Below, piece by piece: positions 1 through 64,000 of a stretch of 64,000 nucleotides of DNA (the first letter of the stretch is position 1; the number at the start of each line of letters is the position of its first letter). Under the pieces are notes generated by a model that was given only the letters and a program-made list of their open reading frames with translations, was not told the DNA's origin and searched no databases. Origin of the DNA: Mimachlamys varia. Lineage: Eukaryota > Mollusca > Bivalvia > Pectinida > Pectinidae. The DNA lies in contig OX392543.1 of the NCBI GenBank assembly GCA_947623455.1, forward strand, positions 17,048,757 to 17,112,756. The letters run 5' to 3'. The position numbers were made by a program, and so were the translations under genes.

Positions 1-222
1 ACTATATATCTAGCCATGCAGCTGCCAAATCGGCTTATTTTGGAGGACACACCCAGACTTCTGACTTCTGAAATCAGCAAAATTCCTAACGTCTTGTTAT
101 TTATCTACTTAGATTCAATTAACTCCTTTGAAAAAAAATGTTTCAAAATAACTATTTAAATGTCATATCTGGGATTTAATTCTTTTTCAGATGTCTAAGG
201 AGCTGTAAGCAAATTCATTGGT

Positions 223-310
223 TAACTCATTGACCCCTGATGTTTCTCAATGAACTATTCCAACCGTTCAATTGGAACAGTTCAAATGTGTCATCAGGGT
301 CAGATGAATT
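223..310. repeat. Palindromic MITE family, copy 1
   Basis: First of at least 13 copies of an element of about 85 bp. The ends are AACTCATTCACCCCTGAA and its complement TTCAGGGGTGAATGAGTT. The centre, AACTATTCCAACC / GGAAGAGTTC, is also self-complementary, so the whole unit can form a hairpin. This copy is diverged (CCCCTGATG, ATCAGGGTCAGA). A more decayed one follows at about 395-470. Confidence 0.7.
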
Positions 311-656
311 AAAATACTTACATGAAGGGTTCAAAATTGGAGGTTAATTTTTCAAAATAGATTTGTATTAAATTTTCTTCTATTTCAACTGGTTTGGCTC
401 ATATTCACCCCAGAAATTTCAAAATGAACTTTTCCAATCTTTAAATTTGAAGAATTCAAAAGTGCATGTCCATAGAAAAAAAGAAAAATGAGTTTCTATG
501 AAAGTATAAAATTTTTCAGTAATATTTTAGCGATATTTCTGCTCTGAAAGCATTCAGCTAAATTATGATCATGTTAATTAGTTGCTCGAAGTTGCTTCTC
601 ACAAGAACTATTTTGGAGTGTGCCAATTCATTATTGCGCTTATCTGTTTAAATTTG

Positions 657-1500
657 GTGTTGCTAAAATCTAAAACATTAATTCTGACATTCTATTTGGA
701 CAAGAATTCAATTTCTGTTGTTAGGGTATAAGGTCCTTTCATGAAGTCCATGATTCAGCACAACAGAAATTGAATTCTTGTCCAAATAGAATGTTAAAAT
801 GTTTTAGATTTTCGAAATCTGTCGAAATAAGGTATGTTGACTGTATGCAGTCATTCACAGGAATTTGTATTATAATCTTGACAACAGTAGTACAGTACAT
901 TACTACTGGTCACTTCACAACAGTGTTGACCGCAGTTGTTTGGATGTCCTAACCACAAGGTGACCATCAGAAACCTAGGGTATATAATTACATGCATAAA
1001 CTGACCACCTATCTCCTCCCACCGGCCACTAATGTCACACCCTATCAACTAACTGACCGACCAGCCCACCATATCATTAACTGGTAAATACCCTTTATCC
1101 CATAGATATCATTATCGCAATTGGTTTCCATAACAACCAGCAAGTACCCATTCATTAAAAAAATTGATAAATTCAACATGTGTCTCCTTTGTAACAAAGA
1201 AAATAGATTTAATTCGACCATCTTGAGGTCAAATCTGTGGTCAAGGTAAAGTGGAAATTATAGATTAAAGCACACGTCCATCTCCTCCCGCTCAGGTTAC
1301 CTTGCAAAGCAAAGTCAACTGTTATTATTATAATATCCCCATTTATCTTATACAAACACACTCATCCCAATAAAATCAATTATCTCACCAAATTTACAAT
1401 TAAATCGTGGGTAATTCAATTTGTGTTGAATCAGGGACTTCATGAAATGACCTTACCCTAACAACAGAAATTGATTTCTTGTCCAAATAGAATGTTAAAA
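657..1500. mobile_element. Non-autonomous element with terminal inverted repeats of about 75 bp
   Basis: The sequence at about 686-750 (core GGACAAGAATTCAATTTCTG) recurs inverted at about 1430-1497 with few differences. A further inverted copy of the same end lies at 760-810, so the left part is itself a hairpin. No transposase reading frame lies between the ends. This looks like a foldback or MITE-type DNA element, possibly nested. Confidence 0.55.
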
Positions 1501-1823
1501 GGTGATTTGATGAACTTTTCAAGAGATCAGATGAAAGATATTAGAATTGTGACCTTGAAGTTAGGTCTTACAATCCATAACTATAGATATTAGGAAGATA
1601 TTTCTATAAAGAACTTAGTGCTTCTGAATTTTTGTTGTTCTTTTAAAAAGATTGAGGCTTTAGCATATACAAAATATGATTAAGTAACGTCTACAATTTT
1701 TCAGTTGCTCACCTTTTAAAGGTCTAAAACATGTTTTATACAGCAAAGAAACTTTTGATGCTCTTGAAATAGGAATTAGTGGCATTCATGCCTTGCCAAT
1801 AGTCCAATTACAATTAAACCTGT

Positions 1824-1867
1824 GTAAAGAGACCACCCATAGGTATGTTGAAGGGTGGTCTCTTAAA
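1824..1867. repeat. Short hairpin
   Basis: AAGAGACCACCC and its complement GGGTGGTCTCTT are separated by about 16 bases, forming a near-perfect 12-bp stem. It may be the end of a small DNA element. No function can be assigned. Confidence 0.35.
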
Positions 1868-2079
1868 AAGCTATGGTGTCTTTGTAGAATAAATATTTAG
1901 TACAGTTAGTAAACTGTGGGCAACAAATATTGACTAGCAAGGTTGTTTCTCGAGCAGATTTGGCCATACCTGCTAATTAGCTAGCATATTGCTAAAGCAA
2001 ATTGACAAATTACATCATATGTCAAGAGCATGATGAGATTCACCATGGAGCTGATGTGAAAACAGCACCTATTAATTAT

Positions 2080-2815
2080 CATGATACATCTGTCTGTCTG
2101 ATTTACTAATATCTTTTTTCCTAAAATAGCTCTTAAGCCCCTCCCAATCACCAGATATCAATAGCTAGGTGTGATGAAGCAAAAGTGACCATGATTCTTA
2201 TTAGCCTTCATCAGCTGGTTCTCATGCTATTATCAGAAACATCCCGATCACTTGAAAGCTTGCCAAAACATCAGTCTCACCATTCAGCTTGGCAGAGTAT
2301 TTATACTTTGGTCTATAATTATATCACTGTTATTAGAAAGGCCTGGGAAACAATGCCAGGTTCATCAACATTTCTGTGTATTTGCTCAGGGTCATCAAAA
2401 TGTTTGTACAGAACATGTGTTTCAGTGATATACACATTCACAGCTTCGGTGACCTGCTCAGTCAGGTCGTAAATATGCTTGAGTAAGTATATATATATCT
2501 ATCAGTTAACAGAGTATAGCTATGGGCATACCTGTCATACCTGTACTAATTAGCCATCTACCTGGCGTGTTATTGTACTAGGACCTACAGCCACAGGTGA
2601 GACTAACGAATTGTCGCTGTCACGACCAGAGAAGATCAGCTGACCTTCAGTATAAATATTTACTACCATATACTGGTGGTCATAGTAGATAAAGTATGTT
2701 GATTTAGTACAGTACCTCCATAAATATCTCCTGGTCCAAACTCAGTGTACGAAACCTAAATCGTGGATAACTGTACCAGTCACCATCTAGATCTCGAAGC
2801 AAGCTAGGACACAGA
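2080..2815 (-). pseudogene. Unidentified broken coding-like block
   Basis: Three minus-strand segments read like protein but are not one frame. About 2811-2710 gives L-R-D-L-D-G-D-W-Y-S-Y-P-R-F-R-F-R-T-L. About 2677-2560 gives Y-T-E-G-Q-L-I-F-S-G-R-D-S-D-N-S. About 2478-2325 gives I-Y-D-L-T-E-Q-V-T-E-A-V-N-V-Y-I and H-F-D-D-P-E-Q-I-H-R-N-V-D-E-P. The gaps between them are only about 30-80 bases, too short for typical mollusc introns, and contain stops, so a decayed gene or transposon remnant is more likely than a live gene. I recognise no family, and the phases do not join to the giant gene. Confidence 0.3.
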
Positions 2816-3049
2816 AATTACTGAACAATGAATTAGCTGTTGATATAATTTAAACTTCACTTAGTTTAACAACAGTCATGAAGCTATAGTTATTTTAACT
2901 GATATTTATCAAATTTTATTGGATCTGGTGTTAATGGAAAACCTGAAAAGTCAAGCAGGTGATTCTATACATTTTGGTGATGGATCATTAGGGAATTAAT
3001 CAAATTTCTTGGTCGAGTGCAAATACATTGCAATATCAATATATCAACT

Positions 3050-3312
3050 ACTAGTATAGGGTGGTCGGGTGGTGCAGTAGGGATAGCACATGTGCCTCTC
3101 ACCAAGGCGGCCAGGGTTCGATTCCCCAACCAGACATGAAAAGGTATAGGGTCACCTGCCCGACCACTTGGGTTTTCTCTGTGTACTCCAGTTTCTTCCC
3201 ACAATAAGACCCCTCATGCACTAACATCCGGGCCAACAAGTGTGATTAATATAAGTTGTATAACTTGTTTCATAAAATATTTTTAAATGAATAAAGTTTA
3301 TATTTATATATT
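3050..3312 (+). mobile_element. tRNA-derived SINE, full-length copy
   Basis: It contains a Pol III B-box (GGTTCGATTCC at 3115-3125) downstream of an A-box-like region. A core follows with a TACTCCAGTTTCTTCCCACA segment like the Meta domain of eumetazoan SINEs, then a tail ending in an AT-rich AATAAAGTTTATATTTATA stretch. The same core and tail recur at about 23345-23545 (inverted) and 42783-42870. Family assignment is from memory. Confidence 0.65.
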
Positions 3313-5619
3313 TATCAACTACCCCTCCACCCAATTAACCAAAAACATTTTCACAATGACCACCTATATGAAATGTGAAACAATTTTTTTTTTATAAGAC
3401 CTGTTCAAACTGATACCAAAAGCAGAAATCAATTTTCAACAATTATTGACTTTTAATGAGAGACTGCATGGTCATATAGACCTAAGAAAGTATCATATTG
3501 ACCGGGACATTCATAAAGTAACTATAGAACTCACACCAATTCAACAGGTTTCCCTATCTACTTAAGTGATATTTAGGTATATTAGTTTACTAAATCACAC
3601 AATATATGTGAAAACTGGTCCTAAATGAGTCACTCCTTCAAATTGAACACCCTTCCCATCATCATAGCACACACTTCCTTCTTGTGTATCCGATCCAACA
3701 TAAATGTTCTTCCGTGTTTTGTATGTAGAAACCCTCCTGACCCTGTTTCCAAAACATGGACATCACGTAAGACCGAAATAGAAATGATTCATTGTAATTC
3801 ATACACTTACAAACTAGATAAAACTAAAGTGCTTCTCAAATACTGCGTGCATCGAAATTCAAGTTACGTTATCAGGAAGACCATCAAATTTCTGATTGTC
3901 TCCGACACATTATAACAAGTGCCCATAATTTAGGGCCCCTCATCACTCAGTATACTTTAGTGTACAGTGATGCTGTTACAATGGTGATAACCTGCATATT
4001 ATCATTGAAAATTCCATGTTCTCTAATAAGCCCACCCCCAGTTCCCCTTACTTTTCATGCATCCATATGCAATAGGATCATAACCCAAGTGTTATGACTA
4101 TGGAAATGATGCATAATTACTACCACTATTTCTTATTACAATATTTAAAAAAGAATTATTATCATTCTTTTTTAATATTTCCACTGAAATAAAAACACAA
4201 AAAGAACCTCAAGCTACCCAACATACATGGTGATATTGCATAAGGTCACATCCTGATGGGTACATGTACTTGGTATTACTGAAGGTAGAAGTGTGTTCTA
4301 TATTGTACCCCGAGTTACTGTAACACCTTTTTCCAGCAATAAGCCCGGGCCAATAATTTATCGGCTATAAGCCTTGGGTCATCATCAAATCTAACCCAAA
4401 GTAGGTGTGGGGTCATTATTATACAACGAATATAACATTTATTGGTACATAATTTCTACTTTTATAAAAGGGTGGGCTTATCACAAGACATGGATGGATT
4501 AATATTGCAAAGAGCTCAAGCTCACTCTTAATATTTGATGTAAAATTAATTTCTTGATATACACATTTTTTGAGCTATAATTTGATGGAACCTATAGTAT
4601 CTATGAATTATATGATTTCTTTAATCTTCAAGTTATATAGCTGCCCCTTCTGGACATAATGGGGTATATAATCCGTCAATAAAATCAATTTATGGTCTGA
4701 AGGCGTTCCATGCGATACCCATCTCGAACTTTTAAATCAGTATTTAAATGCAGGTGGTTAATCTAAATTAGTTTACACCAATCGTCCATTATACCATTCG
4801 GCAATGGTCCCAGAACAATAAATTTGTTTACAAATAAACGAGGGGTTCTTATGGGGGAATCAAACAAACAAACAAAATAAACAACTCTAAATTTTATATT
4901 TGAGAATTTTATTTTTTAAAAAAGAAGATTCTAATAACATGCAATATGGGCAAACAGCCCATTAAAGATGAACACACTTAATTGTTTATATCGAAATATA
5001 TCGCAATCCCTTAAAGGGCCTCAAAATATAATGAAAAGATAACCATTTAACCAGATATTAAATCAGATTCTTTTGTTAAAGAATCAGTGCTGAAATTTAT
5101 ACATTTGATAAGAACATCTTTGGGACGGATAAATATCATGGGACTACTTGTCACGTAACAAAACAGGATGGTTCACCGATTTTGTCGTTTGTGAAATCTT
5201 AAATCGTGATATAGGATGACGACAATTACACTCGCATACATGTCTGGAATTCTGACTTGATTCCGTTTGATCGTGTACACAAAACAATGACAGAGCTCCG
5301 CTCCAAACATGCACACTTTGCACTCGAAATCTTCACCACCTAACCACAAGGTCACATCAGTGTTTGTTTTTGATGCGTTTGCTACTTGTTATATATCAGT
5401 TTAGAGTATGTCAGGCTCAGTGAAATGTTTGTTTTGTGATTTTAACACCACAGGGGTGCTCTGCCAACACCCTGATAACTTTATTTTTTCAGCAGCTAAC
5501 CTTGCACAATGTCGTCAGCGGAATTATCATATCGTGTACATCAGCATGTATGATTCATATATCATGCTCATATCCACGAGTTATCTACGATTTATGGGGT
5601 GTATCTTATATATACAAAA

Positions 5620-5975
5620 TTCTGTTCATATCTCCGACAAATGCACAAATATGCATGTCATCTTCCTATGATATGTAAAATGACGCAGTACACATTTCAA
5701 ATTTATGTCCTGTTAACAGATTAAAACGTGGCGAATAAAATACCTGTCTAGATTCATCACAGATTCATGACAGAAAAACATGGAAATACATTGCATGGGA
5801 AGTGTTTTTCATATCTCCGACAAATGCTGAAATATGCATATCATCTTTTTATGATATGCATTATGCAATGCAATACACATTTCAAATTTATTTCCTGTTT
5901 AAAGTGGTTCATGATGATTGCGTGTCTCGATTCATCATAAATTCGTGACAGAGGAACATGGAAACACTGCGGTTA
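5620..5975. repeat. Local tandem duplication of about 185 bp
   Basis: Segments beginning CATATCTCCGACAAATGC (about 5630 and 5812) are followed in both copies by a TATGCAT...ATCATCTT...TATGATATG stretch, ACACATTTCAAATTTAT, TCCTGTT and a GATTCATCA...ATTC-TGACAGA block ending ACATGGAAA. There are two copies with moderate divergence, outside any recognised exon. Confidence 0.6.
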
Positions 5976-6462
5976 CATCAGAATATGAAGGGCTCTTCTG
6001 ATTTATGACAAATCTGAATTGTAGAACTTCTGTTCTTCCGGGAATTATTTTTTTATAAATAAATCTCACAATTGTATCATTTCATGAACAAAGCTATAAC
6101 GGTATAGACATGTATCAATTTAAAATCTCTTTTATTTTATGTCCTGAAAAATTAAATGACAAAAGGAACATAAAAATGGTATAATAGATCTACATACATG
6201 CAGTAAAAATTTGCTATGCTGCAATCATTGAAATATTGACATTATAAAGGATATAACATTGATAGATATTGATAAGAACAAAATGGCATTATACCATAAA
6301 GGTCATTATGAGAAAATGGCAATATGTTGAGGTACAATGCTGTATATTGAAAACGGGCATTATATCAAGGCTTTGCTGTAATTATTACAAACATAATGTA
6401 TCAAATAATAAATTGCTGAGCTCTGTAATAAACTCAGTGTAAACATAAACAACAACAAATAA

Positions 6463-6535
6463 ACATGGTGACAACAAATCGTCATGGTGACAATAAATCG
6501 TCATGGTGACAACAAATCGCCATGGTGACAACAAA
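6463..6535. repeat. 19-bp tandem repeat, four copies
   Basis: CATGGTGACAACAAATCGT is repeated about four times with single-base changes. It is a simple microsatellite-like array. Confidence 0.75.
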
Positions 6536-7695
6536 CATTGCTATACAAACAACAAAAGTGCAGTGACAGAATAATGTGAAACACTACGTCATGTTCGTAC
6601 CTAATCATTCTTGTTATCACTTTTAATGTGTACAAAGTAATTGTCCCACATAAATCATGCTATGAATAATGAATCTAGTCTAAAAAATATAAATCTATTG
6701 AAATATAAAGTTAGGTTAAGGCCACACAAAGAAAATGAACGTTTTCAGGAAAAGTAAACATTTTTTTTTGCAAATCACAGATTTTGATAAATGCATACTA
6801 AGTGTATATCACCCTTAAATTTCAATTAAGGTCAGATTTTGTTTTCACTGACTCAATATTTTTGGTAGAATTTTGATTTACTTTCGTATTTCTAGTTCAG
6901 ATAAGGAAAATAAGATTCAGAAGTTCCTTTAAAAAAAAAAAAATAATAATAAATAAAAAAGACATTTATTGCAAAAACAATTTGGACAGCTAATGTTATT
7001 TCCAATACCCTGAAAAAAAATCTAAATACTACAATATTCAATATTCATTTTGAGCGAGTCCAAATTTTGTTGTATAATATTTTCTTAGAGAAAATTTAGT
7101 TTGTCTAGTTTGTGTGGCCTTGGTAAGTACAGACAACCCTTGTTGTGGCGACCATCAGACCTAAAATTTATAGCCGGAGGTAGATAGTGATTTATGGCGA
7201 CAGTTTTTGGACCCTATAATTGACACAACAAAGTAAATTCCTTACTCATCATGATGGGTACAAGATTTTACAGCAAAAAATGAAAGTACTTATTATACAG
7301 TTATGGACATTAAAATTGAGTACAGGGTGTATATGCGATACTTCATGGTTGCTGAATGTATCCGTAGAACATAATTCATATAAAAAAAATCCACTGAAGA
7401 CCTTATTTTTTTTATGGTCGCCAGCAAAAGGTTTCTGCACAAGTGCTCTTGGTTTAACATGGAACACAGATCTGACGGAGTTATCTCCCCTGATTCTATT
7501 ACACATAAGGTAGAAAAAAAAATTAATCACATAATAAAACAAGATTTTTTCATTAGAAAAATGTTCTGTACAGTTCCATAAGAAACATTAGAAAGTTAAA
7601 ACGAAGAGAGATAACTTTGATTTACCGAAACAAAAGGGAGATAACTCAGTTTGTTCCCGTAAAGTGCTACCGAGATGAGAATTGATCAGGCTTAC

Positions 7696-7746
7696 CACGA
7701 CTATAAGTTGATGATGACAAGGAAGCAGAGTCATAGGAAAGAGTGT
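7696..7746 (-). CDS. Serine-rich small exon downstream of Ig 10
   Basis: A 51-bp exon, phase 1 at both ends, with a strong pyrimidine tract (TTTTCCTCCTCAG) and donor G|GTAAGC. It encodes D-T-L-S-Y-D-S-A-S-L-S-S-S-T-Y-S-R. The phase matches Ig 10, and the S/Y-rich content fits an unstructured tail or linker. It is the most 3' exon I can place. Where the reading frame goes next is unknown. Confidence 0.6.
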
Positions 7747-10700
7747 CTGAGGAGGAAAACGGACAAATAAAGGATGACAGATTGCCACAGAGACAAACAC
7801 AGGTGAAAGAATCTGACCAAAGGGTAAAGAGTATAGTCACCAACAGTGACAAACGAATACAAAAGAAAATTTTCCCTGAAAAGTTTAAATACCAGCAGAA
7901 ATACAAATAGAGTTAAGGTATCTGAATTGAATTAAGTATTAATAACTAAGAATTAAGATATTTTTTGTTTTCTTTTTGTTTTGTTTCCAGAAAATAAGTT
8001 TTTTTTTAGATTTTTATTAAAGAAAGTAGAAATTAGAAATAGTGAAAATGTTTGGTTTTAGAATAGTCACCAGACAGAAAAGGATTATTAGACATGATAA
8101 AGAGAATGTGAGTTTAAAAAGTTAAAAGTCGAAAATGATTTTAGAAATAAAGTTTTCTTAGAAATGGTAAGATTTTAGTATTACAGTGTATATTTAAGTT
8201 GAAACTACATTGTAATTATACAGCGTCATCCTTTCTACAGTGTAACTACGGTCAATATTGTATTAAAATCTATACAATGCATACTTTGTTTTGTTTAAAA
8301 ACATGTATATCTCTAACATTAGCATAATTCTTAATGAAGTTATGAAACATTAATTTCATATTTTTACTACATTAATAAGAAAATTTACATGCCTGTGCAC
8401 AAAAACATAAAAATTAAAATAAAAATTATTTTTAAACTACATGTATACGAATCATTTTAGGATATACAAATTTGAATTTGAATATGGAAATGGATATCTA
8501 CAAGGTATAATCTAGAGATTTCAATAAATACTACATCTTATTAAACATAAATAAATACATGATTTAGAGCAAAAAAAATATTTATCATAAATATATTATA
8601 CAATTTTTGTTTATTTCTAAATGTAAAAGATTATTAGATTATATACAAAGATCACTTATGCAACTTTCAGTTGGAATCTAAATGTAAAATAAGAATAAAT
8701 ATCACAACCTATCTATGAATAAATAATTGTATATATTATAATTTCAGCAGATATTTGATAAATATATCTAAATAAATGTTGTACAACCGGCCTCTATTCT
8801 AAGGGCATACATGCATTTTATAATATATCTTTAATGGACAAAATTAAAATTTACACAAATTTAACTTGAGCTCATTTTTAAATATATTTTTATGGACATA
8901 ATATATTAGATTTAAATTCATAGTACTGAAATTATCAGTAATCAATTTTGTAATATTGGAAATATTACTTAAAATCAATTGTTGAACTTATCAAATTGTG
9001 AACAGAAATAGTGTGTGATGGACATTGATCATTTTGTACTATTAGAACTCATATTACTTTAAAACATTCACCCCTGAAGACTCATTTGAAATCTTCTAAT
9101 TCAAAGGTTGGAAGAATCCAAAATGAAATTCAGGGATGAATGAATAAATACAAATGTTGTTTATAATCAGTTTATGGATAAATATACTCGTAACGATGGA
9201 CATCGGATGTTGGTTTGCGTCATTGCTTACAAACATATATATGAGTGAGGTACGGCAAGCTTTATGATGTGATGACAACATAGCTTTAGCGCCTACCTTC
9301 CACAAGGAGTTGGCACGACGCAGTTGCCTCCCCTAGTGAGTTAATGGCCTTACAGATGTATCGGCCCTCATCTTCCGGGAAAACTTCGGCGATTGTCAGT
9401 CGGCACTTGTTACCAATGGTGCTGATCTGGAAATCCTGTAACACGACCCAGAATATCAGTTAACAAAAGTATAGGCTATAAAATATATACTATAAATTTT
9501 GAATTTCAAAAACCGAAAAAGGTTTGTACAGGGTCTACAAGTGGGAGTACATCTGCTACGTGATATAACAGGTATGAAAAGTGAACATATTGGCAGAAAA
9601 TTTCATATCAGTTTTTTGATATACAGTCAAACTTCCTTATTTCGAAGTAGACGGCACCATAGGAAAACTCTGAGTTATCCAAGTGTTTGAGTTACGCGAG
9701 TTTGAATGCTTGTGTAAAGCTTGGCAGGAATGACAAGATACTTTGAATTAAACGGGGTCTTCGGGTTATACAAGTTTGAGATAATGAGGTTCTACTTTAC
9801 ATATTATCAATGGAGTGTCATATATTGCACATAGAAAATTTGAATTCTTTATCGCTATGTCGCTATTCGTTTTCCATATTGATAAAATCACAAACAAGAA
9901 GATCTGGCTGTAAAAGCAAAGGAAATTTAGACCAACTTAACTGACTATAGTGAGGTACAAGGAAAACACTGATGACTGTCTTACCTTACAAAGTATAGGT
10001 AAATGACAAGCGAGTTTCTTACCTGGCTGTCCAGGATTTCATGTTTGTCCTTGTGCCAGGTCATTTGTGGGCGTGGCAGTCCGGCGACCTCACACTCCAA
10101 GGTCACTTCCTCCCCATCCTTACAGTAAATGTCTTTCAGTTGGCTCGTAAACTTCGGTTTGGTCTCCGCACTATAAACGGAACATAACCTTTCTTACTGC
10201 TTACAAACATAATCTTACATAAAAATAACCTTTCTACTCTGACATCTAGCAACCTCTCTTATATGATATTTAATGACGGTCTTATCTGACATGTAGTTAC
10301 CTGTCTAACCCAACATCTAGCGACATATTTAGTCTGGACTTCATGCCCAGTCTTGCCACAACATATTGATCTCTTTTATCTTACATCTATTCTTAATCAT
10401 AAGAACTTTTTAATTAATCTAACACATTTGACCTATATTATCTTACACAAAATTACCTGTCCAATAAGACATAAATTTACCTGCCTAATATGACATAAAT
10501 TTACCTGACTAATCTTACATGTATTTACCTGTCTAATCAGACATTTAGCTGAACCTCATGCCCAGTCTTGCCACAATATACTGATCTTTTTTATCTTACA
10601 TCTACTCTTAATCGTATGAACTTTTGAATTAATCTAACACATGTGACCTATCTATTCTTACAAAGACTAAAAAGAACCTGTATACTGACATGGCAAAAAA

Positions 10701-13700
10701 AGAAAGTATATCCAACTTACCCAACATCTAAGGGCTGGCTTTTCTCCTCTGCAAATTAAATCAAATTCATTTTATAAAATGGAAAATGATAGGTATAACA
10801 AATATTATTTTTACTTTACTCAATAAAAATTATTAACACCCAAATCTAATCACTTTTGAATTCTGGTATTCTGGAATTAGGAAACTTTTTTTTAAAATAC
10901 AGACTTTTAAATGAAGAAAGTGAATCACAACCAAAATCGAAAAAATTCGAAGTTTTTCCAAATATCTAAATTTATTTCTCAATAAATCAATAATTTTTTA
11001 AAGCCTTCCGTCTTGTTTCATCCACCCACCTGTCACGTGGAGTTTTGTTTCCGTAGTAACAGTTTTGCCGGATGTCGTCATGGCGACACAGGAATAAATT
11101 CCTTCGTCTGATGGCACAGCTTTAGATAGCTCTAGCTGTTGTGTCCCGTCATTTTCTTGTACAATTTTAGTTCTAGAATTTCCTGACATCTACAACGTTA
11201 AAATAAAAATTCGTGGAGTTTAGACAAACATATTGTACACACATAACGAGGAAGTTCAAAGAGATTGGGGACAAAATTCACCAATACATCGCTTTGGAGA
11301 TACTTTTTCTTTCCAGATTCGACTAGGTTTTAGATACGCTTGTAACGTGATAGGGGGGCATGTATACTTCCGTTGTACCACTAAAGCATCAGTACAACAA
11401 AACAATATTCAAAAAGAGCTGCTATGAGTTTCCAACGTCATGTTTATCTACATAGTACAGTGTACTGGTCAGTAGAAACAACTTTGTTAGAGATTCCTAC
11501 GTTAGAGTGCTAATTTACCGGCGTTTTACGCCATCAAAGTTGGTTAACTACCGATTTACCATTACATCAGAAGTATACATGCCCCCCTGAATGTACCACG
11601 TGACTGCCAAATCATGTGACATTTATTCCGGAAAGTTGTATCTTGGAAATGGCATTTTGAAAAAGTTATTTTTTGATTGTTTTTATTTTTTTGTTGTAGT
11701 TCAATCAAGAAGAGTTATTTTGTTAACGAGTCCAACCTCGTTATCTGGAGGTCAACAGGAGAGTGGGAAAAAGTTTTAGTAATTTGTGTATTCAAGTTAT
11801 GCAAGTTAAAACACTTAGTGAGTGTGAAGTTTGTCAAGGACCAATTTGATATTTCGAATAAAACGTGGTCTTCAAGTAATACAAATTCAAAATAACAAGG
11901 TTGATTGTTAAATGTCCATATTGTCAATGTTTTCCTTTTTCCTTTATTACATACAGTTCTGATATCCTGTACATCAATCTTCATTTTTTTTTTTTTTTTT
12001 ATTTCACAATTTCACAAATACTTTCCAATACTTAATATGGTGCAGGTGATCAAAAGTTCCATCAAACTCTTTTCCAAATAAAACAATATTTACAGTAAAA
12101 CTCCACTTACTCGAACCTGACTTACTCGGATACCCCTTATTTGTTGAACAGCTTGTTTGGTCCTGACTGAGGACATATTCAACAAACCTCGGATTACTCA
12201 AATACCAAGTATTCCTCGAACTATTGATCAGGTCTCCGCAAGTTCGAGTAAGTGGGGTTTTACTATTATACTTTTTGAATACAGTAAAGGGACAAGACAC
12301 AGCTCATGTTCCTGATGGTCGAGTTGAACTCTTGCACAAGGAGATTCAAACACAATCAAAAGCTCTTAGACCTCGCTGCCAACCAAGGCTGGTGGTAATA
12401 AGTTAGATTCGCAATAATTTACAGAAAATTAGGCATGATTTTCTGCAATTTCCATCCATGTGACAAATGCATAACATCCGGGAATAATTTTCAAACTTCA
12501 AAAAACATTAAGATGAAATTTACGGAGCTTCCTTCTCACAGCCTTTTTTCAATATCGATTATAAATCTTCATACTCAATTTCACCCCTGAAGACACATTT
12601 GGACTCTTCCAATTCAAAGGCTGGAAAAGTCAATTATGAAATTTCAGGGGTGAATGAGTTAAAGACGAAGAACGTAATTTTCATAGCCGAACAACATTGT
12701 TAAACATATGGTAATTTCAGTTACAGCAGCAGGAAAAATACCAAGAACAATTAACTAGACATTATCAAAGGGTATAGTGCAACACAATGAAGATCACTTG
12801 TACGCGTCGTAACCATCAATTTAAATTCCAACAAAGATATAATCAACGGTTGCTGTGGTAACATGCAGCAAAATAGTTTCCATAAAAACGTACCTTTTTG
12901 CCGTCCTTTTCCCAGTGTACCCTATCAAGGGCATCGTCAATTATGCAAACAAGTTTGACGTCTTCACCAATGGCAACCATTATTTCGGGCTCAAGTTCCA
13001 CGACAAATCGAGGTGGGAATTTCCTGTAAATTTGTACACAACAATGTTTCACCACTTTTATTTTCTTTAGTATTGAATATCCATGCAATTTTTCTTCCAC
13101 ATTATATCCTCAATCTATCAAGTATTTAGACTATGATTTTATGTCACAAAACCAGAAAAAAGTTGTCTTGACAGAGTTAATAGCTGAATTATCCCAAAAT
13201 TGTTCACAAAATATCTAACATTTTAGAACAATTTTGTAATTATAACTGAACATTCAAGGTTAGTTCCTGAATTTCATTCACTGTTCATTAAGCTAACCAG
13301 CCAATAATCAGCACAGTTCCTTCCAAAATTGGATAGATAAAAGAGATCAATACGAATAAAATTACAAATTCTAATACTTAATTCAGTTCATTTTCCTTCT
13401 TTTTTTTCATGCAGTTGTACTAACAGATATTTATCTCAATTTCTCACAAAATTACAATGGTTGCTATAGTTACCTTGGACCAGCATCCTTCACTCCTGAT
13501 TCTTCATCTGTAATTTTAGAAATTTCTATTTCAATTTTAAGACTGACAACGAATTTAGCCATTTTGTATCCAGAATATAAACCTCAAAAGATGCTTGGAT
13601 AGAACCAGCTTATCCACAGACAAAAGGTCTAGAAGATTTTTACAAAGTATCTGATTTTTCTTTACTAATTGTGTATTGGAAATCTTTATATCGATGTACA

Positions 13701-16700
13701 CAGAAAGACTGAGAAAGTGACATCAGTTCTACCACATCCAACAGATAACTTGTAAAACAAAACACATTTATCAACTAATCATATTATAGGTATCATATCT
13801 ATATATAAATATTTGATTGATATTTACACCTTTTTGTCAATTGATTAACTCTGCCAGATAATTTGGTAAAATCAGATATTTTATTTGTAAGACAAAGACC
13901 ATCCATTGTCAGACATTGACAGCAACATCTTAATGTTGCAAATATAGCTTATTATTTTTTACAATCTATCTAAATTGAAATTCTTTGAACTCATTCACCC
14001 CTGAAGACACATTTCAACTCTTCCAATTCAAAGGATGGAATAGTCCAATGTAAAATTTCAGGGATGAAAAAGTTAATTACAGCAACCAAATTGCAGTACA
14101 GTACTATTTGACTTTTATTGAAAACAGATCTGCTTTCATAAACTAAATGAAAATGAGAAATAGAATATCAAACTTGAATATTATAAGAGTATTCATGCAT
14201 ACCATAGGAAGGCGTGCCGAAGGAGTCCTCACCCGCGTCACCTCTCGCTGTGGGAAATATAGAGTCATGCTATATATCGAACCTTACTACAATAGAACCT
14301 GGCTAATCTGACACCCTGACCTGACTCAAAGTCATCTCTAACTGTCCGACTATAGTCATGCTACTATATACCTTGTAGTGTAAATATTTTAACAGTAATC
14401 TGATTTTAGTAATTTTCATGCTGAAAGCTAAATTATAATAGTACTAGCTACAGTTTCTTTATATTGCTTTCTGCAAGCAATGATTACATCCTCGATATCC
14501 AGGGGTTATATATGCTCACCTACACTCTCTACAGCCCTATAGTTACAGGTTTTTCATATTGCTTTTTGCAGCAGATATTATGAGTGCCACTGTGCGCGAA
14601 TTTATCATTGCACGTTTTATATTTGGTTATGCGGAAATAATTTGTGCCGAAATTAAGTATGTTTACAGTAGAATTTCTGTAACAGTAAAAACCTGGCGCA
14701 AATCTGGGCGTCTTTTGGTTTCTGATATTATTTTCAACTTCACACCAAATGAGCGGAAACGAAATAATGATGGAATTGACAACCAACGACAACACTATAT
14801 GCCCCGGCTATTTCATGGTGAGGGCATAAAATTAATAGTCATCGTGCCTATATTTATATAACTTAGCTCTATAACTTTGGTTTCTATATTAAAAAAATAC
14901 CAGTGAGAATAGTTTCAAAAAAATTTACATTGGTGATGCACCATTCATAGAATTTTACCATTAATTAAAAATTAAAAAACAAACGAGAAAATGTTACTCT
15001 AGTTCAGCATTTTTCCAACTGTGCCTCTTCTTTTAAAATGAGAATCAATACATATGCAAATTCATTTTTGCTGTCACTGGAAGCCAAGATTCTGGCTTGG
15101 AATACCAACAGAATCTAAGTTTTCTGTGCTGTGACACATACATTTTTTTATTTCAAAATCTTTTCGAAATATATTCAATAAGTGTCATTTGTTTAGCCAA
15201 ATGCAAGGTTCTTGTGATGCTGTTTCTAATACATAACTAAGGGCTATTCCATAATTAATTATGTTAGGGAGGTGGGAGGCACCTGTTCTAATATATCATG
15301 GGTGGAGAAATTAAAACCAGATCTGCCAATCCTTAATTATATCAATTATTTGATAGATGGTGGGGTATCTTAAAATGTGCCTCCATGCCCTCTCATATGG
15401 TTAATTCTGGAACAGCCCTAACTACATATTTATAATAAAATTACATTCATTAAAGATTTTTCATAAAATATAAAATAGATATAAAGATTGTTAGAAATAA
15501 GTCGCTATGGAGACAAGAGTTTCTGCTGAAGAAACAATATTTGTTGCTATGGAAACAAGTCTTGTTACTACAGAGAGAGCTGTGTTGCTATGGAGACAGA
15601 GATGCCTTGACAATGAAGTATGGTTACCTTTGACCTCCAGTTTACACTGGCACTCCGCGGTGCCCATCTCGTTGCGGGCCACACATCGGTACAAGCCGGA
15701 ATCTGAGGTAAGTGTGTCGAAGATCTCGAGATTGTGAGCACCATCCTCTAGGTAGGTCTCATAGTGGTCTGTAAACATGTAACATGTTAGAGTTATCTCC
15801 CTTGAATAAATCTAATAACAAAAATATGCAGCTTCAATTCACTGATTCATACTGAAGACAAAACAATTTTTTGTGGCAGTGTGCATTTTCACATTTTTGC
15901 AATTCAACATTAAATGTTAGAGTTATCTCCCTTGAACAAATCTACTAATAAAAATATGCAGCTTTAATGTACACGAAAATGTCAATACTTCATGAAAACT
16001 TTGTTGTGATTTTATAGTTAGAGAGTTGTCGTTACAAAACATGCAACCAAAATTATGGTCCTGCACTGAACATGAAACAGTCCACATACTGTTCAATAAT
16101 TTGTTCACTTAATAATAGCTCAAATGAACTTTTTTTCCAACAGATCATACCAGTAATAAAATTGAAGTCTGAAAAGTGTACCTGTGTTCTTTATCTTCTT
16201 GCCATCTTTGTACCAAGAAACTTCTGCAGCTGGATTAGCGTCAATGACAACAGACATGGTTGCTATGCTACCAGTGACAATAGTTCCATCTTCCATTTCC
16301 TCCACGAATCGTGGAGCACGTTTCGAACCTTGTTCGGGAATGTTGAGTCTGGGGCGTGTCCCAGCTCCACCCTCTGCACCGGGCATGCTCATAGTAGGAA
16401 TGGATGCCATGGGAACTTCATGATACGTTCCTTCAAAGTCACCTGACTGGAAATGTTCTGTAACGACCTTGGCCTCAGCACGTTTGAACTTGACCATGGT
16501 AACGTCGCCCTCGACGATGCAGTCGAGTTGGACGTTCATACCTTCCATGACGTCAATGGAGTTGGGAAGATGTTTGATAAAGAACGGCGCTGAAACAAAC
16601 ATACACAGCTAATGTCAGTAACTCATTCAAACCTAAAATTTTATAATGAACTAATCCAACCTTTGAATTGGAAGAGTTCAAATGTATCTTCAGAGGTGAA

Positions 16701-19700
16701 TGTGTTAACGATTAATTATTTACCAATAGGAAACAGCATGGGTATTTCTGATATACAATTCAACCAATCAAGCTTTGACAATTTATTTTAACTTCCCCGA
16801 AAATTCTGGAATTTGTTTCAGTCAAACTGGTTTCAGTGAATGTGTGCACTTCATTAAAAAATGTTTGTAAGGTAATGGGTTTATACTACATGATGCATTT
16901 AACAGTGAAAATATGAATTACAGTTCTTAGATAAATTGTCTCTTGGATTTTAAAACATTTTTTTTTTCAATTATTAAAATGTTGAAATTAATACCTTTCT
17001 TACAAAAATTATTTTACAAAAAATGGTGGAAATCGAATGTGGTCATGCATAGAAGTTCTTCAATAAACTTTCGACTTATTCATGAAAATTGAAAATACAT
17101 TAACAAAACATGCACCATTCTGAATGGTCATGTGTACTGACAAAAAGCAAGAATGCTGCCAACTACTATTACGATAAATAGTTCTATAGCTCTATATTTA
17201 GGTATATGAAATTGACATTTTAACAAATATATGTAGATAATATAAACTCTAAAATATAATTAAGACCAACCTAAAATTTACATTTGGCATAAAAGTCAGG
17301 ATAAGGAATCTATTTAAATACCAGGTACATTCTATCTATTTAAATTTAACGTTTTTACTCAAACACTATTATACATGCAAGTTTAATGGCATATTGTCAA
17401 GGTTTCGTAAAAAATTGATTATGAGCCCAGAAGTAAAATGGATAATGAAAGTCTATAGAATTCTGGATTTATTTTGGGAGCCACGAACATGAGGCTTGCT
17501 TAGGAAGGTATTTCATCCTTCCAGCCTCGTAAAGTTCACCGAATGATTTTATCTCTAGACTGTTCTGACATCTTACCAGTAACATGGCAGCATTTTTATG
17601 GCTTCATTACAGTTTTATAATTACGCTGTATTGCATCCTGTTGTATATAATTTCAAATAACGATCAATATTTCTTCAGCAATTTTCTTTCATCCAGATCA
17701 GTAAAATTTTTAATTTAACATCAAATTCTATCGAATTGTAAATGGAAAATTTTACTGAAAAAAATTTCATGTTGAAATATTTTCACATTAACTCTGTGCA
17801 ATTCACGTATGGATTTCATTAAAAATAAAACTCATTTCAGTCTAATTATTTTTATTGAGACCTGTTATCGATAGAAACACTACATATACAAACTGAAAAT
17901 GAATTCTAAAACTTTCAATTTATTATAAAAATATACTATACATGCTATTAATTTTCTGCTATTTCCGCCATTTTTCTGGCTTATTTTCTTTTATCTTGAA
18001 ATATTTGTTGGAAGCACCAGGCCAAACATATCTAACTAATTAAGGCATCACAATCACGTTTTTGTGATGCTAGATTCCACATGCCTTGGGAGAAAATCTT
18101 CGGCATGCAGGTGTGAGGTTAAATATCTCAATGTGAATACATAAACCAAAGTGGGTTCAGCATTCCATCAGCAATCTAGATTTGTATCACCCATATTTAC
18201 CATAATAGACTGATCTAAATCAATGAACAGCACAGTCCATTCCATTTAAAAAGGGTAGACATATCTCAAATCTTCATCTTATTGAACAAAATCCATTTCC
18301 TTAAAGCATTATCAGCTTAATGTGAAATTAGTAAAAACATTCACATTCAAATATATTTAAAAAATTCTTTAAACTCTTCACTTAAAATGTAGGTTGATAC
18401 ACCTCAATGATTTTGAACAGGGAAAGAAATTTTACATGAAATATGGTCTAAAATTATTTCTAAAAAACCTGACACATCAAAATTAAAAGTTTTTGAAATA
18501 TTGCCAATAAAGTTAACAATGCTTGGTGCAGAAGGAGAGAAACTTCTATTTGATGGTAATTTAGACAGTCTTAGACCTAAACATGCATGTTACATCATTT
18601 TAATACATTTCACAGCTGATTTTCATGTGCCGAAATTCTTGTACAGCACCTGATACCGCGAGATAAGGGAACAGAACTATATTGTACACCACAAGACTTC
18701 TCAAACATTCTATAGCAAAAATGTTTCAAACATGCAGGGGAACCAAGTTGAAGGTCACTGTTCTTTCAGCTTATAATTCAAAATTACTTCAAGAATATTC
18801 AGTAAACATGATATTTCACTATGTGTATCTTTCTGCTATGGAAAACATGAGCTGTGAAATCTAATGGTTCACATACAAACAACGAAATATTCTATTAGAT
18901 CTACCATATATATATCAAATGTCTTTTTGTTGTTGACTGTGGTAAACCATATCTTATATACAGTATTTACATGCCCTAGCTACCTGGTTATTATTTTTAG
19001 CAATCATTTTTCAAATCTACAATAATTGCATTTGTATAGATGAAGAGGATAAGTGAAATCTGCCATCCTACTATCAAATATACATGTACTGGAAAGTGCT
19101 AACATTAAGAACAACTTTATTATGTAACCTTTATATCATCAGGTAAAGGAAAAGGGGAGGGGGTGGTGGAGACGGAAGTAGAATTGTTTTCATTCTAGGT
19201 TAATCCAAAAAGGGGTGGGTGGAGGGGAAATTGTTTTGATTACATACAATTTACGCATCTGGTCCGCAAGTGCGTAAAATTTGTGAAAATCTGCATAAAA
19301 TATAATCTTACCCAGTTTTTACACAAATGTTGAAAAATAATTGCGTAAACGTGTGTAAATTTGCATATCCGTGTGTAGAATTTGCGTAGTTTGAACTTCG
19401 TCATTTTTAAATGCGTAAAAAGTGTAGAATAAAAGGACTTATTTTGTGTAGGTTAAGCCATACATTAACCACAGCTTGTATAATACACCAGTGGTTAGTA
19501 TACATGTACTGCACTAATAACATAACTGGCTCAGCATGCATATAACTTAGTACATGGCATACAACTTAGTACATGGCATACAATTAGTACACGAAGCATA
19601 GAGTTTTGTATTATAAAGTTATATTATATTATGTATCTGTAATATCTAGTAACCATGGTAACCTTTATAATCTAGGCTAAGTGTGATAGTAAATACTATA

Positions 19701-22700
19701 TCCCTCTAGCTACATAGTTAATGTGTTGGTTACAATATAAATATTGTGTTATAACGAGTCTATTAAATCAAGGTAGCTACATGTTAAATTGTCAAGACAT
19801 GTGATTTGATTTGAATATTAATAAATATACCATAGCCTTGTTGTAATTCATCTGTAAATGGGAAACACAGCAATCTTTATCTCTCAAATATCAGGTAAGG
19901 GAATGATATTTCATGTCCTTGAATTAGTCTGTTATAGTCAATTGGAATTACTTGGAGACAGGTTAAAGATTTAGAAATTATTTTTGAAAAATCCACAATG
20001 AATAGAATTTTACTGGGTTATTTGGGAAGCTGCAAACTTGTTTCGTAAATTATGATTAAGAAAATTGGTTTTATCAAATGCAAAATTAAATGTTTTAATC
20101 ATATATTGTAGCACATCCTTATTCATAACCATTACGAAATTATTTTTTCATTAACAAATACAGTTAATTTAATTAAATTTTGGATGATATGTATGCAAGA
20201 TTGTTGTCCAAATATTATCCACTGAATTATTATATTAGCCAAAGTCTCATAAGCAATTTAAAGCTTTGGTTTGCACAAAACTTTCAATAATGACAACAAA
20301 GAGTGCCAAGACAGGGGAGATCACTCCACACAAAATGGCAGGAATTCAATTCAATCAACACAGTATAGTAGCACTCCATCACAGAACAGCATTTAGATTG
20401 TGTATATGTTGTCAACTCACCTGCGGCTCTCTGGGCGGCTTCTGTAGTTACCTCCCTGGAAACAGAAAAATAAAATAAAAGTAAATAATTTGTAAGTTAA
20501 AAGTTTTAATCGGTGATGAAGAAAAGAAAGTTATTTGTGGACTGCATAACCATCTCTGAAGAAGGGCAAGGCTGCTAACATCTTACATGAAAACAAAAAT
20601 TGATATACTTTTATATATCTCACATTTAGAAACCATTTATTTCTACGTAATTCAAATTTTGCCTATTCTTTATCAAAATATCCCATTTTAGATAATTACC
20701 AGGAAGACATTATATAAAAGTTTAAACATCATATGGTTAATGCTATAAAAAGCTACATAATATGATTAACACACTTAAATATTTTCTGGGGGGAGGTGGG
20801 GAGTAGTATTAAGTCCTAATATTACAGTCAGAAGTTCAAATAACTAAAGAAATCATAAATAACATTCGGAGGAACGGAAAAACTGTTTACCTTTCTTTTT
20901 CAGAGCGTCTTTTGTTCACACGGACAATACATCTCGTTTCTGCTTCACCAAGGTCATTGGTTGCCTTGGCAATGAACTCTCCAGCGTCAATGACTGTGAC
21001 GTCATTGACTTCGAGAATGTGCATGGTCTGTTCGACCTTAACCCGATGTCTGTAGTCATAGGTCAGATTTCTGGTGGCCTTGTACCAGGTCACTGGAAGG
21101 TCAAGTATAAACAAAGGTCAAGGTTAAAGGTCACATATCATTATTTTTTATATATAGAAAGAAAATTTATATCAGTTTTAAATGTTAGTAACTAAATTTT
21201 TCCAGTTGATATAAAATGGAATTTTACCTATTAAGAAACAGCACAAAAATAGTGTTTTTTGTAAACTTTTTGTTGCATAAAAATGAGATTTTTGAAAATG
21301 AGAAAAAATATTATGCAAGGTTATTTCTGAATCCACTTAACCTTTTCACCCCTATGTAATGCAAGTAAATTCCTACATGTATTGATATGGGTGAGACCAT
21401 TATGATCTAACGCAAAACAACCACAACGTACAGTGTTTAGCAAGTACTGATTGAGGGTCAAGCATGATCAGCTTTGGCCAGGGGAAGAGGTCAAACTGAC
21501 CAGGGAAGAGAGACGATAATCACCTTTAGGTTTGGGGTATCCTTCCACTTCACACTCCAGTCGGAGTTTATCCCCTTCGTCCAGTTCCACCACCTTTGGC
21601 AGTGGCTCGACAAATCTGGGGGCGCGACCTCCTGGTATCTCCATACGTGCACGCTCGTAGCGCTGTTCCAACTTCTTGGCAGCTTCAGTCTCTGGGGAGC
21701 CAGGTGGTGATCTTGATTTGGACTTGGCTGAAATACAAAAATATTTCCATAAAAAATTATACTTAATTTTTATTTAGTTAGGTTTGATAATAAAACATAT
21801 CCTTTGAAAATATTCCAGCAAAGGGTATTACAGTATATCAAAGTTGCCTTCTAATGACTTAATTTTCAAAGAATGATGAGATTTGTCTCAATGTAATCAC
21901 AAATATTTAATCAACAAATGACATCTTTTCTTTTCCACCATATCAAAGTTTTTTCATCAGAGTGACCTCCTCTTACCTAGAACTCGGAGGTAGGCGGAGC
22001 ACTTGGTACGTCCAGCGGAGCTCTGAGCTACACAGCTGTATAGTCCGGAGTCGCTGACCCGTGCCGATCTGATGATCAGCTCCGCCGCCCCATCACTGTC
22101 CGCACCCATAAAGATACGGTGCGAGTCGGAAATATCCACCATGTCCTTTTGCCTACAAGACATGAAATAATGAATAATTAAAAATGGTGGAACATTACAC
22201 AAATCATAAAAACTAATATACACTGCACTTTATATTGAAATATTAAATACAATCAAATCGGCCCTTGAAGTTATTAAGAGATCACCTGTGCTAACTCATT
22301 TATCCCTGAAGACATATTTGAACTCTCCCAATTCAAAGGATGGAATAGTTCATTATGAAATTGCAGGGGTGACTGAGCTAATGTTCATTATTAGCAAATT
22401 TTGGTGATTGGTCATTTGGAATATTTTGAGAATATAAGGGGTTTTTTTTAAATCTGGGGGGGGGGGGGGGGGAGAACTCCTCCGGATTTTTCATCAGAAT
22501 TACTTGGGGAATATTACTTTTTCAAAGATGGTAATAAACGGGAAGGAATAATTAGAATTTTAAAATATTGTATCATGTGCTAATATAGTATCTATATTGT
22601 GAATTATATCAAAACAAACATTTAATTGGCAATTTTAACGAGGTAAACGGGTTCCAAAAAATTGATCTATTTTTTTAAACAGGCAGAGCCAACTCCCTTA

Positions 22701-25700
22701 CAGGACTTACCACTTGAAGCCTGGCATTGGTTTGCCGATGGCCATACAGGAGAAACTGGCCTCGTCTCCGGCCGTCACAGTCAAGTCGCGGATGGGGGTC
22801 GTGAAGCTCGGCCGGACATAATCCGGACTCTTTGGAGCTTCCTCCTCTACATCTGAATAATTATAAACATTGATACAATGTAATCTGAATTTCTGAAACC
22901 ATTATTATGGGCTATATATATCATTGCTTTAAAAGATCCTGATATCAAACATCATACGTTTGATTTCTTCATAAGAACCTTGACAATGGAGCTACAATCA
23001 ATTCAATTTTAATCTAAATTAAAGATTAAGTGCAACCTAATGTTGATAAACAGTGCTTATCAAAATATCCAAAACATGAAACAAGAAAGTATCAACATTA
23101 AGGCATAAATCATACTACATCAGATTATATGACCAAAGGGAGGTCACTCCTACTTACCCAGGACCTGGAGCCGCGCCTGACACGAGACCTCTCCCTCGCT
23201 GTTGACCGCCTTGCATCTGTACTGCCCAGCGTCGCTGTGTTTGACCGAGTAAAACTCCAGAGAGACCAACCCGTGATTGTTCTAAAACAAAACATACCAT
23301 TGACAATCTTGCATCATAGTATTGTATTTTAAATATAAACTTCATTTATTTCACAACATTTATGAAACAATTTATACAACTTATATTAATCACTCTTATT
23401 GGCCCGGATCTAAGCGTGTGAGGGATTTTACTGAGTGAGGAAACTGGAGTAGCCGGAGAAAACCCACATGGTGGGGTAGGTGACCCCAAACCTTTTCACA
23501 ACCGGTCGGGGAATCAAACCCCGGCCGCCTTGGACAAATGAGTCGAATATGAAAATTTTAAAGCCCCTATATCATTCATAAATACTTTTTTAAATACAAC
23601 AGAAGAGCCATTTCATTTCACCGTTTTACAAGAATGGAGAGTGGAAGTTTGAGAAGAGAAAAATAAGTATGCAAAAGTTAGTGTTAAAAGACATTGCCTC
23701 ACCGTTGGCCTGAAATGACTCGAAATTGTCGATGGACCTTTAAACAACAGAAAACAAAACATCAACTTACCGTAATCATGTAGTGGTCGTCCCCGGTAAC
23801 ATCAACATCGTTATGATACATTATGACCCGAGGGGCAGGGATTCCGGTAATGGAACACAACATTTTTACATGTGTGCCCACTGTGGCCGATTTGTCCTTC
23901 AGGGTCGCAGTAAAGTTTGGCTCAGTCTCGATCTTAAAGTGAACAGTTCTTTCTACGAGTCGTGCTTCGTCTGGTACGTAATGTTCAAAGAGGAACTCCG
24001 ATTCTTCACCCTCTGCTTCTGCAATGAAAGAAATAACTCAAAACATTATGTTTATTTCAAATTTTAAATCATTATGAGTATGAATGCTAAGTGTGTGGTT
24101 ACAATTTTCTATGTTTCAAGGAGAGTATCTTTCAAAAGTGTCTTTGTAATAAAAGGCTTGAGACAAATTAAATCATAAACTTGTTTAATAAATTCCACAT
24201 TACATTGACACAAGTGTAAGATTCTATTTATCACATGTACAAATTATTTTCATGAGAAAATACACCAAAACTCTCAAATTCATTCTCTATAAGAAAGGCA
24301 AATTTCTGCCTCGACAGTACATTTTTCACTACAGAGACAATCATATGAAGATATAAAGACATCATTTGTTTATGTCACAAGAGTGTGTTATGCCATATTT
24401 ATAACATGGACATATGACATGACTTAACGGGTCAGTTATGTGATAAAAGCTAATCATTATACAGTAGACACCTCTAACAACAGGGGGTTGAGGGGTTGTA
24501 GCTAACAATTTGACCTCTCTAGACTTACTCTGTACTCGGAGCTGTGCTTCAGTTGTAGCGGAACTGACAGTATTCACTGCCCGGCACATGTATTTTCCGG
24601 TGTCCTCTGGGAAAGCTTCGTGGATTGTTAAGATACAGGTGCTGCCCTCTTTACTGATGGCATAATGGCGACCTGACCTGATAAGTTTACGATCTTTGTA
24701 CCTAGAAAAAACATAAGCAGAAATTGTTAGTTCTAGTTCAATCAAGGAAGATAACACAAAAATATATTTATGTAAAATAGGAATTGCATAGATTCAAGTC
24801 ATTGCTTTTATTTTCCATGAAATCTCAAATTATGCAACATTTTAATTTACAACATCATGTCTTTCTCTGCGACATTATAATGAACTGATGCATGAATTCC
24901 ATTTTGATTTTGACAAATGACAACCTTCTAATCTTTAGCCTTCGTCCTTGACCTCCGTACTCACCATTCTATTTCTGGATTTGGTTGACCTTTGACCTTG
25001 CACTCGAGGTGAACAGAGCTGCCCTCTACAATAGTTGTGTCTTGTAGCTTTCTGATGAACACGGGTGGTTCACCACCTTCGGGCATCTCATCTGAAATTC
25101 AACGATAAATATTTTGATTTTGGAAACTCTGCTAATAGTCTAAAGCCATTTGTTTAAAAAGAACTCAATGTGCAAAAATATCAGTTAATTCAATCATCCC
25201 TGAAATTTCATAATAAGCTAGTCCCACCTTTGCATTGGCAGAGTTCAAATGGGTCTTCAGGGGTGAATGAGTTACACAAAAGTTATTTAAGTTGCCTACC
25301 TATGACCTTTAGGTCACATGAGCACCAACTGTGTCCGTATTTGTTGACCGCTTCACAGCGCCACTGCCCAGCGTCCAGTGTCTCCACGCCATGAATGATG
25401 AGACGGTACACGCCCTTACTGTGGACGAACTCGAACGCCTCCGACTCATGAACTTCCTCGTTGTTATGGAACCAGGTGACCTCTGGCTCTGGTCGGCACG
25501 TCACTATGGTAACAATAAGTCACAGTGTTAGAATTTTTAATATTTTGTAAAAGATTCAAGACAAAAATGTATTTGTTTACTGTTATGCTTATCAGCCAAA
25601 CCTACTAAAACACTGATGGGTAATGTGTTCATTTAATGAGTCATAGATGTGTCAAAGTGTATGAGCCCCCTCATCTCAATTCAGAAACCCCAAAAATCCC

Positions 25701-28700
25701 TGAATTTCTAAATGAACTATTCCAACCTTAGTTTTGGAGGAGTTCAAATGCATTTCAGAGGTAAAAGGGGTTAAAAATGTGCCTAACTTAATTTCCTCAG
25801 TGTTGTTATATTCCTTGTTGTGTAGTAAACAACCAAAAACAAAATCACCAAATTTACTCACCTGTGACGGTGAACTCGCAGTTCTCGCCGACGTGCTTCA
25901 CCTGGTCGATGAGTGGAAGAGTGAAGGACGGTGGGATGTTGGAGTCGAGTAAACTCAAATCATAGTCATGCTTGGGGTACCTGGAGAAACCATAGCACAT
26001 GTTATATACTATAGTTTACTTACACACATGAACAGTCTATTCCACTCAGAGCATCATTAGCAAATTTTCTGCATACCATACAAAGTCCAGCTATCTTTTA
26101 GAAGTACAGTTGTATCACAGGTTAAAGAACCATGATAGATTTATCTATCAGACACTAGTAGGCTCTATCATTTATTTAACATTCATATAGATTTAAACAA
26201 ATATTTATCTTAGTTATACTCTGGAGCTTGATTCACATTACTGAACAAATTTAGTAAGACAGACTGAAAAACAATGAACAGCTACATTAATGTAGGTCAT
26301 ATGAAAGCTTGTCAAAAAGGGCTTAACCTCTTACTCAACCGAACTATTTCAAGCATATTTTCAATACTGACTCCAGCACTTATGTAGCTTTTTACACTCA
26401 ATAGCTCATTAACAACTGACGAAGTTAAATAATTGTCTAGTATTAACTGACTCAAGCTCGAACATATAACTCCAGGACTCAACACAATTATCAACCCTGG
26501 CAGCCATTTTTGATTACATATACTTAAGCACTTACTTGACCCTGAGCGACTCAAGTTCTTCTTTCCTCTTCTTGCGGTGAAGGATTTCCTCGACGGTTAG
26601 TTTGCCAGTCGTTGTGTCCTCACCAAGGTCATTGAACGCCTTACATCTGTACTTTCCAGCATCCTCTGGGTCAAGGTCACTGATGAAGAGGGATGCGTAG
26701 TAGTCACTGTAGGTCATGTGATATTTCTTTCCATCCTGAATTTCCTCTCCGTCCTTGAACCTATCAGGGCATGAAAGTTCAAAGGTCATGTCATTTATCA
26801 CATTTCCGGAATTTTGAAAATTATGTTGTATAAAATGTTCCTGTCCATTCAAATAGTTGTCAGGAGTAATTCCATCCTCATCTTCCACCTCCAAGGATTC
26901 AACATGGCAGCCAGTTGCCATAGTAACAAATCAAAACTTAAATCCTAATCACCAAGATGTTTGAATAGGCTGAGAATAGAACCTGTTGCCATGGCAATGC
27001 ATACAATAAGATCGGCACCACTCCTTCATGTAGCCAAGTTTGGTTGAATAGATTTTAATCTGGTTTCCAAGGCAATAAATTATTTATATATCCTATTACA
27101 ACACAGGAGGATTAGTAAATAAACTTTAATGAGGCAGAAATTCCTTAAACACAAGAAACACAAAGTGCTTGGAAGTAGTCCATATCGTTTCTTCACATCA
27201 ACCACAACTCTCACAATTAAACTTTTACAGGCGTACTCAGAACACTGGAATGCTGAATGTGTTTAAACCCTGAATATACAAGGCAACCATCTTGGAATGT
27301 GTAATGTTTAACATTCACTTCAAGTGTAAAATCACCAAAACTCCGACTCCTAACGAACTTTCACACAGAATATTTGTATTACCAAAGACAATTCGTTCCA
27401 TTCAGAAAACACAAAATGAATATTTACACCAAGGAATGCAAGATTAAACTATATTACATGTACCCACATTGGTACAATTTGAACAAGTTGTGAGGAATAG
27501 TTCATCTATTGGAATTCAGAAGCAGAAACTTATAACACTTGTCCTGAATCGAAGCCATACACACATGCAGGCTGGCATACCTGTATCAGGGATTGGTAAA
27601 ACACGGAAAAGTTACGGAGAAATTCCTAAGTACCACACGAACAGCACCATTCAAACCATCAATCAGACGAGAAGAAACTAGGGTCGTATTCCATCAAAAC
27701 CCACTTCAACATTACAAGAACACTTCATCCTCAAATTGCTAAAATCACTTTCATAGCATGAAATGAGTTCACTTTTTTGCAAGAGATGCTTTTTTCTCTG
27801 TAACTATTCCAACTCAGAAACATAGAGGTTTATTTTCCTGACAACTGATCCTGGTTCAAACAGCATATATTATTTTCCATTAATTCTTGATTTTTTTAAG
27901 ACACATGGAAACCTTTTCCTGGTGAAATCCGCCGGGATAAAAACAGAGCAGAATACTTCTGAAAACAAAACCTAGCCGCTTTGCCAAAATACCTGGCTTA
28001 ACTTCCACATAACCGTGTTATCTCTGATACATCTAATGCCAAGTGTAATGGCTCCCAATCTCAATAATCTTTGAAAGTTCCGAAAATATATTCTGTTTGT
28101 CATATCTTAAGTCGATCATGTTACATAATCATTTCCAAAACCAATGTAAGTCTGTATGATACCATCGTAAACGATAGATTACTAATTTTCTTTTCTCCTC
28201 CCTCCATAAAAGAGCCACTTTTTAAAATTGCGGATGTAAGAAAAATGACTGGAGAGATCTCTGCATCGGGAGATTGCAGGGGAATAAAAACTACAACAGA
28301 ATATTAAGGCGAGAAAGTGTTCTTAACAACTAACATGTGTCTAAAATGGGGTACAAAAAGGGGGAATTTGATTTATGTCTGAAGAAAATTGCCTTTCTTT
28401 GCCTGATGAGGGGTACCTAAGGGATTATCGTGTCTTGTAAAACCACGATCAGAAATCCAAGTAAGTGATATTATTGCTGAGTAATTATATCAAAGAAATT
28501 TTTTTTACGTATTTTATTGATTATATTTACTACCTGTTGGGGGCCCCATTGCGAATCTGCAACCAAACCATCTTCAATTGTTTATACACACATGTTGGTG
28601 CCAATCATAAACAAAGCCAGGTATTTATTTCAGACAGGTGGGGTACCTTGGGGGGTATTTCTTATGCAGAATCTACAGAAGATGTCTGGATACTGTGAAG

Positions 28701-31700
28701 CAGTTTAACACTCATTAAAATACCAGACACATACAGCAGGGGGTCTCAGGTGGGGAGAGGAGTTTAATATAAGGATATGATTAAACTTATTACATCATCT
28801 TATACCCTCCACCATCCTAAAATTACTTTTTCCTCAATTTTTATCACTAATACAACAAACAAATTCCTTATATCAAATATATATCATCAAAATAATATAT
28901 TAAATACAATTTAATACAAATTGATTATTTTTCATGGTAAAGAAACATTTAGATAAAATTCCTATATATAATCATACACAGGACAACAGTATATCAGGTA
29001 TAAGATTTTGAACCCTTTCTTTCTCTTTCTAAAATACAGAATTTCTTTTCTGTTGAGAATATCAAAATATAGAACTGATAAAATAAAGTCACCACATGTC
29101 AAACTAACATACAGACACAGAATGACCTTTACCCTTCTGTAAAAGATTCAGACAGATTTGCTGTCTGAACCCTTTCCAGAAAAATAGACTGGCTATAATC
29201 AGAGTTCAGGAGAGTTGATTAGGGAAAGCCAGGGAAGGAAAGTTAATGCGAAATGGACAGTTTTTTATTGTACTGACTAGCCTTGCTAGTCGCTACAGAC
29301 AATGAACAGACCCCTAATTTACCCAATTTGGACGATAAGTCTGTTTTAGATTTGAGTGAGGAAGAAGACTCAGCCAACGAATATACAACTGCTTTGTATC
29401 AAAATATGTATATATAGTCTGAAACAATAGGTACAAATGACCAGCCAATTTAGATTTGGATGCATCTCAGCAATTTTTCTCCTTTGAAAAGTGACATCTT
29501 GACAATTGTAGTATTGCAACAACATTAAAAACTGCAGAACAAACATTAATGTTCTCAGTTCTGCAATCGATTACCAACAATACAATTTGTGATGTGACAC
29601 TAATGCAAAAGGTCACATATTCAAGGTCACTTACAGACCTGCATACCTGAAATGACGCTATGTGATTTGTTGCCTTGGTATTCACAGTGTGTTTAGTTTG
29701 TTTTACATTCTATAATCAGTTATTGTCATTTAAGGACAAGTCAGTTTTTGAGTGTAGTACTTTGTTTGTGTACATCCTATTAACCGACTCAGTGTTGGTC
29801 ATTTAGGTATTTGCTAGATTTTGTTGGTCGAGAAGATGTTGGGTCATATTAGCTCTATTTTTGTTTTCACAAGAGAACTGAGGTTTGTAGATCAAAATTA
29901 TCATTTCACAGTAAAAACTTTTGGTATGGATACAGACAAGAAAAATCTTCTATATGAGAAATTCAAAACCAGTCCTGCCAGGTCTATATGTTTTACGGTT
30001 CATCTACAGTAACTGTATTGTATGAAAATATGCTAAAAAGCAGACTCAGAAATCTGACTAAAGTCAATTGCTTGACCCAGTAAAATTAATGTACCATACA
30101 CATTACAACATATAAAGATGAAGAACTCACCATTTGATTTTAGGAGCTGGTTTGGCACTGATCTTGCAGGTCATTTCTATCCTGGATCCTTCAAAGCCTG
30201 ACACATCCGTGAGAGGCTCACAGAACACAGGTGCATGGGGAGGTAACTCTGTCAAACATTAAATAACAAGTTCATTGTCAATGGATATCAAATAGTGATA
30301 CCAGAGATTTCCAACTTAAAATTTCTAAAGTGTCTCACTGAATCGGCAGAATTTAAGACTCGACAATTTTATAAAAAGAACAACAATAGCAAAATGATGT
30401 TTTTTGAATATTAAGAATAAAAATACCTTAGGAGAATTATCCTCTCTACAATTTTTTTAAAATTAAATATTGATATTGTTTAAAATGCATTAAATATTTG
30501 ATCAAACTACCAACAAAATTATTATAAATAAACGTACCCATGATAATGTTCTTGGCAATGACACCTTGTTCTCCCTCACGCCTGAAGATGGCGCTGTCGC
30601 GGGATATCCGACCAATCGGAAGGATGTCTAGTTCATCCTCGCGGTGTCGTTTCCTCTGAAGGTAGTCTTTATGATGTTGTGTTGATAGCTTAGTGCCAGT
30701 CAGTTTCTTCTCTGTGGCTCCCTGTAATACAGACGTATAAAACGGTTCTACAGGGGACATAACTCTGTTGTCAAAGGGACAAAACTCTGTTGTACAGGGG
30801 ACATAACTTTGTTGTACAAGGGACATAACTCTGTTGTACAAGGGACATAACTCTGTTGTGCAGGGGACATAACTCTGTTGTACAGGGGACATAACTCTGT
30901 TGTACAAGGGACATAACTCTGTTGTACAGGGGACATAACTCTGTTGTACAAGGGACATAACTCTGTTGTACAATGGACATAACTCTGTTGTGCAGGGGAC
31001 ATAACTCTGTTGTACAAAGGACATAACTCTGTTGTACAAGGGACATAACTCTATGGCAAAATGGATTTAACTGAATTGTACAAGGGACATAACTCTGTTG
31101 TACAAGTGGGACAAAACTCTGTGGCACATGTACAATGAACCTCACTAACTTGTTCAAGGGACATAACTCTGTGTCACAATGGACTTCACTAAATTTTATA
31201 AGGGACACAACTCATTTGAATAAAGAACAACTAGTCAAATCGTTGTGGAGGGGACACTAACTCATCATTTGATATTTCTTAACTTGTATTGCAAACCACA
31301 GAATATCATTATGTTTGAAATATTGTAAGTTGGGATGAAGAAGCATACCACTTAAATTAATAAGCACAGAGAGAAAACTTGAAAAACTGTACTATTACAC
31401 AAAATGTCATATAAATGACATCAAACTCTTGATATAAGTAAACAAATCTGATGTGTCCATCATAATTTATACTTGTAATTCAATTTAAAAAAACAAACAA
31501 ACAAAACCGAGATTTGTTTGCAATCATTTGACTGAATTTAGGCTACTTTTAGGAACCTTGTACCACTACAAAAATTGTAACTATGTCTTGTAAAATTGAA
31601 AAAAAAAAGACACTTTTGAAAAGTGAACGTGATCTTGCAGGAATTTGATTTGAGCTAGACCTGGATTGGAACCCCCTCAAACTGCTGAACTGATAATTTT

Positions 31701-34700
31701 TACCAACTGTGCAAAACCTGGTCAATGGACGTGCCCAGACCCAATCATTCTTTAGTTATCCCAAACAAAAGTTCAGGGGGGATAACTACATGTAGGAAAA
31801 TACTATCGTACAGTACGTGGGACAGGATTCCTTAAGACCAATTCACGAAACCAACGCCAGGTCCAAATGAAAAACCCAGCATGGTCAGAAACATTGAAGT
31901 TGATATCAATAACAAAATGTGAGTATATTTTTTCAATGAATACATTTACAATGAATCTAATGATTTTTGATGAGGTGCATATTGAATAAAGATGAGACAA
32001 AGGTCAAGGTCATTCAGTAAAAAACGGTCAAGGTTGTAACCTCTATAGGTTTGATTTAAAGGCTGGAAGGTTATTCAGATAGGAACAATTTAAAGACTGT
32101 TATAAGCCAATAACTTAGATTGAGAATTAAAAAATATAAGTTAATGGATAAAGAAATTATTTGTCCAAATCAATAAGCTTACTGAATATTCTAAGATTTC
32201 ACTTCTAGAGTGTGGATTGTCATTAAAAACATCTTGCATCAAATGCAGTTGATCAAAAGTCAATCTTATCGCTGCTTCGAATCAACAATCTCTAACTTGT
32301 TGCATTGACTGAAAAATTCAACATTAATGATATTTTGTTTGACAATACCAATTTTATTATTTGTCAAATGCTCATACATGTACCAAATTTTTAGATTTCC
32401 AGTGGACAATAATGTTGATATTGAAATTCAAGGTCAACTGTATTAATCAAAGTAAAAGGTCAAAAGGTCATGGTCAATACTCAATGTCTCATCTTTTTCC
32501 AAGACAATACAGGGATTACAAACACAAACACAGCCCATTATACTCACAGCTCTGACTAAAGGCTTAGGGGGCGACGAATCCTCCGCTCTCGGCTAAAAAG
32601 CAAAAGCCGCAGGAAACCAAAGCATTAAAACAATTGCCATGACAACAGAACAGAATATAGTGTGGCTCAAATCCAAAGCAGTACAGAGATACGCCAGATA
32701 TCGACATTCAACTACAGGAAAATGTCGACTAGGAATCTACTACCACAAAACATGGACAAAAAATCAAGACAAGTGCAAGTTTGAATTATTATTCTACATG
32801 AAAGATGGTATTCATTGGATCTAGATATTAAATTCTGTTTCCTGTTCATTAATTATTTCGTTTTTCGTAAAAAAAAAATTGTCTCCCTTTTTGGTAGCTA
32901 TTGACGTCAATACCATTGTGACACCATTAATTTGCTAAAGAAACTGTGCTTTCAGCATACAGTTTCTCGCATAGTGACGTCCTCTCTTAGCAATATAATG
33001 ACGTTACAATGGAAAAGACATATCTAAACTGAAAAGAGAGGCAACTTTTTGTTTATGAAAAGATTCATTAAGTATGACAATTTTCATGTATTTTAGTGTA
33101 CACCTTGAAATTAATTATGAATCAAATTATGTTTTGTTAAAGACAACACCTATTGATGATTTCTCTATCAAATTTCATGATTAATTTGGCATGAAATTAA
33201 ATATTTTTGAGTGTATTACTGTCAATACATCATATGTAAACAAATAAATACAAAATAATATATATCTGATATACTAACATATGAAGAGATTGATGGAAAA
33301 GAACTAACACCAATTGGATGCAAATACACATGTACACATGGGGCTGGTTGATTTTGGAACAGAAGTACAAAGATTACAAAGTCATCTACTCATGTTTCCC
33401 AAAGTTTTGGAAACCAAAGACAAACTGCTCTTTTCTCATTAATCAACTTGGGTAAATTTGGGTACAAATCGGGTAAAAATCGTGAGGAAAGATAAAGGGA
33501 CAAGTTTTTTCTGTAAGGAATACGCGGATAAAACGATGAAACAGGCAAAAATTACAGTATGCAATGTCATGCATGAATGATGATGATGAATGACATTTTT
33601 GTTTGCGGTATAATTAATTTGTTTGCATGCCGAATGTAGAGCTGCCTGTCTTGCCTTGCTGTTTATAAATGATATACATATATTGCTTAAGTAAGAATTT
33701 TTTATCATCCTATGTTCCAGCTGACTTACGTTTAGCCAGGGGTGGGCAAGGGCTTCATCTATTGTCATTCGTTTGCTGGAAAAAAAAGAAATTACAAATA
33801 AAATAAAAATTTGGAAAACAGCCAATCGAATTCAGTCATGATATCTCCAGAGAATATCAATGAATATATATTTGTTGCTTTTAATTGAATAAATAAACTT
33901 TTTATATTACAAAATATACTAGAGTGATTACTTCCCTCCCCCCCCCCCCCCCCCCCCCCCCCCCGCCTTACATTTGCCATCTTGCTTGTAACAAATTTCA
34001 TTTTCAATTTGTTTTCCTTTTTTTTCAAATCTCCATAACATCTTTCCCTCAATTTAATATCAAATCCCTTTACAATATTACAAAGCCAACATTTTATAGA
34101 GAAATTGTGGCAGTATAACAAAGCTATGATTTATGTCATAGCAAAATTTCTTTTGATTCAATATCACTGTTTTGCAGCTTATTTACGATTAACCTAATAC
34201 CATCAACATTTGTTATGAGAGTTATCTGCTCTTACTTCCTGTCTCTGGCTAGAAGTTTGTTGATGAAGTCGCGAGCATCATCAGAGATGTTATCCCAGAC
34301 ATCATCGCTGAAGTCGTAATCTGAGCGGTTGATATTAGTAAATGTCTCCTGGTCGGTTTCTCCGGCAAAGGGGGAATACCCACTCAGTCTGTTAGTGTAA
34401 GAAAAAACAAAAAACATCATCAATTCTGACAGTAAAAATCAGGAAAATAAATAAGACCATTTTATCTTAATAACACTATCATAATAAATAAAAAATAATG
34501 ACCTAATGACCATTGTAATATGTACTTTGATCTTGATAATTTCTTATATTTTGCCAATCAAAACCTACCTGACAAGATTATTTTTAAATATTTAGCCAAT
34601 CAGACGTTTTGTTACATAGTACTTGTACTGACCACAAGTTAAAATCAACCAATAAGAAATTTTCTTACAAGAATACATTCAAATAATCAGCCAATCAAAT

Positions 34701-37700
34701 CAAATGCTTCGTTACACAAGTACTTACAAGACGTAGGAGACCACTCCGATAGACCACATGTCACTACAGAAGGACACGGGTTCAAAGCTGATGATTTCAG
34801 GGGCACAGAACTCTGCAGTGCCAAACAAGACCTTGACAGATTTGCCCTCTTCCAATTTCTGAGCCAGTCCAAAGTCAATGAGTTTTATGTCACGTGTATC
34901 CTTGGTAACGCACATCACGTTTTCAGGCTGAAATAAAAAAACATCTTATTCATGTTAAAAAATATTTCTATAGGCTATATATGTACATATTTAGCAGATG
35001 CCTAATTTTAGTACATTTTGCGCTTTCCATATTATGCCAATTCATGAATGCAGTTATTCGCAGGGGGTTAATTATGCAAATCACAAAATAATTGTAAGAC
35101 CTAGATTATATAGCCGTCATCTGAAAATAGTTACGAGGGGTTCACTTTTCGCAAAGTTTGATGCATTTGCAAATTTAGAGAAATTGAAACCCTTGCAAAT
35201 TTTAAACAGTAGTTCCGCATCTATTGGAAAAGAACAGGTACATTATTCCTTCCGTACTCTCCAACTCTTTATTTCAGTAATCAATATTTACTGACCTTGA
35301 GGTCAAGATGAATAATATTCTGTTGGTGCATGTGTCTGACACCCTGGCAGATCTGTCTCATATACACAATACAGTCCTCCTCCGTGAACTCGTAGTCCTG
35401 GGCAACGAGGCGATCAAACAGCTCCCCGCCCGACAACCTGGCCAAACAAAAGTAGGTCACAGCTATAAATTTGAAGACAGAAGGAAGTCAAAGCTTCATG
35501 GTTTAGAAAACGACTTATAAAGGCTATGTCTGGTGTCTCGTTCATTAATTTCATTTTTGTGCAGTAAAATTTGTTGAAATCAAATCAATTAGAAGTAGGT
35601 CGAATCTATAAATTGGCAAACAGAAGTCGAGGCCGGCTAAGAATTTGTGAAAAGAAGTAGGTCAAAGCTTAAACTAAAAAGCTAGAGTAGAATAAAATTA
35701 TAAATTGGGAAACAAAAGTAGGTCATTGATGAATAAGCAAACAAAATAAGAACATTGCTATAAATTGGGAAACAAACGTAGGTAAAAACAAAAATTCATT
35801 TTTTCCCCACAAATAATCTATCAAGCTGCAAAGCCTTTTTTTCTCTCTCTGGAATTGAAAATTGTAGACTAGAAATGTCTGTGAGACATAAATGCCCCCG
35901 TCCCCAGCTGGTTACATTACCATGGGGCGGGACGGGACGGGACGGACATTGGTAACACAATTGGTAAACATAACTTTAACTAGATAACCAGTGTGGAAAC
36001 AGTAGACTTACAATTCCAGGATCATGACCATCTCGCCCGTCTGGTCGAAGGCCTCGTGAAGCTGCATCAGCTTTGGATGGTGTAACTGGTTCATGATCTC
36101 AATCTCGTGTCTCACCAGCTCCTTCTCCTGGGGGCGGCATCGGATAAACTTGGCCGCCCAGTTCTTATCAGTGGCCCTCTCTATGGCTCGGTGTACCACA
36201 CCGAAAGCACCTCTGTAAGCAGAGCAAGTTGTACGAACAATTTTTAAATTCATCTTTAAAGTCTATGCATTAATGTCTAGTTCAAGTTCAACAACTTGAT
36301 GGAAAAAGCCTTGATTGTTTAAGATGAGATCTTCATAGGTTTGATATTATATTTTAAGTATACAGCATTAAGCCAAACATTTGTTAACAGTTAAGTTTTG
36401 ATGCATTTTCACAAATATGAGTGATTCTTATGAATCACTTTATCACAACTATCACAACCAAGATTGTAGGTTGTCTCAAAGAGGTTCACAAATTATGACC
36501 AGTGGTATATCTACATGTAGTGCCCTTGCAACAAGCCAAAATCTTTCTCAAATCCCTGGGGAGCAAACAACCTGTGCTGCCATTTCGGCGCTCACAGGTA
36601 GCATTCTATAATTTCTAGTATTGGCCAACCACATATGATTTACAGTAGACCAGAACAAGTGGATTAATTAAGTATCTTGCTTAAAAATACCACACGGTGC
36701 CATGCCGTGACCTGAAGTAGTAACCCCATAGTCATGAGCCCTGGGTCCTATCACTAGACTACCGCACCACGAGATACGTACCTTCCTAACTCCTCACAGA
36801 TGATGTATTTGCCGAGGACGTCACCCTTCATTTTGTCAACATTGACGTTGGTTCCTCTGAAGCTAGAATCGACTGTAAACAAAACAAGATGAAATCAGAA
36901 AACAATTTCAAATACAATATTCAAATATTGCCGCGAACATATTTCAAAACATTTCAAAAAATCTTTGACAAAAAATGTTCATGACCAAGGACTGGATTTT
37001 GTTGTTCTAGTGTATAGTGCTAAACCCCCTTATTGTCACATTCAATTTTCCTTAAAAAAGTGCACACTATATGTGCAGAAAAATTACGTTAAATTGTTAA
37101 TATCGGCATTTTTATTTGTCTATCTATCTGTTTAAACATAGAAGTGGCGCGAAAGCTTATTCCAGAAAAAAATCTTTAAGTGGGACTGGTTTCCTTTCTT
37201 AATGAAAAGAGACTTTTTAGGGGAGAAAATGTCATTACAGGTCAAATGTTATTTGTCATGTTAGGTAAAATATTGAAGTTTTAAAATAAATGAATATTGG
37301 GATGCTGAACAGAAAAGCTATCTTCTTTACAAAATAATGCCAAAATACACTTACACAGATCATCGTAATCAAGCTCTGGAGCCTGATCACGAGTGACCAC
37401 AACATCTGACTCTTCGCCCGGCTGACTGATACCGATGAAGTTCTCTGACAGGATACGGAATTTGTATTCCTTGTGTTCCTCCAGACACTCCACAGTGCAT
37501 TGTGGGTGTTTTGATGTCAGTGCGCGGCGCCAGACACCAGTCTGGAGATCACATTTCTCGATGATATATCCAGTGACCGGGGAACCTCCGTCGTCTTCTG
37601 GTTCATTCCAGGCAAGCTTCACGGAGAACTTGTTGAAGGATATGACTGTGGGTTTACCACTTGGTGGCTGAGGACGATCTATAAATAGATAAATTACGAC

Positions 37701-40700
37701 TCGTTACTACCATAATACGGATTGGCTTGGTTCTGTTTTATGTCCTATTTACAGCTACGGCCTTTAAAGGAAGTACCAGGTCTTTGTGATAAAGGAAAAA
37801 CAGAGTTCCCAGAAACCTACTGACCTATGGCTTGCAGGTGATATAATTATGTATATGCTGCTAGTATTAAGCCCATCCTACCCTAAAACTTTAAATATCG
37901 CAAAGAGATTAAAATACAAGGCTCCTTTGAACTTATGTTACTTTATAATTGGTAGACTCCATGCATATGGTCTTCAATTGAAGGGTTAAGTTAATCTTCT
38001 AATCCATTTCAAACTTACCAACGATCTTGATTGGAATATTGGCTGTGTCACTGCCATGCTTGTTTTTGACGGTGACTGTGTATACACCGCCATCACTTCT
38101 GTCGGAGTCATAGATCATCAGTGATGTGTGTCGTGGTGTCGTCGTGATATCTGTACCACGTCCAGCCTCGATGGTCTCCTTGTCGACCGACCATGTGACT
38201 ACAGGATTAGGTTTGCCGCGGAACTGGACACGTAACATAATGGTGTCTCCCTTACAAATACTCAGGCCGTCCAGGTAGCGGTCAGGCAGGTCAATTATCT
38301 TGGCAGGAACTGGACGTTCAAAAACAGATAGAGGTCAGTATTAATACTTAATCAGAACCTAAGTTAGTACACTTTAAACATGATAAATTCCAAAAAAAAA
38401 ACTTCAATTTTTGTTTTGTGTCTGTATTTCTTAATGGCTCATCAACAATGTCCAATTTAGCTTTTGAAAAGATCATTGTTTTGCAGAATGTTCTTGATGT
38501 CCTTTAGGACAGCAAGTCATATTTCTATATTTTATAGCAATGCTGTCAAATTCAACTTCTTTCATACGCTTGAAATCTTTCACGTTTGAATGATATCTCG
38601 AACTTTTATCTTTTTTAATTTGCATTTTCAAGCTTGCGACACTTAATCTGGAAGTTCCCTTAGACAAAAATTTAATCATTCACTCCTGAAATTTGTGATG
38701 AACTATTCCAACCTTAGAATCGAAAGAGTTCAAAAGTGTCTTCAGGGGAATGACAACAATATAGAAGAGCAATGATGGTGTGACCTACCCAGCACGTCAA
38801 GTTTGGCACGAGTCGTTGCTGATCCACATCTATTTTTGGCATGACACTCGATGTACGATGTCTCCCCCTCCTCCAGATCCTTAACGACCATCATGTGGAC
38901 GTTTCCATCGCTCGAGATCTTGTAGTGACGACCTGCGAACACCTCACGGAAGTTCCTATACCAGGTGACCTCTGGACGTGGGAGACCTGTGACCTCACAG
39001 GTGAACTTGGCCTCGTGACCTTCCAGAACACTAGTGTCCTCGATCTCCTTGGAGAACTTCGGGGCCTCAAGTTCTAAAGGATGAAAAAACATGGCAATTT
39101 AAAAGACAGCTGATCCCTCTCAATACTTTCGGTATTGGGTTCCAATTTTTTCCATATTAAACAAATACAGAGATGAGGAAATTAGAGAAAAAAAAAGCAA
39201 AAATAGATTACTAATCCTAATCTATCAAGATTATGAACTGAAATTTGTCAACTTTTAAATCATTTTTGATTAATCATAAATGTGTATATTATCTTGTATT
39301 GTAAAAACTATGATTTAAAGGTCACGACATCAAAATTGTATTCATACAAATTTTTTGGTTAATCATTCGCAAATTAAAATTCATCTCTGAAAATTTCATA
39401 ATGAACTATTCCAACCAAGATAGGATTCAAATACGTCACTAAGGTGAATGAGTAAATATTTCTGAAGCATAGCAGCTTGTATTTAGAAGTACAGCTTCAA
39501 AGAAGTAGATTTGTCTACATGTACAAAGATTTATATGCACTGCTAATTACGTACTGAAGGATTCGCGGCAGTAGAACGGATCTGTGGCCGGAGATGGCTC
39601 CCCGAGACCCTCCTTGTTAGCTGCTCGCACACGGAACTGATATTGCAATTCTTCGTAAAGATTTTCCACACGATAATGCGTGTCCATGATCGGCTGCTTG
39701 TTGACCGGTAGCCAGGAGAAGCCGGAGATGTCAATCCTTTCCAGGAAGTAGCCAGTAAGAGGTGAGCCTCCATCTGATTCAGGTGGTTGCCAAGACAACT
39801 CGACATATTTCGGTCCGATTTCGATCACCTCTGGGGCATTCAAGATAGCTGAGGGTTTTTCTGGTAGAAAATGAAAACAATGTACAAACTCAGTCATTTT
39901 AAAATATTAAAATGTTTGTTGTGTTTAAGTTTCATTTATGATATTGTTAATCCTACAAATAACAGGAGAATGAACACAAGCACTTGATGTCATTCAAATT
40001 GGTCTAGAAGCGCCTAATGCTTAAAAGACCAAAGATCTATTAAAATAAGAATCTGTTCTTACATATTAAAATTGATTTTTTTTTAAATTTATTTCAAAGA
40101 ATAATAAAAAAAAATATTTGACACATGGTTATATATATAATTATTGATTTTTATTACATTTGATATGAATTAATCCTCAATATTGAAAAAAGAAATTCTC
40201 TGGTTTTCTTTTCTTTTACAACTAAAATACAAAATTTTTGTTGATTTTCTGAAATGGAATAAAGTAAATAAACAACAAACAACACACAAACATGCTTACT
40301 CATGCACTATCAACACAAGATTTTAACACCATAATAATTTTCATACTTACTTCCACTGTAAATTAATAGAAATCATACAGAACACACAAACAAACTAATA
40401 AAAATAATAAAATAAAATAAAAACATGCAACTGAGAGGCAATAACACCAGGTACAAAAGAAAAACAGATTAAATACTTTTAAAAATAAAAAGAAAACAAA
40501 TCTGAAACAGAAGAAAAAAAGTTGAAATATCAAGCCACGTGGATTGTGCACCGGTTATTACAGTGTTGGATTCAGTACACAGTAACACTTAAACATAATC
40601 ACCCCTGAAATTTCATATTGAACTATTCCAGCCTTTGAATTGGAAGAGTTCAAATGTGTCTTCAGGGGTGACCGAGTAACAGCAAAAAGTTTATCATTTA

Positions 40701-43700
40701 TATTCAAAAAGCAATTTCAAAATTATTTGATTTAGAAATCAACAACAGACACCCGTCTTTCTAACCTTTTCCTTTTTTCTTCTGGATCTGCTAAAATTAA
40801 TACTTGTACAAACATTAAAAATAAGATCATGCTGGAATAAAGGAGAAAATTGACAACACTGAAATCTTTGTCGAACATATAACAAAACAACTCGGACAAC
40901 CGCAACAAAACAACAACACCATAACCTTCTAGTAATAGTTACATTATCCAAGCATGCAGTAGAATACAAGTTAACGGAAACAAAATTGTCTCCCCTTATT
41001 ACAAGGGGAGACAATTATTACAATTTATTCCTAACATCAATGTTATCCTGTATCAACAATCTGACTGCTGAATTTTGAAACATATTTCCCATTGAACATT
41101 GTGACTAGTTATAATTTTTTTTTAAATGTTCAAAATTTTTAACATGAATTTGAATTCTCGTCAAAAGTCCTACTACTGGTATCATGTCAGTATATATTAT
41201 TCATAAACTAAAAGTTTCAAATCATTTATCATCTAAAAATTTTTATCATAAATATGTAAACTGTATGTGCCCATGCAATGTTTTAAAATGGTTTTGTCTA
41301 TCCATCCATCCATCTTTATTGTTTTCCTTAAAAAAATGAAGTTAAAATTGCATGCATGACTTGTACACATGCTGACAACAATATACTATTCCTGTGTCAC
41401 ACTATCCCCAAATCATGCTATCCACGAAATACCCGCTATCCCCAAGTCAAGCTTTCCCAAATCATGCTATCCACAAAATACACAATGTCCCCTAGTCATA
41501 CCAACCTTTCCTGCCCTTTAGTTCTACTGGCGTTTTCAGTTCAGCTGGTTTGCTGCTGCCTGCTGCGTTCTCTGCAGACACACGGAAGTAGAATGATTCT
41601 CCGTCGGGGAGACCGCGGATGTGGTGGCTAGTCACCTGACCTGGTAAGCGTGTCACACGCTCCCAATTATCTTCGTCGACGTGGCGACGCTCCACAGTGT
41701 ATCCGGTGATTCCTTCCTTGTCGTACGGAGCGTCCCAGCTCAAGGTCAGCGAGTCCTTGGTTACGTCCTTGACTCTCAGTGCTGTAGGTGGCTCTGGCGG
41801 TTCTATAACAGAACAAACACCATGTAGAAGGTATTCAACTCATTCACCCCTGAAATTTCATAATGAGCTATTCCACTCTTTCAATTGGAAGAGTTCAAAT
41901 GTGTCTTCAGGGGTGAATGAGTTCAATTTCACATGATTTTTTAGAAATATTTTGTACTTTTATTTGTTTACTTTTTATATTGACAAAATAGACCTTTAAT
42001 ATATCTTGTGAAAAAAATAATGAATTTTCTTAATGTTAGAGAAGCAATTATAAACTACCAATTAGTTTTTAGTGTTAATTCACAGGTTTTAAATAAATAT
42101 GCAATAACTAAAGCTAAAAAAAACATGCTAGGACATTGTACAACAATCCAATATCTTAGTTTATTGATATGGATCTGTAAAACCATTCTAATGCTTAAAC
42201 ATGAACTAGATGATAGAACCAACGCTCAATTGGTCTACTAAAAAGTATAATAAACTGTCAAAATGTCCAGTGTAAAAATATCAAAAATAATTTAAAGTCT
42301 CCAAAACTCTTTCAACCAATTAACAGAATAATTTTTTTTTGTCAATTTTTCACCAATAAAAAAGAACATTTTCTCTCAAAGCAAAATATCTTCATTGAGC
42401 ATGAAAATGGCTTGTTGAATACCAAAAATGAGTTCCAAGAATGAAATTTGAATTTTTACTGGACTTAATGGACTTGTTAAGTATATCTTCGGTCGTTTCT
42501 GACCATGTATGTCCTTTAGAAGAAAAAATGTGGAGACATCAAGGTTGGCACTACATGTGGTTCAGAAACACTGATTCTTCGTCATTTTTTCTTCAGAGTT
42601 CATGATGTTCTAGCTCCCTTACATTTTGGTGTCCGTTTCCTTTCTGTGTTGGTTTACATCTCTCGATCTCTCTGTGTTTACATGTTTTTTCCGTTTTTTT
42701 TATCGTCAATATCATCAGAAATTTATGTTAATTCACTCGTTATTAATCTATCCTGTTCAAAATCATTACCGGTTTACTAAATCTAACATCTGGGCCAACA
42801 ACAGTGATTAATATGAGTTAGATAATTTGTTTCATAATTGTTGTAAAATAATTAAAGTTTATATTTTAATATGTTATATTATACTAAATCTCTTTCTATT
42901 ATTTTGTTAGGTATGTGATACTGTAAAATTGGAATTATTTGCGGTGTGGAAATTTTCGCTTAGTTCACTTGGATTAAATCTCCAAGAATATATCCACCAC
43001 ACGAACTGTAACAGTATTATAGGTACACAGTACAAAACAGCATGACTGAAGCACGAAATTTGTCACTTCGCGAACTGTTTTTAGGTTGGGTAAGCAAACA
43101 TTTCCTTTCATAAAAATTCTGATTTTTACAGTACAAGAAATTGACTTTATTAATGAGATAAAATCTTAAATGAAATTATCCTTTGTTGCTTTTGTTCTCT
43201 TTTTCTCTCGAATATATCATAGGACATGCATTAGCAGATTTGCAGTCAATATTATTCCATTATGATGAAACATCCAAGTCTTTTTACTTGATATGTATCT
43301 GAATAAATCATTCATTTACTTCTTTTAAATCTTTTGTTTTCTTTTTTATGTTGTTGTGTAAAATATGACACTGGAACTTCCAAGAAATATAACTAGCTGG
43401 AACTGAGATTTTCCCTTGCTGATAAAAAAACAGTAGTTCGTTCACAAAATCAATCTGTGAATGCTTGTCACATGTCATATTTGTTCTGTTTTCACCTTCT
43501 AAGTTGACTTTAGAACTAACTTCCTATTTTCCCTGTGTTCTAAACAGTTTTACTTATCAGCACTTAGGGTCTGTATTTATGAAACCATTGACTCATGCTC
43601 AAGCCTGAATTTTGTGCTCAAGTCAGCTTTCTTGTTCTGGTTACAAATACATAAACAAATCTTATATTGTCAATGATTGGGTGGGAAACTTTTAAGGGAT

Positions 43701-46700
43701 TTAAAACTGTTTCTGATGTTCAGTACGACTTTTTGACTTTTTTGTTTTTCATGATTTAAGTGAGTAACCAGAAAGTGGGTTTGAGCACATGTTTGATAAT
43801 CCATATTTGAGCATAAGAATGCTTTGAGGAAACTGGCCCAGTGTTTTTGTAACAATTTTTAGTTCATTTAGTCCTTGTGAATTCATAAAATGTTACATAT
43901 TATTTTAATCAATGATGCTTCAATCTGTTTTTTTTCTAGTATTGTAAGTATTTTTGTCCTTTTATAAACAAAACTTGCCTCCCTTTCGTTAAGTTTGATA
44001 TACATGATTTCCATTATGACATCATCTTAATGCTAAGAAAGCGACATAAATCTGCCAGAAACTGTACACAGAAAGCACTTTTCCCTAGCAAACTAATGAT
44101 GTCACAATAGTATTGAAATAGATACCTTCCAAAATGGGAAGTAACTCTTGTTTTTTTTATGAAAAAACCCAACATCCTGTTTCTGTGTCCAAGTCAATAT
44201 TTGTTTTCTCTCCGATTCTTCATTATTTTTCTCTTTCAGAATACCCTAGCTAGTCGTTAGAAGCTACCTTTGATACACATTTTTATTAGGTCCACAAAGT
44301 AAAGATGTACTTAATCATTTCCTTCTTGCACTAATTGTCGTTAACTGTTGATATCCGTAAGCTGGTAATACAGGCTCATATCACCTGTCGAAATTCTACG
44401 ATTATATACAAGCTATGTGTGTTTTTCAAAAGCTGTTCCAAAAATTTCTTTAAAAACCTCACAGTTTACCTAAAGGTCACGTAAATATGTTCACTTTTAA
44501 ATGACATATTTTGAGCTAGTCTTTCAGGTGAAAGAATCTGATTTTTATAGAATATAGAAATAGCTAAGCAAATTCACTCTAATGCTCAATTTTAGTGTCC
44601 AAAATTGGGAAACTTAATTCAATGTTGAATAAAAAGTTGCATAAAGAGCATGTGTCATTCATATATTATTTAACTACATGTTAATGTTCTGAGAGACTTT
44701 AAGAATTTTTATTTTTTAACTTATGATCCTAAAATATGCATTAGGTCAACTTTGTCAAGTTTTACGTTGCCATCTTGATTTCACTAAAAAATATTTTGTA
44801 TCATTGAATGATATGACGTTGGACATTTTTGAATGTGATCATTAGTGTGCCTAACTTATTGTGATTGAGAATGATGCCTCAGTTCTCACTTTGAGGATGT
44901 GACATTCATTTGGAGGTGACCTATTTTACTCTTCCTGAACACATGGCCTTATTCTCTGGTATTTTACGAGGGTCTCCATGTGAATCTGTCCTTTGTTCAT
45001 ATTTTTACCCCTAGTTTAATCGATTTTGAGATGGAATTATGGCTTTGTTGACACTTGTGTATTCTCTGATTTAATTTTTTTGTATAATGTTTGGTAAAAC
45101 TAAAACATGTGGATGTTCAATGAATCTTAAAATATCCCTATGAATGCTAAATCAGTATTTTAAGGTTTCCCCTAAAATAATTAAACCGTGTGCATAGCAA
45201 CTTTTATATCAAGTTTAGTCAAATTGATCCTCATGGAAGATAATGGAAATTGAAATATTTTCTATATCAATATACAAGCCTATGACTGTGTTATAATTTG
45301 GATATTTTTCTTAAAGTTCATTGTGTACTTGTATATCATATCTTTAATTTTGTTCCAAGTTTGGTAGATTATAATCTTCCTTGTGACTGCTCTATCATTT
45401 CACTTTATCTCATTGAGAAATATTCTCTATATATAAGTGATATGAAGATGGACGTTTTTGAGTATGCTCATTAGTGTCTTTACTTGTTGACAATGATAAT
45501 CAGTTCTCGTTTGAGAACTTGATGTTTACTTGGATGTGACAAAGATTTACATGGCGGGTGTCGTCGATGAAGCAGAAGATGTTTTTTTTTGTTTCTATTT
45601 TGCCTCTAGTTTAATAATCTATTTTGAGTTCGGATTATGGTTTTGTTGACACTTTGATATCCTCTGATTTAAAAAAAAAATTCCTTTAATTAGATCCACA
45701 TGCAGCATCATATTGCTGAACTGAAATAGCAACGTGCACTACAATCACCAACAGGCCAGAAAAAAGCAGCTAAAATTAGCAACAGCTACATGTATCTATC
45801 TGCACCAAGCTCTTTTGTATAAATATTGTATCAGAACTAGAGTTATTTCCCTTATATTTAGCACATTTTGTTAGATTTAACACATTTTACACAAAAAGTA
45901 ACGATGAAATGAATTTTGAATCAATATTATCTCAGCAGTTTAACTTTTCTGTTGTTTCCATGTAACTTAAAATCTTGATCAAATCTTTTATTCAGTTTTA
46001 GCTGATCAATCAGAAATATTTTTGAAAAGTTTGAAAACGAAGGGAAATAACTGTTCTTGCGAAGCATTCAATTAGTATTCTGTGCCTGTATGTAGTCGAT
46101 TGTAAACCTTTGTATATATCCAATCACCACCTTTTTATACCATCATACGCCTTGATTCTATTTGCAATGAACAATCAACAAGCTTTTCCAAAAAAATAGT
46201 CTCACCAACTGATATATGCTGTAAAAAATTGGGTTTTGAGGAATTCTTTTGTCACTCCTATGTTGTCACAATTTTTCTTCCAAAAATAAAGAAAATAAAG
46301 AAAATAGCTGAAGAAATATATAACTTTTGAATCAGTGATACAATATCATTTTGAGGTATGGTAACTAGAAAGGAAATCTATGAAAATTAGATCTCAGACA
46401 ATTGACAAATTTAGCAAATTTGTTGTGCAAAAAAATAGAGGCTGCAAAATATTCCTTTTACAGGATATGAACGAAACACTTTATAAATCCAAGAAATTAG
46501 GGAGGGTCAACAATTGTAAGTCAGCTCTTTCACCCCTGAAGACATATTTGAACTTTTCCAATTCCAAGGTTGGAATAGTTCATTATTAAGGGTTGAATGA
46601 GTTTAAATTGCAGTGATGATTAACTTCCTGTGCATCCTGGCTGGTCTCAGTATGAGAAATATTTCATCTTGGAAGCTTGTTGACGGTCCTGAACATGGAA

Positions 46701-49700
46701 TTTTTAACTGCAATGGTGGATATTTCTAACAAAAGAACTCAGAAGAATTGCATAGCTTATATATTAAATTTTGTTTCCTACAAGAATTTTTTTGTGTGTA
46801 ATTTTCACCAACAAATACTGTTTGAGATTTTTCAAAATATTTGATATATTAAAATGTTTGTGTTTTACATCCTATTAACAGCTAGGGTCAATTAAGAACA
46901 TACCAGGTTTCAGTGGTAGAGGATAGCCTGAGTTTCCTCAGAAAAACCACAGGAATTGTATAATTACTTCTTTATGATCATATAGGAACATATTCGCTAA
47001 TTTCTTATCAATCACTGACAAATCTTCTGAATCAAGGTTAAGAAATATCCACCAGCAGTTGAGTAACTAGAAATTATCCAAACGTTTGATAAAAACAAAA
47101 TAAGACAATCGTTAGAAAACATATTTTAATAGAGTTGACAGAAAAAGTACAATGTTACACCTTGAGATAAGATTGCTTGCTTGGAAAACATCACTAAAGG
47201 GACAAGCATTCTAAGATTTGTCTGAGAGCAGACAATACATGACTGACTGAGAGCAGACGACAGACAACAGTTAACAATACAATCCCTTCAGAAAACCCAC
47301 AGAGGAGGGTTATCTTAACTCCTGCTGCAAACAAAAACTTTCAGAAAATTACAAAATGCTACATTTCAGTAGCCATCCTTTGCAGAAATGAATCAAGAAT
47401 GTCTGTTTGGTTATTGAAAGGAGATGTTCAATAAGTCGAAATATTTTTTATTTTAATCGTCTGATCTCAGTCAGTGAAAGAAAATCTATGAGAAAAAGAA
47501 TTAGGAAAGAAATTATAATAAAAAAATGTCCCTTTGATGTTCCATTTTGAGAATGTCCCGTAATATATTTGACATTTTGAGAATGTCCCTATAATAGAAT
47601 TAACCTTTCGAGCATCTATAAAGATTTATATCTCTATTAAGAAAGTATAATAAAAAATGTTCCTTTGATGTTCCACTTTGAGAATGTCCCTTAAATATAT
47701 CTGACATTTTAAGAATGTCCCTTAAATAAAATTAACCTTTCGAATAATTATAAAGATAGATTGTGCTAATTTTTTCAATTTGTCAACACTTCTAAAAAGC
47801 ATTGCTAAAGCATAGCACATTTATATTAGCGTTTAAGCTGCATTGTCATCTCCGGGTTTGGCAATAGAACTCATTGCTACTGCTAAAATGCTAAATATTA
47901 GCTAACGGTAGCACATTCACACTGCCATAAAATGTCTTATCCCGTGTCATTCATATGACTTTAAAGTTCATTGTCATGTGTAGCTATGGAATAGCCAATC
48001 AAATCTGAGGTTATCACAGTCTTTGTATCACAAAAAGTTCCTCAGGAAATTGATGTATGTCCTTTATTTGTCACAATGGCTGTTTTAGTTTCACATCTCT
48101 AATAAATCACCAAATCAAAAACAATAATTTAATAATTTTCATATATATAATATAACCATAAAGAATTTGAATATATTCATCTTGAAATATTTGGCTATTA
48201 ACAAGCATTTAACCATTGTGACAAATATATTTTGAAAGAGATATTTAAACAAATCATTGTTCGTACTTGAAGAAATCCGGTTTCATTAAGTCAATTATTT
48301 TATCATCTGGAATAATTTTACACAATATCAGGTCTGTGTCCAGCATCCCTGTCACTTGGACCGCCTACTTCTTGGTAAAAGTGCTACGAGCCTGTGCCAT
48401 CGTTGAAAACTTTGATGAAGTCATAGTAGATGACTTAGAAGACTCTGAAGATGACTTCATCGAGGACATCGTAGATGATTTAGAAGCGCTGAAGCTCTTC
48501 TTTGTAGACGATGCAGATGAAGAAGCTGACTTCTCAAATTTGACGTGTTTGGAAGACGTGGACAATGAAGACTTGAAAGAGCTGGCCTTTACTGACGAGT
48601 GACTCTCCTCCTTTATGTCAGCTTTGACTGACTTGACAGTTTGAATATTCATCTTTTTCATGGCCTGTTGGTACACAGAAGAAGCCGCTGAAGACTCACT
48701 CTTGATGGCAGACATGTACTGTCTGCGAGACTTTGAAAAGGCTTCCTCGCTGATCTTAGATTTGTAGGATTTGGTTTCAGTTGGAGGCTCGCTGGATGCT
48801 CTGGTATACCTGTAATGCATATCCATTTCTAGGTCTGTGAGCTCCTCAAGACGCCTCTGGGTAGATGTCTTAGTTGAGGTTTGGGTGGATGTTGCTTCAG
48901 ATTTTCTTGAACTCTCATATTTAGATTTGTGAGAATGTTGTTTCTTCTCTAATCCCTCAAGATACCTCTGTTTTACCAGGGAAGATTTACTGTCCTTTGA
49001 AGTGGCTGTTGACAAAGATGATTGCTTGTGTCGTTCTTGTACCTGCTTTCCGAAACTCTCAATTTCTGCTTTTGAAGTTTCTGCTTTGGCCTGAGCAAGT
49101 CTCAACTGAAGAGCCATGTCCCTGGAGCTAGCACCTCTGTATAAGTCTTCCATACCTTCCACATCAGAATCCCAATATCCACTGTAAACCGGGTAGTAAC
49201 GCCACCATCTATAGGGGCTGTAGTAGGTAGCCCCAGTTCCTGATTCAAGCAAGGCCTGGCTATGATGTACTGCAGAGCGTGACCTAGCAAGAGTGTCTTC
49301 CACAGAGGCTGCGTGTTTGGCCTCAATACGGGACAATAAATTCTTAGTTGTCTGACTCATTTCGCTGGAAGTATGACTGGTCTTCTTCTCACCAAAAGAT
49401 TTGGACACAGACTGTACTTTGCTTTCAGCTAGTTTAGCATCAGTTTCTGCCTTAACTGATTTGACAGTGTGTACTCTCTGAATTGATGCCGAGTCATGTG
49501 TAGTAGAGTAGTCTTTCCTGTAAAGAACAGACATATAATTTCTCCTGCTTTGTTCGAATGATTCGTCATCAATTTCAGATTTTTGTACATGGGACGTTTC
49601 TACAGGTGGCTCACTGGAAGCACGAGAGCATCTCATCTGCATGTCAAGATCCATGGAACGCAGTTCCTCAAGCCTTTCTTGGGCAGAAGCTCTGACAGAA

Positions 49701-52700
49701 GAAAGGGTTTCATACTGTAGTTTTCTCTTAACATCTGCATGAGTCTCATCATGTTTTTGTGTTGCTTTGGTAAGTTTCTCCTTTGAATCCCCATAAATCT
49801 TGGAGTCGTAGGATTTGTCTTTGGCTGCAGTAACCTTAGCTCTTTCTGCCATCTCCCTATCAAAGCGACTGTATTCACTCAATTTGCTGTCATCCTGAGT
49901 GGAGACAAATTTGGCATGGGTCGCGACATCAGCTTCGGATTTCAGTTCATCCTTGATGCCACTATACCTGATATACCTGGCGAGGTGATCCCATCGACTA
50001 TATGGTAGATGGTAAGTGGATCGGATATGACTCAGTTGAGCAGTAGATCTATCTTCAGCTGCCTGTTTTCTAGCATGAAGTCTGGCTCTGAAGTCTCTAG
50101 CTGCAGTTGACGTTTCTGTCTCTACAATCCTGTCCAATACGTCTGTGGATACGCCTGTCTGCTTTGCATCTACAGCTTCTTTGACAGACTTGAGAGTATG
50201 GTATGGTCCAGTCTTTGTCGCGATATCACTTTCTGAGCTGACGTCTTGTCTGTACAATGCAGACATGTACTGCCTTCTCTGTTGTTCAAAGGATTCTTCA
50301 TCAATCTCTGATCGTTGTGCTTTTGACAAGGTGGACTGATAGTGAGCACTAGAGGTACCTAATCTCTTTGCCATCAGTGCTTGTTCCTCAGCCCGAGCAA
50401 GAGCCGAGGCTTTCACAGAGTCGACAGTGTAAAAATCACGCCTCCTAGCTGACGTAAACTTTGATCTATAGGCATCCTCTTGCTGCTGAAGAGTAATGAG
50501 ATATTGTTCTCGTGACTGCTGCAGCAAACTGTCATCATGTGTTCTAGCAGATGTTCGCTTGGACCTTTCTTCGATCTCCCGGTCAAATTTGGTATAATCT
50601 GGCACTTCCCTTGGCTCACTAGATCCTCTCAGTGACCTGGAATCAGACTCATAATGTGTTTTTTCCAACTGATCCTTTAGACCACTGAACCTTGTATAAG
50701 CTGCCAAATGATTCCATCTGTCATAGTTGACATCGTAGGTCGACCTTGGTACGGTGTAATATAGAGATTGTTGTGAAGAGGTTGCAGCATCCATTGCAGA
50801 CTGTCTTGCATGAAGCCTGGCTCTGAATTCCTTAGCAGCACGAGTTGTTTCTGTTTCACCAATGAAGTCAGATGAAGTTGCAGTTTTGCTATCTCTTTCT
50901 TTTGCATCCACTTCCGCTTTTACAGAGTGTAGCGTGTGCCAGTTTGCTCTACGCTGGCTAGCGGCGGTCTCCGTGTCCGTTGTGTAGTCAGTTCTATAGA
51001 GAGCAGACATGTAGTTGGCCCTAGAGTGTTCAAAAGATTGATCATCCATTTCCAACTTGTAGCTCCTTCGAGGTCGTACCTCGGATCTTGGTTCACTTAA
51101 AGCACGTGATTCTCTGAGCTCCCTCATTCTTTCCTCCTCCAGTTTCTCAAGAGCTGCGGCCCTTACAGCCTCAACTGTTTGAATATCTTTCATCCTTCTG
51201 CGTACGTCATACCTGGATTTATACAAGTCTTCCTGTTGTTTGAGTGAAAGGAGATATTGGTTTCTGGCTTCTTGTGAAGACACATCTTCTTGTGTCTTTG
51301 TAGATGTTCGTTGGGATCTCTCTGCTATCTCTCTATCAAATTTGCTGTAGTCGGGAATTTCCCTGGTCTCACTCAGTGATCTGTAGGACCTTACATCATA
51401 ATCATCACCGGTTTCACTCAACTGATCTTTGAGGCCACTGAATTTCGTATAAGCAGCCAGATGATTCCATCTGCTGTAGTCAGAATCATAGGTGGATCTT
51501 GGTTCAGCTACAGCTAATTGAGTTGTGACAACCGAGACATCAGATGCGGCCTGTCTTGCACGAAGCCTGGCTCTGAAATCCTTAGCAGCGCGAGTTGTTT
51601 CCGTTTCACCAATGATGTTAGATGAAGTTGCAAATTTGTCAACTTTCTGTTTGGCGTCCACTTCAGCTTTTACAGACTTCAGCGTGTACCAATTAGCTCT
51701 ACGCTGGCTAGCGGCGGTCTCTGTGTCCGTTGTGTAGTCAGTTCTATAGAGAGCAGACATGTAGTTGGCCCTAGAGTGTTCAAAAGATTGATCATCCATT
51801 TCCAACTTGTAGCTCCTTCGAGGTCGTACCTCGGATCTTGGTTCACTCAAAGCACGTGATTCCCGGAGTTCCTTCATTCTTTCCTCCTCAAGTTTCTCAA
51901 GAGCTGATGCTTTCACAGCCTCAACTGTTTGAATGTCTTTCATCCTTCTGCTTACGTCATATCTGGATTTATACAAGTCTTCCTGTTGTTTTAGTGAAAG
52001 GAGATATTGGTTTCTGGCTTCTTGTAAAGACACGTCTTCTTGTGTTTTTGCAGATGTTCGTTGGGATCTTTCTGCTATCTCTCTATCGAATTTGCTGTAG
52101 TCGGGAATTTCCCTGGTCTCACTAAGTGATCTGTAGGACCTTACATCATAATCGTCACCTGTTTCACTCAACTGGTCTTTGAGGCCACTGAATTTCGTAT
52201 AAGCAGCCAGATGATTCCATCTGCTGTAGTCAGAGTCATAGGTGGACCTTGGTTCAGCTACAGCCAATTGAGTGGTGACAACCGATGCATCAGATGCGGC
52301 CTGTCTTGCACGAAGCCTGGCTCTGAAATCCTTAGCAGCACGAGTTGTTTCTGTTTCACCAATAATGTCGGATGAAGTTGCAAATTTGTCAATTTTCTGT
52401 TTGGCGTCCACTTCAGCTTTTACAGACTTTAGTGTGTACCAGTTCGCTCTACGCTGGCTAGCGGCAGTCTCTGTGTCCGTTGTGTAGTCAGTTCTGTAGA
52501 GAGCAGACATGTAGTTGGCCCTAGAGTGTTCAAAAGTTTGATCATCCATTTCCAGCTTGTAACTTCTGCGAGGTCGTACCTCGGATCTTGGTTCACTCAA
52601 GGCACGTGATGCCCTGAGTTCCCTCATTCGTTCTTCTTCAAGCTTCTCAAGAGCTGCAGCTCGTACAGCTTCCACTGTTTGAATGTTTTTTATTCTTTTG

Positions 52701-55700
52701 TTCATGTCGTACACAGACTCATACAAGTCCTCATGTTGTTTAAGAGTAAGGAGATATTTGTTTCTGGATTCCTGTAAAGACACATCTTCTTGTGTCTTTG
52801 TAGATGTGCGTTGGGATCTTTCTGCTATCTCTCTATCAAATTTGCTGTAATCGGGAATTTCCCTGGTCTCACTAAGTGATCTGTAGGACCTAACATCATA
52901 AGCATCACCGGTTTCACTCAACTGGTCTTTGAGGCCACTGAATTTCGTGTAGGCAGCCAGATGATTCCATCTGCTGTAGTCAGAGTCATAGGTGGATCTT
53001 GGTTCATCTACAGCCAATTGAGTTTTGACAACCGAGACATCAGATGCGGCCTGTCTTGCACGAAGCCTGGCTCTGAAATCCTTAGCAGCACGAGTTGTTT
53101 CCGTTTCACCAATGATGTCAGATGAAGTTGAAAATTTGTCAACTTTCTGTTTGGCGTCCACTTCAGCTTTTACAGATTTCAGCGTGTACCAGTTAGATCT
53201 ACGCTGGCTTCCAGCGGTCTCCGTGTCCGTTGTGTAGTCAGTTCTATAGAGAGCAGACATGTAGTTGGCCCTAGAGTGTTCAAATGATTGATCATCCATT
53301 TCAAGTTTGTAGCTCCTTCGAGGTCGTACCTTGGATCTTGGTCCACTCAAAGCACGTGATTCTCTGAGTTCCCTCATTCTTTCCTCCTCTAGCTTCTCAA
53401 GAGCTGCAGCCTTCACAGAAGCCAAGGTTTGCACCCCTTTCCTCAAGTTAGTGTCGTACTTAGACTTGTATATATCTTCATGTTGTTTCAAAGTTAGAAG
53501 ATACTGATTTCTGGATTCTTTAATGGAGACGTCATCCTCGGTTTTTACAGAAGTGAGCTTCTTTCTTTCAGCCATCTCCTGATCAAATTTGCTATAATCA
53601 GGAAGGTCTCTTGGTTCGCTTGATGCTCTGATTGGCTGCACATCAAACGTCTCACTAGTTTCACTCAGCTGGTCTTTAAGACCACTGAATTTGGTGTACG
53701 CTGCAAGATGATTCCATCTGCTGTAGTCGGAGTCATAAGTAGTACGTGGTTCATCCACTACTATTTTAGAGGTAGGTACCTCTGTCGGAGTCTGTCTGGC
53801 CCGCAGTCTGGCCCTGAAGTCCTTTGCAGCACGGGTTGTTTCAGTTTCGCCAATCATGTATGGTCCAGATGCTAACTTGCCGGTTCTCTGTTTGGCATCA
53901 ACAGCAGCCTGCACTGACTTGAGTGTGTGCCAGTTGTCTCGTCTTTGACTTGAATCTGTTTCAGTATCCGTAGTGTATGCTGTTCTATCTAAGACAGACA
54001 AGTAGTCAGCTCTAGAATGTTCGAATTCTTCATTACTGACATCCAAGTATGCTTTGCGTGTCCTTTTCTGGTCTGTTTGAGGCTCACTTATAGCTCTGTG
54101 CTGACGGATGTCCAGTGCCTTACGTTCTTCCATTCGTTCCTGGGCTGAAGCACGGACACTTCCGACAGTATGAATGACATCTTTCTTCCTATTTATTAAA
54201 TACAAATCGTGTTCCCGTTGGTAAGCGTTAAGTTGTTCTTGCTCATATTGACACTGTGTTTCATTGTCTCGCCTTGCCAGTGAATGCTGCATTCGTTCTG
54301 TCATTTCCTCGTCAAATTTGCTAATGTTGGATTGAATGGCTTCAACTTCTACGCCCTTCTTGCCCACCACAATGTACTGTGCGTCATCAGTGCGTTGGTC
54401 GGACTTGACGTCGGTGTATTGCTTGTAAGCAGTCAGATGGTCCCATCGACTATAAGGTACCTCTCTTGTGGACAGAGCATCCACCATGTCCTGGCTTTGA
54501 CGTAACACGGCAGCAGATCGTGCAAACGATTCTTCAAGAGTGCTTAGATTTTTCGCTCTGAGTTTGGATCTGACATTTTTGGCAGCGAGAGTAGTTTCAG
54601 TGTCCGTCTGGGTGTAAGGTGTGCTGTCAAACCTTACGCTTTTGTGTTTGGCCTCAGCAGCAGCCTTTACTGATTTTAATGTGTGGATCTTATCTTCCCT
54701 GTGAATAGTATCAATAGTAGTATCCACTGGCCGTTCTAGTGCAGACATGTATTTGGCCCTCGATTCCTCGAACCACGAATCGTCCGCTCTCTTATCTGTT
54801 GGTCTCCTCACATCTAAATCCTTTATATTGACTGCCCTCGTTTCACTGAATGATCTGATTCGTTTTTCGTCCTTTCTTGCACCAGCCTCAGCGCGAATCG
54901 AATCCACTGTGTGTATTTTGCCCTTTAACATTTTTTCCGTATCTGTTTTCTCCTTATTTTGCAAAGTTTCCATATATTTCGCTCTTGATTCCGCAAACAC
55001 AGTCTTATCAACAGTGCTTTCCGTTGACTTCTTGCGCAGACTTTCGTCAAATTCAGAAGTGTCAAGTGTTTCATTCGCATACTGGTATCTTATTTTCCGT
55101 TCTCTTGACATAGCCTGTTGGTACATGTCGTCCACATAGGACACGCCAGCTGAATGGTCGTCAACCTTACTGTACCACGTATTGTCTGTATCCGTATTGT
55201 ATTTGAGACCACTGTATTTGTTATACGCGGCGAGATGATTCCATCTGCTGTACATTGAGTCATATTCTGACCTTGAGTCAACTAGAGACTGACTCTCTCT
55301 TGCAGCAATATGGGCTCGCGTGAGTGCTTCCTCGGCAACTGCTTCCTGTCTAGAACGGAGTCTAGATCTGAATCGCCGAACATCTTCAAGAGTTTCTGAC
55401 GCACCAACGGTTTCACGAGGTTCGCTGATAGCCCTGACTCTACGTTTGGCGTTTATGTCAGATTTGACAGATTCAAGCGTGTGTATTGCTTCTCTTCTCG
55501 GGACAACCTCATATACTTCTGTGGGTCGTTCAAGCGCTGTCATATATCTTGCTCTGGAGTTTTCGAACCATTCATCATCATAGGCAAGTTTGTACGCCAT
55601 TTTCGGAACTTGGCTTGTTTGTGGCTCCACAGCTTTCCTTGTTGAGGTAGCTGCCTTGGCCTGGAGTGCGCTTTTCTGAGACCTCAAATCAGCCTCTGCT

Positions 55701-58700
55701 TTAACAGTCTTCAATGTGTGGAATTTCTCTCGTTTGAACTCTGTGTCTCCCAGATCGTGCCTCTTCTCAAGAGCAGCCAAGTATTTTGATCTTGAATCAT
55801 GGAAAGATTTTTCGTCCATGGTGACAACAGGTTTCTTAACGACTTGTTTCACTTCTCTGGGTTCACTTAAAGCCCTGAATGCTACAGTGGTTTCTCGCCG
55901 GCTTATGTCATCCTTTGGTTGTTTTCCCTTTACGTCAATGTACTTATTGAAGGCTGCCATGTGATCCCACCTACTGAAGGAGGTGTCCTCCGATGTAGTC
56001 TCCGTCGCATTTAGCAAAGCTTCACTCTGTTTGGCAGTCACATGAGCCTGTTCAAATGCGACCTGCAACTGTGCAAGCTTTTTGGATCTTAGTCTTGACT
56101 GTGTTTTCTGCAGTTTGGATTCCTCTGCTACTGGAGCTTTGTAACTTTCTCTTGGAGTTTTGGATTTCAGTTCGGCTTTAACAGATTCCAGAGTATGAAT
56201 TTGCATCTTGGATTTAGGCATATCAATTACTTCCTGTGGGGTTGGCCTGTCAAGTGCTCGCATGTAATTGGATCGTGATTTCTCAAACCAATCATCATCA
56301 TTGACGACTGTATATGTCTTCCTGGACACGGATCGCTCAACAGGTTCTACAACTGGTATTGGCTTTTGAACCTCTTTCCTTTGTTGCTTGGCTAATGTTG
56401 ATGCTTGAACGGAAGTTAGAGTGTGGATCTGGGGCTTGATGAAATCAGGTAACTCAAACTTGCGTGGCTCAAACGCTGACAAATAGTTCAGCCTCATTTG
56501 GTTGAACTCTTGTTCATTCATAGCTATTCTCTTCGCTTTATCCAATTTCTTCCTTGGGATTTCTTCAATTTCTTCTGGTGCAGAAATCGGTTTGGAACGT
56601 TTTGGTACCACGTATTCTTCATCCGTGTATATAACTGGCTCCCGTTTTGAAACGACAGCAGCATGAGTTCCGATAGATTCTACCTTCGACATGCTTTCTT
56701 TCATTGCAATTCTAGCCTGTTCTAAAGAATCATCTCGTGGAGTTGGTTTTAACAATTTCTTTTTGACACGTCTTGCTATCGGAGAACTTTCAAACTGAGC
56801 TGGAGGCTCACTGATGGCTCTGGAAGATCTGTCCTTTTCTTTGATGGATTTGTAAACAGAATCAAGAGTGTAAATGTCTTGCCTTTTCTTTGGTGCCACA
56901 TACGTTTCTGTGACCGTAGGTTTCTCCAGGGCAGACATGTAATTTGCCCTTGATTTATCAAACCAATCATCATCGTAAGAAATCTTGTATGTTCTGAAAG
57001 ATTTCCTTTCCGCAGTTGGCTCCTCGACAACTACCTTTTCTCTTGGTTCTGGCATTGGTTTCCACTGTTGTTGACGTTTCAGAGCTGAGGCCTGTACCCC
57101 AGTTAGAGTAAAGATTTTCTCCTTGGCTAATTGCGGTATTTCTACAGCAGGCCGTTTCAATTTAGCGAGGTATTCGAGTCGGTTTTGGTTGAACTCAGCT
57201 TCATTCATGGCAATCCTCTTTGCCTTCTCAGGTCGTTCTTTGGGTACCTGAATCGCTTCTTCCGGTTCATAGACTAGCTTTGTTTTCCTTGGTCTCTCAT
57301 ATTCAACCTCTTTGTATATCGCTGGCTCTCGTTTGGAAAGAACTGCAGCGTGAGTTCCGATAGATTCTACTTTCGACATGCTTTCTTTCATTGCAATTCT
57401 AGCTTGTTCTAAAGAATCATCTCGGGGAGTTGGTTTTGACAATTTCTTCTTGACACGTCTTGCTATCGGAGAACTTTCAAACTGAGCTGGAGGCTCACTG
57501 ATGGCTCTGGAAGATCTGTCCTTTTCTTTGATGGATTTGTAAACAGAATCAAGAGTGTAAATATCTTGCCTTTTCTTTGGTGTCTCATACGTATCTGTGA
57601 CCGTAGGTTTCTCCAACGCAGACATGTAACTCGATCGTGACTTATCAAACCATTCGTCATCAACAGAAATCTTGTATGTTCTGAAAGATTTTCTTTCTGC
57701 AGTTGGCTCCTCGATAACTACCTTTTGTTTAGGTTCTGGCATTGGTTTCCACTGCTGTTGACGTTTCAGAGCTGAAGCCTGTACCCCAGTTAGAGTAAAG
57801 ATTTTTTCCTTGGCTAATTCAGGTATTTCTACAGCAGGCCGTTTCAATTTAGCGAGGTATTCGAGTCGGTTTTGGTTGAACTCAGCTTCATTCATAGCAA
57901 TCCTCTTTGCCTTCTCAGTTTTCTCCTTTGGTACCTGAGTATCTTCCTCTGGTTCATAGACTGGCTTGGCTTTTCTTGGTCTCTCATATTCAACCTCTTT
58001 GTATATCGCTGGCTCTCGTTTGGAAAGGACTGCAGCATGAGTTCCGATAGATTCTACTTTCGACATGCTTTCTTTCATTGCAATTCTAGCCTGTTCTAAA
58101 GAATCGTCTCGTGGAGTTGGTTTTGACAATTTCTTCTTGACACGTCTTGCTATCGGAGAACTTTCAAACTGAGCTGGAGGCTCACTGATGGCTCTGGAAG
58201 ATCTGTCCTTTTCTTTGATGGATTTGTAAACAGAATCAAGGGTGTAAATATCTTGCCTTTTCTTTGGTGTCTCATACGTATCTGTGACCGTAGGTTTCTC
58301 CAAAGCAGACATGTAACTCGATCTTGACTTATCAAACCATTCGTCATCAACAGAAATCTTGTATGTTCTGAAAGATTTCCTTTCCGCAGTTGGCTCCTCG
58401 ACAACTACCTTTTCTTTAGGCAATTCAGGAGCTGCTTTCCACTGCTGTTGACGTTTCAGAGCTGAAGCCTGTACTCCAGTTAGAGTAAAGATTTTCTCCT
58501 TGGCTAATTGCGGTATTTCTACAGCAGGCCGTTTCAATTTAGCGAGGTATTCGAGTCGGTTTTGGTTGAACTCAGCTTCATTCATAGCAATCCTCTTTGC
58601 CTTCTCAGTTTTCTCTTTGGGTACCTGAGTATCCTCCTCTGGTTCATAGACTGGCTTGGCCTTTCTTGGTCTCTCATATTCAACCTCTTTGTATATCGCT

Positions 58701-61700
58701 GGCTCTCGTTTGGAAAGAACTGCAGCATGAGTTCCGATAGATTCTACTTTCGACATGCTTTCTTTCATTGCAATTCTAGCCTGTTCTAAAGAATCATCTC
58801 GGGGAGTTGGTTTTGACAATTTCTTCTTGACACGTCTTGCTATCGGAGAACTTTCAAATTGAGCTGGAGGCTCACTGATGGCTCTGGAAGATCTGTCCTT
58901 TTCTTTGATGGATTTGTAAACAGAATCGAGGGTGTAAATATCCTGTTTTTTCTTTGGTGCTTCATAAACGCCTGTCACCTGAGGTTTCTCCAACGCAGAC
59001 ATGTAACTCGATCGTGACTTATCAAACCACTCGTCATCAACAGAAATCTTGTATGTTCTGAAAGATTTCCTGGATTCAACCGGCTCCTCATCTTTGCTTT
59101 CAACTTTTTCTTTTGTTGGTGGTTTGCGTAGTTGCCTTTTCATAGCAGATGCCTGAATTGAAGCCAAGGTGTGGATTTTCTCATCCTTTTTAAACTCTGG
59201 AATATCTATCTTGGGTTTCTTTTCTATGGCAGACATATACTGTGCCCTGCTCTGTTTGAACTCCTCCTCCATCTTGGCAGTTTTCTTTTCCCTGTCAGGT
59301 CGCTCCCTTGGTTTTTGTTCCACTTCAGCCTCAACTGGAGGCTCGCTGATGGCACGAGTGCGTTTCTTTGGTTCGTCATATGTAGTATCAGCAATTTTTC
59401 TTAAAATGCTTACGTGATCATACTTGCTAGTAACAGCATGTGTTCCTATTGCTTCAATCTTCGACACACTCTCCTTCATTGCGACTCTTGCCTGCGTTAG
59501 CGCATCCTCACTGTAGCGAGGTTGTCTCGACTTTTTAGACTTGAGACGTTTTGTCAATGGAGTTTCGTCCACGGGTGACAGCGGTTCACTACTGGCACGA
59601 CTGTCTCTCGACTTCTTTGCCACTGAATCTTTTACAGACTGGAGAGTGATAATTTCTTCCAGCTTTGGTTTCACAACCGGTTCTGCAGTATAGTCTGGTT
59701 TCTCAAGCGCTGTCATATATCGCGAACGAGACTTTTCATACCAATCATCGTCGTAGGCAAGTTTAAATGCCTTGCTTGGCTTTCTTGGTTCTATATCAGC
59801 TGGAGGCTCACTAATAGCACGTGACTGTTTGACCTCGCGAGATTTGGCTGCTTCGCGGGCTTCAGTAGATGCTTTTACAGAAGCCAATGTATGTATCTTT
59901 TCTTTCTTAAGACTCAAATCCACCGAGCTTTCTTCGCGACGGCGTAGTGCAGACATATATTTTGTTCTCTCTTTCTCAAAGTCATCCTCCAATGTGGTGA
60001 TTTTCTTAGCCTTCTCCATTAACTTCGCTCTTTGTTCGTCAGCATACTCGTCAACAGGTGGCTCACTGACAGCACGAGAACGTTTCTCTTCCGTGTGTGC
60101 TAGGCCCTTGTATTTATTAAATGCACCAAGATGATCCCATTTTGTGCCTACTACTCCGTGCGTTCCAATAGTCTCAACCTTAGACAATGTTTCTTTCATA
60201 GCTGATCTGGCACTTTCAAACTCCAATCCAGCATATGGGGTCTGTTTTGATCGCAGTTTTGTTCGGAGACGCTTTGAAACAACTTGCTCCATAACTGGCT
60301 CAGGAGGCTCGCTCGTTGATCTGCTCTGCTTTTTCTTGATGTCAGCTTGAATAGATGCTAAAGTGAAATACCCTTCCGTCTTCACGGGTTCGTCCTCAAC
60401 AGGCGCACGTTTTGGTTTGTCTAGTGCAGCAAGATATCTGGACCTTTCTTTGTTGAAATACTCTTCTTCAAAATTGACTTTCTTTTGTTTTTCAACTACT
60501 TCCTGTCTGGCCTTTTCAACTGGTGGTTCACTGATGGCTCTTGAAGGTTTAACAATTTCAACACCTCTACGTTTGACAACAGCTTTCACGGAATCAACTG
60601 TGTGCATTGGTTCAGCATAACGTGTTGTATCCTCTTCTTTCTTTGTCGACAGCACAGAAATGTATTCGGAGCGTGCCTCATCAAACCATTTGGTGTCTTG
60701 TGGCATCCGTCGAGTTCGGGAAACAGAGACCGAATCAACTGTCTCTTCAACAGGAGGTTCGCTGATGGCCCTGCTCTTCTTTGCTTCCGTAGCGGCTCTC
60801 ACTGACTGCACTGTGTAAATATCCTCCGACTTGCCTACAATGCAAGATTCGGAACATGAGTGAACTGAATATTGAGTATCATGGACCAAGAGTTCAGAAA
60901 TGAGTCATTTCATTTTACTTCATCTGTATCAGATAGAAGTCGTCTGTGCCGTGGATCAAGAGGATTTGGGTTTCATCCAACATGAAGAGGATCCACAGAG
61001 GTGAAAATTCCACGCAGTTCTCGTCAAGAGAAGAGGTTGTTTGGTAGGTGCATTCCTGGACAAAGGTATATAGGGGATTGAAGTGTAAGGAGAAATCCAA
61101 CAAGAAGAACAGGTCTATCAATAGAGGTATCCACCTCCATGTTTGCTAAACCTCTGAAGAAGGAAGGAAATTGTCTTTTGGAATCGGAATAAAACATGCA
61201 TGGTTTGAAGACGTTCCATGGTTCATACGGGCAGGTTTACGATGTCTGGGGGTATCCACTGACGGAGGATTTCATCACAGGTTCAATACACACGGAATCC
61301 AAGGTCCAGGATACAGATTTACCCAGACCGAGGGTTATGAGAAATGGTGTGTAGGTCACAGTACATTCTGAGAGGATATTTTCATTCCAAGTTTGCATTC
61401 CATTGATAAAAATATTCAGAGGAGTATGGTGGATTCACGCAGAGAAAGATGTATGGATGATTTTACATATACAAATAACATCAGGTCCACAAGTGTTCGG
61501 ATAACAATGAAGGTGATGGAATAAAGGCAACAAGTCATATTGGAGTGAATAACTTTATTTGTTCTTCTATAAACTTTGGAGATGGAGGTTTCAGTCAATG
61601 ATTTATTTAAGTACTACTAACGAATGGCTGGTTATTCGTGCCAGGGCGATGTTTTCACTATTTCACAGTAAATGTTATATTACGATTGCAAAAATAAGCC

Positions 61701-64000
61701 AAATACAAGGTTATATGTTCACTTGCACGTATGTTTCATACTATTTGGCAGGCGGTTTTTCATTATTTATTTATTTGTGTTATATCTCTTTAATTTTCAT
61801 GTTTTACTTGTTAGATTGTTAAACATTAGTAAAATAATTGAAAAAGCGAAAAAAAAAATAAAAAATAAAAAAAAATGTAATATTGTCAAAAGAAAATCCA
61901 ACATGGTACCAATTTCATATATCAACTTTCTAAAACTTTTGGCAGCGGGTTCAATTATTAATATAAACAAATAACATGAACGAAAAATTAGCACTATCAT
62001 TTCAGAGAAATTATTTTTGGTAGGTTACCAATGACACATGCAGGCAACACTAGGCACTTGGTAGGCACATGCATAACATGCTGGAACAGAAGACATTGCC
62101 TTAAGTCTTTTATAAGCTTGACTAGAGCCGAAATTAACATAAGCTAGCATTTTATACTAATAGCAAATAAGCAACAATGAGAATTAAATAAAAGCAGATT
62201 AATCTATTATTCGTAAATAAGCATACACTCAAGCTTCAAGACTTTGATCAGAGCAATTTGCAAGGAACCAACGATGGAAAAATACTTTTTTATCAGCTCA
62301 TATGATCAAAATCTATAAAACTGTTTAAAAGTAAATGTCCTTGACGATCAACTTTTTTGGCCATTATCATGTTGTCATTACATATTATCAACCTGCAATG
62401 GTATTTTCAATTCCCACTACCAGTACTACAGATTTATAATTTCTTAGTTTTGGCCTTACACCTTATCATCGAAAATTTCGATCTAATATCAAGGACATTT
62501 ACTGTTTCCTGAGAATAAAGAGTTCGACTTACCGTACATCCTCTTAGGTGTAACAGCAGAGGTGGATTCGAGAGGCGCACTTCTTCCGTAGCGGTTTTCA
62601 GCGGTGACCCGGAAGTAGTAATCATGACCTTCCATCAGACCCGGGATGTTGACAATGTTTACGTCAGACGCTAGGCGCGTGACATTGACGTAAGATTGCC
62701 TACTTCCCTCGCGTTTCTCAACAATATAGCCAGTCAGGGGAGAGCCTCCATCTGATTTGGGTGGTCTCCACTCGAGGGACACGCTATCACGTGTCACTGT
62801 TAAGGCTTTGATTGGACCAACGGGGGCTGAAGGTGGACCTGTATTGACCAATGAAAATGTCTCTGTTAAATATGCTGTCTATTGTCAGATTTTAAGGGTA
62901 AATTGGCATAACATAATCTTCGTAACAATGGCTATAATAAAAAAAAATTCAGTACAATGTAGCAATTGTTACTTTTTCATAACATTTGTCTTTTTTAACA
63001 CAGAAAAATTTAATGCAGATCATCCCAATTTCAATTTAAATTAATACAGATTTTTGATGAAATACAAACTAGACCGATATTTTGATATCAGTATCATTTA
63101 AAACAAACTTATTTCACTTACCAAATTTACTCTTTGGTTTAACAGCGCTGTCAGACTCGAGGGGCGGGCTGAGACCAGCCTCGTTCTCGGCCACCACTCG
63201 GAAATAGTACTCCACATTCTCGATGAGATTTGACACGTCCAGTGAGAGTTGGTCTGGTGGACAACGGCCCACACGCAGCCATTTTGGACGACGGGCCTCG
63301 CTCTTCTCTACCATGTAGGCGGAGATTCGTGATCCTCCATCCCTCTCTGGTGGTCGCCATGACAATCGTACGTGGTCCTCGGTGATGTCTGATACATCCA
63401 AAGGTCCACGGGGAGCAGATGGTTTTTCTGACAAAATCAACGGAAAACATCATCATTTACATTGTCAAAAATATCACTTTCTCTTATATGAATTAATATG
63501 TAATGAAAGTTCCTCCAGAGAAAATACATATGACTGGCTTTGATTTGATAATGTAATATCCCTGGTACTGCATTTGCAATTCAGGTAATGATAAGACTGA
63601 GTGAACAATTCAATTTGAAGAAAATAAAATTACTGAGAAAAGAAACAAGTATGCCGAAGCCACAACTAAGACACAACTACAGAAAAACAAGTTTTGAAAA
63701 TAATCATAATCCAACAGTTAATTCAACTGCACATTCTACTGTTGTTTCTCTGTCTGTTATATTATCCACTCACCTATTGTCTTCTTGGGGCTGACGGCAG
63801 TGTCAAGCTCTCTTGGCTCTCCCAGACCTACAGCGTTCTTGGCACGGACACGGAATCCATAACTGTAATCGTCAATGAGGTTACGGATGGTCAGCGAGTG
63901 AACATGGCTCTCGACCTCTTTCACACGCTGCCATTGGCCAGATTTTCCGTCCCTCTGTTCGATCAGGTAACCAGTGATCATAGCTCCACCATCGTAGCGT
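7696..64000 (-). CDS. Titin/TTN-1-like giant sarcomeric kinase gene, 3' portion (whole gene span in window)
   Basis: This is the overall gene, read on the minus strand and open at both window edges. About 40 exons were placed by GT/AG sites and their phases chain consistently. Encoded order: FN3 x3, an optional 12.5-kb repeat exon with a stop, FN3, FN3, Ig, Ig, FN3, kinase, regulatory tail, about ten Ig units with short linkers. Such proteins lie along thick filaments or at the M-line of striated and obliquely striated muscle and act as scaffold, spring and mechanosensitive kinase (family knowledge). Modules before the kinase are single exons bounded by phase-1 introns, while Igs after the kinase are each cut by a mid-domain intron. 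Canonical twitchin/projectin has fewer Igs after the kinase, so a titin/TTN-1 relationship is preferred, but twitchin remains possible. The last placed exon ends in phase 1, so coding continues into exons I could not find or that lie beyond position 1. Confidence 0.85.
9062..9147. repeat. Palindromic MITE family copy
   Basis: CATTCACCCCTGAAGAC at the left and TTCAGGGATGAATGAAT at the right, with TTCTAATTCAAAGGTTGG in the centre. It lies immediately downstream of the last Ig 10 exon. Confidence 0.7.
9297..10170 (-). CDS. C-terminal Ig domain 10 (two exons)
   Basis: Exons 10023-10170 and 9297-9435. They encode K-P-K-F-T-S-Q-L-K-D, T-L-E-C-E-V-A-G-L-P-R-P-Q-M-T-W-H-K-D-K, then C-R-L-T-I-A-E-V and D-E-G-R-Y-I-C-K-A-I-N-S-L-G-E-A. 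Both cysteines and the tryptophan are present. It ends V-E|G in phase 1 (donor G|GTAGGC). It is the last full Ig I can find in the window. Confidence 0.92.
9623..9800. mobile_element. pogo/Tigger-like MITE fragment
   Basis: It begins CAGTCAAACTTCCTTATTTC and ends near AATGAGGTTCTACTTT, a diverged inverted end. It contains repeated phrases of the type GAGTTATCCAAGTG and GGGTCTTCGGGTTATACAAG. The start resembles the CAGT-initial ends of the element at 12094-12264. It lies in the intron between the two halves of Ig 10. Confidence 0.5.
10300..10672. repeat. Intronic tandem duplication of about 240 bp
   Basis: Two copies share CATGCCCAGTCTTGCCACAA, then TATTGATCTTTTTTATCTTA, TTCTTAATCAT-AGAACTTTT and AATTAATCTAACACAT. 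They are separated by short CCTGTCTAATC-type repeats. They lie in the intron before the first Ig 10 exon. Confidence 0.6.
10721..10748 (-). CDS. Micro-exon linker before Ig 10
   Basis: A 28-bp exon, phase 1 in and phase 2 out, with acceptor TTTGCAG and donor G|GTAAGT. It encodes E-E-K-S-Q-P-L-D-V. It is supported only by splice sites and by the phase it must supply between Ig 9 (phase 1 out) and Ig 10 (phase 2 in). Confidence 0.72.
11030..13023 (-). CDS. C-terminal Ig domain 9 (two exons)
   Basis: Exons 12894-13023 and 11030-11189. They encode P-P-R-F-V-V-E-L-E-P, K-L-V-C-I-I-D-D-A-L-D-R-V-H-W-E-K-D-G-K-K, then L-E-L-S-K-A-V and D-E-G-I-Y-S-C-V-A-M-T-T-S-G. The splice is phase 0, after the C-strand lysines. 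The 1.7-kb intron between the halves carries a complete pogo-like MITE at 12094-12264 and a palindromic element. Confidence 0.92.
11690..11905. mobile_element. pogo/Tigger-like MITE fragment
   Basis: It has the same general layout as the element at 9623-9800 (CCAACCTCGTTATCTGGAG, TATTCAAGTTATGCAAG, GGTCTTCAAGTAATACAA and an end near AATAACAAGGTTGA), but is more diverged. It lies in the intron between the halves of Ig 9. Confidence 0.45.
12094..12264. mobile_element. Complete pogo/Tigger-like MITE
   Basis: Inverted ends of 23 bp with one mismatch: AGTAAAACTCCACTTACTCG at the left and its complement at the right (12242-12264). The flanks are TA-rich, fitting a TA target. The 171-bp body has no coding capacity. 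It is the best-preserved DNA element in the window and lies in the intron between the halves of Ig 9. Confidence 0.7.
12572..12661. repeat. Palindromic MITE family copy
   Basis: TTTCACCCCTGAAGACACAT ... GAAATTTCAGGGGTGAATGA. Both arms are well preserved. It lies in the intron between the halves of Ig 9. Confidence 0.8.
13474..13507 (-). CDS. Micro-exon linker before Ig 9
   Basis: A 34-bp exon, phase 1 in and phase 2 out, with acceptor AAATTACAG and donor G|GTAACT. It encodes D-E-E-S-G-V-K-D-A-G-P. The phase shift is required to enter the Ig 9 exon at 13023 in frame. Confidence 0.75.
13988..14074. repeat. Palindromic MITE family copy
   Basis: AACTCATTCACCCCTGAAGA ... AATTTCAGGGATGAAAAAGT. 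The left arm is intact and the right arm diverged. Confidence 0.8.
14203..14247 (-). CDS. Small linker exon (acidic, G/S/P)
   Basis: A 45-bp exon, phase 1 at both ends, with acceptor TTTCCCACAG and donor G|GTATGC. It encodes R-G-D-A-G-E-D-S-F-G-T-P-S-Y. It could be a cassette exon because skipping it keeps the frame. The R-G-D is probably coincidental in an intracellular protein. Confidence 0.72.
15241..15418. mobile_element. Harbinger-like MITE
   Basis: The inverted ends GGGCTATTCCATAATTAA and (complement of the right end) GGGCTGTTCCAGAATTAA extend into a longer imperfect match ending GGAGGCAC. TAA is present at both flanks, the target-site length expected for PIF/Harbinger elements. It is 178 bp and non-coding, just 3' of the Ig 8 exon. 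Confidence 0.65.
15628..16589 (-). CDS. Truncated Ig (unit 7) fused by a linker to C-terminal Ig domain 8 (two exons)
   Basis: Exons 16182-16589 and 15628-15768. The first exon opens like an Ig (P-F-F-I-K-H-L-P, V-Q-L-D-C-I-V-E-G-D) but then runs into M-V-K-F-K-R-A-E-A-K and a linker rich in G, P, M and S, with no core tryptophan or F-strand. The same exon then starts a second Ig (A-P-R-F-V-E-E-M, A-E-V-S-W-Y-K-D-G-K-K) that is completed in the next exon by D-S-G-L-Y-R-C-V-A-R-N-E-M-G. In the complete Ig the B-strand cysteine is valine. I read unit 7 as a decayed Ig left as a linker. Confidence 0.9.
16619..16708. repeat. Palindromic MITE family copy
   Basis: TAACTCATTCAAACCTAAAA ... ATCTTCAGAGGTGAATGTGT with the central ATCCAACCTTTGAATTGGAA intact. 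It lies just upstream of the Ig 7/8 exon. Confidence 0.75.
19541..19595. repeat. Short tandem repeat (about 20 bp, three copies)
   Basis: AACTTAGTACATGGCATAC is repeated about three times with small changes. It lies in the large intron upstream of the Ig 7/8 exon. The surrounding stretch 16.7-20.4 kb shows no exon, only AT-rich intron. Confidence 0.6.
20421..20455 (-). CDS. Micro-exon linker
   Basis: A 35-bp exon, phase 2 in and phase 1 out, with acceptor TTTCCAG and donor GTGAGT. It encodes R-E-V-T-T-E-A-A-Q-R-A-A. The phase change is exactly what is needed between Ig 6 (ends phase 2) and the next exon at 16589 (starts phase 1), so it is required for the frame. It sits alone in about 4.3 kb of intron. 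Confidence 0.8.
20891..21727 (-). CDS. C-terminal Ig domain 6 with S/P-rich linker (two exons)
   Basis: Exons 21524-21727 and 20891-21092. A linker with S-K-S-R-S-P-P-G-S-P and an R/E-rich helix (A-A-K-K-L-E-Q-R-Y-E-R-A-R) leads into A-P-R-F-V-E-P-L-P, R-L-E-C-E-V-E-G-Y-P-K-P-K, then V-T-W-Y and D-A-G-E-F-I-A-K-A-T-N-D-L-G. The F-strand cysteine is replaced by alanine. S-P-P-G-S-P offers two Ser-Pro sites, reminiscent of the KSP-type sites in titin's M-line region (comparison is inference). Confidence 0.92.
21977..22852 (-). CDS. C-terminal Ig domain 5 (two exons)
   Basis: Exons 22711-22852 and 21977-22152. They encode V-R-P-S-F-T-T-P-I-R-D, S-F-S-C-M-A-I-G-K-P-M-P-G-F-K-W|Q-K-D, and D-S-G-L-Y-S-C-V-A-Q-S-S-A-G. 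Both cysteines and the tryptophan are present. The intron again splits the tryptophan codon. The domain is preceded by an acidic linker, D-V-E-E-E-A-P-K-S. Confidence 0.93.
22292..22379. repeat. Palindromic MITE family copy
   Basis: TAACTCATTTATCCCTGAAG ... AATTGCAGGGGTGACTGAGC, with the centre AATTCAAAGGATGGAATAGT. It lies in the intron between the halves of Ig 5. Confidence 0.8.
22456..22472. repeat. Poly-G tract (17 G)
   Basis: An uninterrupted G run on the plus strand in the intron between the halves of Ig 5. On the transcribed RNA this becomes poly-C. Length here may be affected by assembly. Confidence 0.85.
23158..24018 (-). CDS. C-terminal Ig domain 4 with N-terminal linker (two exons)
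   Basis: Exons 23771-24018 and 23158-23281. An acidic linker (E-G-E-E-S-E-F-L-F-E-H) precedes the Ig, which has P-N-F-T-A-T-L-K-D, V-K-M-L-C-S-I-T-G-I-P-A-P-R-V-I-M-Y and D-A-G-Q-Y-R-C-K-A-V-N-S-E-G. The core tryptophan position reads methionine (V-I-M-Y). The intron falls later than in its neighbours, after the D-strand (Y-M-I-T), in phase 0. Confidence 0.92.
23345..23545 (-). mobile_element. tRNA-derived SINE, inverted copy in an intron
   Basis: Read on the minus strand it has the B-box GGTTTGATTCC (23510-23520), the ACTCCAGTTTCCTCACTCAG core segment and the same tail (GTATAAATTGTTTCATAAA) as the copy at 3050-3312. It lies in the intron between the two halves of C-terminal Ig 4, in the same orientation as the gene. 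Confidence 0.65.
24529..25091 (-). CDS. C-terminal Ig domain 3 (two exons)
   Basis: Exons 24965-25091 and 24529-24701. They encode G-E-P-P-V-F-I-R-K-L, H-L-E-C-K-V-K-G-Q-P-N-P-E-I-E-W|Y-K-D, and D-T-G-K-Y-M-C-R-A-V-N. This is a textbook I-set Ig with both cysteines. The intron cuts the tryptophan codon (phase 2), as in C-terminal Ig 1. Confidence 0.93.
25185..25274. repeat. Palindromic MITE family copy
   Basis: AATTCAATCATCCCTGAAAT ... GTCTTCAGGGGTGAATGAGT. It ends only about 25 bases from the Ig 2 donor at 25300. A further diverged copy sits at about 25700-25772. Confidence 0.78.
25300..25980 (-). CDS. C-terminal Ig domain 2 (two exons)
   Basis: Exons 25862-25980 and 25300-25503. The first encodes a linker (Y-P-K-H-D-Y-D-L-S-L-L-D) and P-P-S-F-T-L-P-L-I-D, up to F-T-V-T. 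The second resumes V-T-C-R-P-E-P-E-V-T-W-F and ends D-A-G-Q-W-R-C-E-A-V-N and D-L-K-V-I-G. The intron lies just before the B-strand cysteine rather than at the tryptophan. The F-strand has tryptophan in place of the usual tyrosine (Q-W-R-C). Confidence 0.92.
25700..25772. repeat. Palindromic MITE family copy (diverged)
   Basis: CCCTGAATTTCTAAATGAAC with TATTCCAACCTTAG in the centre and a decayed right arm (ATTTCAGAGGTAAAAGGGG). It lies in the intron between the halves of Ig 2. Confidence 0.65.
26536..30248 (-). CDS. C-terminal Ig domain 1 (two exons)
   Basis: Exons 30131-30248 and 26536-26760, separated by a 3.4-kb intron that cuts the codon of the core tryptophan (I-K-W|F-K-D). The first half has P-V-F-C-E-P-L and I-E-M-T-C-K-I-S, and the second has Y-A-S-L-F-I-S-D-L and D-A-G-K-Y-R-C-K-A-F-N-D-L-G. 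This is the first Ig after the kinase tail. A basic/acidic extension (H-R-K-K-R-K-E-E-L-E-S-L-R-V-K) forms the linker to the next Ig and is predicted helical by composition. Confidence 0.92.
26761..30130. other. Large intron within Ig 1
   Basis: A 3.4-kb intron splitting the Ig 1 tryptophan codon. It is AT-rich with short open frames on both strands, none with domain-like content. About 29700-29800 contains a diverged CCTATTAAC...GGTCATTTA phrase that also appears at about 37740 and 46870 and may be a low-copy repeat. Confidence 0.5.
30538..30721 (-). CDS. Kinase regulatory-tail exon
   Basis: A 184-bp exon, phase 0 in and phase 1 out (donor ATGG|GTACGT). It encodes a basic helix-like stretch (D-Y-L-Q-R-K-R-H-R-E-D-E-L) followed by G-R-I-S-R-D-S-A-I-F-R-R-E-G-E and G-V-I-A-K. 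From memory, the human titin kinase tail has a similar R-I-S...A-I...A-K pattern just before its first M-line Ig, which suggests this is the autoinhibitory tail and linker. R-I-S and R-D-S are potential basophilic kinase sites. A 22-bp minisatellite lies directly upstream in the intron and is open in the same frame (see findings). Confidence 0.88.
30756..31215. repeat. 22-bp minisatellite
   Basis: Units of ACATAACTCTGTTGTACAGG plus two G, about 14 well-preserved copies followed by degenerate ones up to about 31215. The core GGGACATAACTC resembles the GGGAGATAACTC motif scattered in mollusc DNA. It starts about 35 bases upstream (in gene direction) of the regulatory-tail exon at 30721 and occupies the region where its polypyrimidine tract should be. 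Confidence 0.9.
32548..32592 (-). CDS. Short proline/serine linker exon after the kinase
   Basis: A 45-bp phase-0 exon with acceptor CTTTTTAG and donor GTGAGT. It encodes 15 residues, P-R-A-E-D-S-S-P-P-K-P-L-V-R-A. Its phases match the last kinase exon (ends phase 0) and the regulatory-tail exon (starts phase 0), so it can be included or skipped without changing frame. It lies where the family carries its kinase-tail linker. The coding call rests on splice sites and frame alone. Confidence 0.7.
33730..36872 (-). CDS. Titin/twitchin/MLCK-family serine/threonine kinase domain (six exons)
   Basis: Exons: 36782-36872, 36012-36212, 35296-35437, 34728-34927, 34236-34388, 33730-33775, with matching phases. 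The spliced domain has the glycine loop G-R-G-A-F-G-V-V-H, the ATP-anchoring lysine in A-A-K-F-I, the alpha-C glutamate region H-E-I-E-I-M-N-Q-L-H-H-P, S-G-G-E-L-F-D-R, the catalytic loop H-L-D-L-K-P-E-N, D-F-G-L-A, the P+1 segment L-F-G-T-A-E-F-C-A-P-E, D-M-W-S-I-G-V, and a final H-P-W-L-N. The HLD form in place of HRD is typical of the MLCK/twitchin branch. All catalytic residues are present, so activity is expected, unlike vertebrate titin where DFG is EFG. Such kinases are autoinhibited by their C-terminal tail and respond to stretch or calmodulin-type inputs (family knowledge). The substrate cannot be read from sequence. Confidence 0.93.
33938..33964. repeat. Poly-C tract (27 C; poly-G in the gene's RNA)
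   Basis: The run is C on the plus strand, therefore G in the minus-strand transcript, about 160 bases upstream of the last kinase exon acceptor. Apparent polyglycine/polyproline reading frames across it are artefacts of the tract. Confidence 0.85.
36680..36778 (-). mobile_element. Possible tRNA-like SINE head
   Basis: The minus strand reads GTGGTGCGGTAGTCTAGTGA followed by a GGGCTCATGACTATGGGG segment and a CAAGATACTTAATTAAT motif seen in mollusc SINEs and tRNA-derived repeats. It lies directly upstream of the GTACGT donor of the first kinase exon. No clear B-box was found, so the assignment is tentative. Confidence 0.3.
37355..37678 (-). CDS. Fibronectin type III domain exon immediately before the kinase
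   Basis: A 324-bp exon, phase 1 at both ends. It encodes D-R-P-Q-P-P-S-G-K-P, K-L-A-W-N-E-P-E-D-D-G-G-S-P-V-T-G-Y-I-I-E-K and Y-K-F-R-I-L-S-E-N. It ends in an acidic linker (A-P-E-L-D-Y-D-D-L) that continues into the N-terminal lead of the kinase. In titin/twitchin proteins this FN3 packs against the kinase through an N-terminal linker that helps inhibit it (family knowledge). The acidic D-Y-D-D-L element is the matching linker here. Confidence 0.93.
38019..38309 (-). CDS. Immunoglobulin (I-set) domain exon lacking both canonical cysteines
   Basis: A 291-bp single-exon Ig, phase 1 at both ends. It encodes P-A-K-I-I-D-L-P, G-K-P-N-P-V-V-T-W-S and D-G-G-V-Y-T-V-T-V-K-N. The tryptophan and overall spacing are those of an I-set Ig. 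The B-strand position reads I-M-L-R-V and the F-strand position Y-T-V, so neither canonical disulphide cysteine is present. This is acceptable in intracellular Igs, where the disulphide is usually not formed. It precedes the FN3 next to the kinase, as in titin and twitchin. Confidence 0.92.
38676..38753. repeat. Palindromic MITE family copy
   Basis: ATTCACTCCTGAAATTTGTG ... AGTGTCTTCAGGGGAATGA. It ends about 35 bases from the Ig donor at 38789. Confidence 0.72.
38789..39073 (-). CDS. Immunoglobulin (I-set) domain exon
   Basis: A 285-bp exon, phase 1 at both ends. It encodes A-P-K-F-S-K-E-I, a B-strand cysteine in K-F-T-C-E-V-T-G, P-R-P-E-V-T-W-Y, and a closing cysteine in S-Y-I-E-C-H-A-K-N, the I-set signature of muscle giant proteins. 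The whole domain sits in one exon, unlike the Igs after the kinase. The closing strand reads E-T-S-Y-I-E-C where most I-set domains have D-x-G-x-Y-x-C. Confidence 0.92.
39379..39454. repeat. Palindromic MITE family copy (diverged)
   Basis: TTCATCTCTGAAAATTTCAT with AATGAACTATTCCAACC in the centre and a decayed right arm (CACTAAGGTGAATGAGTAAA). It lies between an FN3 exon and an Ig exon. Confidence 0.65.
39555..39860 (-). CDS. Fibronectin type III domain exon
   Basis: A 306-bp exon, phase 1 at both ends. It encodes E-K-P-S-A-I-L-N-A-P, V-E-L-S-W-Q-P-P, D-G-G-S-P-L-T-G-Y-F-L-E-R, Y-Q-F-R-V-R-A-A-N-K-E-G and G-E-P-S. The donor is TTCA|GTACGT. It is the second FN3 of the pre-kinase block and is followed by an Ig exon. 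Confidence 0.93.
40597..40679. repeat. Palindromic MITE family copy
   Basis: TAATCACCCCTGAAATTTCA ... TGTCTTCAGGGGTGACCGAG. The centre TTGAATTGGAAGAGTTCAAA is intact. It lies in the intron between the two FN3 exons before the Ig pair. Confidence 0.8.
41506..41802 (-). CDS. Fibronectin type III domain exon
   Basis: A 297-bp exon, phase 1 at both ends. It begins E-P-P-E-P-P-T-A-L and shows L-S-W-D-A-P-Y-D, I-T-G-Y-T-V-E-R-R, W-E-R-V and S-F-Y-F-R-V-S-A-E-N, a complete FN3 module. The donor is A-A-A-G|GTTGGT, weaker than its neighbours. This is the first module downstream of the giant exon, separated from it by a 6.5-kb intron, and it starts the FN3-FN3-Ig-Ig-FN3-kinase block that is conserved in titin and twitchin proteins. 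Confidence 0.92.
41837..41926. repeat. Palindromic MITE family, best-preserved copy
   Basis: CAACTCATTCACCCCTGAAA ... TCTTCAGGGGTGAATGAGTT. The arms match over 18 bp and the inner stem is near perfect. It lies 35 bases upstream of the FN3 exon at 41802. Flanking bases do not show an obvious target-site duplication. Confidence 0.85.
42783..42870 (+). mobile_element. 5'-truncated SINE tail
   Basis: It matches the last 90 bases or so of the SINE at 3050-3312 (AACATC-GGGCCAACA, GTGATTAATA, TTTGTTTCATAA, TTAAAGTTTATATTT) without the tRNA-like head. It lies in the 6.5-kb intron after the giant exon. Confidence 0.55.
42920..43135. mobile_element. Probable MITE with TACTGTAAAA ends
   Basis: It begins ATACTGTAAAATTGGAATTA and ends GATTTTTACAGTA, an inverted match of about 10 bases. 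It contains GCGGTGTGGAAATTTTCGCT, a phrase common in such elements. It is about 215 bp and non-coding. Confidence 0.45.
44760..45685. repeat. Diverged tandem duplication (about 620 bp apart) in the post-giant-exon intron
   Basis: Blocks at about 44810-45080 and 45430-45680 share TCATTAGTGT, a CAGTTCTC-TTTGAG segment, CCTCTAGTTTAAT or CCCTAGTTTAATC, and TTTGTTGACACTT followed by TCTCTGATTTAA. They are non-coding in all frames. The rest of the intron (41.9-48.3 kb) holds repeats but no exon I can support. Confidence 0.5.
46519..46603. repeat. Palindromic MITE family copy
   Basis: CTTTCACCCCTGAAGACATA ... ATTAAGGGTTGAATGAGTTT. It lies in the intron after the giant exon. Confidence 0.75.
47510..47765. 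repeat. Tandem duplication of about 130 bp
   Basis: Two copies of a block with TGTCCCTTTGATGTTCCA, TTTTGAGAATGTCCC, a second TTTTGAGAATGTCCCT or TTTTAAGAATGTCCCT, and AATTAACCTTTCGA. They lie some 300-550 bases downstream of the candidate poly(A) signal of the giant exon. Confidence 0.65.
48063..48068 (-). terminator. Candidate polyadenylation signal (AATAAA) for the giant-exon transcript
   Basis: AATAAA on the minus strand about 300 bases after the stop of the giant exon. A T/GT-rich run (TTTTTGTGAT) follows some 30 bases further on, as expected for a cleavage site. A second variant, ATTAAA, lies at 48128-48133. Together they support a transcript that ends here instead of continuing to the kinase exons. 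No transcript evidence is available. Confidence 0.5.
48365..60834 (-). CDS. Giant 12.5-kb exon: 16-unit novel repeat region ending in a stop (alternative C-terminus)
   Basis: One uninterrupted exon of 4155 codons plus stop. The open frame extends to 60889 but begins there with TTG, not ATG. A good acceptor (TTGTAG|GCAAG) at 60834 in phase 1 matches the upstream FN3 donor. I recognise no known domain. The protein is hydrophilic and rich in K, R, E, S and A. I count 16 units of about 230-260 residues, each built from ordered motifs: (A) W-F-x-x-S-R-x-x-Y-M-x-A-L; (B) I-H-T-L-x-S-V-K-A; (C) S-R-A-I-S-E-P-P; (D) a basic L-R-S-K/R-A-R-L-R-A-R segment followed by A-R-x-A-M-K-E-S; (E) Y-S-R-W-N-H-L-A-A-Y-x-K; then variants of C, A and B. 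Units 3-6 and 10-13 are nearly identical. The last 80 or so residues are mostly S, K, T and A. The stop at 48365-48367 makes the exon incompatible with the downstream kinase unless an internal donor is used. Proposed roles (spring or docking platform) are inference. A separately promoted gene is possible but less likely, because the first in-frame ATG lies about 45 codons into the exon. Confidence 0.85.
60835..62532. other. Intron upstream of the giant exon
   Basis: A 1.7-kb stretch between the FN3 donor and the giant-exon acceptor. I see no supported exon. On the minus strand about 61121-60915 is open without an ATG and ends in TAA before the acceptor. A TATA-like CTATATACC lies near 61070. 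These leave open a separate promoter for the giant exon but do not establish one. Confidence 0.5.
62533..62838 (-). CDS. Fibronectin type III domain exon upstream of the giant exon
   Basis: A 306-bp exon, phase 1 at both ends. It encodes P-P-S-A-P-V-G-P, L-E-W-R-P-P, D-G-G-S-P-L-T-G-Y-I-V-E-K, Y-Y-F-R-V-T-A-E-N and P-L-E-S-T-S-A-V, a canonical FN3 module. The donor C-G|GTAAGTCG is strong. It can be joined in frame to the phase-1 acceptor of the giant repeat exon (60834) or to the phase-1 acceptor of the next FN3 exon (41802). It is therefore the likely switch point between a kinase-less repeat-tail form and the kinase form of the protein. Confidence 0.93.
63122..63427 (-). CDS. Fibronectin type III domain exon
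   Basis: A 306-bp exon (102 codons), phase 1 at both ends. It starts with the linker E-K-P-S-A-P-R-G-P and contains the FN3 hallmarks: L-S-W-R-P-P, D-G-G-S-R-I-S-A-Y, the tryptophan of P-K-W-L-R-V, Y-Y-F-R-V-V-A-E-N and G-L-S-P-P-L-E. The acceptor follows TTTTGTCAG and the donor is G|GTAAGTG. Its length and phase match the other FN3 exons, so it could be skipped or duplicated without a frameshift. It is flanked by FN3 exons on both sides. Confidence 0.93.
63774..64000 (-). CDS. Fibronectin type III domain exon (partial at window edge)
   Basis: The visible part encodes the second half of an FN3 fold: G-Y-L-I-E, the tryptophan of G-Q-W-Q-R, the S-Y-G-F-R-V-R-A-K-N strand and the G-L-G-E-P-R turn that closes FN3 domains. 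It ends G|GTGAGT in phase 1, and the first FN3 strands lie beyond base 64000. It continues directly into the FN3 exon at 63122-63427, so this part of the protein is a run of consecutive FN3 domains, as in the A-band-like region of titin/twitchin proteins. In that family such domains act as structural spacers and bind myosin. Confidence 0.9.

Follow-up and report, generated by a model that had tools for sequence, protein, structure and literature searches.

A giant repeat-encoding exon, probably an alternative last exon, in a titin/twitchin-family gene of the bivalve Mimachlamys varia

We analysed a 64-kb stretch of Mimachlamys varia DNA (contig OX392543.1, positions 17,048,757 to 17,112,756; hereafter called the window), on the minus strand of which all the features described below are located. 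Pfam signatures identified, in the direction of the gene, the FN3b (63122..63427), FN3c (62533..62838) and FN3d (41506..41802) exons, all three of phase 1-1, the FN3e exon (39555..39860), the Ig1 (38789..39073) and Ig2 (38019..38309) exons, and an FN3f exon (37355..37678) immediately upstream of a kinase domain. The latter is encoded by six exons (33730..36872), also matches PDB entries, and harbours the lysine, HLDLKPEN and DFG motifs of kinases. Its best match among solved kinases is twitchin (341 bits), followed by MYLK4 (293), DAPK3 (263) and titin (251); the closest structure is 1kob, Aplysia twitchin, with many substitutions in the alignment. The post-kinase exons (9298..30760) match the database protein P0006 in the same order, almost as far as the C-terminus of that protein (tblastn, >45% identity). 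Among the 120 relatives listed for the kinase region, the highest identities were found for P0006 (76%) and a titin homolog of Pomacea canaliculata (65%), as fits a molluscan gene. By its predicted FN3, Ig and MLCK-like kinase domains, the gene belongs to the titin/twitchin family, in agreement with the initial annotation of a titin-family kinase gene.

Between FN3c and FN3d lies a giant exon (48365..60834; 12,470 bp), a candidate alternative terminal exon of 4,156 codons followed by a TAG stop (48365..48367). It had been annotated as a 12.5-kb single exon of 4155 codons, and both its coordinates and this count match our own reading. The open reading frame extends from stop to stop over 48365..60904 (4,179 aa) and is the only one of at least 400 aa in the window. 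Exon borders in the gene were picked by eye so as to keep the frame; the likely acceptor of the giant exon is at 60834, and a second in-phase acceptor provides an alternative start at 60864. The first in-frame ATG is found at 60706, and since homology to the repeated module described below begins upstream of this position, an upstream exon is needed. The donor of FN3c fits both the giant exon and FN3d.

Most of the exon is occupied by an array of 16 super-units (49154..60832), anchored by an RWxHL-type motif or degenerate forms of it, with a period of 225-273 aa (mean 244 over 16 intervals). The 16 units and the ordered list of motifs given by the initial annotation were borne out, but its unit is in fact composite, with two modules of ~67 aa each followed by a basic segment and SRWNHLAAY or a degenerate form. 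The array opens with the second half of a module. The array is followed by a partial 17th unit with two modules, the first of them weak, and a Ser-rich C-terminal tail ending STMAQARSTFTKK (48368..49153). The module consists of helix A (FxxSRxxYMxAL) and helix B (IHTLxSVKA), often with RAxSEPP. A profile made from 25 copies gave 36 matches in the exon, namely 34 modules, including three weak or partial ones at residues 2200, 3671 and 3942, the N-terminal half module and a chance match (-1.4 bits). Within a unit, the second module starts 73-81 aa after the first (78 +/- 2; 14 of 17 pairs, excluding the three whose first module is weak). Scanning all six frames of the window, in pieces of at least 12 aa, revealed no more copies, with a single further hit at an E value of 0.53. 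We rejected the idea that the SRWNHLAAY-bearing segments are third copies of helix A, as just one of 16 passed the HMMER inclusion threshold (E 0.0048); the other 15 had E values of 0.055 or worse, and the second profile-profile alignment yielded a probability of 3.4%.

The predicted product of the exon is a basic chain of 479 kDa, with Ser as its commonest residue and Cys at only 2 of 4,156 positions. Of 17 unit pairs, 10 have dS < 1, and in these dN/dS is 0.09-0.30, indicating that recent copies differ chiefly at silent sites. Tandem Repeats Finder, whose longest period (500 bp) falls short of the ~730-bp unit, reported no array within the exon. Rfam gave no match over the window.

The repeat had been annotated as unrecognised, and it remained so in the libraries searched, to which it adds a motif not described there. 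With the whole exon, Pfam returned a single family, UPF0227 (E 0.01), under its cut-off; with single units, it gave weak hits to six families, the best at E 0.0082 and each limited to 3 or fewer of the 16 units. No Ig, FN3, spectrin or other Pfam domain scored above its cut-off in the exon. No significant match to the repeat was found in the PDB, and none of the 120 relatives listed for the kinase region passed inclusion with the module profile (best E 0.027). The protein database, which does contain molluscan relatives of the adjacent kinase region, yielded no significant match among proteins of ~2,298-7,313 aa (the 1,765 candidates sharing most words) or, in a second search, of ~137-437 aa (3,934 candidates), length ranges with which a much longer annotated titin carrying this tail could be missed. 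We found no description of the repeat in the literature consulted, and six peptide strings of the exon were absent from all 5.39 million papers searched. Like the PEVK springs of titin and projectin, the exon encodes a long region of a titin-family protein that is charged and probably disordered, but it differs from them by its conserved ordered motifs and the prevalence of Ser; PEVK identity was rejected, with P+E+V+K at 29.5% overall and at most 50 of 100 aa. Nebulin, with its super-repeat of ~245 aa and its SDxxYK motif, is similarly a long array of short helices in super-units of about that length, but nebulin identity was rejected with no matches in the exon to SDxxYK or to WLKGIGW-type motifs. 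KSP and Xin repeats were also rejected, as their signature motifs had no matches.

We then considered how the exon ends. Codon log-odds are +0.43 and +0.48 in the final two 150-nt blocks preceding the TAG, and negative in all three frames in 11 of 11 blocks past it, only three of which are independent, as the non-coding training stretch covers those beyond 47900. A frame error mimicking the TAG was rejected, since no frame codes beyond it. An AATAAA hexamer (48063..48068), 297 nt past the stop and next to a T/TG-rich stretch, is a possible polyadenylation signal; with 11 AATAAA/ATTAAA hexamers in 4 kb, it represents weak evidence. FN3c leaves and FN3d enters in phase 1, so that the reading frame is kept when these two exons are joined directly, and a twitchin-like protein of Lingula anatina is co-linear over FN3b-c-d-e-Ig1 (40% over 503 columns), with no insert at the junction. 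The giant exon is likely to represent an alternative last exon that encodes a disordered repeat tail. Splicing of FN3c (62838-62533) to 60834 would direct translation to the TAG at 48365 and yield a protein that ends in the tail and is devoid of FN3d, FN3e, the Ig-Ig-FN3-kinase block and everything downstream, and splicing to FN3d (41802), the next domain of the kinase isoform, would yield that isoform.

The initial annotation had instead read the exon as a spring or scaffold located internally among FN3 domains, which does not accord with coding up to the TAG, with FN3 exons that join without the giant exon, or with a PEVK content of 29%. The link to catch or obliquely striated muscle that it suggested is speculative. 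Inclusion of the exon as an internal cassette of the kinase isoform through a phase-1 donor, providing an extensible or scaffold segment, appears very unlikely. The exon contains 561 GTs, 140 of them in phase 1, and those at 49155 (score 4.6) and 48699 (2.5) could serve as donors to the phase-1 acceptor of FN3d. However, with either one, at least 110 open codons that carry coding signal and include a B motif would become intronic, and the Lingula relative lacks an insert at that junction. Our splice matrix scan found no phase-1 GT with a positive score beyond 48699 and no good in-phase donor near the end of the exon; the B motif starts at 48646, past this last positively scoring GT. As the donor matrix, which is not a fitted one, gives the accepted donor 39554 of the same gene a score of only -1.4, a weak donor within the giant exon is possible.

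One might also envisage two genes, the first ending in the giant exon and the second starting from its own promoter in the 6.5 kb before FN3d. The database lists two relatives, P0002 and P0006, as individual proteins whose start lies just before the kinase, and an internal promoter, Cronos, is described for vertebrate titin (PMC4720518). Nevertheless, both records may be truncated models, the phase-1 acceptor of FN3d fits FN3c, and Lingula has FN3c and FN3d in one protein, making this arrangement improbable. Two genes would be compatible with alternative termination. The exon, its repeats, the selection on them, the in-frame alternatives and the coding end are read directly from the DNA.

The mean hydropathy of the exon protein falls below the charge-hydropathy boundary, and the tail is probably disordered. 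AlphaFold predicted separate helices at A and B, in models that are not globular and have no confident fold (pTM 0.22 and 0.30), but the low confidence may stem from shallow alignments (15 and 31 rows, all from the giant exon). In these models, the module is a two-helix linear motif. RxxSEP occurs 21 times, whereas 300 shuffled sequences contained it 0.17 times on average and never more than twice; RxxSxP occurs 23 times, compared with 2.6 in shuffles. Plain RxxS/T, with 53 occurrences, is rarer than in shuffles (71), indicating that the enrichment is confined to the specific RAxSEP motif. Copying alone could multiply this motif, and many modules lack it. The RxxSEP core is shared with the 14-3-3 site of class IIa HDACs, RKTxSEPN, but here 21 sites are present in one exon of a muscle gene. 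RXXSXP is the mode-1 14-3-3 consensus (PMC4482139), to which all 23 RxxSxP sites conform; the fit of the 21 RxxSEP sites suggests a phospho-regulated tether.

We infer expression of the exon, disorder of its product in the cell, thick-filament anchoring, a binding partner and phospho-control. The FN3 array would anchor the protein on the thick filament, and the modules would serve as numerous similar docking helices, each binding weakly, for a repeating partner, either another filament or a protein gathered in many copies. Basophilic kinases, PKA or CaMK for example, would phosphorylate the RAxS sites, after which the contacts would be freed or rewired by 14-3-3 or by the added charge. A phospho-regulated multivalent tether is, by itself, a tentative proposal; the full explanation that we slightly favour combines an alternative last exon with such a tether tail. 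A lineage-specific, 34-module, phospho-switchable filament tether produced via alternative termination, with FN3 domains on the thick filament and super-units on the thin filament or a 14-3-3-type cross-linker, seems rather improbable. If real, the tether would represent a tunable passive link for molluscan muscle, and from the RAxSEPP array one would expect a muscle filament protein that basophilic kinases phosphorylate at multiple sites and to which 14-3-3 may dock.

The favoured explanation also has a more restricted form, overlapping with it, in which each later super-unit would bind actin through the basic helix, with the FN3 domains on myosin, and phosphorylation would loosen the link, as it does for twitchin in catch. 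The mean unit of 244 aa is near the nebulin super-repeat, but unit length varies (225-273 aa) and SDxxYK is absent. The exact DFRxxL motif, located in this basic helix, occurs five times in the exon, compared with 0.03 in shuffles, but is confined to units 10-13 and 15, and units 11-13 are near-copies of one another. DFRXXL is an F-actin-binding motif of MLCK (PMC3317649), and dephosphorylated twitchin is described as complexing with actin and myosin (PMC7589332). We regard this thin-filament link as unlikely.

Molluscan twitchin, whose phosphorylation controls catch (PMC7589332), shares the FN3/Ig/kinase architecture and provides the closest solved kinase, but the kinases differ by many substitutions and no such tail appears in the twitchin literature consulted. 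Vertebrate titin novex-3 is described as a very large exon that carries its own stop codon and that the main isoforms skip; its inclusion yields a shorter protein whose tail is unique (PMC11178842). According to that description, novex-3 proteins keep only the N-terminal region, whereas the giant exon is located among FN3 domains before the kinase block. If the alternative last exon is real, the switch between a kinase form and a giant alternative tail also occurs in titin-family genes of non-vertebrates. Like novex-3, the exon is large, has its own stop and, judging from the phases and the co-linear Lingula protein, could be skipped in frame.

The sole open reading frame of at least 400 residues in the window lies on the minus strand at 48365..60904 (4,179 residues stop to stop). 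Counted from an AG acceptor at 60834, its likely start (an alternative in-phase AG would give 60864), to the TAG stop at 48365-48367, the exon, hereafter called the giant exon, measures 12,470 bp and codes for 4,156 residues (479 kDa, pI 9.3). The ORF search and motif mapping agreed with the exon coordinates and motifs of the initial annotation. Motif mapping and a profile built from 25 copies identified the basic unit as a module of ~67 residues, in which helix A (D-D-x-x-F-x-x-S-R-x-x-Y-M-x-A-L) is followed by a variable linker and helix B (I-H-T-L-x-S-V-K-A), and R-A-x-S-E-P-P often stands after helix B. The profile detected 36 stretches in the giant exon, namely 34 modules (three of them weak or partial), an N-terminal half module and one match discarded as chance at -1.4 bits. 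When all modules except the three weak ones were aligned (31 of 34), R16, Y19 and T41 proved invariant. Each super-unit consists of two modules, starting 78 ± 2 residues apart in 14 of 17 pairs, together with a basic segment, which reads DFRARLRARQ in several of the later copies, and the motif SRWNHLAAY, which is degenerate in units 3-6. Sixteen super-units with a period of 225-273 residues (mean 244) are followed by a partial 17th and a Ser-rich tail. Units 3-6 and units 11-14 arose more recently, with 75-96% nucleotide identity in the pairs compared.

The repeat had initially been annotated as unrecognised, and we likewise obtained no significant match in Pfam, in the PDB, in the protein database within the length and shared-word limits of the search, or among the 120 listed relatives of the kinase region. 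Peptide strings from the giant exon were not found in a text search of the literature, and such a repeat is not mentioned in the available portions of a survey that includes oyster and octopus (PMC12198301) or of a catch-muscle review (PMC12040844). Judging from its sequence, the giant-exon product is a selected protein; of 17 super-unit pairs compared, 10 have dS <1 and show dN/dS values of 0.09-0.30, and in the remaining seven dS is >2 or undefined.

Pfam searches, run on ten pieces, placed FN3 domains at 63.8, 63.3, 62.7, 41.6, 39.7 and 37.5 kb, I-set Ig domains (38.9 and 38.2 kb) and matches to protein kinase (35.4 and 34.8 kb). Between 63427 and 33730, thirteen exons whose borders were picked by eye join as one open 983-residue protein, and all seven FN3/Ig exons start and end in phase 1. 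The initial placement of the giant exon as an internal exon between FN3 domains is not borne out, because the coding signal stops at the TAG and the upstream FN3 exon FN3c fits the downstream FN3d directly. With the first 9 kb of the giant exon itself as coding and 47900-42001 as non-coding training sequence, a codon model gave positive log-odds in all blocks tested from 51832 to the giant-exon stop and negative ones in all three frames in the 11 blocks tested beyond it; of these 11, the first three lie outside the non-coding training sequence. Exon phases allow FN3c to be spliced directly onto FN3d, and a Lingula anatina twitchin-like protein (P0009) covers FN3b to FN3e and Ig1 without an insert (40% identity, 503 columns). 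In a comparison of the FN3b-Ig1 region with 120 listed proteins, 35 matched and 21 of these spanned the FN3c-FN3d junction; as many of these alignments are among repetitive FN3 arrays, we relied on the Lingula comparison instead. The giant exon harbours 561 GTs, 140 of them in phase 1, with no positive-scoring phase-1 GT past 48699 on the donor matrix used, despite a later B motif, IQTVKSVKA, starting at 48646. Use of a weak donor inside the giant exon, which would make it internal, is still conceivable, given that a donor accepted elsewhere in the gene, at 39554, scores only -1.4 on the same matrix. Module homology starts upstream of the first in-frame ATG (60706), so that an upstream exon is needed, and an AATAAA at 48068, 297 nt 3' of the stop and followed by T/TG-rich sequence, is weak evidence alone. 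Taken together, these features suggest that the giant exon is probably an alternative last exon whose repeats form a disordered tail. Shortly downstream of it, at 47507-47757, lies a near-duplicate of 132 bp (1.9 copies).

Charge-hydropathy analysis predicts the tail to be disordered (mean H 0.385 vs a boundary of 0.422), and the product has 2 Cys in 4,156 residues. AlphaFold models from shallow alignments, for one super-unit (rows: 15 of the 16 units; pLDDT 67.5, pTM 0.22) and for one module (31 rows; pLDDT 74.1, pTM 0.30), predict both A and B as helices, together with a long helix across the basic segment, and give no confident packing. The predictions fit a flexible chain with short helical docking motifs rather than a folded domain.

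RxxSxP, the mode-1 14-3-3 consensus (PMC4482139), occurs at 23 sites vs 2.6 in shuffled sequences, RxxSEP at 21 vs 0.17, and DFRxxL, the motif by which MLCK is reported to bind F-actin (PMC3317649), at 5 vs 0.03. Plain RxxS/T is depleted (53 vs 71), which counts against a general kinase-substrate reading. We envisage that the thick filament would anchor the FN3 domains of the tail-bearing protein, that the 34 modules of the tail would serve as weak docking sites for a repeating partner, and that RAxSEP phosphorylation would switch these contacts. A phospho-switched tether is plausible by analogy, because PKA phosphorylation of mollusc twitchin terminates catch and the dephosphorylated protein binds actin and myosin (PMC7589332). 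That the tail acts as a phospho-regulated multivalent tether is a tentative proposal, and the version with actin as the partner is less likely still. In scallop, titin and twitchin expression is reported to be unlike in fast and catch muscle (PMC5963113).

The arrangement is reminiscent of titin novex-3, a vertebrate isoform ending in a large exon with its own stop; the logic is alike but the place in the gene differs, the two being likened by description, not sequence. The whole would represent a novex-3-like alternative ending carrying an undescribed repeat. Another titin counterpart, Cronos, is made from an internal promoter (PMC4720518). The size of the giant exon by itself is ordinary for the family, as the largest human titin exon has 17,106 bp (PMC12198301) and about half of the projectin core domains sit in its largest exon (PMC3835035).

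The kinase (33730-36872) looks active, since the ATP-site lysine and the HLDLKPEN and DFG motifs are kept. Its best match is twitchin 1kob (341 bits), followed by other twitchin entries (313), MYLK4 (293), DAPK3 (263) and titin (251). The Ig-Ig-FN3-kinase series and later exon run resemble the titin A168-A170-kinase-M region. Residues 200-983 of the 983-residue protein matched 774 proteins at E ≤ 1e-20 (7,992 scored, 5.8-billion-protein database). Among the 120 matches listed, the top score belongs to a Diadema setosum (sea urchin) twitchin-like protein (39% identity over 98%), and the highest identities to P0006 (76% over 39%), which is co-linear with the window as far as 9298, and to Pomacea canaliculata 'titin homolog isoform X1' (65% over 55%). 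These relationships make a mollusc the probable source. A 31-base C run (G on the coding strand) lies at 33934-33964, in the intron that precedes the final exon of the kinase. A 22-bp minisatellite (17 copies, 30745-31122), with several frames open (ORFs of 100-206 residues), abuts a post-kinase exon to which P0006 aligns at 30760-30539. Eight copies of a short dispersed element, possibly a MITE, are spread over both strands, at 411, 12623, 16633, 22342, 25200, 39388, 40605 and 41850, where a 25-base pattern with up to 3 mismatches would be expected 0 times.
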